A DNA stretch of 64,000 bases from Collimonas fungivorans Ter331 (GTDB lineage Bacteria; Pseudomonadota; Gammaproteobacteria; Burkholderiales; Burkholderiaceae_D): contig NC_015856.1 in the NCBI RefSeq assembly GCF_000221045.1, positions 1 to 64,000 on the forward strand, written 5' to 3'. Shown piece after piece: positions 1 through 64,000 of this stretch; position 1 is the first letter of the stretch; every line of letters begins with the position of its first letter. The notes beneath the pieces are model-generated. The model was not told the DNA's origin, searched no databases, and saw only the letters and a list, made by a program, of their open reading frames with translations. The position numbers were made by a program, and so were the translations under genes.

Positions 1-1431
1 ATGGAAAATTTCTGGCAGAGCTGCTCTACCCAGTTGGAGCAGGAATTGACGCCTCAACAATTTAGCGCGTGGATAAAACCGCTGGCGCCACTCGATTACG
101 AGGACGGACGATTGCGCATCGCTGCGCCGAATCGCTTTAAGCTGGATTGGGTAAAAACGCAGTTCGCCAGCCGCATCACGACCCTGGCGCACCAATATTG
201 GGAGGCGCCGATCGAAGTGGTGTTCGTGCTCGATCCGCGCAAGTCGGCGCCGGCCCCTGCCAGCTCCAGCATGCCGGTTGCTATTAATAATAGTAACGAG
301 CAGGCCGGCGCGCAGTCGTCGGCAGCCGGCGGCGGCAGTTATGGCAACAGCAACTTCGACCGCCTGCCGGAAGTGCAGACCGAGAACAGCACAGCCAGCG
401 CCCGGCGCGACCAGTCGCGCATCAATACCGCCCTCAGTTTCGACAGTTTTGTTACCGGTAAAGCCAACCAGCTGGCGCGCGCGGCAGCGATCCAGGTCGC
501 CAATAATCCCGGCGTTTCCTACAACCCGCTGTTCCTGTACGGTGGCGTCGGCCTCGGCAAGACCCACCTGATCCACGCCATCGGCAACCAGCTGCTGGCC
601 GACAATCCTAACTCGAAGATCCGCTACATCCACGCAGAACAGTACGTTCGCGACGTAGTGACTGCTTACCAACGCAAGGGTTTCGACGACTTCAAGCGCT
701 ACTACCATTCGCTGGATTTGCTGCTGATCGACGATATCCAGTTCTTCGGCGGCAAGAGCCGTACCCAGGAAGAATTCTTCTACGCCTTCGAAGCGCTGAT
801 TGCTGCAAAGAAACAAATCATCATCACCAGTGACACCTACCCGAAAGAAATCACCGGCATGGATGACCGCCTGATTTCGCGTTTCGACTCCGGCCTGACG
901 GTCGCCATCGAGCCGCCGGAACTGGAAATGCGGGTAGCGATCCTGCTCAAAAAAGCGGCATCGGAAGGCGTCACCTTCTCCGACGACGTCGCGTTTTTTG
1001 TTGCCAAACACTTACGTTCCAACGTCCGCGAGCTGGAAGGCGCACTGCGCAAGATTCTTGCTTACTCTCGTTTCCATGGCAAAGACATCAGCATCGATGT
1101 GGTCAAAGATGCATTGAAGGACCTGCTGTCGGTACAGAACCGCCAGATCTCCGTCGAGAACATCCAGAAGACCGTGGCTGACTTTTTCAACATCAAAGTT
1201 GCCGATATGTACTCGAAAAAGCGGCCGGCCAATATCGCCCGTCCGCGCCAGATTGCGATGTACCTTGCCAAGGAACTGACCCAGAAAAGCCTGCCGGAAA
1301 TCGGCGAACTGTTCGGCGGCCGCGATCACACCACGGTATTGCACGCAGTCCGCAAGATCGCCGGCGACCGCACCAAGAATCCGGAATGCAACCACGAATT
1401 GCACGTGCTGGAGCAGACCCTGAAGGGCTGA
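1..1431 (+). CDS. dnaA: Chromosomal replication initiator DnaA
   Basis: This 476-residue AAA+ ATPase binds DnaA boxes at oriC, melts the origin and recruits the replicative helicase. Domain I occupies roughly residues 1-80, followed by a poorly conserved Ala/Ser/Gly-rich linker (about 85-135). The Walker A loop GGVGLGKT is at residues 181-188 and the Walker B segment [10 protein letters not shown] at about 240-249. The domain IV DNA-binding signature [10 protein letters not shown] begins near residue 440. The length is normal for betaproteobacteria. The window begins at the ATG, so promoter and ribosome binding site are not visible. It is followed by dnaN and gyrB, the usual order beside the origin. 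Identification is secure. Confidence 0.99.
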
Positions 1432-1471
1432 TATCGAGATGCCGGGCGATTGTGCACGTTGCCTGCGGCCC

Positions 1472-1480
1472 TGTGGATAA
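1472..1480 (-). promoter_or_regulatory. DnaA box between dnaA and dnaN
   Basis: TGTGGATAA on the + strand is the exact complement of the strong DnaA box TTATCCACA. A weaker look-alike, TTATACAAA read on the minus strand, follows within 15 bases. The 294-bp dnaA-dnaN gap holds no convincing gene. The box may contribute to origin function or to control of dnaN; the main oriC cluster is expected upstream of dnaA, outside the window. Confidence 0.75.
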
Positions 1481-1725
1481 GTTTGTATAAGGCAAGTTGA
1501 AAACTGGGCGGTGACTGTGGTTTTTTTGCCGATTTGGTTAAATCGCAGAGCTTGCCGATTTGCCAACTTACAATCGCAAAAAATCGTCACAGCGGCGCAG
1601 ATTTCCGGCCCGGAGGGGTCCGTAGAGGGTCGATTTAAGTTACATTTACAGACTGCTTACCAAGCATTCAAACCCGTACTTCAGCAAGCAGCAATATTTG
1701 ATTTTTAAATAACAAGGATATAGCT

Positions 1726-2832
1726 ATGCAATTGGTCAAAACCAACCGAGATACCCTTCTCCGGCCACTGCAGATCGTGAGCGGTATTGTCGAGCGTCGG
1801 CACACATTGCCGATTCTGGCCAATATCCTCATTCGCAAAGAAGGCGAAAAGGTCTCTTTCCTGTCGACCGACATCGAAGTGCAAATCACCACCAACGCCA
1901 AGGTCGGCAGTGGCAGCGAAGTAGCGGCCACCACCGTCGCCGCGCGCAAGCTGCTCGATATCCTGCGCGCCCTGCCAGACACCGGCGAAGTCTCGCTGAC
2001 CCTGAGCAACAAGCGCATGACCGTGCAGTCCGGCAAATCGCGTTTCGCACTGCAAACCCTGGCCGCCGAAGAATTCCCGACAGTCGCCCAGGCAGACCAT
2101 TACAACGCCACCGTCACCCTGCCGCAAAAGACGCTCAAGCATCTGTTCAACATGGTGCACTTCTCGATGGCGCAACAGGATATCCGTTACTACCTGAACG
2201 GCCTGCTGCTGGTCCTCGACGGCAAGAACGTCATCGCGGTTGCGACAGACGGCCACCGCCTGGCGTTTTGCCAGGTCGCCACCGAACAAGAGTTCGCGCG
2301 CCAGGAAGTCATCATCCCGCGCAAGACCATCATCGAACTGCAGCGCCTGCTGGAAGAAACCGACGAACCGGTCCAGCTCGAAATCGCCAACAACCAGGTC
2401 AAGCTGTCGTTCGCCGATATCGAACTGATCTCCAAGCTGGTCGAAGGCAAGTTCCCCGACTACACCCGCGTGGTGCCGAAGGGCTACAAGAACGATTTCA
2501 CCATCAGCCGCGACCAGCTGCTGCGCTCCTTGCAACGCGCCGCCATCATGACCAGCGACAAGTTCAAGGGCGTGCGCTGGGTAGTCACCCCAGGCAGCCT
2601 GAAAATCAGCTCCACCAACGCTGACCAGGAAGAGGCGATTGAAGAACTCGAAATCGATTACGGCGGCGATAGCGTCGACATCGGCTTCAACGTCACCTAC
2701 CTGCTCGACGTCCTCAACAACCTCAAGGGCGACAACGTCAACATCGCCCTCGGCGACGCCAATTCTTCAGCACTGATCACCGTGCCGGAAAACGCCGATT
2801 TCAAGTACGTAGTAATGCCAATGCGAATCTAG
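1726..2832 (+). CDS. dnaN: DNA polymerase III beta sliding clamp
   Basis: This 368-residue protein forms the dimeric ring that tethers DNA polymerase III and other clamp-binding proteins to DNA. The N-terminal MQLVKTNRDTLLRPLQIVSG and the C-terminal YVVMPMRI are characteristic of the family, and three clamp domains of about 120 residues each fit the length. The start is supported by an AAGGA-type ribosome binding site about 10 bases upstream. The gene lies 294 bp after dnaA with a DnaA box in between, and 205 bp before gyrB. A dispersed palindromic repeat starts six bases after its stop. Nothing unusual is seen in the protein. Confidence 0.99.
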   Translation: MQLVKTNRDTLLRPLQIVSGIVERRHTLPILANILIRKEGEKVSFLSTDIEVQITTNAKVGSGSEVAATTVAARKLLDILRALPDTGEVSLTLSNKRMTVQSGKSRFALQTLAAEEFPTVAQADHYNATVTLPQKTLKHLFNMVHFSMAQQDIRYYLNGLLLVLDGKNVIAVATDGHRLAFCQVATEQEFARQEVIIPRKTIIELQRLLEETDEPVQLEIANNQVKLSFADIELISKLVEGKFPDYTRVVPKGYKNDFTISRDQLLRSLQRAAIMTSDKFKGVRWVVTPGSLKISSTNADQEEAIEELEIDYGGDSVDIGFNVTYLLDVLNNLKGDNVNIALGDANSSALITVPENADFKYVVMPMRI

Positions 2833-2837
2833 TCGAT

Positions 2838-2909
2838 GTAGGGTGGGCACCCCGTGCCCACGCTGCAACGGCCTCCGGCACACCGCGTGGGCACAGGTGC
2901 CCACCCTAC
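2838..2909. repeat. Dispersed GTAGGGTGGGCAC palindromic repeat, copy 1
   Basis: GTAGGGTGGGCAC at 2838-2850 is matched by its inverted copy ending at 2909, enclosing a C/G-rich spacer that itself contains the half-motif GTGGGCAC. It begins six bases after the dnaN stop codon. The same core recurs at 2926, 19993, 25421, 50781 and 56331. Confidence 0.8.
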
Positions 2910-2925
2910 GGTTGCTGGTAAAAGC

Positions 2926-2959
2926 CGTAGGGTGGGCAAGCTTTTCTGCCCACGCGCGT
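2926..2959. repeat. Dispersed GTAGGGTGGGCA repeat, half copy
   Basis: CCGTAGGGTGGGCA followed after a short spacer by TGCCCACGCG forms a compact inverted repeat. It is the second element in the dnaN-gyrB gap and belongs to the family described at 2838. Confidence 0.65.
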
Positions 2960-3019
2960 GCCCCCCAGCATTGCTTGTAAAAGTAGCATCCAGTCCCAAT
3001 ATAAGTAGTTCCGAAGTAA

Positions 3020-5518
<2,499 letters not shown>

Positions 5519-5546
5519 TTTATCCATCGACCTGATTACGGGGCAT

Positions 5547-5713
5547 CTTGATACTCCGCGCGATTCGATCTACTGCTGGATTGACCAAAAGGGCATGCTG
5601 CCCACCGCGAGGGGATGTGGAAGTTCAAAACGTCAGATGTCGATGAATGGTTGAGCATTGGTGGCACCCACGAAGAATCCGAAAGTGCGGTTTCACACTC
5701 AAAAGATAAATAG
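5547..5713 (+). pseudogene. Remnant of a small helix-turn-helix (excisionase-like) gene
   Basis: There is no intact reading frame. One frame reads LDTPRDSIYCWIDQKGM and, after a one-base shift near 5610, a second frame reads GMWKFKTSDVDEWL and continues to a TAG at 5711-5713. Together they match the C-terminal part of the short MerR/excisionase-type DNA-binding proteins often found beside restriction-modification genes; the 5' end is missing. The fragment ends 14 bp before hsdR. It is read here as a decayed gene that once headed the hsd operon; the family call rests on pattern recognition only. Confidence 0.5.
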
Positions 5714-5727
5714 GGATATCAAGCCTG

Positions 5728-8700
5728 ATGGTTTTCAGCGAAGACTCGCGAGTCAAAATACCTTGCATTCTGCATTTGGTGCGGCTTGGCTACAGTTATC
5801 TTTCCTTGAAAGATGTTGCTTGGGATGAAAAAACCAACATCTTCCCGGACCTTTTTCGCACAGCTATCGCCCGGATCAACCCAGCCATTGACGATAGCAA
5901 CATCGATCGCCTGTTAATCGAAGTCAAACTCCTGCTCGATAACGAAGATCTTGGTAAGGCCTTCTACGAAAAGTTTACGGAGCGCTCAGGTATCCGGTTG
6001 ATCGACTTTGAGAACTTTGACAATAACAGCTTCCATGTTGTTACTGAGTTGACCTGCAAAAATGGGGACGATGAGTTTCGGCCCGATATCACGTTGCTCA
6101 TCAATGGCATGCCACTGGCGTTTATTGAGGTTAAGAAGCCCAATAACCGTGAAGGCGTTTTGGCCGAGCGTAACCGTATCATTACACGCAGCAGGAACCC
6201 TCGTTTCCGTCGTTTCATCAACATTACGCAGTTGATGGTCTTCTCCAACAACATGGAATACGACGATGGCTCGCCGCAGCCCATCGAAGGCGCATTTTAT
6301 GCCAGCCCGTCTTATGATGCGCCAGTGTTCAACTATTTCCGCGAAGAAGAATCGCTGGATCTCGCAAACCTGCTGGCTGACGAGGATGACGCCGCTGAGA
6401 ACGAAGTGCTGCGCGACAACAATCTGAACGTCATCAAGCACAGCCCCGAGTTTATCAGCAACAAATCGCCCGATGCGCCGACGAACCGCATCTGTACTTC
6501 ACTGTTTAGCCGCGGTCGGCTGGCCTTCTTACTGCGATTCGCGCTAGCCTATGTGAATGAGACCGATGGGCTGCAAAAGCACATCATGCGTTACCCGCAG
6601 CTCTTCGCTACTAAAGCAATCGAGCGTAAGCTTGATGATGGCGTGCGTAAAGGCATCATTTGGCACACCCAGGGCAGCGGCAAGACCGCGCTGGCCTACT
6701 ACAACACCCGCTTTCTGACGGATTACTTTCAGCGAAAGGGCGTTGTCCCAAAGTTCTATTTCATCGTTGACCGACTCGATCTACTTAGCCAGGCGCAGCG
6801 CGAATTTACCGGGCGCGGGTTGATCGTGCACACCATTGACAGCCGCGAAGCCTTCGCCCGCGATATCAAGACCACACAGGTGCTGCACAACAACACCGGC
6901 AAGCATGAAATTACCGTGGTCAACATTCAGAAATTTCAGGATGACCCGGACGTGGTGCGTACCGAGGATTACGACGTCAGCATCCAACGCATCTATTTTC
7001 TCGACGAGGTGCACCGCAGCTACAACCCGCAGGGCAGTTTTCTTGCTAACCTCAGCCAATCCGACCGCAATGCTATCAAGATCGGACTTACCGGCACGCC
7101 ACTGCTCGGGGATGATTACAATTCCCGTGTGCTGTTTGGCGACTACATCCACAAGTATTACTACAACGCGTCAATCGCCGACGGCTATACTCTGCGCCTG
7201 ATCCGCGAAGAGATTGCAACGAACTACAAGCTCACTTTGCAAGAGGCGCTCGCTGCCGTGGAGTTGCAGCAAGGGGATATTGACCGAAAGCTCATTTACG
7301 CACACCCGAAATTTGTCGAACCAATGCTCGATTACATCGTGCGTGATTTTGAGAAGAGTCGCAGTGCGCTGGGCGATGTCAGCATCGGCGGCATGGTCAT
7401 CTGCGACAGCGCCGAGCAGGCTCGCCAGATGTTCGAGATTTTTAACGCGGTCTATGCGGTCCAGCCCACATCAGTTTATGCTGTGCAAGACTCCACGCAA
7501 GCATTGATCGCTGCCGCGAAGCCCGAGAGCTATGCTGCTCGCGCACTGTTGGAGAACCGTGCAAAGAGTGCGGCGCTGATTTTGCACGACGTGGGCAGTA
7601 AGGAAGAGCGCAAGCAATGGGTCGAAGACTTCAAGACTGGCAAGATCGACCTGCTATTCGTCTACAATATGTTACTCACTGGCTTTGATGCCAAGCGTCT
7701 GAAGAAGCTCTACCTCGGGAGAGTAATCCGTTCGCATAATCTGCTGCAAGCGCTCACCCGCGTAAATCGCACCTACAAGGATTTTCGTTACGGCTATGTC
7801 GTCGATTTCGCCGACATTCGCAAAGAGTTTGACGTCACCAACAAAGCCTATTTCGACGAATTGCAGGCCGAGTTGGGCGACGAAGTAGAACATTACTCCA
7901 ATCTATTTAAATCCGCAGAAGAGATTGCTCAGGAAATCGAAGCTATCAAGGATATCTTGTTCAGTTTCGATATCGAAAACGCCGAGGTATTTTCACAGCA
8001 GATCAGTCAGATTCAGGACCGTGCCACAGTATTGGCGCTCAAGAAAGCGCTGGCCGATGCACGCAATCTTTACAACCTGATCCGCTTGCAAGGTGAAAAC
8101 ACGCTGCTGCAGCAACTCGATTTCCAAAAGCTCAATCAGCTTTACCGCGAGACCTGCAACCATCTTGATCTGCTCAACCTCAAGGAAAACATCGAGTCCA
8201 GCACCAGCACCAACAATCTGCTCAATATCGCGCTGGAAGACGTGCTGTTCATGTTCACCAAGGTTAAGGAAGAAGAGTTGGTGTTAGCCGACAAGCTCAA
8301 GAGCACCTTGCGCCAGACTCGCGAAGCTCTAGCTGATAACTTCGACCAGCAGGACCCAAAATTTATCACGCTCAAGGAAGAGTTGGAGCGGTTATTCAAG
8401 AAAAAGAAGTTGAACGAAGTTAGCCAGGTAGAAATGACCGCCAATATTGGTGCCCTTAGTGCCATTTACGACAAGGTCAAGGAGCTGAACCGCCAGAACA
8501 ACCAGCTCCGCGCCAAATATCGGGGCGATAACAAATACACTCGCATCCACAAACGGCTGCAAGAGCGCAGTACGGTGACGCAAACTGAGCGGCGCCTCTT
8601 CGAGGCCCTTTTTGGAGTCAAACAGCAGGCCGACGAACAGGTGCTGCAGAACACTCAATTGCTGGCCAATGAAAGCTACTTCGAGCGAATGATGATGCCG

Positions 8701-8838
8701 ATTGTGTTGGGCGAGTTCGAGACCCGTCAAAAGGTTCATCTCAATCTTGACGCCGCTGACACTATCAACCATCTGGTTGTGACCGAATACATGAATGAAT
8801 TTGCCTTAGGCAGCAGAACAGGAGTACGCAGTTGGTAA
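5728..8838 (+). CDS. hsdR: Type I restriction enzyme, restriction/translocase subunit HsdR
   Basis: This 1036-residue subunit gives the type I complex ATP-driven DNA translocation and cleavage. An N-terminal nuclease domain carries D120 and E134-x-K136, the PD-(D/E)xK pattern. The SF2 motor follows, with Walker A (GSGKT, about 316-320), DEVH at 426-429 and TGTP near 455. The C-terminal third, rich in Glu and Lys, is the helical region that contacts the methylase core. The frame is intact and the length typical. It is the first gene of an hsdR-hsdM-hsdS operon and overlaps hsdM by seven bases. Base composition is lower in GC than gyrB, in keeping with horizontal acquisition. Confidence 0.96.
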   Translation: MVFSEDSRVKIPCILHLVRLGYSYLSLKDVAWDEKTNIFPDLFRTAIARINPAIDDSNIDRLLIEVKLLLDNEDLGKAFYEKFTERSGIRLIDFENFDNNSFHVVTELTCKNGDDEFRPDITLLINGMPLAFIEVKKPNNREGVLAERNRIITRSRNPRFRRFINITQLMVFSNNMEYDDGSPQPIEGAFYASPSYDAPVFNYFREEESLDLANLLADEDDAAENEVLRDNNLNVIKHSPEFISNKSPDAPTNRICTSLFSRGRLAFLLRFALAYVNETDGLQKHIMRYPQLFATKAIERKLDDGVRKGIIWHTQGSGKTALAYYNTRFLTDYFQRKGVVPKFYFIVDRLDLLSQAQREFTGRGLIVHTIDSREAFARDIKTTQVLHNNTGKHEITVVNIQKFQDDPDVVRTEDYDVSIQRIYFLDEVHRSYNPQGSFLANLSQSDRNAIKIGLTGTPLLGDDYNSRVLFGDYIHKYYYNASIADGYTLRLIREEIATNYKLTLQEALAAVELQQGDIDRKLIYAHPKFVEPMLDYIVRDFEKSRSALGDVSIGGMVICDSAEQARQMFEIFNAVYAVQPTSVYAVQDSTQALIAAAKPESYAARALLENRAKSAALILHDVGSKEERKQWVEDFKTGKIDLLFVYNMLLTGFDAKRLKKLYLGRVIRSHNLLQALTRVNRTYKDFRYGYVVDFADIRKEFDVTNKAYFDELQAELGDEVEHYSNLFKSAEEIAQEIEAIKDILFSFDIENAEVFSQQISQIQDRATVLALKKALADARNLYNLIRLQGENTLLQQLDFQKLNQLYRETCNHLDLLNLKENIESSTSTNNLLNIALEDVLFMFTKVKEEELVLADKLKSTLRQTREALADNFDQQDPKFITLKEELERLFKKKKLNEVSQVEMTANIGALSAIYDKVKELNRQNNQLRAKYRGDNKYTRIHKRLQERSTVTQTERRLFEALFGVKQQADEQVLQNTQLLANESYFERMMMPIVLGEFETRQKVHLNLDAADTINHLVVTEYMNEFALGSRTGVRSW

Positions 8839-10466
8839 CGCAGGAATTTGAACAACGCACCCGAGAATTAATTGATAGCCTTAAGGCCATCTGCGCTGCC
8901 TATGGTTTGGGCAATGATGGCAACGAATTCAAAATCATCACCCAGGTTTTTCTCTATAAATTTCTTAACGATAAATTCGCCTTCGAAGCCAAGAAGATCC
9001 GACCGGATTTAGCAAAAGCCGATAAATGGGAACAAGCCATTGCCAGCCTGAGCGATGAGGAGCTTGGCAAACTGCATCGCAAGATGGGGCCGGACACAGC
9101 ACGACTGAAACCCGAGCACTTCATTTCTCACCTGTGGAACCGCCAGACAGCTCCGGAATTCGCCAAGCTGTTTGACGACACCCTGCGGGATATCGCGATT
9201 ACCAACAACGACATCTTCGCCGTCAAGACCGATGGTGGCGCCAAGATCACTCTGTTCGACCGAGTCAGTGAGTTCATCACCGATCCCTCCAAGCGCGATG
9301 CTTTCTGCCGTGCCCTTATCAACAAGCTGGGCGACTTCAGCTTTGAGCGCATTTTCACGCAGAAATACGACTTCTACGCCGCACTATTTGAATACCTTAT
9401 CAAGGATTACAACAAGGATAGCGGTGGGAAATACGCCGAGTACTATACCCCGCACGCCGTGGCCAAGATCATGGCCGCCATCCTCGTGCCGGAAGCGGTA
9501 CGCGGAAAAATCAAAAACGTGAGCTGCTACGACCCCTCGGCCGGTTCCGGCACGCTGCTCATGAACATCGCCCACGCCATTGGCGAACAACGCTGCACCA
9601 TTTATTCGCAGGACATCTCGCAGAAATCATCCAGCTTGCTGCGCCTGAACTTGATTTTGAACAACTTGGTTCACTCCATTCCAAACATTATCCAGGGCAA
9701 CACCGTGCTTCACCCCTACCATCGACAAGGTAAGGCGCTCAGGAAATTCGACTACATTGTTTCCAATCCGCCCTTCAAGATGGATTTCAGCGATTTTAGG
9801 AATGAGCTGGACGCCAAAGAGCACAAGGAACGCTTTTTCGTCGGGGTGCCGAATATCCCTAAACAGGCCGTAGACAAGATGGCTATCTACCAGCTCTTTC
9901 TACAACACATCATTCACTCGCTGAAACCCGGCGGTAAAGCTGCCGTAGTGGTGCCCACGGGCTTCATCGCTGCGCAAAGTGGTATCGACAAGGGCATCCG
10001 CCAGCATCTGGTGGACAACAAAATGCTGGCGGGCGTGGTTTCGATGCCAAGCAACATCTTCGCTACAACCGGCACAAATGTCTCCATCCTGTTTATTGAC
10101 GCTGCTAACAAAGAAGGTGTGGTGCTGATCGACGCCTCCAGTCTTGGCACCAAGGTCAAGGATGGGAAAAATCAGAAAGTTCTGCTTGCTGGAGCTGAAG
10201 AAGATTACATTATCGCCACCTTTAACAGCAAAGAGATGGTTGAGGATTTCTCGGCGGTGGTAAGTTATGACGAGATCGTCGCCAAGAATTACAGCTTGAA
10301 CGCCGGACAGTATTTTGAAGTGAAGATCGAGTATACAGACCTGACACCTGCTCAGTTTTCTGCGAGGATTCAAGGCTTTACCGACAAACTGAGCCCGCTG
10401 TTCAAGGAATCGGCGCGGCTGGAGAAAGAGATCAAAAAACAATTGGTAGGGTTGCAGTATGAGTAA
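8832..10466 (+). CDS. hsdM: Type I restriction-modification DNA methyltransferase HsdM
   Basis: This 544-residue adenine-N6 methyltransferase subunit uses S-adenosylmethionine and pairs with HsdS for target recognition. The N-terminal HsdM helical domain is followed by motif I DPSAGSGTLL (from residue 234) and the catalytic NPPF at 312-315. The start is a TTG at 8832 that overlaps the hsdR stop by seven bases, with GGAG about ten bases upstream, so translation is probably coupled. It overlaps hsdS by eight bases. No frameshift or missing motif is seen, so the methylase should be active. Confidence 0.96.
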   Translation: MVTQEFEQRTRELIDSLKAICAAYGLGNDGNEFKIITQVFLYKFLNDKFAFEAKKIRPDLAKADKWEQAIASLSDEELGKLHRKMGPDTARLKPEHFISHLWNRQTAPEFAKLFDDTLRDIAITNNDIFAVKTDGGAKITLFDRVSEFITDPSKRDAFCRALINKLGDFSFERIFTQKYDFYAALFEYLIKDYNKDSGGKYAEYYTPHAVAKIMAAILVPEAVRGKIKNVSCYDPSAGSGTLLMNIAHAIGEQRCTIYSQDISQKSSSLLRLNLILNNLVHSIPNIIQGNTVLHPYHRQGKALRKFDYIVSNPPFKMDFSDFRNELDAKEHKERFFVGVPNIPKQAVDKMAIYQLFLQHIIHSLKPGGKAAVVVPTGFIAAQSGIDKGIRQHLVDNKMLAGVVSMPSNIFATTGTNVSILFIDAANKEGVVLIDASSLGTKVKDGKNQKVLLAGAEEDYIIATFNSKEMVEDFSAVVSYDEIVAKNYSLNAGQYFEVKIEYTDLTPAQFSARIQGFTDKLSPLFKESARLEKEIKKQLVGLQYE

Positions 10467-11730
10467 CGCGATCAATACCAGAAAATCATTTTCTGGAAAA
10501 GCCAGTCCTTTACATAAGCTGTGTTTCTCAATAACGGATTGTCATCACTCAACGCCGAGATGGTGCGATGATGGAAAAATTGTTGTTAGAAATTTCAACA
10601 TTAAGAACGGTAAGCTCGATTTAAGCTGCCCTTCTTATACAGATGAGAAAACTTTCAAAGAACGGATCTCGCGTGCTAAGCCTGAGGCAGGTGACTTAAT
10701 CATCACTCGCGAAGCTCCTATGGGGGAGCTCTGCGTTATCCCGGCGGGCATAGAGTGTTGTCTTGGTCAAAGAATGGTCCTAATAAAACCTGACCCGAAG
10801 AAGATAGGCAGTAGGTATCTCCTCTACGCAATGCTCTCCGAATTTGTTCAAGGTCAAATAAATCGAAGTGACAAAACAGGCTCAATCGTTAGTAATTTGC
10901 GGATTCCTTTACTGAAGGAGCTCGAGATTCCCTTGATCGATGGGAGCGAAGAGATCGCAGCCGTCCTTTCCACCATTGACGCTAAGATCGACTGCAACAA
11001 TCGCATAAGCGCCGAGCTAGAGGCCATGGCCAAGACTTTGTTCGACTATTGGTTTGTACAATTCAACTTCCCTGACGCCAACGGCAAGCCCTACAAATCC
11101 TCTGGTGGGAAGATGGTTCACAACGCCATCCTGAAACGGGAGATTCCGAAGGGATGGGCCGACTCAAGCATTCAGGCTATAGCTGATCTGCTCGGTGGTG
11201 GAACGCCTACAAAAAAGAAGTCAGAATACTGGGGGGGCGATATCCCATTCTTCACTCCTACGGATGCTGACGGAACTATCTTTAAATTTTCCACAGCAGA
11301 TTACATTACCGACGATGGCTTGAAAGGCAGTAGTACCAAGCTCTTCGGCAAGAATACTGTTTTCATCACTGCGCGTGGATCTGTGGGTAGGTTGGTATTG
11401 GCTGGAGTCGACATGGCTATGAACCAGTCCTGTTATGCACTGCGTGCCAAGCCGGGCGTTAGCCATGTCTTTCTGTTTTATCTAGCTAAGGAATTGATTC
11501 ATCATCTGCATGTCAAGTCTTCCGGTTCGGTCTTCAATTCGATCGTCTCGAATGACATCGAACTGACCAATCTTGCGATTCCAAAAGGTGAGGTCATTAC
11601 AAAATTTGCCGCGGTCGTTGAGCCAATGTTCGAGAAAATTGGGAACAACACCAAGGAAAACCAGCATCTCGCTACACTTCGTGACTGGCTCTTGCCCATG
11701 CTGATGAATGGCCAAGTGACGACTGCATGA
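10459..11730 (+). CDS. hsdS: Type I restriction-modification specificity subunit HsdS
   Basis: This 423-residue subunit sets the DNA target of the HsdR/HsdM complex. Two variable target-recognition domains (about residues 15-155 and 235-365) are each followed by a conserved helical segment (EEIAAVLSTIDAKIDCNNRI and the C-terminal TKFAAVVEPMFEKI / LRDWLLPMLMNGQV). This is the usual two-TRD layout recognising a bipartite sequence. Its ATG overlaps the end of hsdM by eight bases. The recognition sequence cannot be predicted from the protein alone. The gene has visibly lower GC than hsdR, as is common for these fast-evolving subunits. Confidence 0.95.
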   Translation: MSNAINTRKSFSGKASPLHKLCFSITDCHHSTPRWCDDGKIVVRNFNIKNGKLDLSCPSYTDEKTFKERISRAKPEAGDLIITREAPMGELCVIPAGIECCLGQRMVLIKPDPKKIGSRYLLYAMLSEFVQGQINRSDKTGSIVSNLRIPLLKELEIPLIDGSEEIAAVLSTIDAKIDCNNRISAELEAMAKTLFDYWFVQFNFPDANGKPYKSSGGKMVHNAILKREIPKGWADSSIQAIADLLGGGTPTKKKSEYWGGDIPFFTPTDADGTIFKFSTADYITDDGLKGSSTKLFGKNTVFITARGSVGRLVLAGVDMAMNQSCYALRAKPGVSHVFLFYLAKELIHHLHVKSSGSVFNSIVSNDIELTNLAIPKGEVITKFAAVVEPMFEKIGNNTKENQHLATLRDWLLPMLMNGQVTTA

Positions 11731-11862
11731 AGGAGTAACAATTTCGGGCACGACAAGAACTCATTTGCACAATAGTATTTCATTGCCGCGAAAGATCTCG
11801 TCGTGTAAGCCTTGCCCTCCACGCAACAAAAAATAATCTCTTCTACTCGTCCCTGTGCCAGA

Positions 11863-13686
11863 CTAGTAATCGTTATCGGTGTCAGCGTTCATAATGCCGC
11901 TGGCCATTGAAGCCTTTCCCATCGCTCCCTCAATCAGCTCCAGGAGTGCCGCCTTCCGCGCTTGGTAGAACTCCTCGAAATCGTCTGCGCGCAGCGCATT
12001 TGCGTCGATCCGATGACTCGTTAGCAAGGCATTCATTCCTTCGTCCGACAACTGCACCTGTTTGTGTCCCTGTAGTTTGCTGAGGTATGCCGATGGAGCT
12101 GATCCACCAATCATGCGGTTTGCCTTGTAGGAAATCGGAGTCTTGTTGACGATAGCGTTGTAGGTGGCACGCTTGATACCCTGCTTCTCGCACCAGTCCT
12201 GCGGGAAGATATGGTGGATGTCCAAAGCGATGTCCTCTTGGTCCAGCTCCTGAATCTTGGCCTTCCAGAAAAAATCTTCCGCACCCTCACGTAATACCAA
12301 CATGTTAATGCCCTTGTATGCAGCACTCAAGCGTGACCACAGACGATCCAACCGGTCGGGACTGAAGGTCGCTTCCAAGACAGTGCGTGGTACAGCTCTC
12401 TCATCCTTTACCCACCCCAGCAGCTCTTCCACATCGTTAGCAATTCGCGTTTCCACAGCGCCGCCATAAAGCTCGCCTAACACGCCGCACCAATACCAGC
12501 GCGACAACTTCGCATGAATCATCGGCTCCAACCAGCGTTCCTTTAGAATCGCCAGCACGGCAGCCAAAGGTGCAAGTTGGGTCCGGTATGGCAGCTCACG
12601 CGGGTCTCGTATATGTTCCTTACGCAGAAATTTGGCCACAAGCATGAAGCCTTGCTCAACTGGAGCTGCCCATTTTTTATAGTCCGGCAACTCAAGGGCC
12701 AATATCGCTACTCGCTTGGCGCTCACCGGCGCGACCTGTTTGTCCTTCTTCCCCGCTGCCAGATCAATCTGGCGCTTCTCCAGCGTGTGAAGCATGGTCA
12801 CAGCTTGAAGGAAGTCTGTGGTTTCCACCTGCTGCAGCACCGGCTCTTTGCACAGCCGCTCTTGTCGCGACTGCACATTGCGCTGCTTACTGCCATACCA
12901 GTCGTCTCGCAGGTTGTAACCGTCGGCCGCGTAGGTCGCGGTCATCAACTCAAACACATTAAGCGGAACGCCACCGGTATTAACCTTCTCGAACACCAAG
13001 CACACTGCTTCCTTTGAGGTAGCCTTATGTAACTGAATCACCGGTAGTTGGTAGTTGCGAAACGCCCCAAGTACGTCTTTACGGAACCGCATGTACAACC
13101 CAAAGTGCTCTGACGCGTGTTCTTGTAGTGCTTCTTCCCAAGCATCGGAGTTGAGAATTTGGTCACAGGGAAAATACAGTTGTGCGCACTCCTTGATCGG
13201 GCTGCTCAAATCAAGTACCGTGTCGCGGCCAAAATTGGAGCGCAGAATACGGTCCGGTTCGAGAGCCAAAATAGCGTCGTCGAGTCTGTCACCGCCTTCC
13301 AGTGCGGTGGGGATATGCCAATAGTAGTGGCGCTCAATCGCTTTGCCCTTGTCGGTACGCGTTTTCACTGCCGATTTCAAGGCCAATACCTGTGTCAACG
13401 TAGTCAGCCGTTGCTGTCCGTCCAGGATCAGCAGCTCCGCCTCAGCAGCACTCCCAGGTAGCACCACGCCCTCCACTGCCCGGAGTTGAAAACGTGCTTC
13501 GCCGCCCGTTTCTAGTAGCATCACCGCACCCACTGGGAAGGAGCGCGCCACGCTCACAAGAAGGCTGCGAATATGGTCATCGTCCCAAACCCAGCCACGC
13601 TGGAAGTCAGGGAGCTGAATCTTACCCCTCGCTATTTCCGTTAGAATTTCTGGCAGTAGGCGTTTAGTGCTATCGAAAGTACTCAT
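11863..13686 (-). CDS. DUF262/DUF1524 protein, GmrSD-like nuclease
   Basis: This 607-residue protein has the N-terminal DUF262 (ParB/sulfiredoxin-like) motif LDGQQRLTTL with DGQQR at 89-93. The C-terminal DUF1524 HNH-type motif is HHIFP at 491-495, followed by the conserved N-K-T-P-I-S and KANRMIGG segments. This single-chain arrangement is that of GmrSD-type type IV restriction enzymes, in which the DGQQR domain hydrolyses nucleotides and the HNH domain cuts modified DNA. Related DUF262 proteins commonly sit beside type I systems. It is convergent with hsdS, with a 132-bp gap. Family assignment is good; the substrate (glucosylated, methylated or other DNA) cannot be told. Confidence 0.85.
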   Translation of the reverse strand: MSTFDSTKRLLPEILTEIARGKIQLPDFQRGWVWDDDHIRSLLVSVARSFPVGAVMLLETGGEARFQLRAVEGVVLPGSAAEAELLILDGQQRLTTLTQVLALKSAVKTRTDKGKAIERHYYWHIPTALEGGDRLDDAILALEPDRILRSNFGRDTVLDLSSPIKECAQLYFPCDQILNSDAWEEALQEHASEHFGLYMRFRKDVLGAFRNYQLPVIQLHKATSKEAVCLVFEKVNTGGVPLNVFELMTATYAADGYNLRDDWYGSKQRNVQSRQERLCKEPVLQQVETTDFLQAVTMLHTLEKRQIDLAAGKKDKQVAPVSAKRVAILALELPDYKKWAAPVEQGFMLVAKFLRKEHIRDPRELPYRTQLAPLAAVLAILKERWLEPMIHAKLSRWYWCGVLGELYGGAVETRIANDVEELLGWVKDERAVPRTVLEATFSPDRLDRLWSRLSAAYKGINMLVLREGAEDFFWKAKIQELDQEDIALDIHHIFPQDWCEKQGIKRATYNAIVNKTPISYKANRMIGGSAPSAYLSKLQGHKQVQLSDEGMNALLTSHRIDANALRADDFEEFYQARKAALLELIEGAMGKASMASGIMNADTDNDY

Positions 13687-14532
13687 GCGATAAATGTGTG
13701 TGTAGTTATATTACTGGTTTGTCTCACCAGTGCGTCGTCAATCTAAATCTGCTCGATGCCCCCACCCCGCCTGTTGTACGGCAGGCCTGATGAATTTATT
13801 GCTCCATTCTCTACATTGCAACACAATCCGATCATGCTGCTTTTTTAGCAATTTAGGAATCTAGCCGGCCATTATGAATTTGGGTCTTGCTCTAGATACT
13901 TAACGTCAATTCCGCCGGCGTTCATGGCAAGTATTTGCCCATCTCGTTTGGCGATCTTGGACCCGCTCGCTTAGATAATTCGATGAGGGATGCTTTCGTC
14001 AAGCCAGTCCTCATCCAGCCCATGCGATTCTTCAAAACACCTCGCTGACTACTCGGTAAGAGTTCTCCTCATTGCATGTTCCGGAAGTGCTTCCTCCGCA
14101 TCACGGCAGCGAGCGTTCGACGCCATCTCCCAGAACTCGGAGTGAGGAAAGCATGCAGGTTTGATAGTCTTAGATTGGCATTGGATGGGAAAGTTGTCTA
14201 GTAATAAATCTATGCTGCCTCGTAAGAGTTTTCAAAGAAACATCAAATTAGATGCGTGGGGACTAACCGCATTATCATAATCAGCACTTTTACAAAAGAA
14301 CCCGGCGATTATTCGCCGTGCATCATTGATTACATTTCTAGTATTTGGGCTCACCCAGATTCTTGCCAACATTACCATGGGTTCGCTTACAATCTCGCAC
14401 AATGACCTGAGATGGAGGTTCAGTCCAATAGCGGTTATCCGCCGCAGGATAGCCAACCGATCTTTCATATCAAATCGACGACGAATAACTCAGTTCGTTG
14501 TATTTTTTACTTCTAAACGGAGTTAGAACGAT
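13687..14532. other. Mostly non-coding gap with a possible decayed minus-strand gene
   Basis: About 850 bp without an intact gene. On the minus strand, two frames give protein-like peptides that end at stops: one containing LTKASLIELSKRAGPRSPNE ending near 13922, the other KIAKRDGQILAMNAGG ending at 13872. They could be pieces of one frameshifted gene, but no family is recognised. The remainder (14020-14532) is AT-rich; I see no gene in it. The gene at 14533 has a good GGAG ribosome binding site at its end. Confidence 0.35.
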
Positions 14533-15315
14533 ATGAACGAACTATTTGCGAAGTTGACAAACCTTAGCTATGAAATCTTCGGAGTATTTTTGCCAGGGAT
14601 GGTGACGAGCATGTTCGCGATACTACTCTGGGCAGCACTTGGCAACTTAGCACCTTACTGGACTCACGATGTCCTTCCTATTTTTGTGCTGGACACCCTT
14701 AGAGCATTGATTAACTCTCTCAACGTTGCAAGTGGAATCGGTGCCGGAATCCCAATTCTTGGTATATGGTACTTTCTTGGTCATATTATTCTATGGATTG
14801 GAAGATCGGGTAAAGCTAGAGCGGATGCGATGTCAGCGCCTTTCAGGCGGCTCGGTTTATCTTTGATTTTCCGAATCCCTAGACCTGTAGAACCATTCAA
14901 CACAAAACTCGATCCGCTGTTTGATCTGGCGAAAAAGAATTTTGTGACGGATGGCTTAACTATGGAATGGCGTCAATTTTTCCCGGTTGCAAAAATCTTT
15001 CTTTCTCAGCGGCTTACAACTTCGCTGGTTACAACATACCAAAACAAGTACACGTTCCATCGATCTGTCGTAACTATAAGTGCTTTGTTATTTTGGGTGT
15101 CAATTCTCGCCTTGAGCTGTGCATACATCTCGGTACGAGCGGGTGCCCCAGCACCATATTGGTGGGCGCTTTTTACTTTAGCTGTTGGCGCCATCATCTT
15201 CGTCTGGAACTTCTCAGCCAGTTATCTGTATCATTGGGAGATGTTCGGGAATTCCATTGTCACTGAAACGTATTCGCTTTTGTATGCCCCAAAAGATGCT
15301 TCAAATCCAAAGTAA
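14533..15315 (+). CDS. Predicted multi-pass membrane protein of the defence island
   Basis: This 260-residue protein is not recognised. Hydrophobic stretches at about 13-37, 65-88, 180-201 and 208-229 suggest four membrane passes, with a soluble stretch of about 90 residues (roughly 90-180) between the two pairs. An RSGKARADA segment follows the second helix and fits a cytoplasmic location. The ATG has GGAG about 11 bases upstream. The last 20 bases overlap the next gene, a DEDDh exonuclease, so the two are probably made together. Low GC and the position between restriction genes and a reverse transcriptase suggest a defence role, which is inference from context only. Confidence 0.75.
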   Translation: MNELFAKLTNLSYEIFGVFLPGMVTSMFAILLWAALGNLAPYWTHDVLPIFVLDTLRALINSLNVASGIGAGIPILGIWYFLGHIILWIGRSGKARADAMSAPFRRLGLSLIFRIPRPVEPFNTKLDPLFDLAKKNFVTDGLTMEWRQFFPVAKIFLSQRLTTSLVTTYQNKYTFHRSVVTISALLFWVSILALSCAYISVRAGAPAPYWWALFTLAVGAIIFVWNFSASYLYHWEMFGNSIVTETYSLLYAPKDASNPK

Positions 15316-15883
15316 AAACCTTGTTGTTATTGATCTCGAGACCAGCGGCGTCAATCCGTTTCGACACGATGTCCTGGCAATTGGACTTGCGCCTGTGTCG
15401 ATACGCTCCGCAGAACGTGTTATTTATGTGCGATCTCCGCAAATCTGCTGGAGTCCATATGCCAAGAAAAATTTCGAAAAATTTTCAGCTGATTGGGAAA
15501 TAGAAGCAATTGAGCCCATTGCTGCTTGTGAAGAATTAGAGCGCTATTTTCTGCAAATTTTTGATGGTGAGCCAGCCGTAGCAATTGGGCATAACGTCGG
15601 TTTCGACGTTGCGTTTTTACGTAAGCTAGCTTTTTTAGCGGCAAAAGATGAAATAGTAGGTTTATCGCATCGAGCGCTCGACACGCACACGATCTTGCAC
15701 CTCCTTTTCCTTAAAGGCGCTATTCCAGCCTCGGCGGTCAAATCTGACGGCGCTTTTGAATATTTTGGAATTGATATTCCAGAAAAGCAAAGACACACGG
15801 CCTTGGGCGATGCCATAGCCACACGTAAGCTATTTTTTAAGTTACTGGAAGCCCTGGGGATCTCCGGTAGTGCGACGATTTAA
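15296..15883 (+). CDS. DEDDh 3'-5' exonuclease (DnaQ-like)
   Basis: This 195-residue protein shows all three exonuclease motifs: ExoI VVIDLETSG (D13, E15), ExoII GHNVGFDVAF (D104) and ExoIII HTALGDAIAT (H167, D172). It is therefore a two-metal 3'-5' exonuclease of the DnaQ/RNase T/epsilon type, standing alone without a polymerase domain. The start chosen is the ATG at 15296, inside the end of the upstream membrane-protein gene; an ATG at 15284 is also possible. Translation coupling is likely because no clear ribosome binding site is visible. Comparable exonucleases occur as partners in several phage-defence systems; whether DNA or RNA is the substrate cannot be told. Confidence 0.85.
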   Translation: MLQIQSKNLVVIDLETSGVNPFRHDVLAIGLAPVSIRSAERVIYVRSPQICWSPYAKKNFEKFSADWEIEAIEPIAACEELERYFLQIFDGEPAVAIGHNVGFDVAFLRKLAFLAAKDEIVGLSHRALDTHTILHLLFLKGAIPASAVKSDGAFEYFGIDIPEKQRHTALGDAIATRKLFFKLLEALGISGSATI

Positions 15884-15915
15884 GCATCCCGCAAGTCTAA
15901 AAGAGTCCACCTCAA

Positions 15916-16003
15916 AAAGGATCCGGGGTCAAGTTTTGCAATGACATATTATGTAGTTGGCCAGTCATCGAATACGTTATTGCAAGACTTGACCCCAACC
16001 TTC
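15916..16003. repeat. Palindromic mobile-repeat-like element, left copy flanking the RT module
   Basis: This 88-bp unit has nearly perfect 18-bp inverted arms (15925-15942 and 15979-15996, 17 of 18 matching, GGGGTCAAGT...ACTTGACCCC) around a 36-bp centre. A second copy in direct orientation lies at 18080-18168, beyond the reverse transcriptase gene. Its form is that of a REP/MITE-like element. Confidence 0.85.
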
Positions 16004-16287
16004 ATGCAGAGCGGCTGCCAATACACCATGGAATGCTTGCGACGAACATTCGATATCCAGTCATCTTGCGACCCAATGCAGCTCGCTGCGCCTGATTCAT
16101 TGATGCAGAAAACCGCTATTTGGTGCATTGCTTTATGCGAGACTCCTAACGTCCCAAGGTGCACCATCTATATATTCAACTTTTTGAATTTCTGGGCATC
16201 GAGGGTGTCTGCTGAAGCGAACATGTAAGTAAAGCCGTTTCGTTCAGTCCGACAATCAATATTCAATATTGACTAACTTGAAAAAAA

Positions 16288-16319
16288 TTGACAATTTGCA
16301 ATTTTTCTATCAGTATATT
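16288..16319 (+). promoter_or_regulatory. Candidate promoter of the RT-associated RNA
   Basis: A perfect -35 box TTGACA at 16288-16293 is followed by CAGTAT at 16311-16316 (17-base spacing) overlapping TATATT at 16314-16319 (20-base spacing). The stretch is very AT-rich and ends a few bases before the structured RNA. The start site would fall near 16324. Confidence 0.55.
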
Positions 16320-16321
16320 CG

Positions 16322-16470
16322 TACTTCCTAAGGGGAAGAACGGAGTCACTCTCATACGCGGTTACGTGCCGCGACATTGGAGGTGAAGAGTCAACTCTCC
16401 ATCAACCTGAAATCTTACTTTTACTAGGTTGACTCCGTGGGAAGCCCAAGGCTTTTGCCTTGGGCTTTTT
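16322..16470 (+). ncRNA. Structured RNA upstream of the reverse transcriptase (DRT-type ncRNA candidate)
   Basis: The stretch between the promoter and an intrinsic terminator has no obvious protein gene but is rich in pairing. A small CTTCC/GGAAG hairpin is at the start. A 9-bp perfect stem joins 16340-16348 with 16430-16438 and encloses 81 bases. Inside it are a CGCGG/CCGCG hairpin (16357-16373) and TGGAG/CTCCA (16378-16401). The 3' strand at 16426-16438 can instead pair with 16388-16395 or 16402-16408, so alternative folds exist. Defence RT families DRT2 and DRT9 have such an RNA directly upstream of the RT as template and scaffold. The boundaries are inferred; the 5' end could lie further upstream. 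Confidence 0.6.
16442..16470 (+). terminator. Intrinsic terminator separating ncRNA from RT gene
   Basis: An 11-bp perfect stem (16442-16452 with 16457-16467, AAGCCCAAGGC and its complement) with a TTTT loop runs into five T residues. It ends 19 bases before the RT start codon, so much of the RNA should end here and the RT should be read through at low level. This is the strongest terminator-like structure I noticed in the window. Confidence 0.9.
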
Positions 16471-16489
16471 GTCATTCTGGGAGCTATAG

Positions 16490-17983
16490 ATGAATCTTGC
16501 AAAACAGATTGAGAAGTACATTCGGGAAGAAGCCGAAAAGCTAATCGAGCGGCACCACAACTATCACAATAGCCTTCACAAAGAACACGAGCGGTTAAGT
16601 AAGAGGGTGAATGATGCGCCAAAAAAAGAGATTCGCACGCCTGATTACTGGAACATCGACAAAAAATTCAATCCGTTCTATGTCAGGAGGAGAGCGAAGA
16701 GTATAGCCCTGTCAATCGCGCTGAAAATACAAAATGGGGAATATGCCCCGAACGATCCGCATATAAAAGAAATAGATAAGCCAGGCGGAGGAAAGCGTCA
16801 ACTTACCATCTATCAAATCCCGGACGCTGCCGTCTCACAGCTATTTTATACTCGACTATTAGCAAAAAATAGACACCGCTTTAGTTCATTCTCGTACGCC
16901 TATCGAAATGATCGAAATGTACATTTCGCCATTCAAGACATATCGGTTGATATTGAACAAGATGCGAGAACCTTTATTGCCGAGTTCGATTTTTCCGATT
17001 TCTTCGGGTCTATTAACCACCAATCTTTATTTCTACAATTTTCAAAAAATGGCTTCTTTATTAGCCAGGAGGAAATTTCAGTTATAAAGGCATTCCTAGC
17101 TAAGCGTGAGAAAGGAATACCGCAGGGCACTTCAATCTCACTCTTCCTGGCAAATTTGGTCTGCTGGAAATTAGATAATAGCCTTGAAAAAGCAGGGTTA
17201 AAGTTCGCACGATATGCTGATGACACCGTTATTTGGAGCCCCGATTACGCTGCAATTTGTAACGCACTTGAGATAATCAATGCGTTTTCTATAGAAGCGG
17301 GAGTTTCAATAAATGCCAAGAAGTCGGATGGAATAAGCCTGCTGGCCCGCGACGGTAGCAGATCCGAAATTGCTTCTAAACCCGACTTCAATTTTTTGGG
17401 TTATGCGATCAGTCCGACTAAGGTTTCGATTAAAGCAAAATCTGAACGCCGAATAAAGAAGCAAATCTCATATTTGCTCTATCGAAATCTGATCCAACCT
17501 ATTAGAACAAAACCCTTACGTGGATTAATAATTCCGTCGAATAATCGAGACCCAGCATTTTTGAGCGCAATGTTACAGGTTCGGAGATATTTGTATGGGG
17601 GCCTCCTACACAAAGAAATGGCAGAATATATTCGCGGCAGAAGATCGTCAATCTTATTTAAGGGCGCAATGAGCTTCTACCCGCTGCTTAACGACGAACA
17701 GCAGCTTCGAAATCTTGACGGCTGGTTACTTTCGGTCATCCATCGTGTTCTAAAGAAGAGGTGTGATTTACTTCTAACGCACAAATATGATCTACGGGAA
17801 GCCTTTCCTTTTTCGTCGCCAAGGGATAAGTTGGTTATTCAGTGCCGAAGAAAACTCGTTAATGGAAAGGGTCTAATGGAGATCCCTAGCTTTATGTTGA
17901 TCTACAAGGCGCTCAAAAAGGGCCTCAACGAACATGGTATCGAACGAGTCATGAATCCGAAATCTCTCCAGTATGATTATTAG
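16490..17983 (+). CDS. Defence-associated reverse transcriptase (DRT/UG family, DRT2-like)
   Basis: This 497-residue protein carries the RT palm: motif A FDFSDFF (166-172), motif B IPQGTSISLFLAN (210-222), catalytic YADD (242-245), and NFLGY at 301-305. An N-terminal basic helical region (1-75) and a C-terminal extension of about 170 residues flank it. There is no maturase or endonuclease domain, which argues against a group II intron. The retron-specific NAxxH and VTG motifs are absent. Together with the upstream structured RNA and terminator this best fits an antiviral unknown-group RT, most like DRT2; the subtype is my inference. AT-rich codon use and flanking repeats indicate transfer. 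GGGAG upstream supports the ATG. Confidence 0.85.
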   Translation: MNLAKQIEKYIREEAEKLIERHHNYHNSLHKEHERLSKRVNDAPKKEIRTPDYWNIDKKFNPFYVRRRAKSIALSIALKIQNGEYAPNDPHIKEIDKPGGGKRQLTIYQIPDAAVSQLFYTRLLAKNRHRFSSFSYAYRNDRNVHFAIQDISVDIEQDARTFIAEFDFSDFFGSINHQSLFLQFSKNGFFISQEEISVIKAFLAKREKGIPQGTSISLFLANLVCWKLDNSLEKAGLKFARYADDTVIWSPDYAAICNALEIINAFSIEAGVSINAKKSDGISLLARDGSRSEIASKPDFNFLGYAISPTKVSIKAKSERRIKKQISYLLYRNLIQPIRTKPLRGLIIPSNNRDPAFLSAMLQVRRYLYGGLLHKEMAEYIRGRRSSILFKGAMSFYPLLNDEQQLRNLDGWLLSVIHRVLKKRCDLLLTHKYDLREAFPFSSPRDKLVIQCRRKLVNGKGLMEIPSFMLIYKALKKGLNEHGIERVMNPKSLQYDY

Positions 17984-18079
17984 CTAAATCGACTTTGTCT
18001 CTGAAAAATCCTGCCACCAATTGACCGCTTCTGTTCTGATTAGGCAATTCGGAAAAAATGAATTCAACCCGCTGTGGGC

Positions 18080-18168
18080 AAAGGATCCGAGGTCAAGTCT
18101 TGCAATGATATATTATGTAGTCGGCGGAATCACCGAATGCGTTATTGCACGACTTGACCCCAACCTTC
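18080..18168. repeat. Palindromic mobile-repeat-like element, right copy flanking the RT module
   Basis: This is a direct copy of the element at 15916-16003, with one extra base and about a dozen substitutions. Its inverted arms are at 18089-18106 and 18144-18161. Together the two copies bracket the ncRNA and reverse transcriptase. Confidence 0.85.
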
Positions 18169-18187
18169 GTAATGCGATTTGGCAACG

Positions 18188-18400
18188 TTAAAGCCCGTTA
18201 AAAAGCTCAGCCACCGTGACATTCAATGCGATAGCCAAAGCTTCAATCGCAGACAGAGAGGGATTGCGCACCCCTCTTTCAATACCACTGATGTATGTGC
18301 GGTCAAAACCACACATGTCGGCAAATCCCTCTTGAGAAAGAGCCCGCTCTTTCCTCAGTTCTCTTATGCGTTCACCAAAGCGTATGGATAAAGTTTTCAC
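18188..18400 (-). CDS. XRE-family helix-turn-helix regulator
   Basis: This 70-residue protein is a single Cro/C1-type HTH domain: RIRELRKERALSQEGFAD, then DRTYISGIERGVRNPSLSAI, ending shortly after the fifth helix. The compact form, and the sequence around TYISGIERG, resemble the small controller proteins of restriction-modification systems. It reads toward the RT gene, and its own upstream region holds three GACTAATCG repeats, so self-regulation is plausible. What else it controls cannot be told; the hsd operon is about 8 kb away. Confidence 0.85.
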   Translation of the reverse strand: MKTLSIRFGERIRELRKERALSQEGFADMCGFDRTYISGIERGVRNPSLSAIEALAIALNVTVAELFNGL

Positions 18401-18422
18401 ATAAGCATTAACCCATTTTGTA

Positions 18423-18472
18423 GACTAATCGAACACGGACTAATCGTCACATGTTACGTTGTAGACTAATCG
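18423..18472. promoter_or_regulatory. Three GACTAATCG repeats upstream of the XRE gene
   Basis: Identical 9-mers stand at 18423-18431, 18438-18446 and 18464-18472, with start-to-start distances of 15 and 26 bases. They lie 23-72 bases upstream of the XRE start codon. Their position fits operator sites for the XRE protein; binding itself is inference. Confidence 0.5.
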
Positions 18473-18593
18473 GCACCTTTGGGTGGCACGGGTTCTGAGC
18501 AGTTGAAGGTCTCACAAGGCTGCTTTGCGAAAATTTTATCTTGAGCCCTACTGTCTCCACGGAATTGCCGATTGTTCGCCCTGACTTCAGACA

Positions 18594-18854
18594 ATGGCAA
18601 AGGAGTTCCTTGTGACAAACATCCGTACACGACCTGCAAAATCCGCCGCATCTGCTCCGGACTGTTCCGAAGCAATCAGCAGATCCGCCGCGAATATTCA
18701 GAATCGACTCACCGTGTCCTTCTATCAGGAGGATGACCCTGAAATTTTATGGATACGACTGCGTGGTGCGGGACTCAAACGAGCCGGTTTTGCGCCTCAT
18801 TCTCCGTTGCGCGTCAGAATTATGAGCGGCTGTCTTATGATTACCAGCAAATAA
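18594..18854 (+). CDS. SymE-like toxin
   Basis: This 86-residue protein has a variable N-terminal 35 residues, then LTVSFYQEDDPEILWIRLRG, followed by AGFAPHSPLRVRIMSGCLMI. This is the SymE pattern: an AbrB-like fold derived from antitoxins, in which an L-x-G-x-WL-xx-AGF core is followed by VRV-x-x-G. The usual W after the LRG is replaced here by G-L. SymE proteins are SOS-linked toxins, some acting on nucleic acids, usually held down by an antisense RNA. It lies between the XRE gene and the YhaV/PrlF pair. GTG or ATG codons inside the first 15 residues are alternative starts. Confidence 0.6.
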   Translation: MAKEFLVTNIRTRPAKSAASAPDCSEAISRSAANIQNRLTVSFYQEDDPEILWIRLRGAGLKRAGFAPHSPLRVRIMSGCLMITSK

Positions 18855-18873
18855 GGCAAAGCGTTCCATCAAT

Positions 18874-19389
18874 TCAGGGCTGCACCAGTGGTTCCGCTGC
18901 CGCGATACGCTGCAGACGGTCGCCTTCGGAACGCGCCTCGACCAATAGTTGATCCCAGTCGTCCGGAGGATGGCCGCTCTCCAGCATCTTGCGGAACACC
19001 CGGTAGGCATCGTCGCTGCTCTCATAGGCGCGCATGGTGCCCCCGTCGTTCACCCACGCGTAGACGATCACTTTGCTTGGTGCATGGTAGCGGAAGAACA
19101 GCCGGTACTGCTGGAAGAACTTGGCTCGGAACCAGTGCTTGTGGTCTTCGCCGAGGGTGTTTCCCTGCCGGTATTCGGCCCGCGACGGATCTTGCGGAAT
19201 CACCTCGAACGCCAGTTCGGCGATTGCTGCCAGCCGCCTCCTGGGGTTCTTTTTTGTGTATTCGGCGGGATCTTTTTGCTTGAGTGCCTCGACCTGCCGC
19301 ATCAGCGTTTCAATTTGCGCAAGGAATAGCGGGTGAGCGAAAACTGTCCACCCGTTGACGACCAGGTGCGCAGGTTTGCTGCCGGTCAT
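18874..19389 (-). CDS. yhaV: YhaV-family toxin (type II toxin-antitoxin)
   Basis: This 171-residue protein begins with VNGWTVFAHPLFLAQIE and continues with a DP-x-x-x-EYRQGNTLG and HWFRAKFFQQYRLFFRY core, the signature of the YhaV ribonuclease toxin of the RelE superfamily. In E. coli, YhaV cuts RNA in a translation-linked manner and is neutralised by PrlF. The start overlaps the stop of the upstream antitoxin gene by four bases (ATGA), giving the usual antitoxin-first coupled operon. The length is slightly above the E. coli protein. No inactivating change is evident. Confidence 0.92.
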   Translation of the reverse strand: MTGSKPAHLVVNGWTVFAHPLFLAQIETLMRQVEALKQKDPAEYTKKNPRRRLAAIAELAFEVIPQDPSRAEYRQGNTLGEDHKHWFRAKFFQQYRLFFRYHAPSKVIVYAWVNDGGTMRAYESSDDAYRVFRKMLESGHPPDDWDQLLVEARSEGDRLQRIAAAEPLVQP

Positions 19390-19715
19390 TCATCATCTGC
19401 CGGCAAGGCGGTATCCAGATCGACTTCAACACCGCCGACCAGTGACTGAATGCGTTGCACGAAATTGGCGTCGACGGCTTGGAGTCGTTCCGGATGGCTG
19501 GCAATGTCGCGGGCCAGAAAGCCCAGGAACTGCCCGAGCACCGGGTCCTCTTCCTCGGCCGCTTCCACGCGGGAGAGTACGACCTCACCGCCGGGGCGGA
19601 TCGTGTAGTGAATCTTGTCCCGCTTGCTCAGCTTCAGGGCGCGGCGAACGGTTTCCGGCACCGTTGTCTGGTAGCGATCGGTCAGGGTCGATTCGACTTC
19701 TAGGGAGGCAGTCAT
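19386..19715 (-). CDS. prlF: PrlF-family antitoxin
   Basis: This protein of about 109 residues starts at MTASLEVESTLTDRYQTTVP, where an AbrB/SpoVT swapped-hairpin DNA-binding fold continues as VRRALKLSKRDKIHYTIRPG. The C-terminal helical part (GQFLGFLARDI...) binds the YhaV toxin in this family. An ATG four codons upstream (19727) is an alternative start; the internal one matches the family better. As in other TA operons it should bind its own promoter, which lies in the short AT-rich stretch around 19720-19760. It overlaps yhaV by four bases. Confidence 0.92.
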   Translation of the reverse strand: MTASLEVESTLTDRYQTTVPETVRRALKLSKRDKIHYTIRPGGEVVLSRVEAAEEEDPVLGQFLGFLARDIASHPERLQAVDANFVQRIQSLVGGVEVDLDTALPADDE

Positions 19716-19992
19716 GGCGCACTCCAATTAAAGGGATGGATGACATTTATGGTAATGCATTTGCATTGCCATGTCAAAGCAAGCGCATTGCTTCCAGCCG
19801 TCTCGTCGAGAAAAGAGTTGGCCGAACAACGGCGCGATGGTTTGAAAGCCTCACTCGACAAACATAAGAGGATGAATCGCGCCCTCAGGCGAGACGCCCT
19901 TCAAGCCGATGTTGTCGAAGAGCTTGGGCGAGAATACCTGCCGAATTTGGGCAGGAACTGAATCGCACGAGGCATGCGTTCGTTCAATAAGG

Positions 19993-20025
19993 CCGTAGGG
20001 TGGGCACGCCTTTGTGCCCACGCGG
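19993..20025. repeat. Dispersed GTAGGGTGGGCAC repeat, short copy
   Basis: CCGTAGGGTGGGCAC is followed, after a short spacer, by GTGCCCACGCGG. It is a single hairpin-type copy of the family described at 2838. The surrounding 19716-20193 stretch contains no gene that I can support. Confidence 0.7.
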
Positions 20026-20101
20026 ACCGTCGGTCATGCGAGAAGTGCATACTGAGGAGGAATGTGCACAAGATGTTGGGCAGTTGCGACTAAGGTCATT
20101 T

Positions 20102-20174
20102 GCTATATACGTCCACACCCACACGTATAAAAAATCGACTTTTCTATACATATTCAAATTGATATGTATAGAAA
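20102..20174. repeat. Dispersed TTCTATACAT element with AT-rich hairpin, copy 1
   Basis: The 53-bp part 20102-20154 is about three-quarters identical to 23716-23769 (shared pieces CCACA..GTATA, ATCGA/ACGAT, TTTCTATACAT). Its end forms the left arm of a perfect 13-bp hairpin, TTTCTATACATAT at 20141-20153 with its complement at 20162-20174. It lies just beyond the 3' end of the minus-strand AraC gene and may act in its termination. Confidence 0.55.
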
Positions 20175-20193
20175 GTTGCTTTCTATATGCACA

Positions 20194-21126
20194 TCACGAA
20201 TGGGGATAATCCACCTCTCGCGCATAACGCGTCGGCGCCAATCCCACATGCCGGGTGAACGCAACGCTGAACGCGCTCGCAGAACCATAGCCAACCCGCT
20301 CAGCCACTTCAGCAACGCCCCCCTCTTTCCGCCGCAGCAGATCCTTGGCCATCGCCATGCGCCAGGCCAGCAGATAGGCCATCGGCGCGATGCCCACCGC
20401 GCGGCTGAAGCGCTCGAAGAACGCCGAGCGCGACAGCGCCGCCTCTTTCGCTAGCTGCGCCACCGTCCAGGGCCGGGTCATGCTTTCGTGCATGCGCCGT
20501 ATCGCCACCGCGAGGCGTTCGTCGGCCAGCCCGCGCAACAGGCCGGGCGAGGCTGCCGTCCCCGTTGCGGAGCGCAGGGCTTCGATCAGCAGCACCTCCA
20601 GCAGGCGCGCCAGGATGACTTCACGTCCGGGCCGCTGCGCGCGGGATTCGTCTCCTACCAGCTGCACGAGTGTGGTCAGCCTGTTGCTAAGCTCGCTGGT
20701 AAGTCTATCTTCGCCGCGTACGTGCAACAGCTGCGGCAGCAGCGACACCAGCAAGGCCGCATCCGGCGAGCCGAAGACGCAGTAGCCGATCAGCATCTGC
20801 ACCTCAGGCGGCCCGCTTTGTGTGCCTAGCCTGAACTCGCCATGGGGCAGCGCGACGGGCTCGCTGTTGAAGTCCTCCGCTACCGGCGCGAAGCTGGACA
20901 TCGTGAAGCCATACGCCGCAGGGATCAGGACAAAGTCGCCCGCCTGCAGGTCGATCGGCGCCTGGCCGTCGGCTGCCAGGCGGCAGGCGCCGTCGAGGAC
21001 CACGCCGTAGAACGGTTGCCCGGCTTCCGAGCGGCGCACCCGCCAGGGGCCTGCGGCGCTGACGAATTTCGAGAACTTGGCTTGCGGTTGGAGCAGCGTG
21101 ACAACTTCCGCGAGGGGATCGACCAT
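20194..21126 (-). CDS. AraC-family transcriptional regulator with cupin sensor
   Basis: This 310-residue protein has an N-terminal cupin-type ligand or signal domain (about 1-180, with GDFVLIPAAYGFTM) and a C-terminal pair of AraC helix-turn-helix motifs (RPWTVAQLAKEAALSRSAFF and VAEVAERVGYGSASAFSVAF). This matches the Cupin_6/AraC proteins that often control a neighbouring oxidoreductase. It is divergent from the SDR gene at 21228, with about 100 bp between the starts, so that gene is the likely target. Ligand unknown. No feature is out of the ordinary. Confidence 0.9.
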   Translation of the reverse strand: MVDPLAEVVTLLQPQAKFSKFVSAAGPWRVRRSEAGQPFYGVVLDGACRLAADGQAPIDLQAGDFVLIPAAYGFTMSSFAPVAEDFNSEPVALPHGEFRLGTQSGPPEVQMLIGYCVFGSPDAALLVSLLPQLLHVRGEDRLTSELSNRLTTLVQLVGDESRAQRPGREVILARLLEVLLIEALRSATGTAASPGLLRGLADERLAVAIRRMHESMTRPWTVAQLAKEAALSRSAFFERFSRAVGIAPMAYLLAWRMAMAKDLLRRKEGGVAEVAERVGYGSASAFSVAFTRHVGLAPTRYAREVDYPHS

Positions 21127-21227
21127 GACTGGACTCTTGCTAATGAAACGTGGACTCCTGATTGTAGTGCGTCCGGTTGCGGGCCGCTATAGTCAATGTA
21201 CCGTACACCACCTACAGGAGTCCCCCC

Positions 21228-21971
21228 ATGAAAACCGTCCTCATCACCGGCTGCTCATCCGGTTTCGGCCTCGAAACCGCCCAATACTTCCTCGCCCGCG
21301 ACTGGCAAGTCATCGCCACCATGCGCACCCCGCGCGAGGACCTGCTGCCACGCTCCGAGCGTTTGCGTGTGATCGCCCTCGACGTCACCGATGCCGACAG
21401 CATCCGCCGGGCCGTGGCGGATGCCGGACCTGTCGATGTCCTGGTCAACAACGCCGGCATCGGCATGCTGGGCGCCCTCGAAGGCACCACGATGGCAACC
21501 GCCCGCGACGTCTTCGAGACCAACACCCTCGGCACGATGGCGATGATCCAGGCGGTGCTGCCGCAGTTCCGGCAACGCCAGACCGGCGTCATCGTCAACG
21601 TCACCTCGAGCGTGACCTTGAAGCCGCTGCCCCTGCTGTCCGTGTACACCGCAAGCAAGGCGGCCATCAACGCCTTCACCGAGTCGCTGGCGCTGGAACT
21701 CAAGCAATTCAATGTGCGGGTGAACCTGGTGCTGCCGGGACGGGCGCCAGAGACCCGCTTCGGTGAAAACGCCCAGCCCCGGATGCAGAGCGGCATCCCC
21801 GAGGCTTACGCAGACCTGGCAAAGAGTGTGTTTGCGGGATGGGGGCAGTCGTCTGCGGTGACGCGGGCGCAGGATGTGGCGGAAGCGGTGTGGCGGGCGG
21901 CGAATGATGCGTCGAGTCCGGTTCGCATTGTTGCTGGGGCTGATGCTGTGGCGTTGGCTGAGTCGTGTTGA
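21228..21971 (+). CDS. Short-chain dehydrogenase/reductase (SDR)
   Basis: This 247-residue NAD(P)-dependent oxidoreductase has the Rossmann loop TGCSSGFG near residue 7, NNAG at about 79, and the catalytic Tyr/Lys as YTASK near 147-151. The Gly-rich motif and length place it in the classical SDR family, subtype with a C-terminal substrate lid. The start is set at the ATG directly preceded by a purine-poor AGGAG at about eight bases; an upstream ATG at 21177 is less likely. It is divergently paired with the AraC regulator. Substrate unknown. Confidence 0.9.
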   Translation: MKTVLITGCSSGFGLETAQYFLARDWQVIATMRTPREDLLPRSERLRVIALDVTDADSIRRAVADAGPVDVLVNNAGIGMLGALEGTTMATARDVFETNTLGTMAMIQAVLPQFRQRQTGVIVNVTSSVTLKPLPLLSVYTASKAAINAFTESLALELKQFNVRVNLVLPGRAPETRFGENAQPRMQSGIPEAYADLAKSVFAGWGQSSAVTRAQDVAEAVWRAANDASSPVRIVAGADAVALAESC

Positions 21972-22052
21972 ACCCATATGACGGATTCGCTGAAAGACGG
22001 GGTGTATTTATGGTTTTGTTTGTTAACGGCGAGGTGTGCACTCCGTGGCCCG

Positions 22053-22117
22053 CTAAGTGGGGTCGGAGTGAAGTTTCTGCAAAAAGCGCGCAGAAAGTTC
22101 ACTCCGACCCCAGTTAG
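22053..22117. repeat. Palindromic GGGGTCGGAGTGAA element
   Basis: Inverted arms of about 28 bases (22053-22080 and 22091-22117) with only two or three mismatches begin CTAAGTGGGGTCGGAG and its complement. It resembles the GGGGTCAAGT elements flanking the RT in layout, but the arm sequence differs, so it is a separate member or family. It lies downstream of the SDR gene and upstream of the fic 3' end. Confidence 0.7.
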
Positions 22118-22203
22118 CTGCATGTGTTAAGCGCGACGAAAACCGGGTTACGATTTTGTCGTGTTTTAGCGAATCTCGAAGGCGATTGTCGGCCGCTGCC
22201 ATT

Positions 22204-23454
22204 TTATGAAATGGTATTCACCTCTGCTTCTGGCCATAAACGCGGAAACAGATAGCGAAATAGTGACAAAGGCAGAGCCAGCTCGACGGGGCCTTTCGGG
22301 GATTTAGAAGTAATGATGCCTAATTTGAATAAATCTGCCAATGCGCGGTCAGATGTTCGGCTGGCCAAGCCCATCATGCCTTTGAACTTGGTTCGCTCCA
22401 TTGATTTTACTGTTCCCAGATAGGCCAGAGGGGTTGCTGCCTCGACCTTCAATGCTTTCGTGTCGTCCTTGGTGGATTCGGCTGCCAGCATTTCCCTCAG
22501 GCGCGCCTCAAAGGAAGGGATGTCTAGCATGCCGCTCATGAAGCTGACTTGGTCAAGGCAGGTGTTGATCAGGAACTGGATAAATTCGACTAATCCTTTT
22601 TCGCTTAATACACCGCGCCCGTCGTAATCTCCTTGTCGATCCTTGTCAGCAGCGATCAGATGCGCGTAATAATTTGCCTGTTCTCGCGCCAGCCCGCGCA
22701 TTGGGGACCAAAGTCCTTGCGTCAACCCTAAGGAGTTCAGTCCCAGATGTGTATGCAGGCGGGCTGTGCGGCCATTGCCATCCGTGAATGGATGTATCCA
22801 GGCAAACCGATGGTGCGCTGCCATCAGCGCTACTACGGCATTTTCTCCCGCTTTTGAATGACTGTATCCGCGCTGCCACTCCTCCATGAAAACTGGGACT
22901 GTGGCGGGATCAGGGGGAATGTGATTGCCTATCTTTACGCCTGCAGTTCTCCATTCACCTGGGTGTACTTTTTCTTTAGTTCCATCGTCGTTGGTTTGAA
23001 TCAGGTCGTCATCCAGCAGTTGCGTGTGTAAATGCCGATGGATGGCCTGTAAAACGCCTGGTTGAAAAAAGTTGGCGGCGTCGAAGCTTGGGTAAGTTAT
23101 TTCTCCCCAGCGCTCTGTTGCGATGTGGGCGATAGCTATGCGTTGCTTCTTGGCTTCATCTGGCTTATCTGAAAAATCCGCCTTTAAAGCCCTTTCAATC
23201 ATTAACGGCTCGGTATGCTGCCCTTCTATCTTGTTTGTATAAAAAGAATTCATTGGCCGCAATGTTTCTCGCAGCAAAGAACGAAGTTGTGGCATTCCCT
23301 GCGAAGCAAGATCTTTCGCATTGTTAATGAGCTCAGCTACCAACGGGCGCAAATCATTCATTGGCTGTTCGCTAGGCAACAGCGGAGACATTTGATGAGG
23401 GCTGTTGTAGTGATATTTTGATAATTTATCTGTCATAAAATATGCCAATTTCAC
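22204..23454 (-). CDS. Fic-domain protein with intramolecular inhibitory helix
   Basis: This 416-residue protein has the Fic active-site motif HPFTDGNGRTAR at 221-232. It also has an N-terminal inhibitory motif TNKIEG at 73-78 that matches [S/T]xxxE[G/N]. It should therefore be a class II, self-inhibited Fic enzyme transferring AMP (or another nucleotide moiety) to protein hydroxyls. A winged-helix-like segment near 355-385 (MMGLASRTSDRALADLFKLG) could bind DNA. An internal ATG at 23436 is an alternative start. The upstream region holds four GGCGAAT repeats, suggesting autoregulation. Related proteins vary between housekeeping and toxin roles; which applies here is not known. Confidence 0.9.
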   Translation of the reverse strand: MKLAYFMTDKLSKYHYNSPHQMSPLLPSEQPMNDLRPLVAELINNAKDLASQGMPQLRSLLRETLRPMNSFYTNKIEGQHTEPLMIERALKADFSDKPDEAKKQRIAIAHIATERWGEITYPSFDAANFFQPGVLQAIHRHLHTQLLDDDLIQTNDDGTKEKVHPGEWRTAGVKIGNHIPPDPATVPVFMEEWQRGYSHSKAGENAVVALMAAHHRFAWIHPFTDGNGRTARLHTHLGLNSLGLTQGLWSPMRGLAREQANYYAHLIAADKDRQGDYDGRGVLSEKGLVEFIQFLINTCLDQVSFMSGMLDIPSFEARLREMLAAESTKDDTKALKVEAATPLAYLGTVKSMERTKFKGMMGLASRTSDRALADLFKLGIITSKSPKGPVELALPLSLFRYLFPRLWPEAEVNTIS

Positions 23455-23470
23455 AAGTATATATCGGTTT

Positions 23471-23567
23471 GGCGAATCACTTGGCGAATCTGAAGATGAT
23501 TTATTTTAGATAAAAATCAATTTTAAATCAATGGCTTATATTTTATATGGCGAATTTATTGGCGAAT
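23471..23567. promoter_or_regulatory. Four GGCGAAT repeats upstream of fic
   Basis: GGCGAAT occurs at 23471, 23483, 23549 and 23561, i.e. two pairs each with exactly 12-base spacing and 78 bases between pairs. They sit 17-113 bases upstream of the fic start in AT-rich DNA. This is the form of a paired operator; Fic has a winged-helix-like C-terminal part that could bind it. Confidence 0.6.
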
Positions 23568-23603
23568 CTTTGAATAGTAAATGAGAAGCTGGATTTGTTT
23601 GGA

Positions 23604-23657
23604 GGCAGTTAGGAGCGGTACACTGCGTACCAACGCAGTGTACCGCTCCTAACTGCC
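23604..23657. repeat. Perfect 25-bp inverted repeat with 4-base loop
   Basis: The arms 23604-23628 and 23633-23657 are perfectly complementary over 25 bases around a loop ACCA. No T-run follows on either strand, so it does not look like an ordinary terminator. It lies in the 520-bp gap between fic and the membrane protein at 23976, where I see no gene. Confidence 0.85.
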
Positions 23658-23715
23658 ATCATGCATCCCTACATCAATGTGCCAGGCTATACCTTCAGAA
23701 CGTAAATCACCATTT

Positions 23716-23769
23716 GCTATGCATATCCACTTCCACATGTATAGAAGAACGATTTTTCTATACATGTTC
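23716..23769. repeat. Dispersed TTCTATACAT element, copy 2
   Basis: This is related to 20102-20154. It contains the inverted pair CATGTATAGAA / TTCTATACATG around a 9-base loop. With copy 1 it brackets the AraC-SDR-fic block. Confidence 0.55.
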
Positions 23770-23975
23770 CCGTTCAAGGTATTGACGCAGTGGAGAAGTG
23801 ATCAATAGAGTTTTTACTGTTCTTGATCGGTTATGACCGATACATGGATATAAATTTGATCGGTTATAGGCGATTGATAATTTTGATTGGTAGGCTGGGT
23901 ACCCGTGCCTACGATGAATTTCCCGCATCATATCCAAATCAACGCTCACAGCGTGGACAGAAAGACTTGTCCGCG

Positions 23976-24575
23976 CTACGGGCTGTCGCTGATGGCTGCT
24001 TTTGGCGCTTTCTGCCTGACGCTCTGAAGCAAGTGGTCGCCGACATTAAAGCCGCTGCAAGCCCCGCAGGCGATCACAGCGGTAACGGCAAGCATCGCCG
24101 CCGCGTGAACCCCCACTGCCGCCAGCGCCAGCATCAGCGAACCGGATGCAGTGATCTCGCGCGCCGGCGTGTCTGCCATGCACAGCGGAATGAACGCCGG
24201 CACCAGCATCAAGCCGGCGCCGTGCGCGGTGGACATCATGAAGGACCAGAGCGCCAGTCCGGCGTGACTCGCCGGTACCCGGGCCCGCCTGGTTTTCCGG
24301 CCAACCAGGTGATACACCGCAACGCCCACCAACAGCACGCCCGCCACGACTTGCAGCGCGCTGCGATCCATCCCCAGCCCAAGCGCCACCGCAGCAGCCA
24401 CCAGCGCGACCGATGCGGCGTGCCCGGCCGCAATCGGCGCCAGGGCCCGCAGCGCCTGCATCCGGTCGCCCGACCGCACACCCCAGGCGGCGGCAAACAT
24501 CCAGCCGGTGGCCGGGTTCAGCCCATGCAGGGCGCCGACCCCTGCCACCGCCAGCCATGGCCAAAGATTTGACAT
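23976..24575 (-). CDS. Predicted multi-pass inner-membrane protein
   Basis: This 199-residue protein starts MSNLWPWLAVAGVGALHGLN and has about five or six hydrophobic helices (residues 4-25, 42-65, 70-92, 105-130, 140-170). The GALHGLNP motif near the first helix is shared with uncharacterised membrane proteins often labelled as possible transporters, but no substrate is known. The last 25 residues (after GACSGFN) are polar and unlike a membrane protein, so the C-terminal end may have been replaced by deletion or frameshift. It ends in a stretch with no other gene (23455-23975). It lies upstream-adjacent to DUF899 on the same strand. Confidence 0.65.
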   Translation of the reverse strand: MSNLWPWLAVAGVGALHGLNPATGWMFAAAWGVRSGDRMQALRALAPIAAGHAASVALVAAAVALGLGMDRSALQVVAGVLLVGVAVYHLVGRKTRRARVPASHAGLALWSFMMSTAHGAGLMLVPAFIPLCMADTPAREITASGSLMLALAAVGVHAAAMLAVTAVIACGACSGFNVGDHLLQSVRQKAPKAAISDSP

Positions 24576-24598
24576 GATGCGCTCGAATAGCTCGCGTT

Positions 24599-25363
24599 TC
24601 AGGTATGCGCGCAGCAGGAAGACGCGGCCGCCGGCGCCACCTCATAGCGGTCATGGTGACGCACCCATTCCATCTTGTGCGGCACGTCGCGCTCGCCGCG
24701 GCCCTGTGGCGTAAGGTCCATCATGTTGTACGCGCCCATCATCACTTCCACGCCGCGGCCATAGGTCGAGTAGGTGTGGAAGATGTCGCCGGCGTCGTCC
24801 TTGTAGAACACGCTGACGCCAGGCGCCTCTTCGTGCGGGAAGGGCTGCATGACGTAGTTGTAGCAGACCTCGCCCCTAGCTCGATCTTCCGGCGTGAAGC
24901 TGACCTTGAAGTCGTAATTGAAATCGCTGCCATGCGAAGACACCCAGCGGAACTGCCAGCCCATACGCTGGCGGAAGCGTGCGATCTCGGCCAGCGGCGC
25001 GCGTGAAATGGCGATTAGCGTGATGTCGCGCTGCGCCAGGTGGACGTTCATGCCGTCGGTGTGGTCGGCCATGAACGAGCAGCTCGGGCAGCCTTCCTCC
25101 CATCCCGGGCCGAGCATGAAGTGCTGCACCAGCAGCTGGCGGCGGCCGCCGAACAGCTCGGACAGCGTGCGCTGGCCCTCGGCGGTGTCGAACACGTAAT
25201 CCTTATCGACGCGCTCCCACGGCAGCGCGCGCCGCTCGCGGGCGACCTGGTCATGCAGGCGCATCAATTCCTTTTCGCGCGCCAGCAGCGTCTTGCGCTC
25301 GCTCAGCCAGCGCTCGCTGGAGACCACGGGATGATTCTTTATTTCGGAATTAGCGGTGTTCAT
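24599..25363 (-). CDS. DUF899 thioredoxin-like protein
   Basis: This 254-residue protein of the DUF899 family is related to thioredoxin/peroxiredoxin folds. The motif GWEEGCPSCSFMADH gives a CxxC-like pair (CPSC), and the segments GSDFNYDFKVSF and VFYKDDAGDIFHTYSTYGRG are typical of the family. The function is unproven; homologues are cytosolic and often near regulators or transferases, as here. The neighbouring minus-strand genes (GST, beta-propeller, HTH protein) form a likely cluster. The start has AGGAG about eight bases upstream. The C terminus (AAASSCCAHT) has extra cysteines. Confidence 0.85.
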   Translation of the reverse strand: MNTANSEIKNHPVVSSERWLSERKTLLAREKELMRLHDQVARERRALPWERVDKDYVFDTAEGQRTLSELFGGRRQLLVQHFMLGPGWEEGCPSCSFMADHTDGMNVHLAQRDITLIAISRAPLAEIARFRQRMGWQFRWVSSHGSDFNYDFKVSFTPEDRARGEVCYNYVMQPFPHEEAPGVSVFYKDDAGDIFHTYSTYGRGVEVMMGAYNMMDLTPQGRGERDVPHKMEWVRHHDRYEVAPAAASSCCAHT

Positions 25364-25420
25364 GATCTGCTCCTATTGACACTTCCTCAAATGATGACAA
25401 CTCTTGTCCATCCATCACTC

Positions 25421-25518
25421 GTAGGGTGGGCACCTGTGCCCACGCGGAAATGGCGGGACGCGCAGTCCGGGATGGATAGCCAGGGGCGGTACAGCGTGGG
25501 CACAGGTGCCCACCCTAC
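25421..25518. repeat. Dispersed GTAGGGTGGGCAC palindromic repeat, large copy
   Basis: GTAGGGTGGGCACCTGTGCCCACGCGG at the left and the inverted GTGGGCACAGGTGCCCACCCTAC at the right enclose a 50-bp centre. It ends eight bases from the GST stop codon and sits between DUF899 and GST. Layout equals that at 2838. Confidence 0.8.
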
Positions 25519-25525
25519 AAACGGT

Positions 25526-26137
25526 TTAGCTCGCTGCCGCCTGTTCGCGGTGCAGCGCCGCTTGTACGGCTGGGCGGGTTGCGATGCGTTCCTGGAACGC
25601 CTGCAAGTGCGGGAACGGCGCCAGGTCGAGATTGACGAACGTCGCCCAGCGCGTCACCACAAACAGATAGGCATCGGCGATGCTGAACCGCTCGCCCAGC
25701 AGGAATGGCGTGAAGCCGAGCGTGGCGTCGATCAGCGCATAGTGCTTGCGCAGATGGGCCATGCGTCCGGCGCGCATTTCATCGCTGGTCTCGGGGTAGA
25801 ACAAGGGCAGGTAGCCCTGGTGCAGCTCTGAATTGATATAGCCCAGCATCTCTTGCAGGCGGTAGCGCGCCATGCTGCCGTTGGCGGGCGCCAGCTGCGC
25901 GTCGGGCTTCAGGTCGGCCAGGTATTGCACAACGGCCGGGCCTTCCGTCAGCACACGGCCATCGTCCAGCTGCAGCGCCGGCACATAGCCCTTGGGGTTG
26001 ATGGCGAGGTAATCGTCGCCGTGTTCGGTGCGTTTGCTCTTGCTGTCGACCTTCACCAGCTCGATGGGCAGGCCAAGCTCATTGGCGACAATGTGCGGCG
26101 ACAACGAACAGGCAGATGGAATGTAATACAGCTTCAT
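25526..26137 (-). CDS. Glutathione S-transferase
   Basis: This 203-residue two-domain GST has an N-terminal thioredoxin-fold domain starting MKLYYIPSACSLSPHIVANE. The residue after YIP is S-A-C, the beta-class arrangement in which a cysteine near position 10 contacts glutathione. The cis-proline segment is GYVPALQLDDGRVLTEGPAV, with E/S binding the glutathione gamma-glutamyl group. The C-terminal helical domain (90-200) is complete. It conjugates glutathione to electrophiles or serves in peroxide metabolism. It is the middle gene of a same-strand cluster. Confidence 0.93.
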   Translation of the reverse strand: MKLYYIPSACSLSPHIVANELGLPIELVKVDSKSKRTEHGDDYLAINPKGYVPALQLDDGRVLTEGPAVVQYLADLKPDAQLAPANGSMARYRLQEMLGYINSELHQGYLPLFYPETSDEMRAGRMAHLRKHYALIDATLGFTPFLLGERFSIADAYLFVVTRWATFVNLDLAPFPHLQAFQERIATRPAVQAALHREQAAAS

Positions 26138-26251
26138 GATCTTGCTCCTTGATTGAGGTTGGTCAGGACACTGCCTGAATGAGATTGACGTGCGGGGGCC
26201 CTCGGCTGCGCCGAAAACGTGGTGGCCCTGCTCGAGGTGCTTCTGGGACGG

Positions 26252-26938
26252 TTACGAGACGGCTGCTTTCGGACGCCGCACGGCGCGCACCTTGCCGCTG
26301 CCGCCGCCGCCGCAATAAAACAGGCCGGCGCCGTCGGATTCGAGCCCGCTGACGTTGGCGCCGGGCGGCATTTCCAGCCGCTCGAGCACGGCGCCGCTGT
26401 CCGGGTCGATGCGGCGGATTTCACTTTCGTCGCCTTCCCATGTGCCGTGCCACAGCTCGCCGTCGACCCAGGTCACGCCGGTGACGAAGCGGTTGGACTC
26501 GATGGTGCGGAGGATGGCGCCGGTGGCCGGATCGATCTGGTGGATCTTGCGGTCGCGGTGCTGGCCCACCCACAGACTGCCCTCGGCCCAGGCCATTCCG
26601 GAGTCGTTGCCGTGGCCGGGCGCCGGGATCGAGGCCAGCACCTTGCCGCTGGCGGGATCGATCTTGTCGATGCGCTGCTCGGCGATCTGATACAGGTGGG
26701 TGCCGTCGAAGGCGGTGCCGGCGTCGCAGGGGCAGTCCAGCACGCGCGTCTGCTCGCCGCTGTCGGGATCGAAGGCGATCAGCCTGGCGCCAGTGGCGGC
26801 CCAGACGCGCTGGCCGTCGTGGGTCACGCCGGCTACCTGGTTGACGCCGGCGAAAGGGCCGTATTCGCGCACGATCTCTGCCATGCGCGCCTTGGCCTGA
26901 GGTTTGTCTTTACTGGGCATACTGGCTTTGCGGGTCAT
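26252..26938 (-). CDS. Beta-propeller protein (glutamine cyclotransferase / SMP-30-like)
   Basis: This 228-residue protein has about five blade repeats of the form W-x-x-x-G-x-x-L-x-x-I-D-P-x-S/T-G (IDPASGKVLASI, IDPATGAILRTI, IDPDSGAVLERL). Repeats of this kind occur in glutaminyl cyclotransferase and Vgb/SMP-30-like proteins. No signal peptide is evident; the N-terminal 20 residues are basic, suggesting a cytosolic protein. Enzyme activity cannot be assigned. It clusters with the HTH protein, GST and DUF899 on the same strand, an arrangement I have seen in related genomes. Confidence 0.75.
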   Translation of the reverse strand: MTRKASMPSKDKPQAKARMAEIVREYGPFAGVNQVAGVTHDGQRVWAATGARLIAFDPDSGEQTRVLDCPCDAGTAFDGTHLYQIAEQRIDKIDPASGKVLASIPAPGHGNDSGMAWAEGSLWVGQHRDRKIHQIDPATGAILRTIESNRFVTGVTWVDGELWHGTWEGDESEIRRIDPDSGAVLERLEMPPGANVSGLESDGAGLFYCGGGGSGKVRAVRRPKAAVS

Positions 26939-26995
26939 TGCTGTCTCCTTGCGGTTATCATGCAGCGCGCCTCAAAGCGGCGCCGTAAGATCACT

Positions 26996-28237
26996 CTATT
27001 CCATCTGCAGCGCGGCGGGGAGTAACAAGATTGTCGTGAATCCCGCCAGCGGCGGCGACAGCCAGCGCTGCGTCCGCGCCCGCCCTATGGAGCGCACCCG
27101 CCCAGCGGCCTCCAGCTCGGCCAGCGCGCGCTGGACGGTGCGCTGGCTGGCGCCTAGGGCCAGCGCCAGGGCCGAGGTCGACCAGGCCGCGCCATCGGCA
27201 AGCAGCGCCGCCAGCGATGCCTGGTCGCCGTCGATGGGCGGCGCCAGCAGGACCACGGCGCGCTCGCCGAGCGGCTTGAGTACGAAACCGCGCGCGGTGG
27301 CCTCGATCTGCGCCAGTTCTGTGACCAGCGCACGCAAACGGCCGATCTCGACCCGCAGGCGCGCCCGGTGTGTTTCGTCGGGGTGGCGCGTGTTGAACGC
27401 GGCCTCAATCAAGGCTTCCCGATCGACATCGCCAGGCCATGCTTCGGCCAGCGCGCGCACCAGGGCGAACAGCACAGGCCGGCGAGCCAGCGGCTGCCAA
27501 GCGTTATCTGCACCCAGCCCGCGACGGCAGGCATCGACTACCAGCGCATCGGAAGCCAGCAACGCAGCGACCTCATCAAGGCGCAGCGCCTGCTCGCCGC
27601 CGGCAAACAGGCGCCGGGCGGCGGGACGCTCAAGCGCGGCCAGCGCCTCGGCTACCTCGGCCAGCAGCGCCGGCACGCGAGCGCGACCGGCCGCGTCATG
27701 CGCCCGGGCCAGCGCCGCCCGGGCCGGGTCTATCCGCAGTGAACGCAGCGCGAGTTCCGCCACAGCCAGCTCAGCCACCGCCGCTAGCGACGGCGGCAGG
27801 CTATGTCCATCGAGTTGCGTCAGTGCAGCCTGGGCTTCGTCGAGACGGCCAAGCAGCAACAGCCTGCGCGCCGCAATAAGATGCGCCTGCAACGCATTGG
27901 CGTGATCGCCGTGCGCCTCCAGCGTGGCCAGCGCTGTAGCCAGTGCGCGCGGCGAGCTGCCGAGGTCGCGCACGGCCAGCGCCACCTCGGCCTCGGCGAC
28001 GACGCAGCGAGCGCGCGACAGCTCCTCATGGGCGCCAAAGCCGCGGGCGGCGCGCCGCAGCAGCTCACGGGCGTGCGGATGCTCGCCCAGCTGCGCCATG
28101 GCGATACCGCGCAAGGCCAGCGCCGGCGGATCGTCGCGCAGGGCAACACGTTTGAGGGCGCCGAGCGCATCGCCGGCGGCGAGAGCCCGAGCGGAGGCGG
28201 CTATCAGGGAATCCATGGCGACAGGATACACCGCCAT
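26996..28237 (-). CDS. Helix-turn-helix protein with TPR-like repeats
   Basis: This is up to 413 residues. The body is Ala/Leu/Arg-rich with tetratricopeptide-like pairs of helices (residues 10-200), such as ALRGIAMAQLGEHPHARELL and RALATALATLEAHG. Near residues 355-375, STSALALALGASQRTVQRAL is a helix-turn-helix. The likely true start is the internal ATG at 28216 (MDSLIAASARALAAGDALGA), which resembles family N termini. It is first in the cluster with the propeller, GST and DUF899 genes and is a plausible regulator of them. Signal sensed is unknown. Confidence 0.75.
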   Translation of the reverse strand: MAVYPVAMDSLIAASARALAAGDALGALKRVALRDDPPALALRGIAMAQLGEHPHARELLRRAARGFGAHEELSRARCVVAEAEVALAVRDLGSSPRALATALATLEAHGDHANALQAHLIAARRLLLLGRLDEAQAALTQLDGHSLPPSLAAVAELAVAELALRSLRIDPARAALARAHDAAGRARVPALLAEVAEALAALERPAARRLFAGGEQALRLDEVAALLASDALVVDACRRGLGADNAWQPLARRPVLFALVRALAEAWPGDVDREALIEAAFNTRHPDETHRARLRVEIGRLRALVTELAQIEATARGFVLKPLGERAVVLLAPPIDGDQASLAALLADGAAWSTSALALALGASQRTVQRALAELEAAGRVRSIGRARTQRWLSPPLAGFTTILLLPAALQME

Positions 28238-28291
28238 GCCGATGTCGCGGCGGGCTGATGAGATTGCCGCCGTCGACTGCGCTTTAGTGCT

Positions 28292-28936
28292 TTATCTGCT
28301 GGCTTTTTGAAGGAGCCAGACAGTCTCCGTTGATGCAACCTTCCCCTTCAATCCACCCACGACGTCCCTGATCTCAACGGACGTCAATTGGTAGGCAGCG
28401 CCATAATGCCGCCTTACTTCATCCTCGTTCACTGAAAATGGTGGACCGTCGATCTTCGATTGGTCGTATTCGTAAGAGATCAGCAGCTGCGGCGCGGCGT
28501 CGGTTATTTGCATCAGGTGCGAGGCATATTGCTTTCGCATGTCTGCCGGCAGCGCAACCAAGGCAGCGCGATCATATATTGCATTTATGGGGCCAAGATA
28601 TTCCGCAGACACGTCAAAAATATCGCCTACCCATATGTCGATATCGTCGGCGCTGTAGCGGGTCAAATTCCCCACTTTGGAGATGTTCGGCGTCAAGCCG
28701 AGTTCTTTGAATAATTCGTCAATTGCTTGTCCGCTCAACTCTGCGCCGGCAACGCGATAACCGTTGGCCAGCAGCCATGCGATATCGCGTGTCTTGCCGC
28801 ACAACGGCAGGAATACGCGGCTGCCCTTTGCCAGGTTTAACTTTTCAAAATGCGCTGTTAGTAACGGGTTTGCCTCGCTTTGATGGAAATTGATTTCGCC
28901 TCGTTTCCATTTTTCATGCCAAAAACTTGCTTCCAT
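28292..28936 (-). CDS. tpm: Thiopurine S-methyltransferase
   Basis: This 214-residue SAM-dependent methyltransferase has the family N terminus FWHEKWKRGEINFHQSE and the SAM-binding VFLPLCGKTRDIAWL, with the conserved W and H near residue 13 and the downstream GAELS and IYDRAALVALP segments. It matches bacterial Tpm, which methylates thiopurines and tellurite or selenite compounds. Length equals E. coli-type homologues of about 215 residues. It stands alone, following a purine-rich AGGAG-type site upstream of the ATG. Confidence 0.93.
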   Translation of the reverse strand: MEASFWHEKWKRGEINFHQSEANPLLTAHFEKLNLAKGSRVFLPLCGKTRDIAWLLANGYRVAGAELSGQAIDELFKELGLTPNISKVGNLTRYSADDIDIWVGDIFDVSAEYLGPINAIYDRAALVALPADMRKQYASHLMQITDAAPQLLISYEYDQSKIDGPPFSVNEDEVRRHYGAAYQLTSVEIRDVVGGLKGKVASTETVWLLQKASR

Positions 28937-29337
28937 ATAGGCTCCTTAAACTCTTCATATATATAAATAACATCCTAGCAATTTAATGAATTAAGTCATG
29001 CACTAAGTTGTATGCAATGCAAGGATACGAGTTAAAGCTAACTTTAAGTCAAGCCTTATTGCTGCAGATGAAATAATGGATATGACACAAGACGAATGAG
29101 AGCAAGCAAGATAGACGGTTTTTGGCTGTACATGGCGCCGCTAGATGCATGCCAGTTGCGCTGCTCTATCGTTTGCTGGATGAAAGCGATACGAGCCTGA
29201 ATCTGACTACGCTGGCGGGCGTAGCGGTAGCGTTAGAAAAACAATCAAAATAGAACTGGTTCCGGCCTGATTTCGAGCATGACTTTGCCGGGGATGGCAT
29301 GTGAAGCCCTCTTCTCCCCGGCAAGCCACCTCTTCCG
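28937..29337. other. Intergenic gap with a possible gene remnant
   Basis: The 400 bp between tpm and the beta-galactosidase have no intact gene. A plus-strand stretch at about 29149-29253 reads MPVALLYRLLDESDTSLNLT and continues to a TAG, giving 34 residues; the style suits the end of a small DNA-binding antitoxin-like gene whose 5' part is lost. An inverted pair around CCGGGGA / TCCCCGG near 29292-29320 could serve as terminator for the minus-strand beta-galactosidase. Both are weak. Confidence 0.25.
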
Positions 29338-32331
29338 CTACCCCACCTTGGCGAACTTCCAGCTCTGGTTGCCTCCACCATTGTCATCCCACAGCGTAAT
29401 CGCAGACACATCGGTCGTGCCATAACTGGTAGGCGACGTACCCGAATTGTTGTCGTCGATGACGCGCCCGCTCTGCACACCCTTGATCCCATAGCTCACG
29501 CCATCCGGCCGCGGCACCAGCGCGAACTGCTGGTTGGCGCCGCCGTTGCCTTGCCAGATCTCCAGCGCGGTGCCGTTGTCGGTCTTCTGGCCGGTCACGT
29601 CTATCACCAGGCCGCTCTTGATGTTGGTCAGCTGCCAGTTGCCGCTGGAAATGGTCAGCCGCCATTGCTGCTCCTGGCCGCCGGTAGCAGCAGCGATGCC
29701 GAGGCGGGTGCCGGCGGCCGTGCCGCCCTGGTAGACGCCCAGCATCAGGCTGCTGATGGCGCTGGTGATGGTGTAGACGCCGTTGTTGACGATGGCCGGC
29801 AGGAAGCGCCATTGCTGGCTGAACGGCCATTGCTGGCTGGGATTGTCGGCCGGATTGGTGATGACGTTGGCGGTTGCACTGCTGGACGAGATCAACGTCG
29901 GCGCCTTGGATGCGCCATTGATGTCCAGCAGCAGCTGGCTTTGCTTGCCGGCCAGGGTGTAGATGCCGGTGCCGACGCCGGCCGCTTTCCAGCTCTGGTT
30001 GGCGCCGCCGTTGGCCGCATACAGGATCACCGAGGAGCCCGGCGCCGTGCTGTTGTTGGCGACGTCCAGCGCCGCGCCGGTGCTGGCGTTGACGATCTTC
30101 AGGTTGCCGAAGCTGTCGGTGCTTACTGTCCAGCCCTGCGTCGCGGCGGCGCTTAGCGGCTGCACGCCGGGATAGGTGTAGACCGATCCCGCCACCGCCG
30201 GCATCACGTCCAGGTACAGGCCGCTGTTGACGTTCTGCAGGAAATAAGTGTTGGCGGCAGGCGGCGGCACCGCTGCCGTGCTGGCGGGGCCGGTGATATT
30301 CTGCGGCATGCCGCTCGCACCATAGAAACTCAGGCTGCCTGCGCTGCCCTGGATGAACTCGAACACCACGATCGTATTGCTGCCGCTGGTCAGCCACACG
30401 CCGGGACAGTACAACCTCTTCTGCGGACCGGCGGCGGTCCAGTAGCGGCCCAGGTTGTAGCCGTTCACGAAGACATAACCGCTGCCCCAGGCGGACATGT
30501 CGATATACATGTCTTGCGGCGTCGCGATGTTGACCGTGGCTTTGGCAAAGAACGGCTGGCTGCCGGCAGGCGCCGTGGCGCTGAAAGTGAGCGCCGCGAC
30601 CTGCGCCGCCGACAGGGGCGCGAGCGCCATGCTCCAGTTGATCAGCGCAGTGCCGTTGGCGTAGACGTTCAGCGACAATCCCTTGCCCTCGGCATTCATG
30701 CCGCCGGCGCCGAAGTTGACCCGCCCGAACGGCATGCAGACGATCTGCAGCGTGGCGTTCGGCGCGGCATTGCTGATCGTCAGGGATGTGGTCGGAGACA
30801 ACGCGCCGTTGGATGCCGTGCTGAGCACCTGGCTGGAAGCGCGCACGCCGTTGACGAACACCAGGGCATAGTCAGGAGCGCGGTCAAAGGTAAGGGTGAA
30901 GTTGCCGCCGGAGGCCGGCAGCGTGGTCTGGTAAACCGCCACGCCGGAAGGATACACCCCCGCGCTGGCCGGCTGGTTCTTGTTCAGCGCCAGCGCCATC
31001 GCTTCCATGGTTTGCGGCAGCCGGTTCTGGATAGTCAGGTTGAGGCCGGGCAGCAAGCCGCAATAAGTCAGCTGGCTGCTCGACACCGCCGCGATATCGC
31101 CGTCGCTGATATGCGGGATGCCGGCCGGCGTGGCGGCAAACGGCACGCTGTACGACGCGTTGGCGACATAGGCAGCCTGGATCGGCGAAAAGTTCGGATT
31201 GGCGCCGCCGGATTCGGATACCGGCGCGCCGTAGTCGTAGGACGTGATGGTGCCCTGGCAGCTCGAATCGCTGACGCCGTTGGAACCGGAGGTAAACCCG
31301 AAATTGGTGCCGCCATGCGCCACATACAGCACAAACGAACACTTCGACGTGGTCAGCGCGGTGACCTGGCTCACGAAATCCCCGACATGCAGGGTCTGGC
31401 TGGCGTCCCCCCAGTGGCAAATCCAGCCCGGATAACACTCCGCGCCGAACGCGCCTACGCCGTAATTGGCGGCGGCGGTCGCATAATTGCCGGCCGACGC
31501 GCCATCCGCGGTCATGCCGTAGGCGGTATTGGCTGGCAGGGTGATATGGTTGTTCTTGAAGCCGCTGGCGTAACCGTCGCACACGCAAAATTTTTCCGCA
31601 TAGCCGAGCGTCGTCCACTGCTGCGCGATTGCGTTCGGATAAGTGCCGTCATCGGGTGACCAGGAGGTGTACTCGTTCTCCACGGCCACCAGCATGATCG
31701 GACCGCCTGCCGCCAAGGTCCGCCCCTTCACGACATTGTTGTAGAGCGCGGTATTCCAGCTGTTGACGGCCGCCATGTAACTGGCGAAGTTGCCGCGGAT
31801 CTGCAGCTTGCCGGCGCTGTCCCTGAACTGCGGATCGGCCAGCATGCGCGGCGGCAGGCCACCGAAATCCCATTCGGCGCAGACGTAAGGGCCGGGGCGC
31901 AGCAGCACCCACATGCCATTCTGCGCGCACAGGTCGATGAAGTGGCCCATGTTCTTGTCGGGCGAGCTGAAGTCGAACGAGCCGTCGGACAGTTCGTGGA
32001 AATTCCACATGAGATAGATCGAGATGGTGTTGCAGCCCAGCGCCTTGATCATCTTGATGCGGTGGTCCCAGTATTGCGAAGGGACACGCGCCGGATGGAT
32101 CTCACCGCCGAAGAACTGGAACGCCGAACCGTCCATGAACCAGTTGCCGCTGCTGTTCCAGGAGAGAGTGTGGTTGCCGCCGCTGGCGAACACGGCGTTG
32201 GCGGTATTGCCGGCAGCGGCAAGGGCCTTTGCGCTCGGTGAATTGGTTGGCGCATTGTCCTCGCTGCCGACACCGCAAGCCGCCAATAGCGGCGTGACTA
32301 CTGCATAACCAAGGAAGTCTCTTCTTTTCAT
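29338..32331 (-). CDS. GH35 beta-galactosidase lipoprotein with ricin-type lectin repeats
   Basis: This 997-residue secreted glycosidase has a Tat-type RRDFLG motif followed by a lipobox LLAAC, so it is probably folded in the cytoplasm, exported by Tat and lipidated. The GH35 core follows: GGEIHPARVPSQYW, RPGPYVCAEWDFGGLP, proton donor in VENEY (E220) and nucleophile candidate E298 in GAECYPGW. Middle beta-sandwich domains lead to two C-terminal beta-trefoil regions (about 690-840 and 845-997) with repeated Q-x-W motifs, as in ricin-type carbohydrate binding. It would remove beta-galactosyl residues from polymers at the cell surface. No transport genes adjoin it. Confidence 0.92.
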   Translation of the reverse strand: MKRRDFLGYAVVTPLLAACGVGSEDNAPTNSPSAKALAAAGNTANAVFASGGNHTLSWNSSGNWFMDGSAFQFFGGEIHPARVPSQYWDHRIKMIKALGCNTISIYLMWNFHELSDGSFDFSSPDKNMGHFIDLCAQNGMWVLLRPGPYVCAEWDFGGLPPRMLADPQFRDSAGKLQIRGNFASYMAAVNSWNTALYNNVVKGRTLAAGGPIMLVAVENEYTSWSPDDGTYPNAIAQQWTTLGYAEKFCVCDGYASGFKNNHITLPANTAYGMTADGASAGNYATAAANYGVGAFGAECYPGWICHWGDASQTLHVGDFVSQVTALTTSKCSFVLYVAHGGTNFGFTSGSNGVSDSSCQGTITSYDYGAPVSESGGANPNFSPIQAAYVANASYSVPFAATPAGIPHISDGDIAAVSSSQLTYCGLLPGLNLTIQNRLPQTMEAMALALNKNQPASAGVYPSGVAVYQTTLPASGGNFTLTFDRAPDYALVFVNGVRASSQVLSTASNGALSPTTSLTISNAAPNATLQIVCMPFGRVNFGAGGMNAEGKGLSLNVYANGTALINWSMALAPLSAAQVAALTFSATAPAGSQPFFAKATVNIATPQDMYIDMSAWGSGYVFVNGYNLGRYWTAAGPQKRLYCPGVWLTSGSNTIVVFEFIQGSAGSLSFYGASGMPQNITGPASTAAVPPPAANTYFLQNVNSGLYLDVMPAVAGSVYTYPGVQPLSAAATQGWTVSTDSFGNLKIVNASTGAALDVANNSTAPGSSVILYAANGGANQSWKAAGVGTGIYTLAGKQSQLLLDINGASKAPTLISSSSATANVITNPADNPSQQWPFSQQWRFLPAIVNNGVYTITSAISSLMLGVYQGGTAAGTRLGIAAATGGQEQQWRLTISSGNWQLTNIKSGLVIDVTGQKTDNGTALEIWQGNGGANQQFALVPRPDGVSYGIKGVQSGRVIDDNNSGTSPTSYGTTDVSAITLWDDNGGGNQSWKFAKVG

Positions 32332-32749
32332 GGTCTGTCTCCGTTTATGAGCTTATCGTCGTTTTTTTGAAGCTACGTCACCTGCTGAGAAAGATTTGCG
32401 GGATGGTTTTGTTGCGGCAGCGCGTATCGGGAGGACGGAATGGCGGCGCGCCGGATTAATGATGCGCCGATTGTATGAGGCAGGCCGGTAGATATCCAAT
32501 GAAGTTTCTCATGGCAGCGATACCGTATTGGGTATTGATTGCGTGGTTTGTGCGGCGTGTTTTTAGGCGGGACTGGCGGGGAATCTGGAGTGGTTAATGT
32601 GAAAGAATATTCGGCAATGACATGTGCGAGTTTGTGCACATTCGGTAACTCGCATTGCAGGTGCATTTAACATTTAACCGGCGGTGGACATCGAACTGTA
32701 TGAGGCCGCAAAACAAAATGTGCGCTTACTTGATCGAATGCGTAGCGCA
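32332..32749. other. Intergenic gap upstream of the beta-galactosidase
   Basis: About 420 bp between the beta-galactosidase start and the last gene of the type VI effector module. It should hold the minus-strand promoter of the glycosidase. I see no gene, tRNA or clear repeat in it. Confidence 0.5.
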
Positions 32750-33316
32750 CTATTTTCTTGAAATTTCTACGCTTGTACATGTCCCACTATTACACCAGAC
32801 AGAAACGCATATTTTCTTTTGCTGCCATTCATATACCTCGTCGCCAAAGTCAAAGCTGCCGTAGTCCGAGGGAGTTCCAGCAATGGCCTTAATTTTTTCA
32901 ATGGACATTCCCACAAAACGGTCGGAATCTGAGAATTGCGCTAAAAGAGTGGCCTCATCCTTCGCGCGCAGATGCCATGTGTTGTCGGTATCCATCCTGA
33001 CGCATTTGTTATTGAAGAAGTAGGCAGTGACTGCAGGAATATTGGTTCTCCACATCATGCAATAGTGCCCGTCCATCCTCCCACTCGTATAAGACGGTCC
33101 GAGCTGGTTTCTTGCGTAACTGCGCGTCTTCCCCAAAAAATCATTCTCATTAATTGCCTGCCGTGTAGGTTCAGGGAATTTTGTGGAGTCATCACCTTTT
33201 CGCCAAAGGAGCAAGCCAAGTAATGCCAGGCTGAGGTTGCGTAGCAAAGAGATAAACAAGCTCAGCAGAAGGATCAATGTTGATTTCAAAGAAGGCACAG
33301 CGATGCGCTCCGTCAC
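32750..33316 (-). CDS. Small membrane-anchored protein of the T6SS effector module
   Basis: This protein of about 188 residues is not recognised. An N-terminal hydrophobic stretch (STLILLLSLFISLLRNLSLALLGLLL) anchors it, with a soluble domain of about 145 residues including SYARNQLG, GHYCMMWR and a C-terminal cysteine-containing VWCNSGTCTS. The start chosen is the GTG at 33316, which shares one base with the stop codon of the upstream gene (TAGTG), so translation is coupled. It is the last gene of the VgrG/phospholipase D module. An immunity or accessory role is possible by position, but nothing in the sequence proves it. Confidence 0.65.
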   Translation of the reverse strand: MTERIAVPSLKSTLILLLSLFISLLRNLSLALLGLLLWRKGDDSTKFPEPTRQAINENDFLGKTRSYARNQLGPSYTSGRMDGHYCMMWRTNIPAVTAYFFNNKCVRMDTDNTWHLRAKDEATLLAQFSDSDRFVGMSIEKIKAIAGTPSDYGSFDFGDEVYEWQQKKICVSVWCNSGTCTSVEISRK

Positions 33317-33663
33317 TAATTCCAGCGCTCGGTATGAAGTATATAAAACTGAAAGGATGCAATTAATATCGTGCATAGCAGAGGTATGGCATTCAATAAG
33401 CCTGCGACCCAATATCCAGTCTCACCTTTCTGATCCATCTGCCGCTTGAACTTAACCCAGCTGACAACGGAAAGCATTACACCTGCTGGGGTCAGCACAA
33501 AAATCGGGATTACCAGGAATGATAGAGGCACCGATATAACGCAAAGTGCAACGGCGATCCCGTGCTGAGCTACATAATCTTTCCCAAGTTTTTTGGACAA
33601 AAACCAGGTAAGAATGACGGGTGGACTACATATCAAAAGTAGCATTAATAACGGGGTCAGCAT
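33316..33663 (-). CDS. Small multi-pass membrane protein of the T6SS effector module
   Basis: This 115-residue protein is mostly hydrophobic, with helices at about 1-19, 34-60 and 90-112 (TPLLMLLLICSPPVILTWFL, LCVISVPLSFLVIPIFVL, YWVAGLLNAIPLLCTILIAS). The charged loop KFKRQMDQKGE lies between the second and third. No family is recognised. It follows the Sel1 protein by 67 bases on the same strand and touches the next gene at TAGTG. A role in protecting the producer's membrane would fit a lipase effector cluster, but this is a guess from position. Confidence 0.6.
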   Translation of the reverse strand: MLTPLLMLLLICSPPVILTWFLSKKLGKDYVAQHGIAVALCVISVPLSFLVIPIFVLTPAGVMLSVVSWVKFKRQMDQKGETGYWVAGLLNAIPLLCTILIASFQFYILHTERWN

Positions 33664-33730
33664 CAGGTCCTGGGTTCTTTTTTTGTAAATATCCGCAGCG
33701 CTTAGTCAATCGTTGGAAACTTCTATCAAA

Positions 33731-34795
33731 TTAGCTTGAAGCGTTTGGCGCGGGCTTTGACAGAACAGGATGTATTTCTTTGGCGGCATTGATCAGATCT
33801 TCCGGTTTGCCGCTCCACTGCGGCAATTTGGCCGGCGGCAATGGTAAAACGTTGTCGAGATTAGGAAACCGCAAATCAGGATTGTGTTCCAAGGCATCAC
33901 CAAATACGTTATAGCGTTCGCTACGTGCCGGATCTATTCCCTGCGGAGAAAGCCCATTAATTTTTCTAAATTCAGCAAATAACGCATTTGCAGCGCCGGC
34001 GCTGCCAAATTTCACGCCTTCATGGAAATAATGTAGTGCCTTGGGTTTGTTGTTTTGAATGATGTTGTAATCCCTCCCAAGGGCTTCAGCCGCGTCGCCA
34101 TTACCTTGTGCAAAGGCACATTCGAGCATTTTGAGGCCGATTACCTCATTGCTCCAACGCTCACGTTCCGGCTCGTCTTTTTCCAGTACGGCATTCAAGC
34201 TGCGCCCGACTGTAAATTGTGCATAACTGCTGCCCATGTCAGCGGCCTTTTGCCAAAATGCCCAAGCTGCGGTCGGATCCTTTTTGACTACGAAACCATC
34301 GGCATAATAGTTACCCATTACCGCATATGCCAGAGGTACACCCATCCGCATAGCATTTTCTGTCAATGTCATTGCAGCTTCCGGATTGCGAGTTACGAGG
34401 ACTTTGTTGGAGTCTTTCAAACCCCATACGCCAGTTTGGTATAGCGTAGCCAGATTGTTCATTGCCTTCCAATGTTTACGCTCTGCGGCTTTTGTATAAA
34501 GCTCGAGGATGAGTGGCCAGTTACGGTCGTCCTTCCAAAGATCGGGTGTATCCAGAGCCAGTGCTTCCTGATACCAGATCTCTGCCTGTGGATCCAACGG
34601 GGGGGCGGCCGTAAGTTCACTCTTGCATGTAAACTCGGTCCGATGGGGATGGAATAATTCAGGAATTTGATTGCGGGGCAAATTGTTATCCATGGAGCAG
34701 GCCGTTTGAGAAAGTGGGAAACAAAGAAAGAGTAGAGACAAATAACGGCGCCAGCTGCCGCTTTGCCCGCTTAGCGATTTGAGAAATGACGTCAT
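33731..34795 (-). CDS. Sel1-repeat lipoprotein, probable immunity protein for the phospholipase D effector
   Basis: This 354-residue protein has a signal sequence whose lipobox SQTAC suggests export and lipidation. A DUF6396/Sel1 region follows, with helical repeats such as WKAMNNLATLYQTGVWG, AYAVMGNYYADGFVVKKDPTAAWAFWQKAAD and DAAEALGRDYN. Sel1-like lipoproteins next to Tle5 phospholipase D effectors act as periplasmic immunity proteins in Pseudomonas. The start overlaps the effector stop by four bases (ATGA), the usual coupling of effector and immunity. Binding to this effector is inference. Confidence 0.8.
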   Translation of the reverse strand: MTSFLKSLSGQSGSWRRYLSLLFLCFPLSQTACSMDNNLPRNQIPELFHPHRTEFTCKSELTAAPPLDPQAEIWYQEALALDTPDLWKDDRNWPLILELYTKAAERKHWKAMNNLATLYQTGVWGLKDSNKVLVTRNPEAAMTLTENAMRMGVPLAYAVMGNYYADGFVVKKDPTAAWAFWQKAADMGSSYAQFTVGRSLNAVLEKDEPERERWSNEVIGLKMLECAFAQGNGDAAEALGRDYNIIQNNKPKALHYFHEGVKFGSAGAANALFAEFRKINGLSPQGIDPARSERYNVFGDALEHNPDLRFPNLDNVLPLPPAKLPQWSGKPEDLINAAKEIHPVLSKPAPNASS

Positions 34796-36798
34796 GCCGA
34801 GGCTTCCCCTGTATTGCTGGTGGTTGCAGGAGCTTGCGCCAAACGAACACCCAATCCAGTACCACCGCGTTTATCTGAGAAACTGACAATGTGGTTATTG
34901 AGACCACCAATTCCTGAAGTATTTTTTTCTGCTTTATCGATAACCACTGCATTATTCGTCATTCTATCGATCCATAACTTGTGAGTATCTTTAATTGATT
35001 TTCCGGTGCCGGCTCCGCCGTTCAAATCATCTCCAGCCAAATTACCCCATATTGTTTGGCGCATTGTTCGCGGCAAAGTTTTATCCATGCAGGCAATATT
35101 GATTTCGCTGTCACCTGCCATGCTGCGTAAATTGAGATTCGCGCTGCCTAGTGTAAAAAAGGCATCGTCAATAATCATCAATTTGCTGTGAATATAGATT
35201 TCCCGGCATTTACCTTGGCTGCCTTGTGTATAAAGTTTACCAATCAAGACTTGGATGCCAAGTGCTTGCAGATCTGCTGCGCTGACCGGGGGCCGCGCAG
35301 CCGAGTCTAAAACATCACCTGCCGCGAGCCGATTTCCGATTTGCGCTCCGAGATCTGATTGTGAAAGGTTTTTCGCAAATTTTTCGAAGAACGAATCGTT
35401 TGCCTTCGGTTGCATTTCTCTGGAACTCTTGACGCCGGCATCATATTTTTTGATGCTTTTACCCTCGCCCAGTTCCGCAATGGTGTCGTAAGTACGTGGC
35501 ACCATGCCGCCCTTCTCGGGCTCAGGTATGAGGATAAACACAAACAATGCAGGAACCGGAAGTGGTGCTTTGGCATCTTTCATACCTTGGGTATATTTCA
35601 GACGCATCGCTTTCAGGTGTTCGGCCCAAGGCGTATGTTGAAAATACTGGTTTTCAATATAGATATAGTTACGCGCCTGGCTGGTCGCCAGCCAGTAGAT
35701 ATCCTGAATGGTTTTATCCTTTTCTTCAGGTTGCGTACGGACGATCTGGGAGATATGCTTGTCCGAACCTACCGGCGGGACGAATTGGTCCCCTTTGAAC
35801 CGCGCTCGTAGCGCAGACAGCGATCCTGCAGAAGGAGTGGTATCCCATTCCATTTTGGCACGATCCCATGCCGTAGAAAAATTACGATTCAAACAAAATA
35901 GGGCTGGGCCCTGCACTCTGATTGCATAGTCGCGATAAGGTTTCAGGCGCAGGCTGAGATTGGAGCTATCAGTTGTCCCTTCCCACTGATAGCCGCGCAA
36001 CGGATCATCGTAAATATGTTTAGGTGTGTCCCAGTAATCGGTGGTTGAATTTAGTCCCATCACATACCCCACCGAAGTAGGACCAGGGCATTCATAGTCG
36101 ATCAGGATGGGTTTTTGATGGTGCGTCGGCACTTTCTTTAATCCCGCAATTTCAATGGACGTATAGCCATTGGTTTCGCCCTGCATGCTTTGCTCAACGG
36201 AATCGGCGCTTTGACAACGGTGACGCACGTGCAAATTCGGCATCTTCCCTGTGATGGCTTTTTCCCACCAGTCGACACAATGTTTCGCGCGCTCAGGTGT
36301 TTGGCTGAAGGCCCTGTAATAGTTTGCGAGATCAGGATCGTCCTTGTCATTGAAGGCCCTGATAACGCGTTGGAGCTCGTCCTTGTTGGTATAGCCAGGC
36401 AGATTATTTGCCATAAGTCCGAGTTGCTTGCCGATACCGGCGGGATACCACACCATCAATCGAACGATCCTACCTTTGGCAGCGACCTGGGATAACAGAT
36501 CGCCATACGTCAGTCCGCGCGGCCAGGTTCCGCCCTGGCGTTTTCCGATCTCCATGCCCGGGTCGAACCCCCAGCAAACCAGGTCGACGGTTTTTTGTGC
36601 CGCTTGAATATCTTCAACGATCTTTGGAAATGCGTTCGACGCGCAAACAAAAAAATCCAGATGGTTTGCAGAAATTGGATGATCCCAAGGGTTGTTGATA
36701 TTCTCGAGCAACCACTGCTTGCTGATATTGGCCTCGCGGGACAATTCATCAATATGAAATTCCCCGGTTCGAAACAGCTTGTTGACATCTGGCGGCAT
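34792..36798 (-). CDS. Type VI secretion lipase effector, phospholipase D (Tle5-like)
   Basis: This 668-residue protein has both HxKxxxxD catalytic motifs: H227-x-K229-x4-D234 (THHQKPILID) and H537-x-K539-x4-D544 (HSKLMIIDD), the second followed by the conserved GSANLNLRSM. It has no signal peptide, as expected for a type VI cargo delivered into a target cell. It lies downstream of vgrG and a periplasmic-type protein, and overlaps a Sel1 immunity gene. This is the Tle5 (PldA/PldB) layout, whose members hydrolyse phosphatidylethanolamine in target membranes. No N-terminal PAAR or MIX domain is visible, so VgrG is the probable carrier. Confidence 0.9.
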   Translation of the reverse strand: MPPDVNKLFRTGEFHIDELSREANISKQWLLENINNPWDHPISANHLDFFVCASNAFPKIVEDIQAAQKTVDLVCWGFDPGMEIGKRQGGTWPRGLTYGDLLSQVAAKGRIVRLMVWYPAGIGKQLGLMANNLPGYTNKDELQRVIRAFNDKDDPDLANYYRAFSQTPERAKHCVDWWEKAITGKMPNLHVRHRCQSADSVEQSMQGETNGYTSIEIAGLKKVPTHHQKPILIDYECPGPTSVGYVMGLNSTTDYWDTPKHIYDDPLRGYQWEGTTDSSNLSLRLKPYRDYAIRVQGPALFCLNRNFSTAWDRAKMEWDTTPSAGSLSALRARFKGDQFVPPVGSDKHISQIVRTQPEEKDKTIQDIYWLATSQARNYIYIENQYFQHTPWAEHLKAMRLKYTQGMKDAKAPLPVPALFVFILIPEPEKGGMVPRTYDTIAELGEGKSIKKYDAGVKSSREMQPKANDSFFEKFAKNLSQSDLGAQIGNRLAAGDVLDSAARPPVSAADLQALGIQVLIGKLYTQGSQGKCREIYIHSKLMIIDDAFFTLGSANLNLRSMAGDSEINIACMDKTLPRTMRQTIWGNLAGDDLNGGAGTGKSIKDTHKLWIDRMTNNAVVIDKAEKNTSGIGGLNNHIVSFSDKRGGTGLGVRLAQAPATTSNTGEASA

Positions 36799-36893
36799 GG
36801 TGTTCTGTGTCCTTCAAATCGTTGAGAGCGAATCAGTCTCAAGTGGTTTTCGATTTATTAACGCGATGTTGGATTACTTAGGGCAGCATCAGT

Positions 36894-37508
36894 TTATTTT
36901 TTTTCCAGGGGTAGAATTTCTGGGACTGGCATGCCGGTTTTCCAGTCCAGGAAAATGGCGATATAACGGGTTTTTTGTATGGTATCGGCGTTCAATGCGC
37001 GCGGCGGCAGCGTTCCCACATCAAATACGTGACTTTTTCCTCTGCTCTGTGCATCTTCTAGAAACGCGCCCCAGTAGTCAGTAATGCCTTTGGTGACATC
37101 TTTGAGGGTCGCTGCGTCACTCTTGCTGAAATCGACCTGATACACGACCAGATCGTTCCCGATTTTGTAGAGGCATGGAGTATCGATTCCATCGGCAAAA
37201 GTATCCGAGCCGCCAGGCTGCGTGGTCTTTAATTCGATCGGAACACGCGTCCCGCTGGCTAGTCCCGTATGCCAGGCTTTGTCATTATCTATCGCCACGG
37301 TAAAGATGGGTTCGCCTGGTACGTATGTCGGGATATTCAACACATATCGGCTTATTTCAGCCAATCCGCGCGGCTCGGTAATGGGAGCGACCCGATATGT
37401 TCCTGCCATGTCTTTGCATTCTTTCGGTATGGCGGAAAGCGCCGCTTGCGAAAACGTCATGATGCTCAATGCAAGCAAACTCTTGGAAATCTGACGGCGA
37501 TAGTTCAT
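36894..37508 (-). CDS. Exported protein of unknown function between vgrG and the lipase
   Basis: This 204-residue protein has a classical signal peptide (residues 1-26, cleaved after ALSA). The mature part contains two cysteines (ECKDMAG, TPCLYKI) and a mixed alpha/beta pattern with no recognised motif. It is encoded between vgrG and the phospholipase D on the same strand, with gaps of 70 and 95 bases. It could be a second periplasmic immunity protein or an accessory. The position is the only evidence. Confidence 0.7.
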   Translation of the reverse strand: MNYRRQISKSLLALSIMTFSQAALSAIPKECKDMAGTYRVAPITEPRGLAEISRYVLNIPTYVPGEPIFTVAIDNDKAWHTGLASGTRVPIELKTTQPGGSDTFADGIDTPCLYKIGNDLVVYQVDFSKSDAATLKDVTKGITDYWGAFLEDAQSRGKSHVFDVGTLPPRALNADTIQKTRYIAIFLDWKTGMPVPEILPLEKK

Positions 37509-37577
37509 TGTTGTTCCAAGCTTTGTAATGGATAAAATAATTTCCTGGAGACCTACTCAGGGCCAGGGATTGTTTTT

Positions 37578-40295
37578 CTACACTTGCGATGTCAGTCCGT
37601 CCGATGCGTCGCCCAAATCGCGGAATCCAAGATTGGAGATACGCTGCGGTTCTTCTTTGTTTTCCGGATTCACTGGCAAGGCAAGACTGCTGCCTTCGCT
37701 CAATTTCACTTCATATTTACTGGTCGGAATGTGATCTTTCACCACGATACGTCCCCATTCGTCGGTGACGCCGTGTTCTACCAGAGCGCCATCGCGATAC
37801 AGTTCATAAGGTTCAGGGATACTGTGACTCTGCCCCGCCAAGGTGTGCAGGTTAAAAACCATTTGTTCTGGCATTTTCACCGGAACCGGCAATTTTGGCG
37901 TCGACAGATTGGCTGGTCCCGGCAGACTATGTGTAGCGGCATGCGCCACATAGATGCCGTTTGTCCCATGCTCGATTCCCGCCGCGTTGTACTTGACGTA
38001 GCTGCCGCCGCCGTTAATCATCACCTCTTCCTTGGCGACGATGGTAATGCGATTGGCGGTGTGCGTGATATTGAGCTTGGCAAGAATATTGATGCCGTTG
38101 GTCAGCGCCTGCACGTCAATGTCGCCTCCGGCCGCAATCATCTTCATGCCGGCTTTGTACACGAACAGCCTGAAGGTCTGACGGATGCTGGCAAACAGGC
38201 TGTCGCCGCTGGCGATGGATAAACTCTTGCCGGTAGTGATCGCGGTGTTCTGGCCGCTGGCGATGTGGGTGCTGCCGCTTGTCGTCGATTCGATGCCGGC
38301 AGGACTGGCCAGCACCAGGTGCGGTGACGACAGCTCTGGGAAATTGCCATCGCCACCAGCGCCACTACCCTTGATCGCATCATTCTGCGCCTTCAGGATT
38401 TTGGCGATATCAACTTGCTGCCCTTGCTTTTCCTGCGCCCCCGCCTGCCGCGCCATATCGGCCAGCGTCTCGTGCTGATCGCGCGCAGAAGTGAGGCGCT
38501 GCACCGTCTCACCCATGTCCTTGATATGCGAAGCGGCATTGCCGCGCGCTTCGGTAGTGATCAGCATTCCCTTGGCCGAGCGCACCACGCCGTGACCATC
38601 GGTGCGCAATTCCCAGCCTTCGCCGCGCGCATCTTTGCGCCCCGCATTGTCTTCGATGCGAGTGATATGCCCCAGGCTTAGCTGGCTGTGCTGATGATCG
38701 CTCTTGAGCTGCGCCTGGATTTTTCCGTTGGAGTCGTCGAGGATCAGATGATTGCTGCGGCCGCCTGGCTGATTGCCGCCATTGGGCGTCAGCTCGCGGC
38801 TCCTGAAGCCCATCAGCGGCTGCTGGGTCGCCAGTTTCCACGGCGGCATGTTGCGCTGGTTGTAGACGCTGCCGGTGACGATAGGCCGGTCCGGATTGCC
38901 GTCCAGCCATTGCACGACGCATTCCGATCCGACGCGCGGAATCGATTTGGCGCCCAGCTCGCCGCCGGCCCATGAGCTGGCGACGCGCACCCAGGCCGAA
39001 CTCTTCTCATCGTTATTGCCGATGCGGTCCCAATGGAACTGCACGCGGATGCGGCCGTATTCGTCGGTATGGATGCTGCCCTGTCCTGAAGGGCCGACCA
39101 CCGTGACAGTCTGCGGCGACAGGATCTTGGTGGCGACGCTGTTGAAACCGCGACCCGGCCGCCATGGGATGCTCTTGCGGATGCAGGTCAGGCGGTTGCT
39201 GTAGTCGGCTTTCTGGTCGGCCTGCTGCAGGTAATTGTTGCTCGCAACGTGGTGCACGGAAAGAATCAGGAATTCATTCTTGCCCGCTTCCTCATGGCTG
39301 CCGAACGGGTTGAAGGCAAAGTGCCCTGTCAATTGATACCAGCGCCCGGGCAGGACCGAACGGTTATTGCCTGCTGCTTCAAAGTGTTTGCCCGCCGCTT
39401 CGATTTCTTCCATACGCAAGCGCGACAGTTTGTCGGCATCCTGCGCGTTCTTGACGCCGTAAGCGCCGACATATTCATAAGATTCGATATCGAGAACATT
39501 GCCCTGCTTGTTCAGCGTCGGCACGCCGGCATTGATCGGCACCGGGCTCTTGAAATTGAATCCCGACAGCGATACCGAGCCGGGCACGATCTGCCGCACC
39601 GGCGAAAACTCGCCTATGCCGTCTTCCTCGATGGCGCCGCCGTGGCGCTGGAAGCGGATTTCGGGGCCGCCGTCGATCGCCGCTGCCTGAGTGGAATCGT
39701 CCGTGATGACCAGCTTGTGGCCTTGCGCGCTATGCTCGTAGTAATACAGCAGGCCGGCAGCTTCCAGGCGGCGGTGCACGTAGTTGCTGTCGGATTCGTT
39801 GAACTGGAAGGCATCGGTCATTGCGGGATCTTCGCCGCTGACGCGGAAATCCCAGTCAGGCAGCGTGCCGTAGTCGCTGAAGATGCTGTCGAGCTGCTCG
39901 CGCAGGGTCTTGCCGTGGAAAATGAAGTTGTCCTTGCGCAGGTGCAGGTACTGCAGCCACGGTCCGAGCCTGGCCTGGTAGAAGCTGATGCTGCCGTCGG
40001 TGCGGATCAGGCGGAATTCAAAACAGTAGCCGCTGAAGTAGCGCAGGCTGCCGTCGGCGCGCACCAGTTCTACGGTGAACAGCTTGCCTTGCAAATCCTT
40101 GAGCGCGAGGCCGGCGTCGTCTGACAGCAGCTCAACGGTGAAGGCAAAATCGCGCGACAGGCTTTCGACGGCGTCGAGCTTGTTGACCAGCAGCTGCGCT
40201 TGCGGGCCGTCGTCGTGCGGGAAGGAGAGGCGCAATATACGATCATGCTGCCGGCCTTGTATCAAGGCGGACAGGGATTGAAGCAGGCTGCTCAT
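37578..40295 (-). CDS. vgrG: Type VI secretion spike protein VgrG with transthyretin-like tail
   Basis: This 905-residue protein forms the trimeric tip of the T6SS needle. The N-terminal gp27-like part (residues 1-390) leads to the gp5/OB segment HTDEYGRIRVQFHWDR. A DUF2345 beta-helix (about 500-790) follows with LVLASPAGIESTTSGSTHIA. The last 90 residues contain PEPYELYRDGALVEHGVTDE and GRIVVKDH, a transthyretin-like domain. In other VgrGs this tail docks lipase effectors such as Tle1. Here it probably loads the phospholipase D encoded downstream. No other T6SS structural genes are in the window. Confidence 0.93.
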   Translation of the reverse strand: MSSLLQSLSALIQGRQHDRILRLSFPHDDGPQAQLLVNKLDAVESLSRDFAFTVELLSDDAGLALKDLQGKLFTVELVRADGSLRYFSGYCFEFRLIRTDGSISFYQARLGPWLQYLHLRKDNFIFHGKTLREQLDSIFSDYGTLPDWDFRVSGEDPAMTDAFQFNESDSNYVHRRLEAAGLLYYYEHSAQGHKLVITDDSTQAAAIDGGPEIRFQRHGGAIEEDGIGEFSPVRQIVPGSVSLSGFNFKSPVPINAGVPTLNKQGNVLDIESYEYVGAYGVKNAQDADKLSRLRMEEIEAAGKHFEAAGNNRSVLPGRWYQLTGHFAFNPFGSHEEAGKNEFLILSVHHVASNNYLQQADQKADYSNRLTCIRKSIPWRPGRGFNSVATKILSPQTVTVVGPSGQGSIHTDEYGRIRVQFHWDRIGNNDEKSSAWVRVASSWAGGELGAKSIPRVGSECVVQWLDGNPDRPIVTGSVYNQRNMPPWKLATQQPLMGFRSRELTPNGGNQPGGRSNHLILDDSNGKIQAQLKSDHQHSQLSLGHITRIEDNAGRKDARGEGWELRTDGHGVVRSAKGMLITTEARGNAASHIKDMGETVQRLTSARDQHETLADMARQAGAQEKQGQQVDIAKILKAQNDAIKGSGAGGDGNFPELSSPHLVLASPAGIESTTSGSTHIASGQNTAITTGKSLSIASGDSLFASIRQTFRLFVYKAGMKMIAAGGDIDVQALTNGINILAKLNITHTANRITIVAKEEVMINGGGSYVKYNAAGIEHGTNGIYVAHAATHSLPGPANLSTPKLPVPVKMPEQMVFNLHTLAGQSHSIPEPYELYRDGALVEHGVTDEWGRIVVKDHIPTSKYEVKLSEGSSLALPVNPENKEEPQRISNLGFRDLGDASDGLTSQV

Positions 40296-40530
40296 GAGGG
40301 GTTCCCCGAAATGGAACTGCTACCGACAAAATATTATTTTAACAACATATTGTGCGGATATGCCAATTGATAAATATTCCACAATCATACCTGCTGCCAT
40401 CCTTAATTGCTAAGGAGAAATGTCTGCGGGCGGGGGATTTTGCAAGAATTCACACTCTTGTTGTATATGAAGCGCAGCCGGGGCCGGTTTGAAAAGACGC
40501 CTCTGGAGGAAATAGAAACGCCGAACAGCA

Positions 40531-40671
40531 CTATGTCGGTAGTCGACAGCGCCCTTCCAGCGTGCGCTGCAGCGCCAGCGCGAAGCCGGCCAGCGGTGCG
40601 ACGCCCGGCCTCAGTGCAGGACCGGCGGCGCTCGCCGGTTTGGGAGGTAAGACATTGGTTTGCGTAGTCAT
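40531..40671 (-). CDS. 46-residue ORF downstream of the desaturase
   Basis: This short frame reads MTTQTNVLPPKPASAAGPAL and ends TLEGRCRLPT. It starts 16 bases after the desaturase stop. The Ala/Pro-rich composition and lack of family signature make it uncertain; it could be the cut-off start of a longer gene. Between it and the vgrG start (40296-40530) there is no gene on either strand that I can support. Confidence 0.35.
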   Translation of the reverse strand: MTTQTNVLPPKPASAAGPALRPGVAPLAGFALALQRTLEGRCRLPT

Positions 40672-40686
40672 GGCGTTTCCCCGACG

Positions 40687-41635
40687 TTAATCGTTATTGA
40701 AAAGTTTCTGGTCCAGCGGATCGGCGCTCTGGCGTTGGCGGATATCCCAGGCCAGGCCGAGCAGTCCTAACAGCCGGATCACCCAGGCGGTGGTGTCGAT
40801 CTGCCAGAAATGGAAATCGTTGTGCGCCAGCGCCGGGTTGGCGTGATGGTTGTTGTGCCAGCCGCCGCCGGCCGACACCAGCGCCAGCCAGCCGATGTTG
40901 CCGCTGGTGTCGCGCGTCTGGTTGGGCCGCTTGCCGAAGGTATGGCCGATCGAATTGACCGCCCAGGTCACTTGGTCGAGCAGGAATATCCGGGCCAGCC
41001 CCCCCCCACAGCAGGCCGCCGATCGTGCCTTCGATACCGCTCAGGGCGGCGCCGATTGCGGTCGGCAGCGCCAGGCCGAGCAAGACCCAGATCAGGTAGT
41101 GCTGGTTGACGAACAGCACCAGCTTGCTGCCGAACAGGTCCGGTACGTAGGTACTCCAGTTGCTGCGCTTGACGGTAAACAGCCAGCCGACGTGGCCGTG
41201 CCACAAAGCCTTGATGCGGCCGCGCAGGCCAGGCGACAGCACCCGCGGCGAATGCGGATCGCCGTCCTGGTCGGTGAAGACGTGGTGCATGCGGTGCGTC
41301 GCCGCCCAGAACAGGATGGGCCCTTGCGCCGCCATGCAGCCGAGGATGCCGATAACGGCGGTCACGACCGGTCCGGCCTTGAACGCGCGGTGCGAAAAGA
41401 AGCGGTGCAAACCGCCCTCGACGCCGAACGACGTCAGGAAATACATGGCGCCGAGCAGGATCATGTCTTGCTGCTTGAAGCCGAACTGGATCGAATACCA
41501 CAGCGCGGCGACGAAACCGACGGCGGGCGTCAGCACGGTCAGGTAAGCCAGCCTGCGCGCCTTGCTATCGCCGTCCCTGAGCGCTTGCACTTTCTCGCCA
41601 GGCGCTGCGGCAGCGGGATTTTTGGTATCGGTCAC
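40687..41635 (-). pseudogene. Acyl-CoA/fatty-acid desaturase split by a C9 homopolymer frameshift
   Basis: The N-terminal part (frame from 41635) is a membrane di-iron desaturase: HRFFSH, HRMHH histidine boxes and several hydrophobic helices. Translation leaves the family sequence at GGLLWGG. Skipping one base there restores LARIFLLDQVTWAVNSIGHT, then GGGWHNNHH and the end at 40687. The break lies in a run of nine C (40999-41007), read as nine G on the coding strand; eight would keep the frame. This could be a sequencing error, a true mutation or reversible slippage. If repaired, the protein has about 315 residues and all three His boxes, and would introduce a double bond in acyl chains. Confidence 0.85.
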
Positions 41636-41638
41636 TGC

Positions 41639-41869
41639 TTACCCCTGTTGGAAAAGTGTGGTGCTGTCGGTTTCCGTTGCCGTTGCGGAGGGCGTTGGAC
41701 GGGCCTTGGCGTACGCCAGCGAGCCGGCGTTGAAGGCATCGCGACAGGCGCTGCGGCGCAGGATGGCGTCCATGTCGATATCCTGCGCGGCCGCGGCGAT
41801 CGAAGATTCCGGACCGCTTTGGCCATGGGCAAACGCTAGCGCTTCGCTGATGCTCAAGCTGGATGTCAT
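41639..41869 (-). CDS. 76-residue protein co-transcribed with the desaturase
   Basis: This 76-residue protein (MTSSLSISEALAFAHGQSGP and so on) ends three bases before the desaturase start, so the two form one operon. It has a single Cys and acidic/Ala-rich composition and no recognised domain. A longer frame starting at 41980 exists, but the internal ATG fits better with an upstream AGTATCG and no good alternative. Possible small regulator or chaperone of the desaturase; unproven. Confidence 0.5.
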   Translation of the reverse strand: MTSSLSISEALAFAHGQSGPESSIAAAAQDIDMDAILRRSACRDAFNAGSLAYAKARPTPSATATETDSTTLFQQG

Positions 41870-42219
41870 TCGATACTCCGTATTTAATTGCCAGGCAAAG
41901 GCCGTGCGACCGAGACCGGATGTGGTCTCGATCACGCCACGCCGTGCTGCGGCACAGCGGGGGAACCCGCTGATGCGCACGATCGGCTCAATCTACGAAA
42001 CGACTATATGGATTAGCTTGTTCCGTGTCTGTTGCGGCAGCGGCCAATTTGATTGCTGCGCGAGACAATTTGCGGTTGCGCGCGGTTCCAGGCATTGGAA
42101 TGCGCATATCGATCTGCGGATTATTCATATGGCAAGGAGCGGAAAACGCGGCCCTTGCCATATTCATATCGGCGGCGATCTCGTTGCGAGATTGCCGAGG
42201 ACAACTATGTAGGCCTGGC
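41870..42219. other. Intergenic gap between ABC ATPase and desaturase operon
   Basis: The 350-bp stretch contains GAGACC..GGTCTC around 41913-41930, a small hairpin, and should carry the minus-strand promoter of the desaturase operon. No gene is seen. Confidence 0.4.
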
Positions 42220-42852
42220 TCAATCCCCCAGCTCTATCAACGCTGCCAGCGGCACGCCTTCCGGCGCTTCATACAACGCAATCACCCAGGCTTGCGCCGG
42301 ATTGGCCGCGGCCTGGTTGAGTCTCTTGACGACGAAGTTGATGGACGCCTTGTCCAGTCCGGCAAACGGATCGTCCAGCAAATTGAGCCGGGCGCCGGCG
42401 GCAAACGCTGCAGCCAGCCAGACTTTCCGTTTGCTGCCGGTAGACAGCATGAACAGCTTCTTGTCCAGATGCGGCGTTAGCGACAAGCCTTTAGCCAAAC
42501 CGGGCAGCAGCGTATCGTCAAAGCCGGGATACGCCGCGTGCAGCGATACGAAATAGTCACGCGCCGTCATCTGGTCGAAGGCTTCCGAACGCGGATCCAC
42601 CCAGAATACCTGCCGCCGATAGAGATCCGGCTGTGCTTCCAGGGATATGTCGTTGAGGTGCAATTGGCCGCCCTGGGCCGCCAGGTCGCCCGCCAGCAAG
42701 CGCAGCAGGCTGCTCTTGCCCCGGCCGTCGCCGCCGCGCACCAGCGTCACGCCGGCGGGGATTTCCGCCGACCAGTTGCTGAACAATTCCCGTTCTGGGT
42801 AATGAAAAGTCAGGCCGGCGGCCTCGAGGATAGCTGTGGGGTGCTGTTTCAT
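42220..42852 (-). CDS. ABC transporter ATP-binding protein
   Basis: This 210-residue ATPase has a slightly unusual Walker A GGDGRGKSS (the family usually has GxxGxGKST), an LSTGSKRK signature and Walker B LNLLDDPFAGLD. It carries the full nucleotide-binding fold but has no membrane partner nearby, so it is an orphan ATPase, in style similar to CcmA-like heme exporters. It is not adjoined by other transport genes. The single T missing from Walker A does not by itself imply inactivity. Confidence 0.85.
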   Translation of the reverse strand: MKQHPTAILEAAGLTFHYPERELFSNWSAEIPAGVTLVRGGDGRGKSSLLRLLAGDLAAQGGQLHLNDISLEAQPDLYRRQVFWVDPRSEAFDQMTARDYFVSLHAAYPGFDDTLLPGLAKGLSLTPHLDKKLFMLSTGSKRKVWLAAAFAAGARLNLLDDPFAGLDKASINFVVKRLNQAAANPAQAWVIALYEAPEGVPLAALIELGD

Positions 42853-43094
42853 GGTCTTGGTTTTCAGGTTTCCGTGCAGTTCCGCTTGCCTGGGATTGTA
42901 GAGGAAAGCATATGTGTATAAATAATTTGCTCATTTATGGCCCTTTCTTTTGTCTCGCGGGGCAACCCAAATGAGAATCAGAGAAAGAGTCTCGTCGCCG
43001 TGATGCGCGGTTTAGTACGAGATCCATCCGTAAGAACCGGTATCACCTACCGTTCCCGCAGGAACAAGCAAGGCCTCACAAAGGAATCTCGGCA

Positions 43095-43364
43095 ATGAAT
43101 ATGCATACCAGGTACACATGTAGCGGTTTGTTGGGTTTGTCGCTGGCTTTCGCAGCGGCATCTGCATCGGCTGTAGATCAGCCGGCCAATGCCCCCAAGG
43201 CAGGTTCGGTGGCCCAGAACCAGGCCAAGCGTGCCGGCGACGGCGTCGAACTGGTGGAAACGGCGCCTTCGCCGCTGGTCGCGGTGAAAGGAGCGGACGG
43301 CCGTGTCGTGGTGCAGCACTCTAACGACACGGTAGCGTCGCAAAAGAAAAACGAGGTGCGCTGA
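43095..43364 (+). CDS. Small exported protein heading the protease/autotransporter operon
   Basis: This 89-residue protein has a signal peptide (residues 1-26; LLGLSLAFAAASASA) and a short mature part rich in Ala, Lys and Val. No family is recognised. The ATG has AAAGGA about 10 bases upstream, and the stop overlaps the next start by one base (TGATG). It is the first gene of a three-gene plus-strand operon with a metalloprotease and a trimeric autotransporter, and may assist one of them. Confidence 0.7.
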   Translation: MNMHTRYTCSGLLGLSLAFAAASASAVDQPANAPKAGSVAQNQAKRAGDGVELVETAPSPLVAVKGADGRVVVQHSNDTVASQKKNEVR

Positions 43365-45043
43365 TGAAAACCCTCGCTTGCTGTGCCGGACTTGTCGTCC
43401 TTCTTGCTGGTATGCCGGCGGCCCATGCCGCCGATTTTGTCCTGGTCAACCAGGATCCTCCCGGGGCTGGACTGAATGACCTGACCGCGGCGGCGCCGGT
43501 GGGCGGCAATCCTGGCAAGACCCTGGGCGAACAACGCCGGCTGGTCTATCAGTTTGCCCTCGAGATGTACGGCGCGCTGCTCAACAGCGCAGTGCCGGTG
43601 CGGGTGCAGGCCTCGTTCGCGTCGCTGGGCCAGAATTCCGCCGGCAACAATATCCTGGGCCAGGCCGGCCCGATCAACAGTTACCGCGATTTCGCCAATG
43701 CGCCGCTGGCCAATACCTGGTACAACGCCGCGCTCGCCAATGCCTTGCGCGGCGCCCAGAACAACCCGGGCAAAGACGATATCCAGTCGCAGTTCACCAC
43801 CGACATCGACGTCGGCGCCGCCGGCCAAGGCTGGTATTACGGGCTGGATGGCCGTACGCCCAAGGGCCAGACCAATTTCCTGGATGTGGTGACCCATGAA
43901 ATCGGCCACGGCCTGGGTTTTACCGGCGATAACGCAACCGCGCGCGCCGCGGCTGATCCGAGCCGCATCTACAACCGCTACATGCGCAGCGCCGGCGGAC
44001 TCGACTGGAATGCGATGAGCGACGCTCAGCGCGCTGCCGCCCGCATCAGCGACAAGCTGGTGTGGACTGGGCCGCAGGTAACGATCGAAGTGCCGATGAA
44101 GCTGCAGCCGGAGATTGCCTTGCAGATTTCGGCGCCGGCCGCCGCGGCAGGATATAACCCTTACGCCACCGCAGATTTCGGCGCCCCAGCCAGCAGCGCG
44201 GCGTTCAGCGGCAGCGTGGTGCTGGCGACTTATACCGATGCCGGCAATGTAGTGCATACCGACGGCTGCCTGCCGATCACCAACGGTGCGGCGCTCGCCG
44301 GCCGGATCGCCCTGATCGACCGCGGCGTCTGCAATTTCTCGCAGAAGACGCTGTACGCCCAGCAGGCTGGCGCGGTGGCGGTGATCATCGCCAGCAACAA
44401 GCCTGACGCGCTGGCGCCGATGGCGGCAGGAGACGCCAACGTGGCGGCGCTGATCACCATCCCGACCGTGCTGGTGACGCAGGCGCTGGGCAACCAGCTC
44501 AAGGCCAACCTGCAAGGGCTGGCTGCGGCCGGCATCGGTCCCTATGCAGACCGCCACCTGGCTGCGGTGCTGGTGGACGGCGTCGACGGCGCCGGCCATG
44601 CGGTGCAGCGCGTCAAGCTCTACGCCCCCCCTGGGTTCCTGCCGGGATCGACGATCTCGCATTTCGACCAGCTGACCGTGCCGACCGCGCTGATGGCGCC
44701 CAGCGCCAGCGCTACCGTGATCGCCCAGGCCGACCTCGACCTGACGCCGGCGCTGTTCATGGATATCGGCTGGACCGTCAACCGCGGCCCGCTGAGCCTG
44801 CTCGATTGCGCCACCAGCGTGCCGATTTCTTCCCCGGGCGGCCTGATCCCAGGCGCCAACGCTCTCACCAACCTGAAGCTGTGCGCCAAGACTTCGGCCA
44901 CCGTCGGCGACTATCGCGACTGCACCGGCCGTTATGTGCAATCGCGGCTGGAAGCCAGGCTGTTCAAACCGGCGCAGGCGCAGAGCCTGAAGATGTGCCT
45001 GGTCGGCAGCAAGGCGGATGCGCAATACGCGGCCTGGCATTGA
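43364..45043 (+). CDS. Secreted zinc metalloprotease with PA domain
   Basis: This 559-residue protein has a signal peptide (residues 1-22, ending AHAA) and the zinc-site motif HEIGHGLGF (HExxHxxG) near residue 178. A protease-associated (PA) domain follows at about 300-400, with RIALIDRGVCNFSQKTLYAQ. The last 90 residues hold cysteine-bearing segments without an obvious anchor, so the protein is probably released. It overlaps the small exported protein and precedes the trimeric autotransporter by 38 bases, suggesting a joint surface function. Substrates unknown. Confidence 0.85.
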   Translation: MKTLACCAGLVVLLAGMPAAHAADFVLVNQDPPGAGLNDLTAAAPVGGNPGKTLGEQRRLVYQFALEMYGALLNSAVPVRVQASFASLGQNSAGNNILGQAGPINSYRDFANAPLANTWYNAALANALRGAQNNPGKDDIQSQFTTDIDVGAAGQGWYYGLDGRTPKGQTNFLDVVTHEIGHGLGFTGDNATARAAADPSRIYNRYMRSAGGLDWNAMSDAQRAAARISDKLVWTGPQVTIEVPMKLQPEIALQISAPAAAAGYNPYATADFGAPASSAAFSGSVVLATYTDAGNVVHTDGCLPITNGAALAGRIALIDRGVCNFSQKTLYAQQAGAVAVIIASNKPDALAPMAAGDANVAALITIPTVLVTQALGNQLKANLQGLAAAGIGPYADRHLAAVLVDGVDGAGHAVQRVKLYAPPGFLPGSTISHFDQLTVPTALMAPSASATVIAQADLDLTPALFMDIGWTVNRGPLSLLDCATSVPISSPGGLIPGANALTNLKLCAKTSATVGDYRDCTGRYVQSRLEARLFKPAQAQSLKMCLVGSKADAQYAAWH

Positions 45044-45081
45044 GCTGTTCCTGTCTTTCACTTTAGCTTGGGGAATTTCTG

Positions 45082-46833
45082 ATGATGAATAGCCGCACAA
45101 AAGATGGCGTACCTGGTTTTTCGCTGCTGAAAATGAGCTTGTGCATCGCTGCACTGGGCTGGTTGCCGGCCGAAGCCGGCGCACAGGTTGTACCTGCATA
45201 CTTTCAGGCCAAGGGCTTGAACGACGGTTCGGATGACGCCAAGGCCACGGGCGCCGACGCCGTGGCTGCCGGCAGCAGCAGTGTTGCCTCGGGCGCCCAG
45301 GCTACGGCCTTGGGCACCGGCGCCTTGGCCAGCGACGACAACGCGACCGCGGTAGGCGCCTATGCCGCGGCTGCCAAAGCCAATGCATCGGCGCTGGGCG
45401 CCAACAGCTTTGCCGGCGAGGCCAGCAGCACTGCGCTGGGGGCCAACGCCAATGTGTTTGACGTCAACGGTACGGCGGTAGGGGAATCGTCGCTGGTCAA
45501 TGGCAAGAACAGCACCGCGCTGGGCCGTATGAGCCGGACCAACAGCGACAACAGCGTGGCATTGGGCGCCAATTCGGTGGCCGACCGCGCCAATACCGTT
45601 TCGGTAGGCAGCACGCAAAGCACCACCGACAGCGCCGGCGTCGTCACCGCGCCGTTCCAGCGCCAGATCACCAACCTGGCGGCGGGCACGGCGGATAGCG
45701 ACGCCACCAACCTTGGGCAATACCGCGCCGTGGTGTCGGCGCTGGGCGGCAATGCCTCGATCAATGCCGCCGGCGGCCTGGTGGCGCCGTCCTATGTGAT
45801 CCAGGGCGTGGCTTCCTCCAAGGTGGGCGATGCTTTTGCGTCGGTCGATGTCTGGATGACCGGCATGCGCTCTTCGTTCACGACGCTCAATACACAAGTG
45901 GGCGTGATCGACAACCGGGCGACCAAGCTGGAGCAGGCTGCCGGTTCAGGCGGTACCGGCACCACCGGCACCACCACCGGGACTGCCGGCAACTCGGCGC
46001 AATACAACAGCGGCGGTACGGCCCTGGTGTTGAATGCCAACAGCGGCAGCGGCACGGTGATCAATAACGTCGCCGCCGGTACGGCGGCTACCGATGCGGC
46101 CAACGTCGGCCAGTTGAGCGACATGCAAAAGGCGCTGGTGTCCCTGTTCAACAGCGGTGCTTGCCGCGTCGGCGCCGGCGGCGGCATTGCCTGCGGCAAC
46201 GGCGTCAGCGCCAAGGGCGCCAATGCCGTCGCCCAAGGTAACAACGCTAGCGCCAATGGCGACAACACGGTTGCCGTCGGCGCCGGGGCTACCGCCAGTT
46301 TTGCCGGTTCGGTGGCAATCGGCGCCGGCGCCCAGGCGATTGCGGATCCGGCCACGGCAGTCGGCAACAATGCGATCGCCAGCGGCAACAACTCGGTGGC
46401 GCTGGGCGCCAACGCGGTCGCGTCCGCGTCCAATTCGGTGGCCTTGGGACAAGGTTCGGTCGCGGCGCGCGCCAATACGGTATCGGTCGGTTATGCCGGC
46501 GGCGAGCGGCAGATCAGCAACGTCGCGCCGGGCACCGAGGGCACCGACGCCGTCAACCTGAACCAGATGAAGGCGGCGGCGCAGGATACGCTGAACCAGA
46601 GCAAGAGTTACGCTGCGCGCGCCGCGGCGCAGGCGATGGCGATCCCGCATGTATATATGGCGCGCGGCGACAGCAGCGGCATCGCGGTCGGCACTGCCAG
46701 CTACGGCGGCTACGGCGCGCTGGGGGTGGCTTTCGCTTCCAGCGTTTCGCAGCACACGCAGCTGGCGGTCGGTGCCAGCGCCGCCAACGGCGGCAAGATG
46801 GCGATCCAGGGCAGCGGCAGTTACTCCTGGTGA
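45082..46833 (+). CDS. YadA-type trimeric autotransporter adhesin
   Basis: This 583-residue protein begins with a signal peptide (about 1-34, ending AEAGAQ). The passenger consists of head repeats of the form AxAxG-x-x-S/N-x-A-x-G (TALGTGALASDDNATAVGAY; SVALGANSVADRANTVSVGS), neck segments, and coiled-coil stalk parts (ATKLEQAAG). The last 75 residues, including SKSYAARAAAQAMAIPHVYM and ending GSYSW, form the YadA anchor barrel with terminal aromatic residue. Such proteins mediate adhesion and autoaggregation. Two separate head regions (about 55-175 and 375-470) are an interesting duplication. Its stop abuts the stop of the convergent phospholipase C gene (TGATCA). Confidence 0.9.
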   Translation: MMNSRTKDGVPGFSLLKMSLCIAALGWLPAEAGAQVVPAYFQAKGLNDGSDDAKATGADAVAAGSSSVASGAQATALGTGALASDDNATAVGAYAAAAKANASALGANSFAGEASSTALGANANVFDVNGTAVGESSLVNGKNSTALGRMSRTNSDNSVALGANSVADRANTVSVGSTQSTTDSAGVVTAPFQRQITNLAAGTADSDATNLGQYRAVVSALGGNASINAAGGLVAPSYVIQGVASSKVGDAFASVDVWMTGMRSSFTTLNTQVGVIDNRATKLEQAAGSGGTGTTGTTTGTAGNSAQYNSGGTALVLNANSGSGTVINNVAAGTAATDAANVGQLSDMQKALVSLFNSGACRVGAGGGIACGNGVSAKGANAVAQGNNASANGDNTVAVGAGATASFAGSVAIGAGAQAIADPATAVGNNAIASGNNSVALGANAVASASNSVALGQGSVAARANTVSVGYAGGERQISNVAPGTEGTDAVNLNQMKAAAQDTLNQSKSYAARAAAQAMAIPHVYMARGDSSGIAVGTASYGGYGALGVAFASSVSQHTQLAVGASAANGGKMAIQGSGSYSW

Positions 46834-49299
46834 TCAGGCGACTATGGTGAAAACAACTGGCCCTGCCAGTTGTTCCGCGTAGGCGTCGTTGGCGAGGAAC
46901 CAGGCTTTGTATGAGCCGGCCGCAAGCTTGCTGATATCCAGGGTGACATGGCCGCCGAGCGAGGACGCGTACTGGTACACGCTATAGGTTTTATAACCTG
47001 CCTGGTCCGGCACTCTGCTGTTCAACGGAAATACGCCGATCCAGTTGCGGCTGTTCAGCTTCTGGACCGAGGTGCTGTAGTTAAAGACGATGGTGCTGCC
47101 CTGGCGCACGATCGGCGTCGCTGTCGACAAGGTCGACGGCGTGATGACGCCGATCTGTGGATCGGTCCATGCCGGCCAGGGGCTTTCCACGTGCCCTGCC
47201 AGCCGGCGCCGGAAACTCGTGTCGGAATCGGCTTTCACGCTGAAGTCGTACCATCCTTTGGAAGCCCAGACCGGCGCCGGTATGCTGAGCGTCTGGCCGG
47301 CGCCGACCATATAACGTTGCGGCAGGCCGGAAAATGGCCCGGTGTTATGGGTGACGGTGAAGATGCAAGGCCTGGACCCCGCCTGGTTGGACAGCGTCAG
47401 CACAATCGCGGCGCGGAAAAAGTCGTCATGGGCGCGCACTTCGGGCAGGCCGTTGCCGCCATTGTTCACATTTAAAAAACTGCCGCGCATTTCCCTGAAA
47501 AAGCCGTTCGGACCATGCACGCGCAGCTCGTAGTCATTGCTGGTCCAGTTGCCGATCTTGACTTCGGGCAGGCTCTTGCCCGCTTCAACCGCGTAATGCC
47601 ATGGCCCGTCGGTGCGCAAGTTCGAGTAGGCGATGAACGCCGCGCCGGTGCGTCCGGTGTTGCCGAACTTGAGCGTCAGCTCGCGATGGCCGGAGGATGC
47701 CGATATCTTGCCGTCGACGCAGAGCTGGTACGGCAGCGGACAGGCGGGACGCGGCTTGCGGTTCGATTCCTGCACCGGCAGTGTTTGCTGCACGGGAGGA
47801 ACTGCGTCGACTGGCGAGTTCACTTCATGGTAGGGCGGCGCCGGCGTGATCTGCGGCCATGCCTTGTTGGGGTTCTTGAAATCGAAAGCCGACGTCAGGT
47901 CGCCGCATACGGCGCGGCGCCATGGAGAGATGTTCTGGCAGCTGATTTTTTCCCTGTCCAGCCCTTTGCCGGCCACCATCCACTCTTCCAGGAAGCGCAG
48001 CACGGAGGTATGGTCGAACAGCTGGGAACAGACGCGCCCGCCCTTGCTCCACGGCGAAATCACCATCATCGGCACGCGCGGCCCCAGGCCCTTCGACTCC
48101 TGGCCGTAGAGCTCGCCCGCGGTCGGATCGGCCAGCGTGGTCAATCCCTTCTCGGCATTGAGCGGCGGGATGTTGGGCGGCATGTGGTCGAAAAAGCCGT
48201 CGTTCTCGTCGTAGTTGATCAGGAATACCGTCTTCGACCATACCTCGGGATTGCTGGCGAGCGCGTCCAGCAGCCGGGATGAGAGGTCTTCGCCGGCGTT
48301 GGGCGAGGCTTCCGGATGTTCGCAGTATTCGTAGGGAGCAAAGATCCACGAGACCTGCGGCAAGGCGGTTTTGCCGTTGACGCCGTCGATATCGCGCTTG
48401 AAGGCCTGCACCAGCATGTCGCCCTTGGTGCCGGCGGTGTTGCCTGCGGTCGAGCCGGGGATCAATGCCCGTCCCTTGAGATACAGGGGCGAGGTCGGCT
48501 TCAGCCTGCTGCCGTCGCTTTCGACGCGGAATTGCTTGAAGTAGGCCAGGTAGTTGTCGCCGTAGTTGTCGAATTCCTGGTAAGCCTTCCAGCTGACGTT
48601 GTTGGCTTCCAGCACCTCCGCGTAGGTTTTCCAGTTCGGTGCGCCGGCGATGGTTGCGGGGCTGATGTCGTCGTTGTTGATATCGCCGTTGTAGATTGGG
48701 TTGGCGTTATAGAGGCTGCCTTGATTGAGCCCGGTGATGTTGTCGCCGGCGCTGCCGGACAGGGCATAAAAGCGGTTGGGATCGGTCGGCCCGAAAATCG
48801 AGCAGTGGTAAGCGTCGCAGATGGTGAAGGCATCCGCCAGCGCGTAGTAGAAAGGCAGGTCGCCGCGGTCGAAGTAGCCCATGGTCTTGGCGCCCTTCTT
48901 GGCGATCCAGGCATCCCAGTTCTTCCAGGTATTCTCGGACCCTTTCCAGCTGTGGTTCAGGCCGACTTTGGTGGCGTTGCTGCCCTGCGCATCGAAATGA
49001 TAAGGCAGCACGTAGGAAGCGCCGGCCTGCGTCGGCTGGTACCAGACCGGCTTGCCGCCGGGAAGCGAAATGGCACGCGGATCGCCATAACCGCGCACGC
49101 CGGCCAGCATGCCGAAGTAATGGTCGAACGAGCGGTTTTCCTGCATGAAGATGACGACGTGTTCGACGTCTGCAATCGTACCGGTGCGGTTGTTGGCGGG
49201 CACCGCCAGCGCTTTCTGGATCGCATCGGGAACCGCGAAAGTGGCGCCTGCCGCGGCGGCGGCACGCAGGAAATTACGTCTCGCTTTTGAATCCATCAT
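46834..49299 (-). CDS. Phosphocholine-type phospholipase C
   Basis: This 821-residue protein has a Tat signal peptide (ARRNFLRAAAAAGATFAVPD) and the phosphoesterase core: EHVVIFMQENRSFDHYFG with nucleophile-region residues, NYDENDGFFDHMPPN, and PMMVISPWSKGG. Two C-terminal beta-sandwich domains (about 590-820) are the usual DUF756 repeats. This is the Pseudomonas PlcH/PlcN family, which cleaves phosphatidylcholine and sphingomyelin outside the cell. The N-terminal twin arginine and length agree with secreted family members. It is convergent with the autotransporter gene, with no bases between the stops. Confidence 0.94.
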   Translation of the reverse strand: MMDSKARRNFLRAAAAAGATFAVPDAIQKALAVPANNRTGTIADVEHVVIFMQENRSFDHYFGMLAGVRGYGDPRAISLPGGKPVWYQPTQAGASYVLPYHFDAQGSNATKVGLNHSWKGSENTWKNWDAWIAKKGAKTMGYFDRGDLPFYYALADAFTICDAYHCSIFGPTDPNRFYALSGSAGDNITGLNQGSLYNANPIYNGDINNDDISPATIAGAPNWKTYAEVLEANNVSWKAYQEFDNYGDNYLAYFKQFRVESDGSRLKPTSPLYLKGRALIPGSTAGNTAGTKGDMLVQAFKRDIDGVNGKTALPQVSWIFAPYEYCEHPEASPNAGEDLSSRLLDALASNPEVWSKTVFLINYDENDGFFDHMPPNIPPLNAEKGLTTLADPTAGELYGQESKGLGPRVPMMVISPWSKGGRVCSQLFDHTSVLRFLEEWMVAGKGLDREKISCQNISPWRRAVCGDLTSAFDFKNPNKAWPQITPAPPYHEVNSPVDAVPPVQQTLPVQESNRKPRPACPLPYQLCVDGKISASSGHRELTLKFGNTGRTGAAFIAYSNLRTDGPWHYAVEAGKSLPEVKIGNWTSNDYELRVHGPNGFFREMRGSFLNVNNGGNGLPEVRAHDDFFRAAIVLTLSNQAGSRPCIFTVTHNTGPFSGLPQRYMVGAGQTLSIPAPVWASKGWYDFSVKADSDTSFRRRLAGHVESPWPAWTDPQIGVITPSTLSTATPIVRQGSTIVFNYSTSVQKLNSRNWIGVFPLNSRVPDQAGYKTYSVYQYASSLGGHVTLDISKLAAGSYKAWFLANDAYAEQLAGPVVFTIVA

Positions 49300-49513
49300 C
49301 GTCCCTCAGTTGGCTCGGTTGATCTGCACACCAGGATTGATTTGAGCGCGTTGCCTTGGCCGGAAAAGCAAGGTTGCGCATCAGCGGCGTTGAGTCTAAC
49401 GGGAGTTTGTTACTGCCTGATGACGATGCGGAGGACGCTGCGCGCCAGCAGTGCATGCTGGCGGCAGGATTGGACTTCAGACGAGAAAATCAGGGTTCGA
49501 TGAATGTTGCAAT

Positions 49514-50551
49514 TCAGGCGGCTTGCAGCCTGCGGATGATGGCTTCGGTGAATTCGCGGGTGGATGCCTTGCCCTTGAGATCGCCGGTGGCGACATGGTC
49601 TTTGTTGAGCGTATCGGTGATCGCGGTGCGCAGCCGCAGCGCCAGGTCTTGGTGGCCGACATGGTCCAGCATCTGCCCTGCTGCCAGCAGCAGGGAGATC
49701 GGGTTGGCGATCCCCTTGCCGGCGATGTCCGGCGCCGAGCCGTGCACTGCTTCGAAGATGGCGCAGTCGTCGCCGATGTTGGCGCCAGGCGCCATGCCGA
49801 GGCCGCCTACCAGGCCCGCCATCTGGTCCGACAGAATGTCGCCGAACAGGTTGGTGCACAGGAGCATGTCGAACTGCCAGGGATTGAGCACCAGCTGCAT
49901 GGCGCAGGCATCGACGATCATGTCGTTCATCTGTACCTTGCCTTCGTATTCGCGTGCGATTTCCCGCGCCGCTTCGAGGAAGATGCCGGTCAGCGCCTTG
50001 AGGATGTTGGCTTTGTGAACTACGGTGATTTTCTTGCGGCCGTTCTTGACTGCGTATTCGAAGGCGAAGCGCGCGATCTTCTTGCAGGCTTCGCGCGTGT
50101 TGATGCCGGTGGAGACTGCCACGGCGCGTGGATCGTCGCCGACCGGGATGTAGTATTCATGCGCCACATAGAAGCCGCCGATGTTTTCCCGCACCAGCAC
50201 GATGTCGATGTCTTCAAAACGGCCGGGCACGATGGTCACCGCCGGCCGCACATTGGCGTACAACTGGAATTCTTCGCGCAGGCGCACGTTGGAGGAGCGG
50301 AAACCCTCGCCTATCGGCGTGGTCAGCGGCCCTTTCAGGGCCAGTTTGTTCTTGCGGATGCTGGTCAGCGTGGCGGCCGGCAGCGGATCGCCGGCGCTGG
50401 CGACGCCGGCCACGCCTGCCTGCTGGATATCCCAGGAAAACGGCGAACCCAATGCGTCCAGCACCTTGACCGTGGCTTCGACGACTTCAGGGCCGATGCC
50501 GTCGCCGGGAATCAGCGTGGCGGGGATTTGTTTTAGTGTCGGGCTATTCAT
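49514..50551 (-). CDS. Isocitrate dehydrogenase (NAD-dependent type)
   Basis: This 345-residue beta-decarboxylating dehydrogenase starts at MNSPTLKQIPATLIPGDGIG; an ATG ten codons upstream (50581) is less likely. It has GDGIGPEV, the substrate-binding RxREN-like VRENIGGFYVAHE and VVHKANILKA with catalytic Lys, and the C-terminal DQMAGLVGGLGMAPGAN metal-binding loop. Length and the REN-x-x-GFYVA form suggest the NAD-type isocitrate dehydrogenase subgroup rather than isopropylmalate dehydrogenase. It acts in the TCA cycle. The gene stands alone; the promoter lies in the 50552-50780 stretch. Confidence 0.85.
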   Translation of the reverse strand: MNSPTLKQIPATLIPGDGIGPEVVEATVKVLDALGSPFSWDIQQAGVAGVASAGDPLPAATLTSIRKNKLALKGPLTTPIGEGFRSSNVRLREEFQLYANVRPAVTIVPGRFEDIDIVLVRENIGGFYVAHEYYIPVGDDPRAVAVSTGINTREACKKIARFAFEYAVKNGRKKITVVHKANILKALTGIFLEAAREIAREYEGKVQMNDMIVDACAMQLVLNPWQFDMLLCTNLFGDILSDQMAGLVGGLGMAPGANIGDDCAIFEAVHGSAPDIAGKGIANPISLLLAAGQMLDHVGHQDLALRLRTAITDTLNKDHVATGDLKGKASTREFTEAIIRRLQAA

Positions 50552-50780
50552 GGGATCCTCTTGAATGCATACGTGGTACAAGCGCGTGGGGCGGGCGCAT
50601 GGGACAGGCGATGAGATTCACAATATTAGCACTGCGAAGCTTTCGGGTAGTTTACAGTGGCGTGGACACATCGTGCCCACGCGTAACCGTAATAACCGGA
50701 GTGTGGACCCGATCGGAAATACGGGCCCGCACTGGAATGCGGGCCCGCTTGGCAACAGGTATGTAGAGGGAGTGAGTTCC

Positions 50781-50810
50781 CGCGTGGGCACCAAAGGTGC
50801 CCACCCTACG
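50781..50810. repeat. Dispersed GTAGGGTGGGCAC repeat overlapping the ahpF stop codon
   Basis: CGCGTGGGCACC and GGTGCCCACCCTACG form the hairpin; the TAG of ahpF on the minus strand (50806-50808) lies inside the GTAGGGTGGGCAC core. A related CGTGG...CCACG segment is at 50660-50682. Compare 2838 and 56331. Confidence 0.75.
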
Positions 50811-52401
50811 CAGCGACAGTCTCGGCCGCGGCAGCGACGTCTTCTTCATCCGACACCGAACTGCGGATCAGGTGGTCGAATGCGCTCAGTGATGCCTTGG
50901 CGCCTTCGCCGACCGCGATCACGATCTGCTTGAACGGCACGGTGGTGACGTCGCCGGCGGCGAACACGCCGGGAATCGAGGTCTGGCCCTTGGCGTCGAC
51001 TTCGATTTCGCCGTGGCGCGACAGCGCGATCGTGCCCTTCAGCCATTCGGTGTTCGGCACCAGGCCGATCTGCACGAACACGCCTTCCAGCTCGACCTTG
51101 TGCACGGCATCGGTCTTACGGTCCTTGTAGACCAGGCCGTTGACCTTCTTGCTGTCGCCGGTGATTTCGGTGGTTTGGGCCGAAGTGATCACGGTGACGT
51201 TTTTCAGGCTGTGCAGCTTGCGTTGCAGCACCGCATCGGCGCGCAATTCATCGCCGAATTCGATCAGCGTCACGTGCGACACCAGGCCGGCCAGGTCGAT
51301 TGCTGCTTCGACGCCGGAGTTGCCGCCGCCGATCACCGCCACGCGCTTGCCCTTGAACAGCGGGCCGTCGCAGTGCGGGCAGTAGGCGACGCCGTGGTTA
51401 CGGTATTCGCGTTCGCCCGGCACGTTGATTTCGCGCCAGCGGGCGCCGGTGGCCAGCACCACGGTCTTGCTCTTGAGCGAACCGCCGTTGGCCAGCTTGA
51501 TTTCGATCAGCTTGCCCGGCACCAGCTCGGAGGCCAGCTGCACGTTCATGATGTCGACTTCATAGCTCTTGACGTGCTGTTCCAGCGCGGTGGCGAATTT
51601 CGGTCCTTCGGTTTCCTTGACGGAGACGAAGTTCTCGATCGCCAGCGTATCCAGCACCTGGCCGCCGAAACGCTCCGACACCACGCCGGTGCGGATACCC
51701 TTGCGTGCTGCATAAATCGCAGCCGCCGCGCCGGCAGGACCGCCGCCGACGATCAGCACATCGTAAGGCGCCTTGGCGCTCAGTTCGACTGCCTTGCGGG
51801 CGCCGGCGCCGGTATCCAGCTTGGCGAGGATTTCTTCGACGCTGGTGCGGCCTTGGCCGAACACTTCACCGTTCAGGTAAGTGGTTGGCACGGCCATGAT
51901 TTCGCGTTTTTCCACTTCGTCCTGGAACAGTGCGCCGTCGATGGTGGCCTGGCGGATGCGCGGATTGATCAGCGCCATCACGTTCAGGGCCTGCACTACT
52001 TCAGGGCAGTTCTGGCAGGAGAGGGAGATATAGGTTTCGAACACGTAATCGCCATCCAGGTTGCGGATCTGCTCGATCACGGCCTCGTCCAGCTTGACCG
52101 GATGGCCGCCGACCTGCAGCAGGGCCAGCACCAGCGAAGTGAATTCGTGGCCCATCGGAATCGCGGCAAAACGGATGCCGGTATCGACGCCTGGGCGATT
52201 GATGGAGAACGACGGTTTGCGTTCATTGTCGTCGCTGCGCTCGATCAGCGTGATGTGATCCGACAGCGTGGCGATTTCCTGCAACAGCGATTGCAGTTCA
52301 CGAGACTTGTCACCATTGTCCAGCGACGCAACGATCTCAATCGGTTGCACGATTTTTTCCAAGTAGCTTTTCAATTGGGTTTTGAGATTTGCATCCAGCA
52401 T
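50806..52401 (-). CDS. ahpF: Alkyl hydroperoxide reductase subunit F
   Basis: This 531-residue flavoprotein disulfide reductase regenerates AhpC using NADH. Its N-terminal tandem thioredoxin-like domains hold [11 protein letters not shown] (CxxC). The FAD domain follows with [19 protein letters not shown], and the redox-active [11 protein letters not shown] (CxxC) lies near residue 340, before the NADH motif [15 protein letters not shown]. The start is at [10 protein letters not shown]; longer frames upstream lack family similarity. It lies 86 bases downstream of ahpC on the same strand. The stop is supplied by a repeat element. Confidence 0.96.
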
Positions 52402-52487
52402 GGCGGTTCCTTGCATTCGTGACGATAAATAGGGGTACTGCAAGTTCGAGCCCTCTTCGGGCCCGAACCGTAAAACACTTGCGGGTA

Positions 52488-53051
52488 TTAGATCTTGCCG
52501 ACCAGGTCCAGCGATGGCGTCAGGGTTGCTTCGCCTTCTTTCCACTTGGCGGGGCAAACTTCACCTGGGTGCGATGCCACGTATTGCGCTGCCTTGACCT
52601 TGCGCAGCAGTTCCGAAGCGTCGCGGCCGATGCCGTTGTCGTGGATTTCGTACAGCTTGATCAGGCCTTCCGGATTGATCACGAAAGTGCCGCGCAGCGC
52701 CAGGCCTTCTTCTTCGATCAGCACTTCAAAGTTGCGCGACAGGGTTGTAGTAGGATCGCCGATCAGCGGGTAGTTCACTTTCTTGATCGCGTCCGATGTG
52801 TCGTGCCATGCTTTGTGAGCGAAATGGGTGTCGGTCGAGATGCCGTAGATTTCCACGCCCAGTTTCTGGAATTCAGCGTAGTTGTCGGCCAGGTCTTCCA
52901 GTTCTGTCGGGCAGACGAAAGTGAAGTCAGCTGGGTAGAAAACGAATACCGACCATTTGCCCTTCAGGGTGTCCTGGGTGACCGGCACGAACTTGCCGTT
53001 ATGGAGAGCAGTTGCGGAGAACGGTTTAACTTGGGTATTGATCAGAGACAT
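52488..53051 (-). CDS. ahpC: Alkyl hydroperoxide reductase subunit C (peroxiredoxin)
   Basis: This 187-residue typical 2-Cys peroxiredoxin has peroxidatic Cys47 in [10 protein letters not shown] and resolving Cys166 in EVCPAKW. It reduces hydrogen peroxide, peroxynitrite and organic hydroperoxides, and is re-reduced by AhpF encoded just downstream. The start is [11 protein letters not shown], with AAGGAAA upstream; the ATG at 53117 is too early. An OxyR-like sequence is present 75-110 bases upstream. No change from the family is seen. Confidence 0.97.
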
Positions 53052-53125
53052 AGTGTTTTCCTTACTAAGGCTGGGTTGAAAAAGTCTAGGTAGCAACGAT
53101 AAACCAGGTTGCGTCATTTGTATAA

Positions 53126-53162
53126 TTGATTTAATTTTCTGTTTCGATTCATAATAACTATC
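53126..53162 (-). promoter_or_regulatory. Weak OxyR-like site upstream of ahpC
   Basis: On the minus strand, ATAG-N7-GAAT-N7-GAAA-N7-CAAT fits the 37-base OxyR spacing ATAG-N7-CTAT-N7-ATAG-N7-CTAT. The outer quarters match well (4 of 4 and 3 of 4), the inner ones poorly (2 of 4 each). OxyR control of ahpC is common; the site is only a candidate. The whole 53052-53488 gap otherwise holds no gene. Confidence 0.3.
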
Positions 53163-53488
53163 GACAATGGGTGAGATTCTCCTTTGAATACGATTTTGCC
53201 TTGGTACAAATCATGCTTTCCAGGCAATCAATAGAAAACTGATCCTGAAACGAATGGACGTTTTATCGGGCTATTAGTTTAAGCAAACTGCCCAGATTCG
53301 TCATGCCGAGATCATTGTTGTAGAACAAAACCCGGCAGGCGCGCAAGGTATCAGTGCATGTAACGCAATGTAATGACCAGGAAATATTTCCAAAATATAA
53401 TTCCCGCCCGGAACGCCTCAAAAAGCGCGTAACAGTGGCGCCAGCTTCTTATAAAGACAAGCCCCCGACAATACTTCCGAAAGTTCTC

Positions 53489-55585
53489 ATGCATAAAAAG
53501 ATGTGTCTGACTGCCCTGGCCGCCTTGGCCGTTTCCGCTTGCGGCAGCAACGGCAGCAGCAACCTCGGCGTCAACAGCCCCGACAATACGATTCCCGAGG
53601 GAACGGTACTGAAGCTCGGACTGCTAGAGACTACCGACATTCACCAGAACGTGCTGAGCTACGACTATTACGGCTTGAAGGCCGACACCAGCCTCGGCCT
53701 TGAGCGCACCGCAACCTTGATCAAGGGCGCGCGCCAGGAAAATCCCAACAACCTGCTGCTGGACGATGGCGACGTCATCCAGGGCACCCTGCTCGGCGAT
53801 TACCAGGCGGTGGCTGCGCCGGTCACCTGCAGCGGCACGCTGGCGGTGCACAAGGTGATGAACGCGCTGAAGTACGACGGCGCCGGCATGGGCAACCACG
53901 AATTCAACTACGGCCTCGATTTCCTGAGCCAGATCACCAATACCGACTTCGGCGTGCCGGGCGTGCAAAAAGGCAGCAACTGCGGTGCGCCCAACTTTCC
54001 GCTGGTGCTGTCCAACGTGGTCGGAGTCTCGTCAGGCAAGCCGATCTTCAATCCATACGCCCTGATCGCCAAACAGTTCACCGCCACCAAACCCGACGGC
54101 GGCAGCATGAACGTGGCGCTCAACGTCGGCATCATCAGCTTCGTGCCGCCGCAGATCATGGACTGGGACCAGAAAAACCTGGCCGGCAAGGTGATGGTCA
54201 ACGGCGTGCAGGAATCGGCGCTGAAGTATGTGCCGGAGATGCGCAGCAAGGGCGCCGACCTGGTGGTGGCGTTGTCGCACGGCGGCCTGGATGCTTCGCC
54301 TTACAGCCCGAAAATGGAAAACGGCAGCCTGTACCTGGCCACCACCGGCATCGACGCCTTGATGCTGGGCCACGCCCACCTGATCTTCCCGCAAGCGCGT
54401 GAAGCCGGCGCGCCGGCCATCGATGCTTCGCTGGCGGCCTTACCGAGCACCCTGGTCGATACCAGCAAAGGCCTGGTCAACGGCATTCCGGCAGTGATGG
54501 CGCAGAGCTGGGGCCGGCGCTTGGGCATCATCAAGATGGTGCTGAAATACCAGGGCGGCAAATGGGTAGTGCAGAAGGACCAGACCAGCGTCGAAGCGCG
54601 CGGCTTCAAATATGCCGACGGCAAGACCAATATCGACGCCGATCCGACGATTGCACCGCTGGTCGCTACTGAACACCAGGCTACCCTGTCCTACGCCACG
54701 CAGCCGCTGGGTACCACCACCGATTTCGAGATGTCCGCGTATTTCTCGCTGGTGGGCGACGTCAGCGCGATCCAGGTCGTCAACCAGGCGCAGATCGACT
54801 ATGTGAAAACCTTCCTCGCCAGTTCCACCGATCCGGTGCTGGCCAGCTACAAGTCGATCCCGGTGATTTCCTGCAGCGCGCCGTTCAAGGCCGGCCGCAA
54901 TGGCCCGACCGACTTCACCGATGTCGCTCCGGGCGCTTCCCCGGCGGCGCCGTTCGGCTTGCAGGTGCGCAATCCGGGCGATCTGTACTTGTACGGCAAC
55001 AACAATCTGCAAGCGGTCAAGATCAAGGGCTCCGACCTGAAAAACTGGCTGGAAACCGCGGCCAAACAATTCGCCATGATCAATCCGGCCAGCACCGGCG
55101 AGCAAGACCTGGTGCCGTCCTATTCGACGATCTTCAACTACGATGTGTTCTACGCCGAAAACAACGCGATGCAATACCAGATCGACGTCACCAAACCGGC
55201 TGGCAGCCGCATCGTCAACCTGACCTACGCCGGCAAGGCGGTAGCCGACAGCGACGATTTCATCGTCGCCACCAATGATTACCGCGCGGGCGGCGGCGGC
55301 AACGTGCCGGGCATCGACGGCAGCAAGACCATCATCAAATCGCCGGACGCCAGCCAGGCGGTGGTCAGCGCCTGGCTCAAAAAACAGGGCAAGATCACCA
55401 ATGCGGCAAACGGCAGCGGGCAAAGCTGGAGTTTCGTCAAAGTGGCTACGCAAGGCCCGGTGATCCTGCGTTCGGCGCCGGGCAAGCTGGCGGTGGCGCA
55501 AGTGCGGGGCCTGGGCCGGGTGACGGCGGAAGGCGCGCTGGATGCCAGCGGTTTTGCCAAGTACGCAATCGACCTGAGCAAATGA
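53489..55585 (+). CDS. cpdB: 2',3'-cyclic-nucleotide 2'-phosphodiesterase/3'-nucleotidase (CpdB-like) lipoprotein
   Basis: This 698-residue protein starts at MHKKMCLTALAALAVSACGS, a lipoprotein signal with lipobox VSAC. The metallophosphoesterase domain carries TTDIHQN, DDGDVIQG, GMGNHEFNYG and the late GHAHL. The 5'-nucleotidase C-terminal domain (about 380-640) has FGLQVRNPGDLYLYGNN. It would dephosphorylate nucleotides and cyclic phosphates in the periplasm for phosphate and nucleoside uptake. An upstream frame to 53354 gives no family match. It overlaps the Sel1 gene by four bases. Confidence 0.9.
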   Translation: MHKKMCLTALAALAVSACGSNGSSNLGVNSPDNTIPEGTVLKLGLLETTDIHQNVLSYDYYGLKADTSLGLERTATLIKGARQENPNNLLLDDGDVIQGTLLGDYQAVAAPVTCSGTLAVHKVMNALKYDGAGMGNHEFNYGLDFLSQITNTDFGVPGVQKGSNCGAPNFPLVLSNVVGVSSGKPIFNPYALIAKQFTATKPDGGSMNVALNVGIISFVPPQIMDWDQKNLAGKVMVNGVQESALKYVPEMRSKGADLVVALSHGGLDASPYSPKMENGSLYLATTGIDALMLGHAHLIFPQAREAGAPAIDASLAALPSTLVDTSKGLVNGIPAVMAQSWGRRLGIIKMVLKYQGGKWVVQKDQTSVEARGFKYADGKTNIDADPTIAPLVATEHQATLSYATQPLGTTTDFEMSAYFSLVGDVSAIQVVNQAQIDYVKTFLASSTDPVLASYKSIPVISCSAPFKAGRNGPTDFTDVAPGASPAAPFGLQVRNPGDLYLYGNNNLQAVKIKGSDLKNWLETAAKQFAMINPASTGEQDLVPSYSTIFNYDVFYAENNAMQYQIDVTKPAGSRIVNLTYAGKAVADSDDFIVATNDYRAGGGGNVPGIDGSKTIIKSPDASQAVVSAWLKKQGKITNAANGSGQSWSFVKVATQGPVILRSAPGKLAVAQVRGLGRVTAEGALDASGFAKYAIDLSK

Positions 55586-56334
55586 TGAAAAACAGGAAAC
55601 CGCTTGCCGCTCTTGATAAGATCGCGTTCTTGCTGGTGGCTGCGGCGCTAGGTGCCTGCACCGGCGAGGTAGTGCCGGACAATGCCCGCATCGAGTCGGT
55701 CGGCATGCTTGCCTTGCACGGCCGCCAGGTAAGCGCGATTACCCAGCTGCAAGCATGGGCCGCAGCGGGGCGGCCGGTGGCGCAGCGCGAACTGGCGCTG
55801 GCGCTGGCGTCGATTCCCGACCAGTCCGCGCAAGCCGGCGCCTGGCTGGAGAAAGCGGCGGCAGCGGGCGATACGGAATCCCGGTTTCAATTGGCGCAAG
55901 CGCTTTATCAAGGCAGTCTGGGACTCAAGCTTGACCAGGCCCAGGCCTGGAGCTGGTATGAGCGCGCGGCCAGGTCAGGCAATGCCAAAGCCAGTTTCAT
56001 GCTGGCGCGCATGGCGAAATACGGCGAAGGCGTGCCGCGCGACCTGGAACTGTCGGCTACCTGGCTGCTGGAGGCCAGCAAGCAGGGCAACGCGCAGGCG
56101 ATGTTCCTGCTGTCGAACGCCTATGCCGCAGGCGAGGGCGTGGAACAGAATCCGCAGCTGGCCCGGGAATGGCTGGAACGTTCGGCCGAGGGCGACTTTC
56201 CGGTGGCGATACAGGCCCTCGCCATGAGCCTGGAGGGCGGCGACCAGCATGGCGAACCGGATCCTGTGCGGGCGCGCCACCTGATCAAGGAAGCCACCGA
56301 CGAGCGCAGCATGCGTTGGAATAACTATCAGTAG
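55582..56334 (+). CDS. Sel1-repeat lipoprotein
   Basis: This 250-residue protein has an N-terminal signal with lipobox LGACTG and about five Sel1 repeats of roughly 36 residues, for example SRFQLAQALYQGSLGLKLDQ, ASFMLARMAKYGEGVPRDLE and AMFLLSNAYAAGEGVEQNPQ. Sel1 repeats serve as protein-binding scaffolds. It overlaps the cpdB stop by four bases (ATGA), so it is likely co-translated and may interact with or localise the nucleotidase. The TAG stop is part of the palindromic repeat that begins at 56331. Confidence 0.85.
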   Translation: MMKNRKPLAALDKIAFLLVAAALGACTGEVVPDNARIESVGMLALHGRQVSAITQLQAWAAAGRPVAQRELALALASIPDQSAQAGAWLEKAAAAGDTESRFQLAQALYQGSLGLKLDQAQAWSWYERAARSGNAKASFMLARMAKYGEGVPRDLELSATWLLEASKQGNAQAMFLLSNAYAAGEGVEQNPQLAREWLERSAEGDFPVAIQALAMSLEGGDQHGEPDPVRARHLIKEATDERSMRWNNYQ

Positions 56335-56358
56335 GGTGGGCACCTGTGCCCACCCTAC
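56331..56358. repeat. Minimal GTAGGGTGGGCAC palindrome overlapping a stop codon
   Basis: Two perfect 13-base arms, GTAGGGTGGGCAC and its complement, with CT between. The TAG stop of the Sel1 gene lies within the left arm. This is the shortest complete member of the family described at 2838 and may act as a transcription terminator. Confidence 0.85.
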
Positions 56359-56493
56359 GCGCTGGTCCTCATACTCAACGGAGTAGAATTAGCCAGGAAC
56401 CTGTGTGCCTATCCGGCGTCATATGCCGGCTGCCGGCCTTTGCATCGGCCGCATCTGCACACACCAGCCCCGGATTTTTCATGAGGATCTTTC

Positions 56494-57309
56494 ATGCTCT
56501 TGTCACCACGACGAACTTTCGTTGCCGCCCTCTTCCTCACCGCCACCCAGATCGCCTTTGCGCAAGCGCCGAAAACCGTCTTCCTTGAAGAGCTGACCTG
56601 GACCGAGCTGCGCAGCCAGATCCAGGCCGGCAAGACCACCATCCTGATTCCCATCGGCGCCACCGAGCAAAGCGGCCCCGATGTCGCGCTGGGCAAGCAC
56701 AACATCAGGGTGAAAGTTTTATCGCAGCGGATCGCGGAAGGCCTGGGCAATGCGCTGGTGGCGCCGGTGATCGCCTACGTGCCGGAAGGCAATTATGCGC
56801 CGCCTACATCCCATATGCGCTTCCCCGGCACCATCACGATCCCGGACGATGTTTTCCAGAAGACGCTGGAATCGGCCGCCAACAGTTTCAAGGTTCACGG
56901 TTTCAAGAACATCGTTTTCCTGGGCGACCATGGCGGTTACCAGAACGATATCAAGAAAGCCGTGGCGCAGCTGAACAAGAGCTGGGCCGGCTCGCCGGCG
57001 CGCGCCATCCTGCCGCCGGAATATTACGCCGCCAGCTCGGACGGCTACGCCGAGATACTGCGCAAGCGCGGTTATCGCGACGATGAAATCGGCACCCATG
57101 CCGGGCTGGCCGACACCTCGCTGCAACTGGCCGTGGCGCCGCAGATGGTGCGCCAGGACAGCCTGCGCAACGGTCCCAAGCTCGGCCTGGCCGACGGTGT
57201 CTATGGCGGCGATCCGCGCCGTTCCAGCGCTGAAATCGGCCAGCTCGGCATCGACAACATCGTGACGCAGACAGTCAAGGCGCTTAAGGCCGAGACCGCG
57301 GCCCGCTGA
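56494..57309 (+). CDS. Exported creatininase-family protein
   Basis: This 271-residue protein has a signal peptide (1-23, ending FAQA). The creatininase fold is seen in IPIGATEQSGPDVALGKHN and FLGDHGGYQND. The family consensus is GxxEQHGPHLPxxTD, with E, H and D as metal ligands. Here the H after EQ is S, the second H is D, and the final TD is HN, so metal binding differs from true creatininases; related exported proteins have similar changes. It lies 55 bases before the YncE-like propeller gene and probably forms an operon with it. Substrate unknown. Confidence 0.75.
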   Translation: MLLSPRRTFVAALFLTATQIAFAQAPKTVFLEELTWTELRSQIQAGKTTILIPIGATEQSGPDVALGKHNIRVKVLSQRIAEGLGNALVAPVIAYVPEGNYAPPTSHMRFPGTITIPDDVFQKTLESAANSFKVHGFKNIVFLGDHGGYQNDIKKAVAQLNKSWAGSPARAILPPEYYAASSDGYAEILRKRGYRDDEIGTHAGLADTSLQLAVAPQMVRQDSLRNGPKLGLADGVYGGDPRRSSAEIGQLGIDNIVTQTVKALKAETAAR

Positions 57310-57364
57310 ATCATCACTTCAATTACTGGCGCTACTTTGCTGCTTATTTAATCAAGGAACCATC

Positions 57365-58567
57365 ATGCAATTTCGTTCTTGCCGCTCTGGCCGCTTTGGC
57401 CGTTTATCGCGCCTCGCCGTCTCCGTCAGCAGCGCCCTGGCAGTCTTGTCCGTCGCCGCCGGCGCATCCGCCGCGCCGGCGGCTCCCGCCGCCATCGCCA
57501 CCGTGGCCGGCATGCCGCCCGTGGTCAACCCTGCCAACCTGTACAGCGAAGCCGGCGCCGGCCGCCTCAGTCCGGTGGTGGCCGAGGCATTGCCGCGGAT
57601 TTATGTGCCCAACCTGCGCTCCAACGATGTCTACGTGATCGATCCGGCGACCTTCAAGGTAGTCGAGAAATTCCGTGTCGGCTACAGCCCGCAGCACGTG
57701 GTTCCGGCCTGGGACCTGAAAACCCTGTGGGTGGCGAACAATGCCGAAGGCCGGCCCGACGGCAGCCTGACTCCCATCGATCCGAAGACCGCCAAGCCGG
57801 GCAAGGAAGTGGCAGTGGAAGACCCCTACAATATGTACTTCACGCCGGACGGCAAGGAAGCCATCGTGGTGGTGGAAGCACATGCCCAGCTGGACTTCCG
57901 CGATGCGCACACGATGGCCTTGAAATCGAGCCTGCCGGTGCCGGAATGCAAGGGCATCAACCACGCCGATTTTTCGATCGACGGCAAATACGCCCTGTTC
58001 ACCTGCGAGTTCGGCGGCAAGCTGGCCAAGATCGACATGGTCAACCGCAAGGTGCTCGGTTACCTGCTGCTCGACAAGAAAGGCATGCCGCAAGACATTC
58101 GCATCGCGCCGGACGGCAAGGCGTTTTTCGTGGCCGACATGATGGCCGACGGCATTTATGTGGTGGATGGCGACAGCTTCACCAAGACCGGTTTCATCAA
58201 GACCGGCGTCGGCACCCACGGCTTGTATCCGAGCCGCGACGGCAGCAAGCTGTACATCTCCAACCGCGGCTCGAACAAGGTCCACGGCGCACGCCATGGC
58301 AAGGGCAGCATCTCGGTGCTCGACTTCGCCACACGCCAGGTGGTAGCCAACTGGCCGATCCCGGGCGGCGGCAGTCCTGACATGGGCAACGTCAGCGCGG
58401 ACGGCAAGATGCTGTGGCTGTCGGGACGTTTCGACGATGTCGTGTACGCCATCGACACCACCAGCGGCGCGGTCAAGTCGATTCCTGTCGGCATGGAGCC
58501 GCACGGCCTGACGGTGTGGCCGCAACCGGGCCGTTATTCGCTGGGCCATACCGGCAACATGCGCTGA
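57365..58567 (+). CDS. Exported YncE-like beta-propeller protein
   Basis: This 400-residue protein has a long signal peptide (about 1-36, SSALAVLSVAAGASA). The repeats IYVPNLRSNDVYVIDPATFK, LYISNRGSNKV and ISVLDFATRQVVANW are YVTN/YncE-type blades of a seven-bladed propeller. Such proteins bind ligands or DNA or support quinoprotein pathways. It sits behind the creatininase-family gene, and AAGGA precedes its ATG. No catalytic residues can be assigned. The C terminus (HTGNMR) is complete. Confidence 0.85.
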   Translation: MQFRSCRSGRFGRLSRLAVSVSSALAVLSVAAGASAAPAAPAAIATVAGMPPVVNPANLYSEAGAGRLSPVVAEALPRIYVPNLRSNDVYVIDPATFKVVEKFRVGYSPQHVVPAWDLKTLWVANNAEGRPDGSLTPIDPKTAKPGKEVAVEDPYNMYFTPDGKEAIVVVEAHAQLDFRDAHTMALKSSLPVPECKGINHADFSIDGKYALFTCEFGGKLAKIDMVNRKVLGYLLLDKKGMPQDIRIAPDGKAFFVADMMADGIYVVDGDSFTKTGFIKTGVGTHGLYPSRDGSKLYISNRGSNKVHGARHGKGSISVLDFATRQVVANWPIPGGGSPDMGNVSADGKMLWLSGRFDDVVYAIDTTSGAVKSIPVGMEPHGLTVWPQPGRYSLGHTGNMR

Positions 58568-58765
58568 CCGGCGTTACAGAACGCCCCTGCGATCGCTTTT
58601 CTCCGCGCCGCCGAGCGAAGACGTCGCCGCGGTGTTATTGCTGACATTTTTCCAGTTCGGCGGCGACAATCGCGGGCTTGTCATATTGATGGGTTATAGT
58701 TGGCGGGCAGCCTGCGTGCATCGCCGTCAGGGTGTGCCTGTCTGACCTCCACTTTCCACCCGATC

Positions 58766-59482
58766 ATGCAAGCCACAGAATCTTTCGAAGTCGCCTACGA
58801 CAACTTCGCGCTGAAAGGCGATTTCCATCCCGCCGCCTCGTCCAGCCATGTCCTGATACTGCACGGCGCGGGCGCCAGCTCGCGCGCTACCGCCAGCCGT
58901 TCGGGATTGCGGCCAGCGCTGCAGGCGCGCGGCGTCGCCAGCACTTCCTTCGATTGCATCGGCCATGGCGACACCGGCGGTTCGCTGCAATTTTCCTCGC
59001 TAAGCAGCCGCACGCGCCAGGCCGCAGCGGTGATCGCCGCGCGCAAGCTGGCGCAGCCGCTGGTGATCTGCGGCAGCAGCATGGGCGCTTACAACGCCAT
59101 CCGGCTGACCCAGACCCATGATGTCGCCGGGCTGATCCTGATAGTGCCCGGCGTGTACACACCTTCGGCCTACAACGTGCCGTTCGGACCGCAATTCTCC
59201 ACGATCATCCGGCGCGACCACAGCTGGGCCGACAGCGACGCCTGGGCGATCCTGGCGGAATTCAAGGGCAAGCTGCTGGTGATCGCCGCCGAACACGATG
59301 CGGTGATCCCGCCGGAGATACCGGAACGGCTGCTGCTGTCGGCGCGCAAGGCGCGTTCGCGCCGGCTGCGGGTGGTGGCCGGGACCGACCATCAGTGCCT
59401 GTTCCCATTGGTGAGTGAAGAACGTCCGGATGAGTTTGACGAATTGATGAGCTTGATTGTCGGCTGTGCGAGCGATTCCTAG
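58766..59482 (+). CDS. Alpha/beta hydrolase
   Basis: This 238-residue protein has the order HGAGASSR (oxyanion region), nucleophile elbow GSSMGAYNA (Ser near residue 111), an acid around EHDAVIPPE and catalytic His in GTDHQCLF. The fold is that of small esterases/lipases without a signal peptide. The start at MQATESFEVAYDNF is preferred to an ATG at 58700. The gene stands between the propeller and SDR genes, with about 200 bp upstream that probably carries its promoter. Substrate unknown. Confidence 0.85.
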   Translation: MQATESFEVAYDNFALKGDFHPAASSSHVLILHGAGASSRATASRSGLRPALQARGVASTSFDCIGHGDTGGSLQFSSLSSRTRQAAAVIAARKLAQPLVICGSSMGAYNAIRLTQTHDVAGLILIVPGVYTPSAYNVPFGPQFSTIIRRDHSWADSDAWAILAEFKGKLLVIAAEHDAVIPPEIPERLLLSARKARSRRLRVVAGTDHQCLFPLVSEERPDEFDELMSLIVGCASDS

Positions 59483-59587
59483 CGGAGCCAGCGCCGGACC
59501 AATGCCGATTCCCGATTTCCTCTATGATTCAAGGGTGGCTGCATTGTGCATCGCGTGCCAGCGTTTCCAACCATCAGAGAGGATTCC

Positions 59588-60382
59588 ATGAAAATCGATT
59601 TAAGCGACAAACATGCAATAGTGAGCGGTTCGACCGCCGGCATCGGCCTGGCGATTGCGCTCGGCCTGGCGCAGGCGGGGGCAACGGTGGTGGTGAACGG
59701 CCGCACCCAGGAACGGGTCGACCAAGCCCTGGCGCAGATCCGCGACAAAGTTCCCGGTGCCCGTCTGCAAGGCATCGCCGCCGATCTCGGCGCCCCGGAC
59801 GGCGCCGCCTTGCTGTTCAAGCAAGTGCCCGAGACCGACATCCTGATCAACAACCTGGGCATCTTCGAAGCCAAGCCTTTCTTCGATATTTCCGACGAAG
59901 AGTGGCAGCGTTTCTTCGATGTCAACGTGATGAGCGCGGTGCGGCTGTCGCGCCACTATGCGCCGGCCATGGTCAAGCGCGGCTGGGGCCGGGTGCAGTT
60001 CCTGTCAAGCGAATCGGGTTTGCAGATTCCCAAGGAAATGGTTCACTACGGCGTGACCAAGACCGCCCTGCTGGCAGTCTCGCGCGGGCTGGCGGAAACC
60101 CTGGCCGGCAGCGGCGTCACCGTCAACGCAGTATTGCCTGGCCCGACCCGCTCCGAGGGTGTCGGCAATTTTTTCGCTTCGATGGCGCGCGACCAGGGTG
60201 TCGCAAGCGAAGCGCTGGAACGCGACTTCCTCAAAGAACATCGACCGAGCTCGCTGATCCAGCGCTTGGCGACGGTAGAAGAAGTCGCCAACATGGTGGT
60301 CTACCTGGCGTCTGTACAGGCATCGGCCACGACCGGTGCGGCCCTGCGCGTGGATGGCGGCGTGGTGCGGTCGATTTCCTGA
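59588..60382 (+). CDS. Short-chain dehydrogenase/reductase (SDR)
   Basis: This 264-residue classical SDR has the cofactor loop SGSTAGIGLAIA (residues 9-20), NNLG at about 86-89, catalytic Ser in LSSESG and YGVTKTALL with Tyr/Lys near 158-162. The C-terminal TTGAALRVDGGVV is standard. The start is the ATG at 59588 preceded by GAGGA; a frame start at 59546 is possible. It is annotated as an oxidoreductase of unknown substrate. No partner genes are evident. Confidence 0.92.
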   Translation: MKIDLSDKHAIVSGSTAGIGLAIALGLAQAGATVVVNGRTQERVDQALAQIRDKVPGARLQGIAADLGAPDGAALLFKQVPETDILINNLGIFEAKPFFDISDEEWQRFFDVNVMSAVRLSRHYAPAMVKRGWGRVQFLSSESGLQIPKEMVHYGVTKTALLAVSRGLAETLAGSGVTVNAVLPGPTRSEGVGNFFASMARDQGVASEALERDFLKEHRPSSLIQRLATVEEVANMVVYLASVQASATTGAALRVDGGVVRSIS

Positions 60383-60613
60383 TCCACCCTGGATCCTAGG
60401 CGGCGGCTTCCGCTGCCCGCGCAGCCGATGTTTCCAGCTCTCCTGTGGGACCGCAGCGTTGTGCAGCGGCGCAGGAGAGTATGGTGATGTAGGTTTATTA
60501 TAAAGAACGGAGATTTTTGTTAAATAGGTACATAAACTAGGAGCTGGCGCATTGACCGGAACATTTCACTCTACAGCCGGGTCTGTTAGAGCTACCATCC
60601 ACACCATGAGACA

Positions 60614-60754
60614 ATGATGCGCCTACTGTTTGCCCTGATAACAAGCCTGCTGCTGGCAGCCTGCGGCCATGTGACATCGCCTTCCGGCGAAAGCGGCACT
60701 ACCATTACGCCCTACGGCGTGATCGATACCGGCGTCACGCGCACAAATCGCTAA
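60614..60754 (+). CDS. 46-residue lipoprotein
   Basis: This short protein, MMRLLFALITSLLLAACGHV followed by about 26 polar residues, has a clear lipobox (LAAC). The mature part is rich in Gly, Thr and Ser with no motif. It lies 38 bases before gmhA on the same strand, so the two may be co-transcribed. Small lipoproteins are common and usually of unknown function. The preceding 60383-60613 stretch has a CTCTCCTG/CAGGAGAG inverted repeat (60438-60479) but no other gene. Confidence 0.65.
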   Translation: MMRLLFALITSLLLAACGHVTSPSGESGTTITPYGVIDTGVTRTNR

Positions 60755-60792
60755 CAACGCGAACTTATGTCGCTAATTTATTCGAATGGAGC

Positions 60793-61395
60793 ATGCAATT
60801 GAAGCAACACATTAACGCCAGCCTGGCCGAAGCGCAGCAATCGCTGGAAGCGCTGCTCGCCAACGACGCCGCACTGCAGTCGATCGAACAGGCGGCGGCG
60901 CTGCTGATCGATGTGTTTGAACGCAAAGGCCGCGTGTATTCATGCGGCAACGGCGGCTCCATGTGCGACGCCATGCACTTCGCCGAAGAGCTGACCGGCC
61001 GCTACCGGCTGGACCGGGCGGCGCTGGGCGCAACCGCGATCAGCGATGCCGGCCACCTGACCTGCGTCGGCAACGACCATGGTTACGAGCAGGTGTTTTC
61101 ACGTTATATCGAAGGGCATGGACGCGCCGGCGATTGCCTGGTCGCGCTGAGCACCAGCGGCACCAGCAAGAACATCATCCGCGCGGCACAAACCGCACGC
61201 GACCTCGGCATGCATGTGATCGTGTTGTCCGGCAAGCAGGCCGAGCTGCTGTCGTCCCTGAGCGATGTTTATATCTGCACCCCGGGCGGCGCCTTTGCCG
61301 ACCGCGTGCAGGAATTGCACATCAAGGTGCTGCACATCCTGATCGAGCTGATCGAACGTCATTTCTTTCCAGAGAATTACGCCTCCAAGGCATAG
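60793..61395 (+). CDS. gmhA: Sedoheptulose 7-phosphate isomerase
   Basis: This 200-residue SIS-domain isomerase converts sedoheptulose 7-phosphate to glycero-manno-heptose 7-phosphate, the first step of the heptose branch of lipopolysaccharide core synthesis. The motifs CGNGGSMCDAMHFAEELTGR, LSTSGTSKNIIRAA and ELHIKVLHILIELIE, along with the ISDAGHLTCVGND segment, identify GmhA rather than DiaA. Length is about that of E. coli GmhA. It stands behind a small lipoprotein gene and is followed by a hairpin, so probably ends a transcript. No other heptose genes are nearby. Confidence 0.88.
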   Translation: MQLKQHINASLAEAQQSLEALLANDAALQSIEQAAALLIDVFERKGRVYSCGNGGSMCDAMHFAEELTGRYRLDRAALGATAISDAGHLTCVGNDHGYEQVFSRYIEGHGRAGDCLVALSTSGTSKNIIRAAQTARDLGMHVIVLSGKQAELLSSLSDVYICTPGGAFADRVQELHIKVLHILIELIERHFFPENYASKA

Positions 61396-61408
61396 TTTCG
61401 GCAGCCCG

Positions 61409-61435
61409 CTGCATTTCTGTAATAAGGAAATGCAG
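61409..61435 (+). terminator. Hairpin downstream of gmhA
   Basis: A perfect 9-bp stem (CTGCATTTC and GAAATGCAG) with a 9-base loop lies 13 bases after the gmhA stop. There is no T-run, so it may be Rho-assisted or only an RNA end protector. Confidence 0.4.
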
Positions 61436-61569
61436 TAATCGCGCATGGCTTCATTTCCGCGCAAACCGCAGGCGGGGCCTGGTTTCACGCGTGGATACAT
61501 AAGCTAATAGATAGTAAGTAGTTGGGATGGAAACCGGATTTTTTTACGATGCATGCTCACTAAAGTGGG

Positions 61570-63546
61570 ATGACATCAACAATGAAAAAAGCCGGATCGC
61601 AATCTCTCTCGCAATTTTTTGTTATTCGCCTCGGCGTGATCGCCGCCGCAATAGCCAGCCTGGTCACGCTCGCAGCGTGCGGCGGTTCGGACACGGGCCT
61701 GGCTGCGTCGGTTCCCGCCGCGCCGGTAGTGCAGAAACGCCCGAACATCCTCTATATCATGGCCGACGACCTCGGTTACTCGGACATCCGCGCTTTCGGC
61801 GGTGAAATCAATACGCCCAACCTCGATGCCCTGGTGCAGTCGGGCCGCATCCTGACCAACCACCACACCGGCACCGTCTGCGCGATCACGCGCTCGATGC
61901 TGATTTCCGGCACCGACCATCATTTGGTGGGCGAAGGTACGATGGGCGCGCCCGCCGACGAACGCAAGGGTTTGCCCGGCTACGAAGGTTACCTGAACGA
62001 TCGTGCGCTGTCGGTGGCGCAGTTGCTGAAGGATGGCGGTTACCACACCTACATGGCGGGCAAGTGGCATATCGGTTCGGGCATTCCGGGCAGCGCCAAC
62101 GGCGGCGGCCAGACTCCTGACCAGTGGGGCTTCGAGCACAGCTATGCCTTGCTCGGCGGCGCCGCCAGCAATCACTTTGCGCACGAACCGGCCGGCTCAA
62201 AGAACTACACCGAAGACGGCCAGTATGTACAGCCGGGCCAGCCAGGCCAGCCGGGCGGTACAGGCGGCAGCCCGGCGCTATTCTATTCGACCGATTTCTA
62301 TACGCAGCGCCTGATTTCCTACATCGATGCCAACAAGGCCGACGGCAAGCCTTTCTTCGCTTACGCAGCTTTCACTTCGCCGCATTGGCCGCTGCAAGTG
62401 CCGGAGCCCTACTTGCATAACTATGCCGGCAAGTACGACCAGGGTTATGACGCCATACGCAACGCCCGCATCGCGCGCCAGAAAGCGCTCGGCATCATCC
62501 CGGCCGATTTCACGCCGTTTGCCGGGGTGCCGGAGAAACTGGTGTCGTCGCCCGCCACCGTCAACAACGGCAGCGCCAACGCCAAATACATCAACGCCGT
62601 GCACAGTGCGGCGCAAGGGTATTCGGACTATGGTCCGGGCGTGGTCGACAAGGCATGGAGCAGCTTGTCGCCGGCCGAAAAGAAAGCCCAGGCGCGCTAC
62701 ATGGAAATCTATGCCGGCATGGTCGAAAACCTTGACCACAACATCGGCCTGCTGGTCCAGCACCTGAAGGATATCGGCGAATACGACAATACGTTCATCA
62801 TGTTCCAGTCGGACAATGGCGCGGAAGGCTGGCCGATCGACTCCGGCGCCGATCCGACCGCCACCGATACCGCCAATGCAGCCGATCCCGTGTATGCGGC
62901 GCTGGGCAGCGACAACGGCAAGCAGAATGCGCAGCGCCTGCAATACGGCTTGCGCTGGGCCGAGGTCAGCGCCACGCCGTTCCGCCTGACCAAGGGCTAC
63001 GCCACCGAGGGCGGCGTGTCGACGCCGCTGATCGTGCACCTGCCGGGCCAGACCACGCAGCTGCCGACCTTGCGTCCGTTCACCCACGTGACTGACAACA
63101 CCGCGACCTTCCTCGCCGTGGCCCAGATCGCCCCGCCCACACAGCCGGCGCCGCCGCTGCTCAACAGTTTGAACGGCGCCGACCAGAACGAGGGCAAGGT
63201 GGTCTACAACAACCGCTACGTTTATCCGATCAGCGGCCAGTCCCTGCTGCCGCTGCTGAACGGCCAGGGCGCGTCTGTGGTGCATAACGCGCCGTTCGGC
63301 GACGAGGCATACGGACGCGGTTACCTGCGCAGCAGCGACGGCCAGTGGAAAGCGCTCTGGACCGAACCGCCGAACGGCCCGCTGGACGGCCATTGGGAAT
63401 TGTTCGACGTGACGGTGGACCGCGGCGAGAACCATGACGTATCGGCGCAGAATCCATCCGTCATCAGTAGCCTGATCCAGCAATGGAACAACTATATGAG
63501 CGCCGTCGGCGGCGTTGAACCGCAGCGTCCGCGCGGCTATTACTGA
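61570..63546 (+). CDS. Sulfatase (arylsulfatase) lipoprotein with unusual active-site motif
   Basis: This 658-residue exported hydrolase has a signal with lipobox TLAACGG (Cys37). The alkaline-phosphatase-type sulfatase domain begins NILYIMADDLGYSD with metal-binding DD. The active-site segment is C104-A-I-T-R108. The usual sulfatase signature is C/S-x-P/A-x-R; Cys and Arg are kept but the third residue is Ile. KWHIGSG and QSDNGAEG supply further metal and sulfate ligands. It would cleave sulfate esters outside the cytoplasm if Cys104 is converted to formylglycine. The enzyme for that step appears to be encoded immediately downstream. Confidence 0.88.
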   Translation: MTSTMKKAGSQSLSQFFVIRLGVIAAAIASLVTLAACGGSDTGLAASVPAAPVVQKRPNILYIMADDLGYSDIRAFGGEINTPNLDALVQSGRILTNHHTGTVCAITRSMLISGTDHHLVGEGTMGAPADERKGLPGYEGYLNDRALSVAQLLKDGGYHTYMAGKWHIGSGIPGSANGGGQTPDQWGFEHSYALLGGAASNHFAHEPAGSKNYTEDGQYVQPGQPGQPGGTGGSPALFYSTDFYTQRLISYIDANKADGKPFFAYAAFTSPHWPLQVPEPYLHNYAGKYDQGYDAIRNARIARQKALGIIPADFTPFAGVPEKLVSSPATVNNGSANAKYINAVHSAAQGYSDYGPGVVDKAWSSLSPAEKKAQARYMEIYAGMVENLDHNIGLLVQHLKDIGEYDNTFIMFQSDNGAEGWPIDSGADPTATDTANAADPVYAALGSDNGKQNAQRLQYGLRWAEVSATPFRLTKGYATEGGVSTPLIVHLPGQTTQLPTLRPFTHVTDNTATFLAVAQIAPPTQPAPPLLNSLNGADQNEGKVVYNNRYVYPISGQSLLPLLNGQGASVVHNAPFGDEAYGRGYLRSSDGQWKALWTEPPNGPLDGHWELFDVTVDRGENHDVSAQNPSVISSLIQQWNNYMSAVGGVEPQRPRGYY

Positions 63547-63553
63547 GCGCTCG

Positions 63554-64000
63554 ATGAGAATGCGGATCTGGTTAAGCGGAGCGGCAGGCGCGGCGGCCTT
63601 GCTGGCGGCGGCAGTTGCCTTGCCGTTGACGGCGAGCGGCGGCGGCCTCGACCAGCAGAACCGGGCGCGCAGCCTGGCGCCGCTGGGTTCGGAGCCGCAG
63701 TGCGAGGCGTATTCGGGGTTGCCGGCGCGCTGGGGCAGCGATCCGCAAGCCGGCATGGTGCACCTGGGCGCCGGCGCATTCGTCTTCGGCAGCAAGTTCG
63801 GTTACGAAGACGAACGCCCGCGCGGCGACGGCAAGACCAGGGTGCGCGGATTCTGGATCGACCAGACCGATGTCACCAACGCCCAGTTTTCCTCCTTCGT
63901 TGCCGCAACCGGCTATGTCAGCGATGCCGAGCGCCAGGGTGGCGGCGCGGTGTTCCACAAGCCGACGCTGGAAGAACTGAACGCGCGCGACCTGGCATGG
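63554..64000 (+). CDS. Formylglycine-generating enzyme-like protein, 5' part
   Basis: The first 149 codons are present and the gene continues beyond the window. A signal or membrane anchor (residues 3-25, IWLSGAAGAAALLAAAVALP) is followed by the FGE-sulfatase fold, GMVHLGAGAFVFGSKFGYED, and FWIDQTDVTNAQFSSFV. This family (SUMF1/FGE) oxidises the active-site Cys of sulfatases to formylglycine. It begins seven bases after the sulfatase stop, so they form an operon. An exported rather than cytosolic FGE would be unusual for bacteria. The essential catalytic Cys residues lie in the missing C-terminal half. Confidence 0.85.
   Translation, partial: MRMRIWLSGAAGAAALLAAAVALPLTASGGGLDQQNRARSLAPLGSEPQCEAYSGLPARWGSDPQAGMVHLGAGAFVFGSKFGYEDERPRGDGKTRVRGFWIDQTDVTNAQFSSFVAATGYVSDAERQGGGAVFHKPTLEELNARDLAW

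Follow-up and report, generated by a model that had tools for sequence, protein, structure and literature searches.

Features of the locus

The window analyzed here is a stretch of 64,000 nucleotides from Collimonas fungivorans Ter331 (contig NC_015856.1, positions 1 to 64,000 of the forward strand). It starts with dnaA, dnaN and gyrB, which are followed by a type I restriction-modification (R-M) set, a GmrSD_N protein, a membrane protein with a DEDDh exonuclease, a DRT9 unit and a PrlF/YhaV toxin-antitoxin pair. The DRT9 unit is composed of a reverse transcriptase (RT) gene that opens with ATG and a predicted noncoding RNA (ncRNA) upstream of it, and is flanked by two palindromic repeats. The features are listed below, with the basis of each assignment in parentheses.

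5728..11730, plus strand: type I R-M genes hsdR, hsdM and hsdS, island context (profile searches)
11863..13686, minus strand: GmrSD_N (DUF262-type) protein of 607 amino acids, island context (Pfam; weak PADLOC matches)
15916..16003, plus strand: left 88-nt palindromic direct repeat (repeat search)
16288..16293, plus strand: TTGACA, a possible but weak candidate for the -35 hexamer of the ncRNA promoter (sequence)
16322..16472, plus strand: predicted DRT9 ncRNA (5' end placed by comparison with the E. coli DRT9 RNA, 3' end set at the terminator)
16324..16338, plus strand: stem-loop 1, SL1 (fold; consensus pairs with two-sided changes)
16340..16438, plus strand: region inside the long-range consensus helix 16340-16347/16431-16438 (eight consensus pairs; fold)
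16387..16398, plus strand: hairpin AGAGUCAACUCU with loop UCAA, likely counterpart of SL5 (fold, sequence and comparison with the E. coli RNA)
16409..16409, plus strand: G, ten bases 5' of the U4 tract, predicted counterpart of G114, the kissing-pair partner (comparison; role from PMC12489045)
16419..16422, plus strand: UUUU, predicted poly-dA template (in a loop closed by CAACC 16403-16407/GGUUG 16427-16431)
16443..16472, plus strand: intrinsic terminator, 10-bp hairpin with T-rich tail (sequence and fold; position shared with relatives)
16490..17983, plus strand: DRT9 (UG28) RT of 497 amino acids (PADLOC Drt9 profile; phmmer match to PDB 9ioa_A)
17213..17224, plus strand: YADD codons, residues 242-245, catalytic site (sequence and alignment)
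17972..17980, plus strand: YDY codons, residues 495-497 (Y495 and Y497 are counterparts of Y496 and Y498, described as priming residues in PMC12489045 and PMC12483538)
18080..18168, plus strand: right palindromic direct repeat with 89% identity to its left counterpart (repeat search)

Identification of the reverse transcriptase

The initial annotation had described the gene as an AT-rich 497-residue RT with FDFSD, IPQGTS and YADD and without maturase or retron motifs. All three motifs were found, and the label AT-rich is correct since GC content was 42.3% in the gene and 57.4% in the window. A Pfam search of the protein returned RVT_1 alone, without a maturase domain. In a search against PADLOC profiles of the UG groups, which that annotation had suggested, the protein matched the Drt9 (UG28) profile with 715.6 bits, residues 4-495 aligning to positions 2-487 of 488. 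The next best model was a general RT profile with 110.7 bits, followed by UG17 with 94.2 bits and, lower down, Drt2. A Drt9 model was not listed among the NCBIfam matches. When the protein was compared with PDB sequences by phmmer, the best match was 9ioa_A (664.6 bits, residues 1-497 on 1-498) and the second scored 80 bits. The 9ioa chain sequence is common to six PDB entries, and the E. coli locus L033 encodes a 499-residue RT identical to this chain. Judged from its sequence, the RT is thus a member of the DRT9 (UG28) family and not DRT2-like. Its layout is that of the E. coli and Salmonella enterica DRT9 systems, in which a single RT of about 498 amino acids follows an upstream ncRNA (PDB 9ioa and the five further entries; PMC12489045, PMC12483538).

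The RT was 60% identical to the E. coli DRT9 RT (298 of 497 residues over the full length), and most residues highlighted in that protein have counterparts here. The lock residues K98, R104 and R140 of E. coli correspond to K97, R103 and R139, YADD 243-246 corresponds to YADD 242-245, and both C-terminal tyrosines (Y496 and Y498 in E. coli) are kept. Y25 is also shared, together with the N-terminal extension, as the alignment runs from residue 1. The difference lies at the two residues contacting SL4, R205 and K208 in E. coli, which are replaced by A204 and E207. In the E. coli complex these residues hold a flipped U of SL4 in contacts described as essential for dimer assembly (PMC12489045). 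However, both positions were variable among the 29 relatives compared, so the SL4 contacts are not a membership criterion for DRT9.

The upstream ncRNA

A compact, foldable RNA had been proposed upstream of the RT. The fold of 16318-16473 reached -65.1 kcal/mol (z -5.45), a value that none of 200 shuffled sequences equaled; without the terminator the signal was moderate (z -2.48, 2 of 200 shuffles as low). The terminator itself is a perfect hairpin (16443-16452/16457-16466); its T run stops at 16470, 19 bases short of the RT start codon, exactly as initially described. The hairpin was absent from the listing of the pattern scan. The proposed TTGACA promoter fared less well. The hexamer at 16288-16293 is a perfect -35 element, but no fitting -10 element was found at normal spacing, where the best hexamer (15-19 nt from TTGACA) matched three of six positions. 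TATATT, which matches five of six, has a 20-nt spacer and lies only two bases before the predicted RNA start. The pattern scan did not find a sigma-70-like site at 16288 either. By consensus, the ncRNA promoter would appear to be weak.

For comparison with relatives, RNAs were cut out upstream of RT genes by means of the anchors AACGG and CCGTG, which are therefore invariant by construction; the U tract played no part in the selection. The alignment contained 30 of 33 sequences (L002-L029, L031-L034 and the window), with L023 and L032 left out since they do not contain the anchors, and L034 since it is a near-copy of L033. Its consensus structure had 24 pairs, 18 of which showed a two-sided change in at least one of the 30 sequences. 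These were distributed over SL1 (4 of 5 pairs), the closing helix (4 of 8) and the terminator (10 of 11), and the ten terminator pairs among the 18 are of a kind that any terminator might show. In the closing helix, the outer four pairs were invariant, being anchor positions, and the inner four all showed two-sided changes; the single-sequence fold of the window RNA retained the outer six pairs.

A covariance model was then built from the 29 relatives, with the window held out. When run against both strands of the 64 kb at E up to 10, it gave one match, 16321-16441, with 79.6 bits and an E-value of 1.7e-16 (these E-values are rough because of a short calibration). Taken together with the Drt9 profile, this match bears out the initial view that an RT with an upstream ncRNA of the DRT2/DRT9 kind is present. 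Among eight further loci, the model scored 95.2 bits at L058, 93.5 at L034 (the near-copy of a training sequence), 28.9 at L059 and 22.1 at L023, and had no match in L032, L044, L045 (contig starts inside the RT) and L043 (contig starts about 110 nt before the RT). No Rfam family fitted the RNA; the three matches had E-values of 0.59-0.98, i.e., chance level.

We numbered the E. coli RNA (L033) with the first template U as U124, after PMC12489045, which gave C94, G114, U121 and U67 in agreement with that paper. The window RNA shares SL1, the closing helix, the loop C of SL5, its partner G and the UUUU template with the E. coli RNA. In the latter, the SL5 loop C (C94) forms a kissing pair with G114 (PMC12489045). 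A G at the corresponding position, -10 relative to the U tract, was counted in 23 of the 30 sequences, a count that includes a misplaced reading of L019. The first three uridines of the tract were present in all 30 RNAs and the fourth in 29: the Luteimonas sequence L015 has UUUA, and four Bacteroidota sequences have five U. In the window, CTTACTTTTA occurred once, with 0.03 occurrences expected. The window RNA differs from the E. coli RNA in length, being about 26 nt shorter 5' of the template (the U4 tract starts at about position 98, compared with 124), and several relatives have an equally short RNA. It also differs, according to the alignment, by a 3-nt deletion and one base change directly 5' of the template.

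Relatives and distribution

A scan of genome contigs yielded 28 named loci with 51-72% identity (best segment) from Pseudomonadota, Bacteroidota, Campylobacterota, Thermodesulfobacteriota, Deferribacterota, Bacillota and one Riflebacteria metagenome-assembled genome. Relatives were also encoded on two viral contigs. At E up to 1e-40, tblastn found matches in 2 of 72,556 plasmid records and in none of 50,697 phage records, and blastn matched 2 of 5,426 E. coli genomes with about 40% of the query covered. Closer to the host, the Drt9 profile was found at E up to 1e-100 in one of 100 genomes of the genus and its wider kin, namely that of the window, and in none of the 14 other genomes of the genus. 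In a sample of the phylum, 4 of 398 genomes (again including its own) had the profile at E up to 1e-80, and a search of 385 genomes of the class of genome G233 with this profile yielded only two distant RTs. With a SLATT-linked Thioclava RT as query, no relative was found in viral contigs, and plasmids (E up to 1e-30) gave only this RT itself and a Hymenobacter record. The sporadic occurrence and low GC content suggest that the DRT9 gene was probably acquired.

In a tree of 36 RT sequences, the window sequence was sister to one from Methylobacter sp. (support 97/94). Within the main DRT9 clade, the two belonged to a group of nine beta- and gammaproteobacterial sequences (95/84). The initial annotation was right about the class, a DRT with an RNA, and its question of whether this is a known or a divergent subtype is answered in favor of a known one. 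The Methylobacter locus (L002, JAUYMY010000018.1) is the nearest relative found, with 72% protein identity, and has the short form of the ncRNA, as does the window. To our knowledge, this system has not been characterized.

A variable defense hotspot behind gyrB

The gene order described above agrees with the defense island assumed in the initial annotation. We compared the window with the starts of five contigs from the same genus, four of which begin at dnaA; the gyrB of the fifth genome, G005, was obtained separately. The region behind gyrB in G004, G007, G009 and G012 differed from that of the window and from one genome to another. For example, an AbiEii protein was present in G004, in which the araC gene of the window resumes at 8.6 kb, another type I R-M set was present in G007, and a type I R-M set with a PtuA-like ATPase in G009. 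Ten proteins from these four genomes were scanned with PADLOC; the one from G012 had no match at E up to 1e-20. As gene content at this place differs among genomes, the island is a variable defense hotspot close to dnaA, and DRT9 sits in it. Host and genomic setting are both other than those of E. coli DRT9.

The two repeats lie 2,164 bases apart, on either side of the DRT9 unit of about 2.1 kb. Each is an imperfect palindrome with ends resembling GGGGTCAAG...CTTGACCCC; because the arms are imperfect, a search for an exact single palindrome pattern had no matches. Across 15 genomes of the genus, including that of the window, we found six long copies of at least about 70 bases (reverse-strand self-matches excluded): two in the window's own genome, two in G012 and one each in G005 and G009. 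All six were located 7-13 kb behind gyrB. Eleven genomes of this set, including G004 and G007, had no match whatever. Shorter matches (26-37 bases) were found elsewhere, and the genome of the window had half-sites at four additional places (12 half-site matches in total, compared with 0 for a reversed control), one of these places being a palindrome with a different interior. The palindromic flanks were not found in the 11.5-kb locus of Methylobacter sp. An interpretation as REP elements with a RAYT transposase was considered and rejected, as both Y1_Tnp genes found in the genome (603569 and 4175951) lie at least about 187 kb from each listed half-site.

We consider it conceivable, if rather unlikely, that the DRT9 unit is an exchangeable cassette and that the palindromes are a hotspot-specific border element for swapping defense modules behind gyrB in this genus. 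Exchange at the borders would fit the situation in G012, where the two copies flank a different module, a stretch 91% identical to that directly to the right of the DRT9 unit in the window. The observations are also compatible with a small mobile element located in the hotspot by chance, or with descent of the copies from a common ancestor. A border element of this type is not described in the available text of the DRT9 papers PMC12483538 and PMC12489045.

Proposed mode of action and alternative readings

A 2025 Science study by Song et al., on poly(A)-rich cDNA made by a bacterial RT, reportedly concerns DRT9. According to published work, the DRT9 RT and ncRNA assemble as a hexamer, UUUU templates the synthesis of poly-dA with the C-terminal tyrosines as probable primers, and in the absence of infection ExoI removes the product; phage factors (nrdA/nrdB, and T5 gp58 as a shield of 3' ends) allow poly-dA to accumulate, and infected cells die (PMC12483538, PMC12489045). 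From this work we infer RNA binding, hexamer formation, poly-dA synthesis, a phage trigger and abortive infection for the present locus as well. The ncRNA would wrap the RT and aid assembly of the hexamer, with UUUU at 16419-16422 as the template and Y495 or Y497 as the primer. Repeated slipping on the four uridines would then generate a long poly-dA, which would be bound to the RT since the primer is a tyrosine of the enzyme. In the uninfected cell, poly-dA would be degraded by exonuclease I, a gene for which is present in the same genome (319 bits). Upon phage infection, more adenosine nucleotides and proteins shielding 3' ends may lead to a build-up of poly-dA, and the cell would die before phage release.

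Except for R205/K208, all sequence features of the DRT9 scheme that we examined were found in the locus. It is very probable that the locus represents a complete DRT9 (UG28) anti-phage system, consisting of one RT and an ncRNA and predicted to act by tyrosine-primed poly-dA synthesis that ExoI restrains. Ten DRT9 systems were tried in E. coli, two of which are named as defending (PMC12483538), so activity of this one should not be assumed. A204/E207 in place of R205/K208, the shorter RNA and the weak promoter likewise speak against the reading.

We regard it as improbable that the locus is a relic of a DRT9 system, decayed or silent, without remaining expression or activity. Such a relic might be expected from the poor match of the promoter to consensus, from the changed R205/K208 counterparts and from the absence of DRT9 in the 14 other genomes of the genus, which would make it a recent or sporadic passenger. 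However, the RT frame is intact along the full length of the profile, the catalytic, lock and priming residues are kept together with the template and architecture of the RNA, and the R205/K208 positions also vary in other family members.

Even less probable is a DRT2-like system, the reading preferred in the initial annotation, in which repeated rounds of copying would turn the ncRNA into concatenated cDNA, giving rise to a gene that encodes a toxic protein. The order of ncRNA and RT is identical in DRT2 (UG2), the protein likewise contains an RT domain only, the RNA template is copied repeatedly in both, and the two systems are of common ancestry (PMC12489045). Yet the Drt2 models scored only 72 bits (PADLOC) and 67.4 bits (NCBIfam, cut-off 390), compared with 715.6 for Drt9, the RNA was matched by the DRT9 RNA model, and the C-terminal tyrosines of DRT9 are kept. 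DRT2 further differs in that it works as a monomer and has a longer RNA (280 nt in K. pneumoniae, compared with about 150 nt here; PMC12489045), and its product is a coding concatemer. We therefore rejected DRT2. With the Drt9 score far above that of Drt2 and a match to the DRT9 RNA model, the expected product is poly-dA rather than a concatemer of ncRNA copies.

DRT10 (UG17) is, as is DRT9, a class 2 UG RT, with repeat synthesis that is templated by an ncRNA and primed by protein (PMC12632851). It was rejected as an identification, because the UG17 profile gave only 94 bits and because the SLATT protein that DRT10 needs was not found near the RT, none of the 20 proteins of the window searched with Pfam being named SLATT. 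Finally, an RT from a group II intron or from a retron has a negligible probability: the RT domain is common to all of these, and the NCBIfam models for the group II RT and retron St85 reached 136 and 79 bits, but both are far under their cut-offs (300 and 235), Pfam showed no maturase domain, and Rfam found neither a group II intron RNA nor an msr/msd retron RNA in 14000-20000 at E up to 1.

Significance

In terms of its predicted parts, the locus adds an ordinary, intact DRT9 system to the known family. As its short ncRNA form is common to several beta- and gammaproteobacterial relatives, it helps show which parts of the RNA are required. The relatives also include naturally varied templates (UUU in one, five U in four), which bear on the number of uridines that DRT9 needs, a question left open by the authors of PMC12483538. 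The palindromes around the unit could tell how single-gene defense systems come and go in the hotspot near dnaA.

Genomic context of the DRT9 unit

The DRT9 unit lies in a variable defence hotspot, and the features noted in and beside it are as follows.

5519-20193: variable defence hotspot, from gyrB to an araC-family gene, near dnaA
14533-15315: 260-aa protein with about four hydrophobic segments
About 15296-15883: gene for a 3'-5' exonuclease of the DEDDh type (54.6 bits against the PADLOC DEDDh profile)
15916-16003 and 18080-18168: 88-nt palindromic direct repeats, on either side of the DRT9 unit
Within 18184-18854, minus strand: small helix-turn-helix gene (assigned by eye)
18874-19727, minus strand: PrlF/YhaV toxin-antitoxin pair
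22204-23454, minus strand: Fic-domain protein

Three other genomes of the genus carried different cargo at the same hotspot, namely AbiEii (G004), a type I R-M system together with a PtuA-like ATPase (G009) and a type I R-M system (G007). When 15 genomes of the genus were searched, all long copies of the palindrome that were detected (6 of 6) were located 7-13 kb behind gyrB. In one of these genomes, G012, two copies enclosed the module that is found to the right of the DRT9 unit in the window; the helix-turn-helix gene and an 86-residue frame (both within 18184-18854) were common to the two genomes, and this frame presumably resembles a SymE-type toxin. On the other side of the unit, the end of the gene for the 260-aa protein overlapped the DEDDh exonuclease gene, and this membrane-type frame and the exonuclease look like a two-gene unit. 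No match to the 260-aa protein was found in Pfam or NCBIfam (E up to 0.001) or in PADLOC (E up to 1e-10).

Distant relatives and template variation

Two distant RTs were detected with the Drt9 profile, L044 (genome G174, 523 bits) and L045 (genome G233, 430 bits), and the DRT9 RNA model identified no RNA at either locus, the L045 sequence being cut inside the RT. A frame downstream of the L044 RT resembled, by eye, a metallo-beta-lactamase-fold protein. In the RT tree, the DRT9 of L018, a Sulfurovum MAG contig (Campylobacterota), clustered with those of Bacteroidota. This placement suggests transfer of DRT9 between phyla, the alternative being that the contig was mis-binned.

Natural variants of the template were also observed: it was UUUA in Luteimonas sp. 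8-5 (L015:4826-4975) and contained five U in four Bacteroidota (L017, L019, L022 and L024). PMC12483538 reports that deletion of one U abolished SenDRT9 defence. A possible further variant lies on a Thioclava sp. plasmid (NZ_CP149928.1), at L032, where a distant DRT9 RT (484 bits against the PADLOC Drt9 profile) is followed immediately by a SLATT gene. The stretch upstream of this RT (L032:2845-2985) was foldable (z -3.20, with 1 of 200 shuffles equally low) and had no match to the DRT9 RNA model. At the template position, placed by eye, it has CUUAGAUUAUC where DRT9 has CUUACUUUUAC and lacks the run of four U, and UUAGAUUA in this region has a period of 5. In this single case, with the template so placed, the product may be a repeat rather than a homopolymer.
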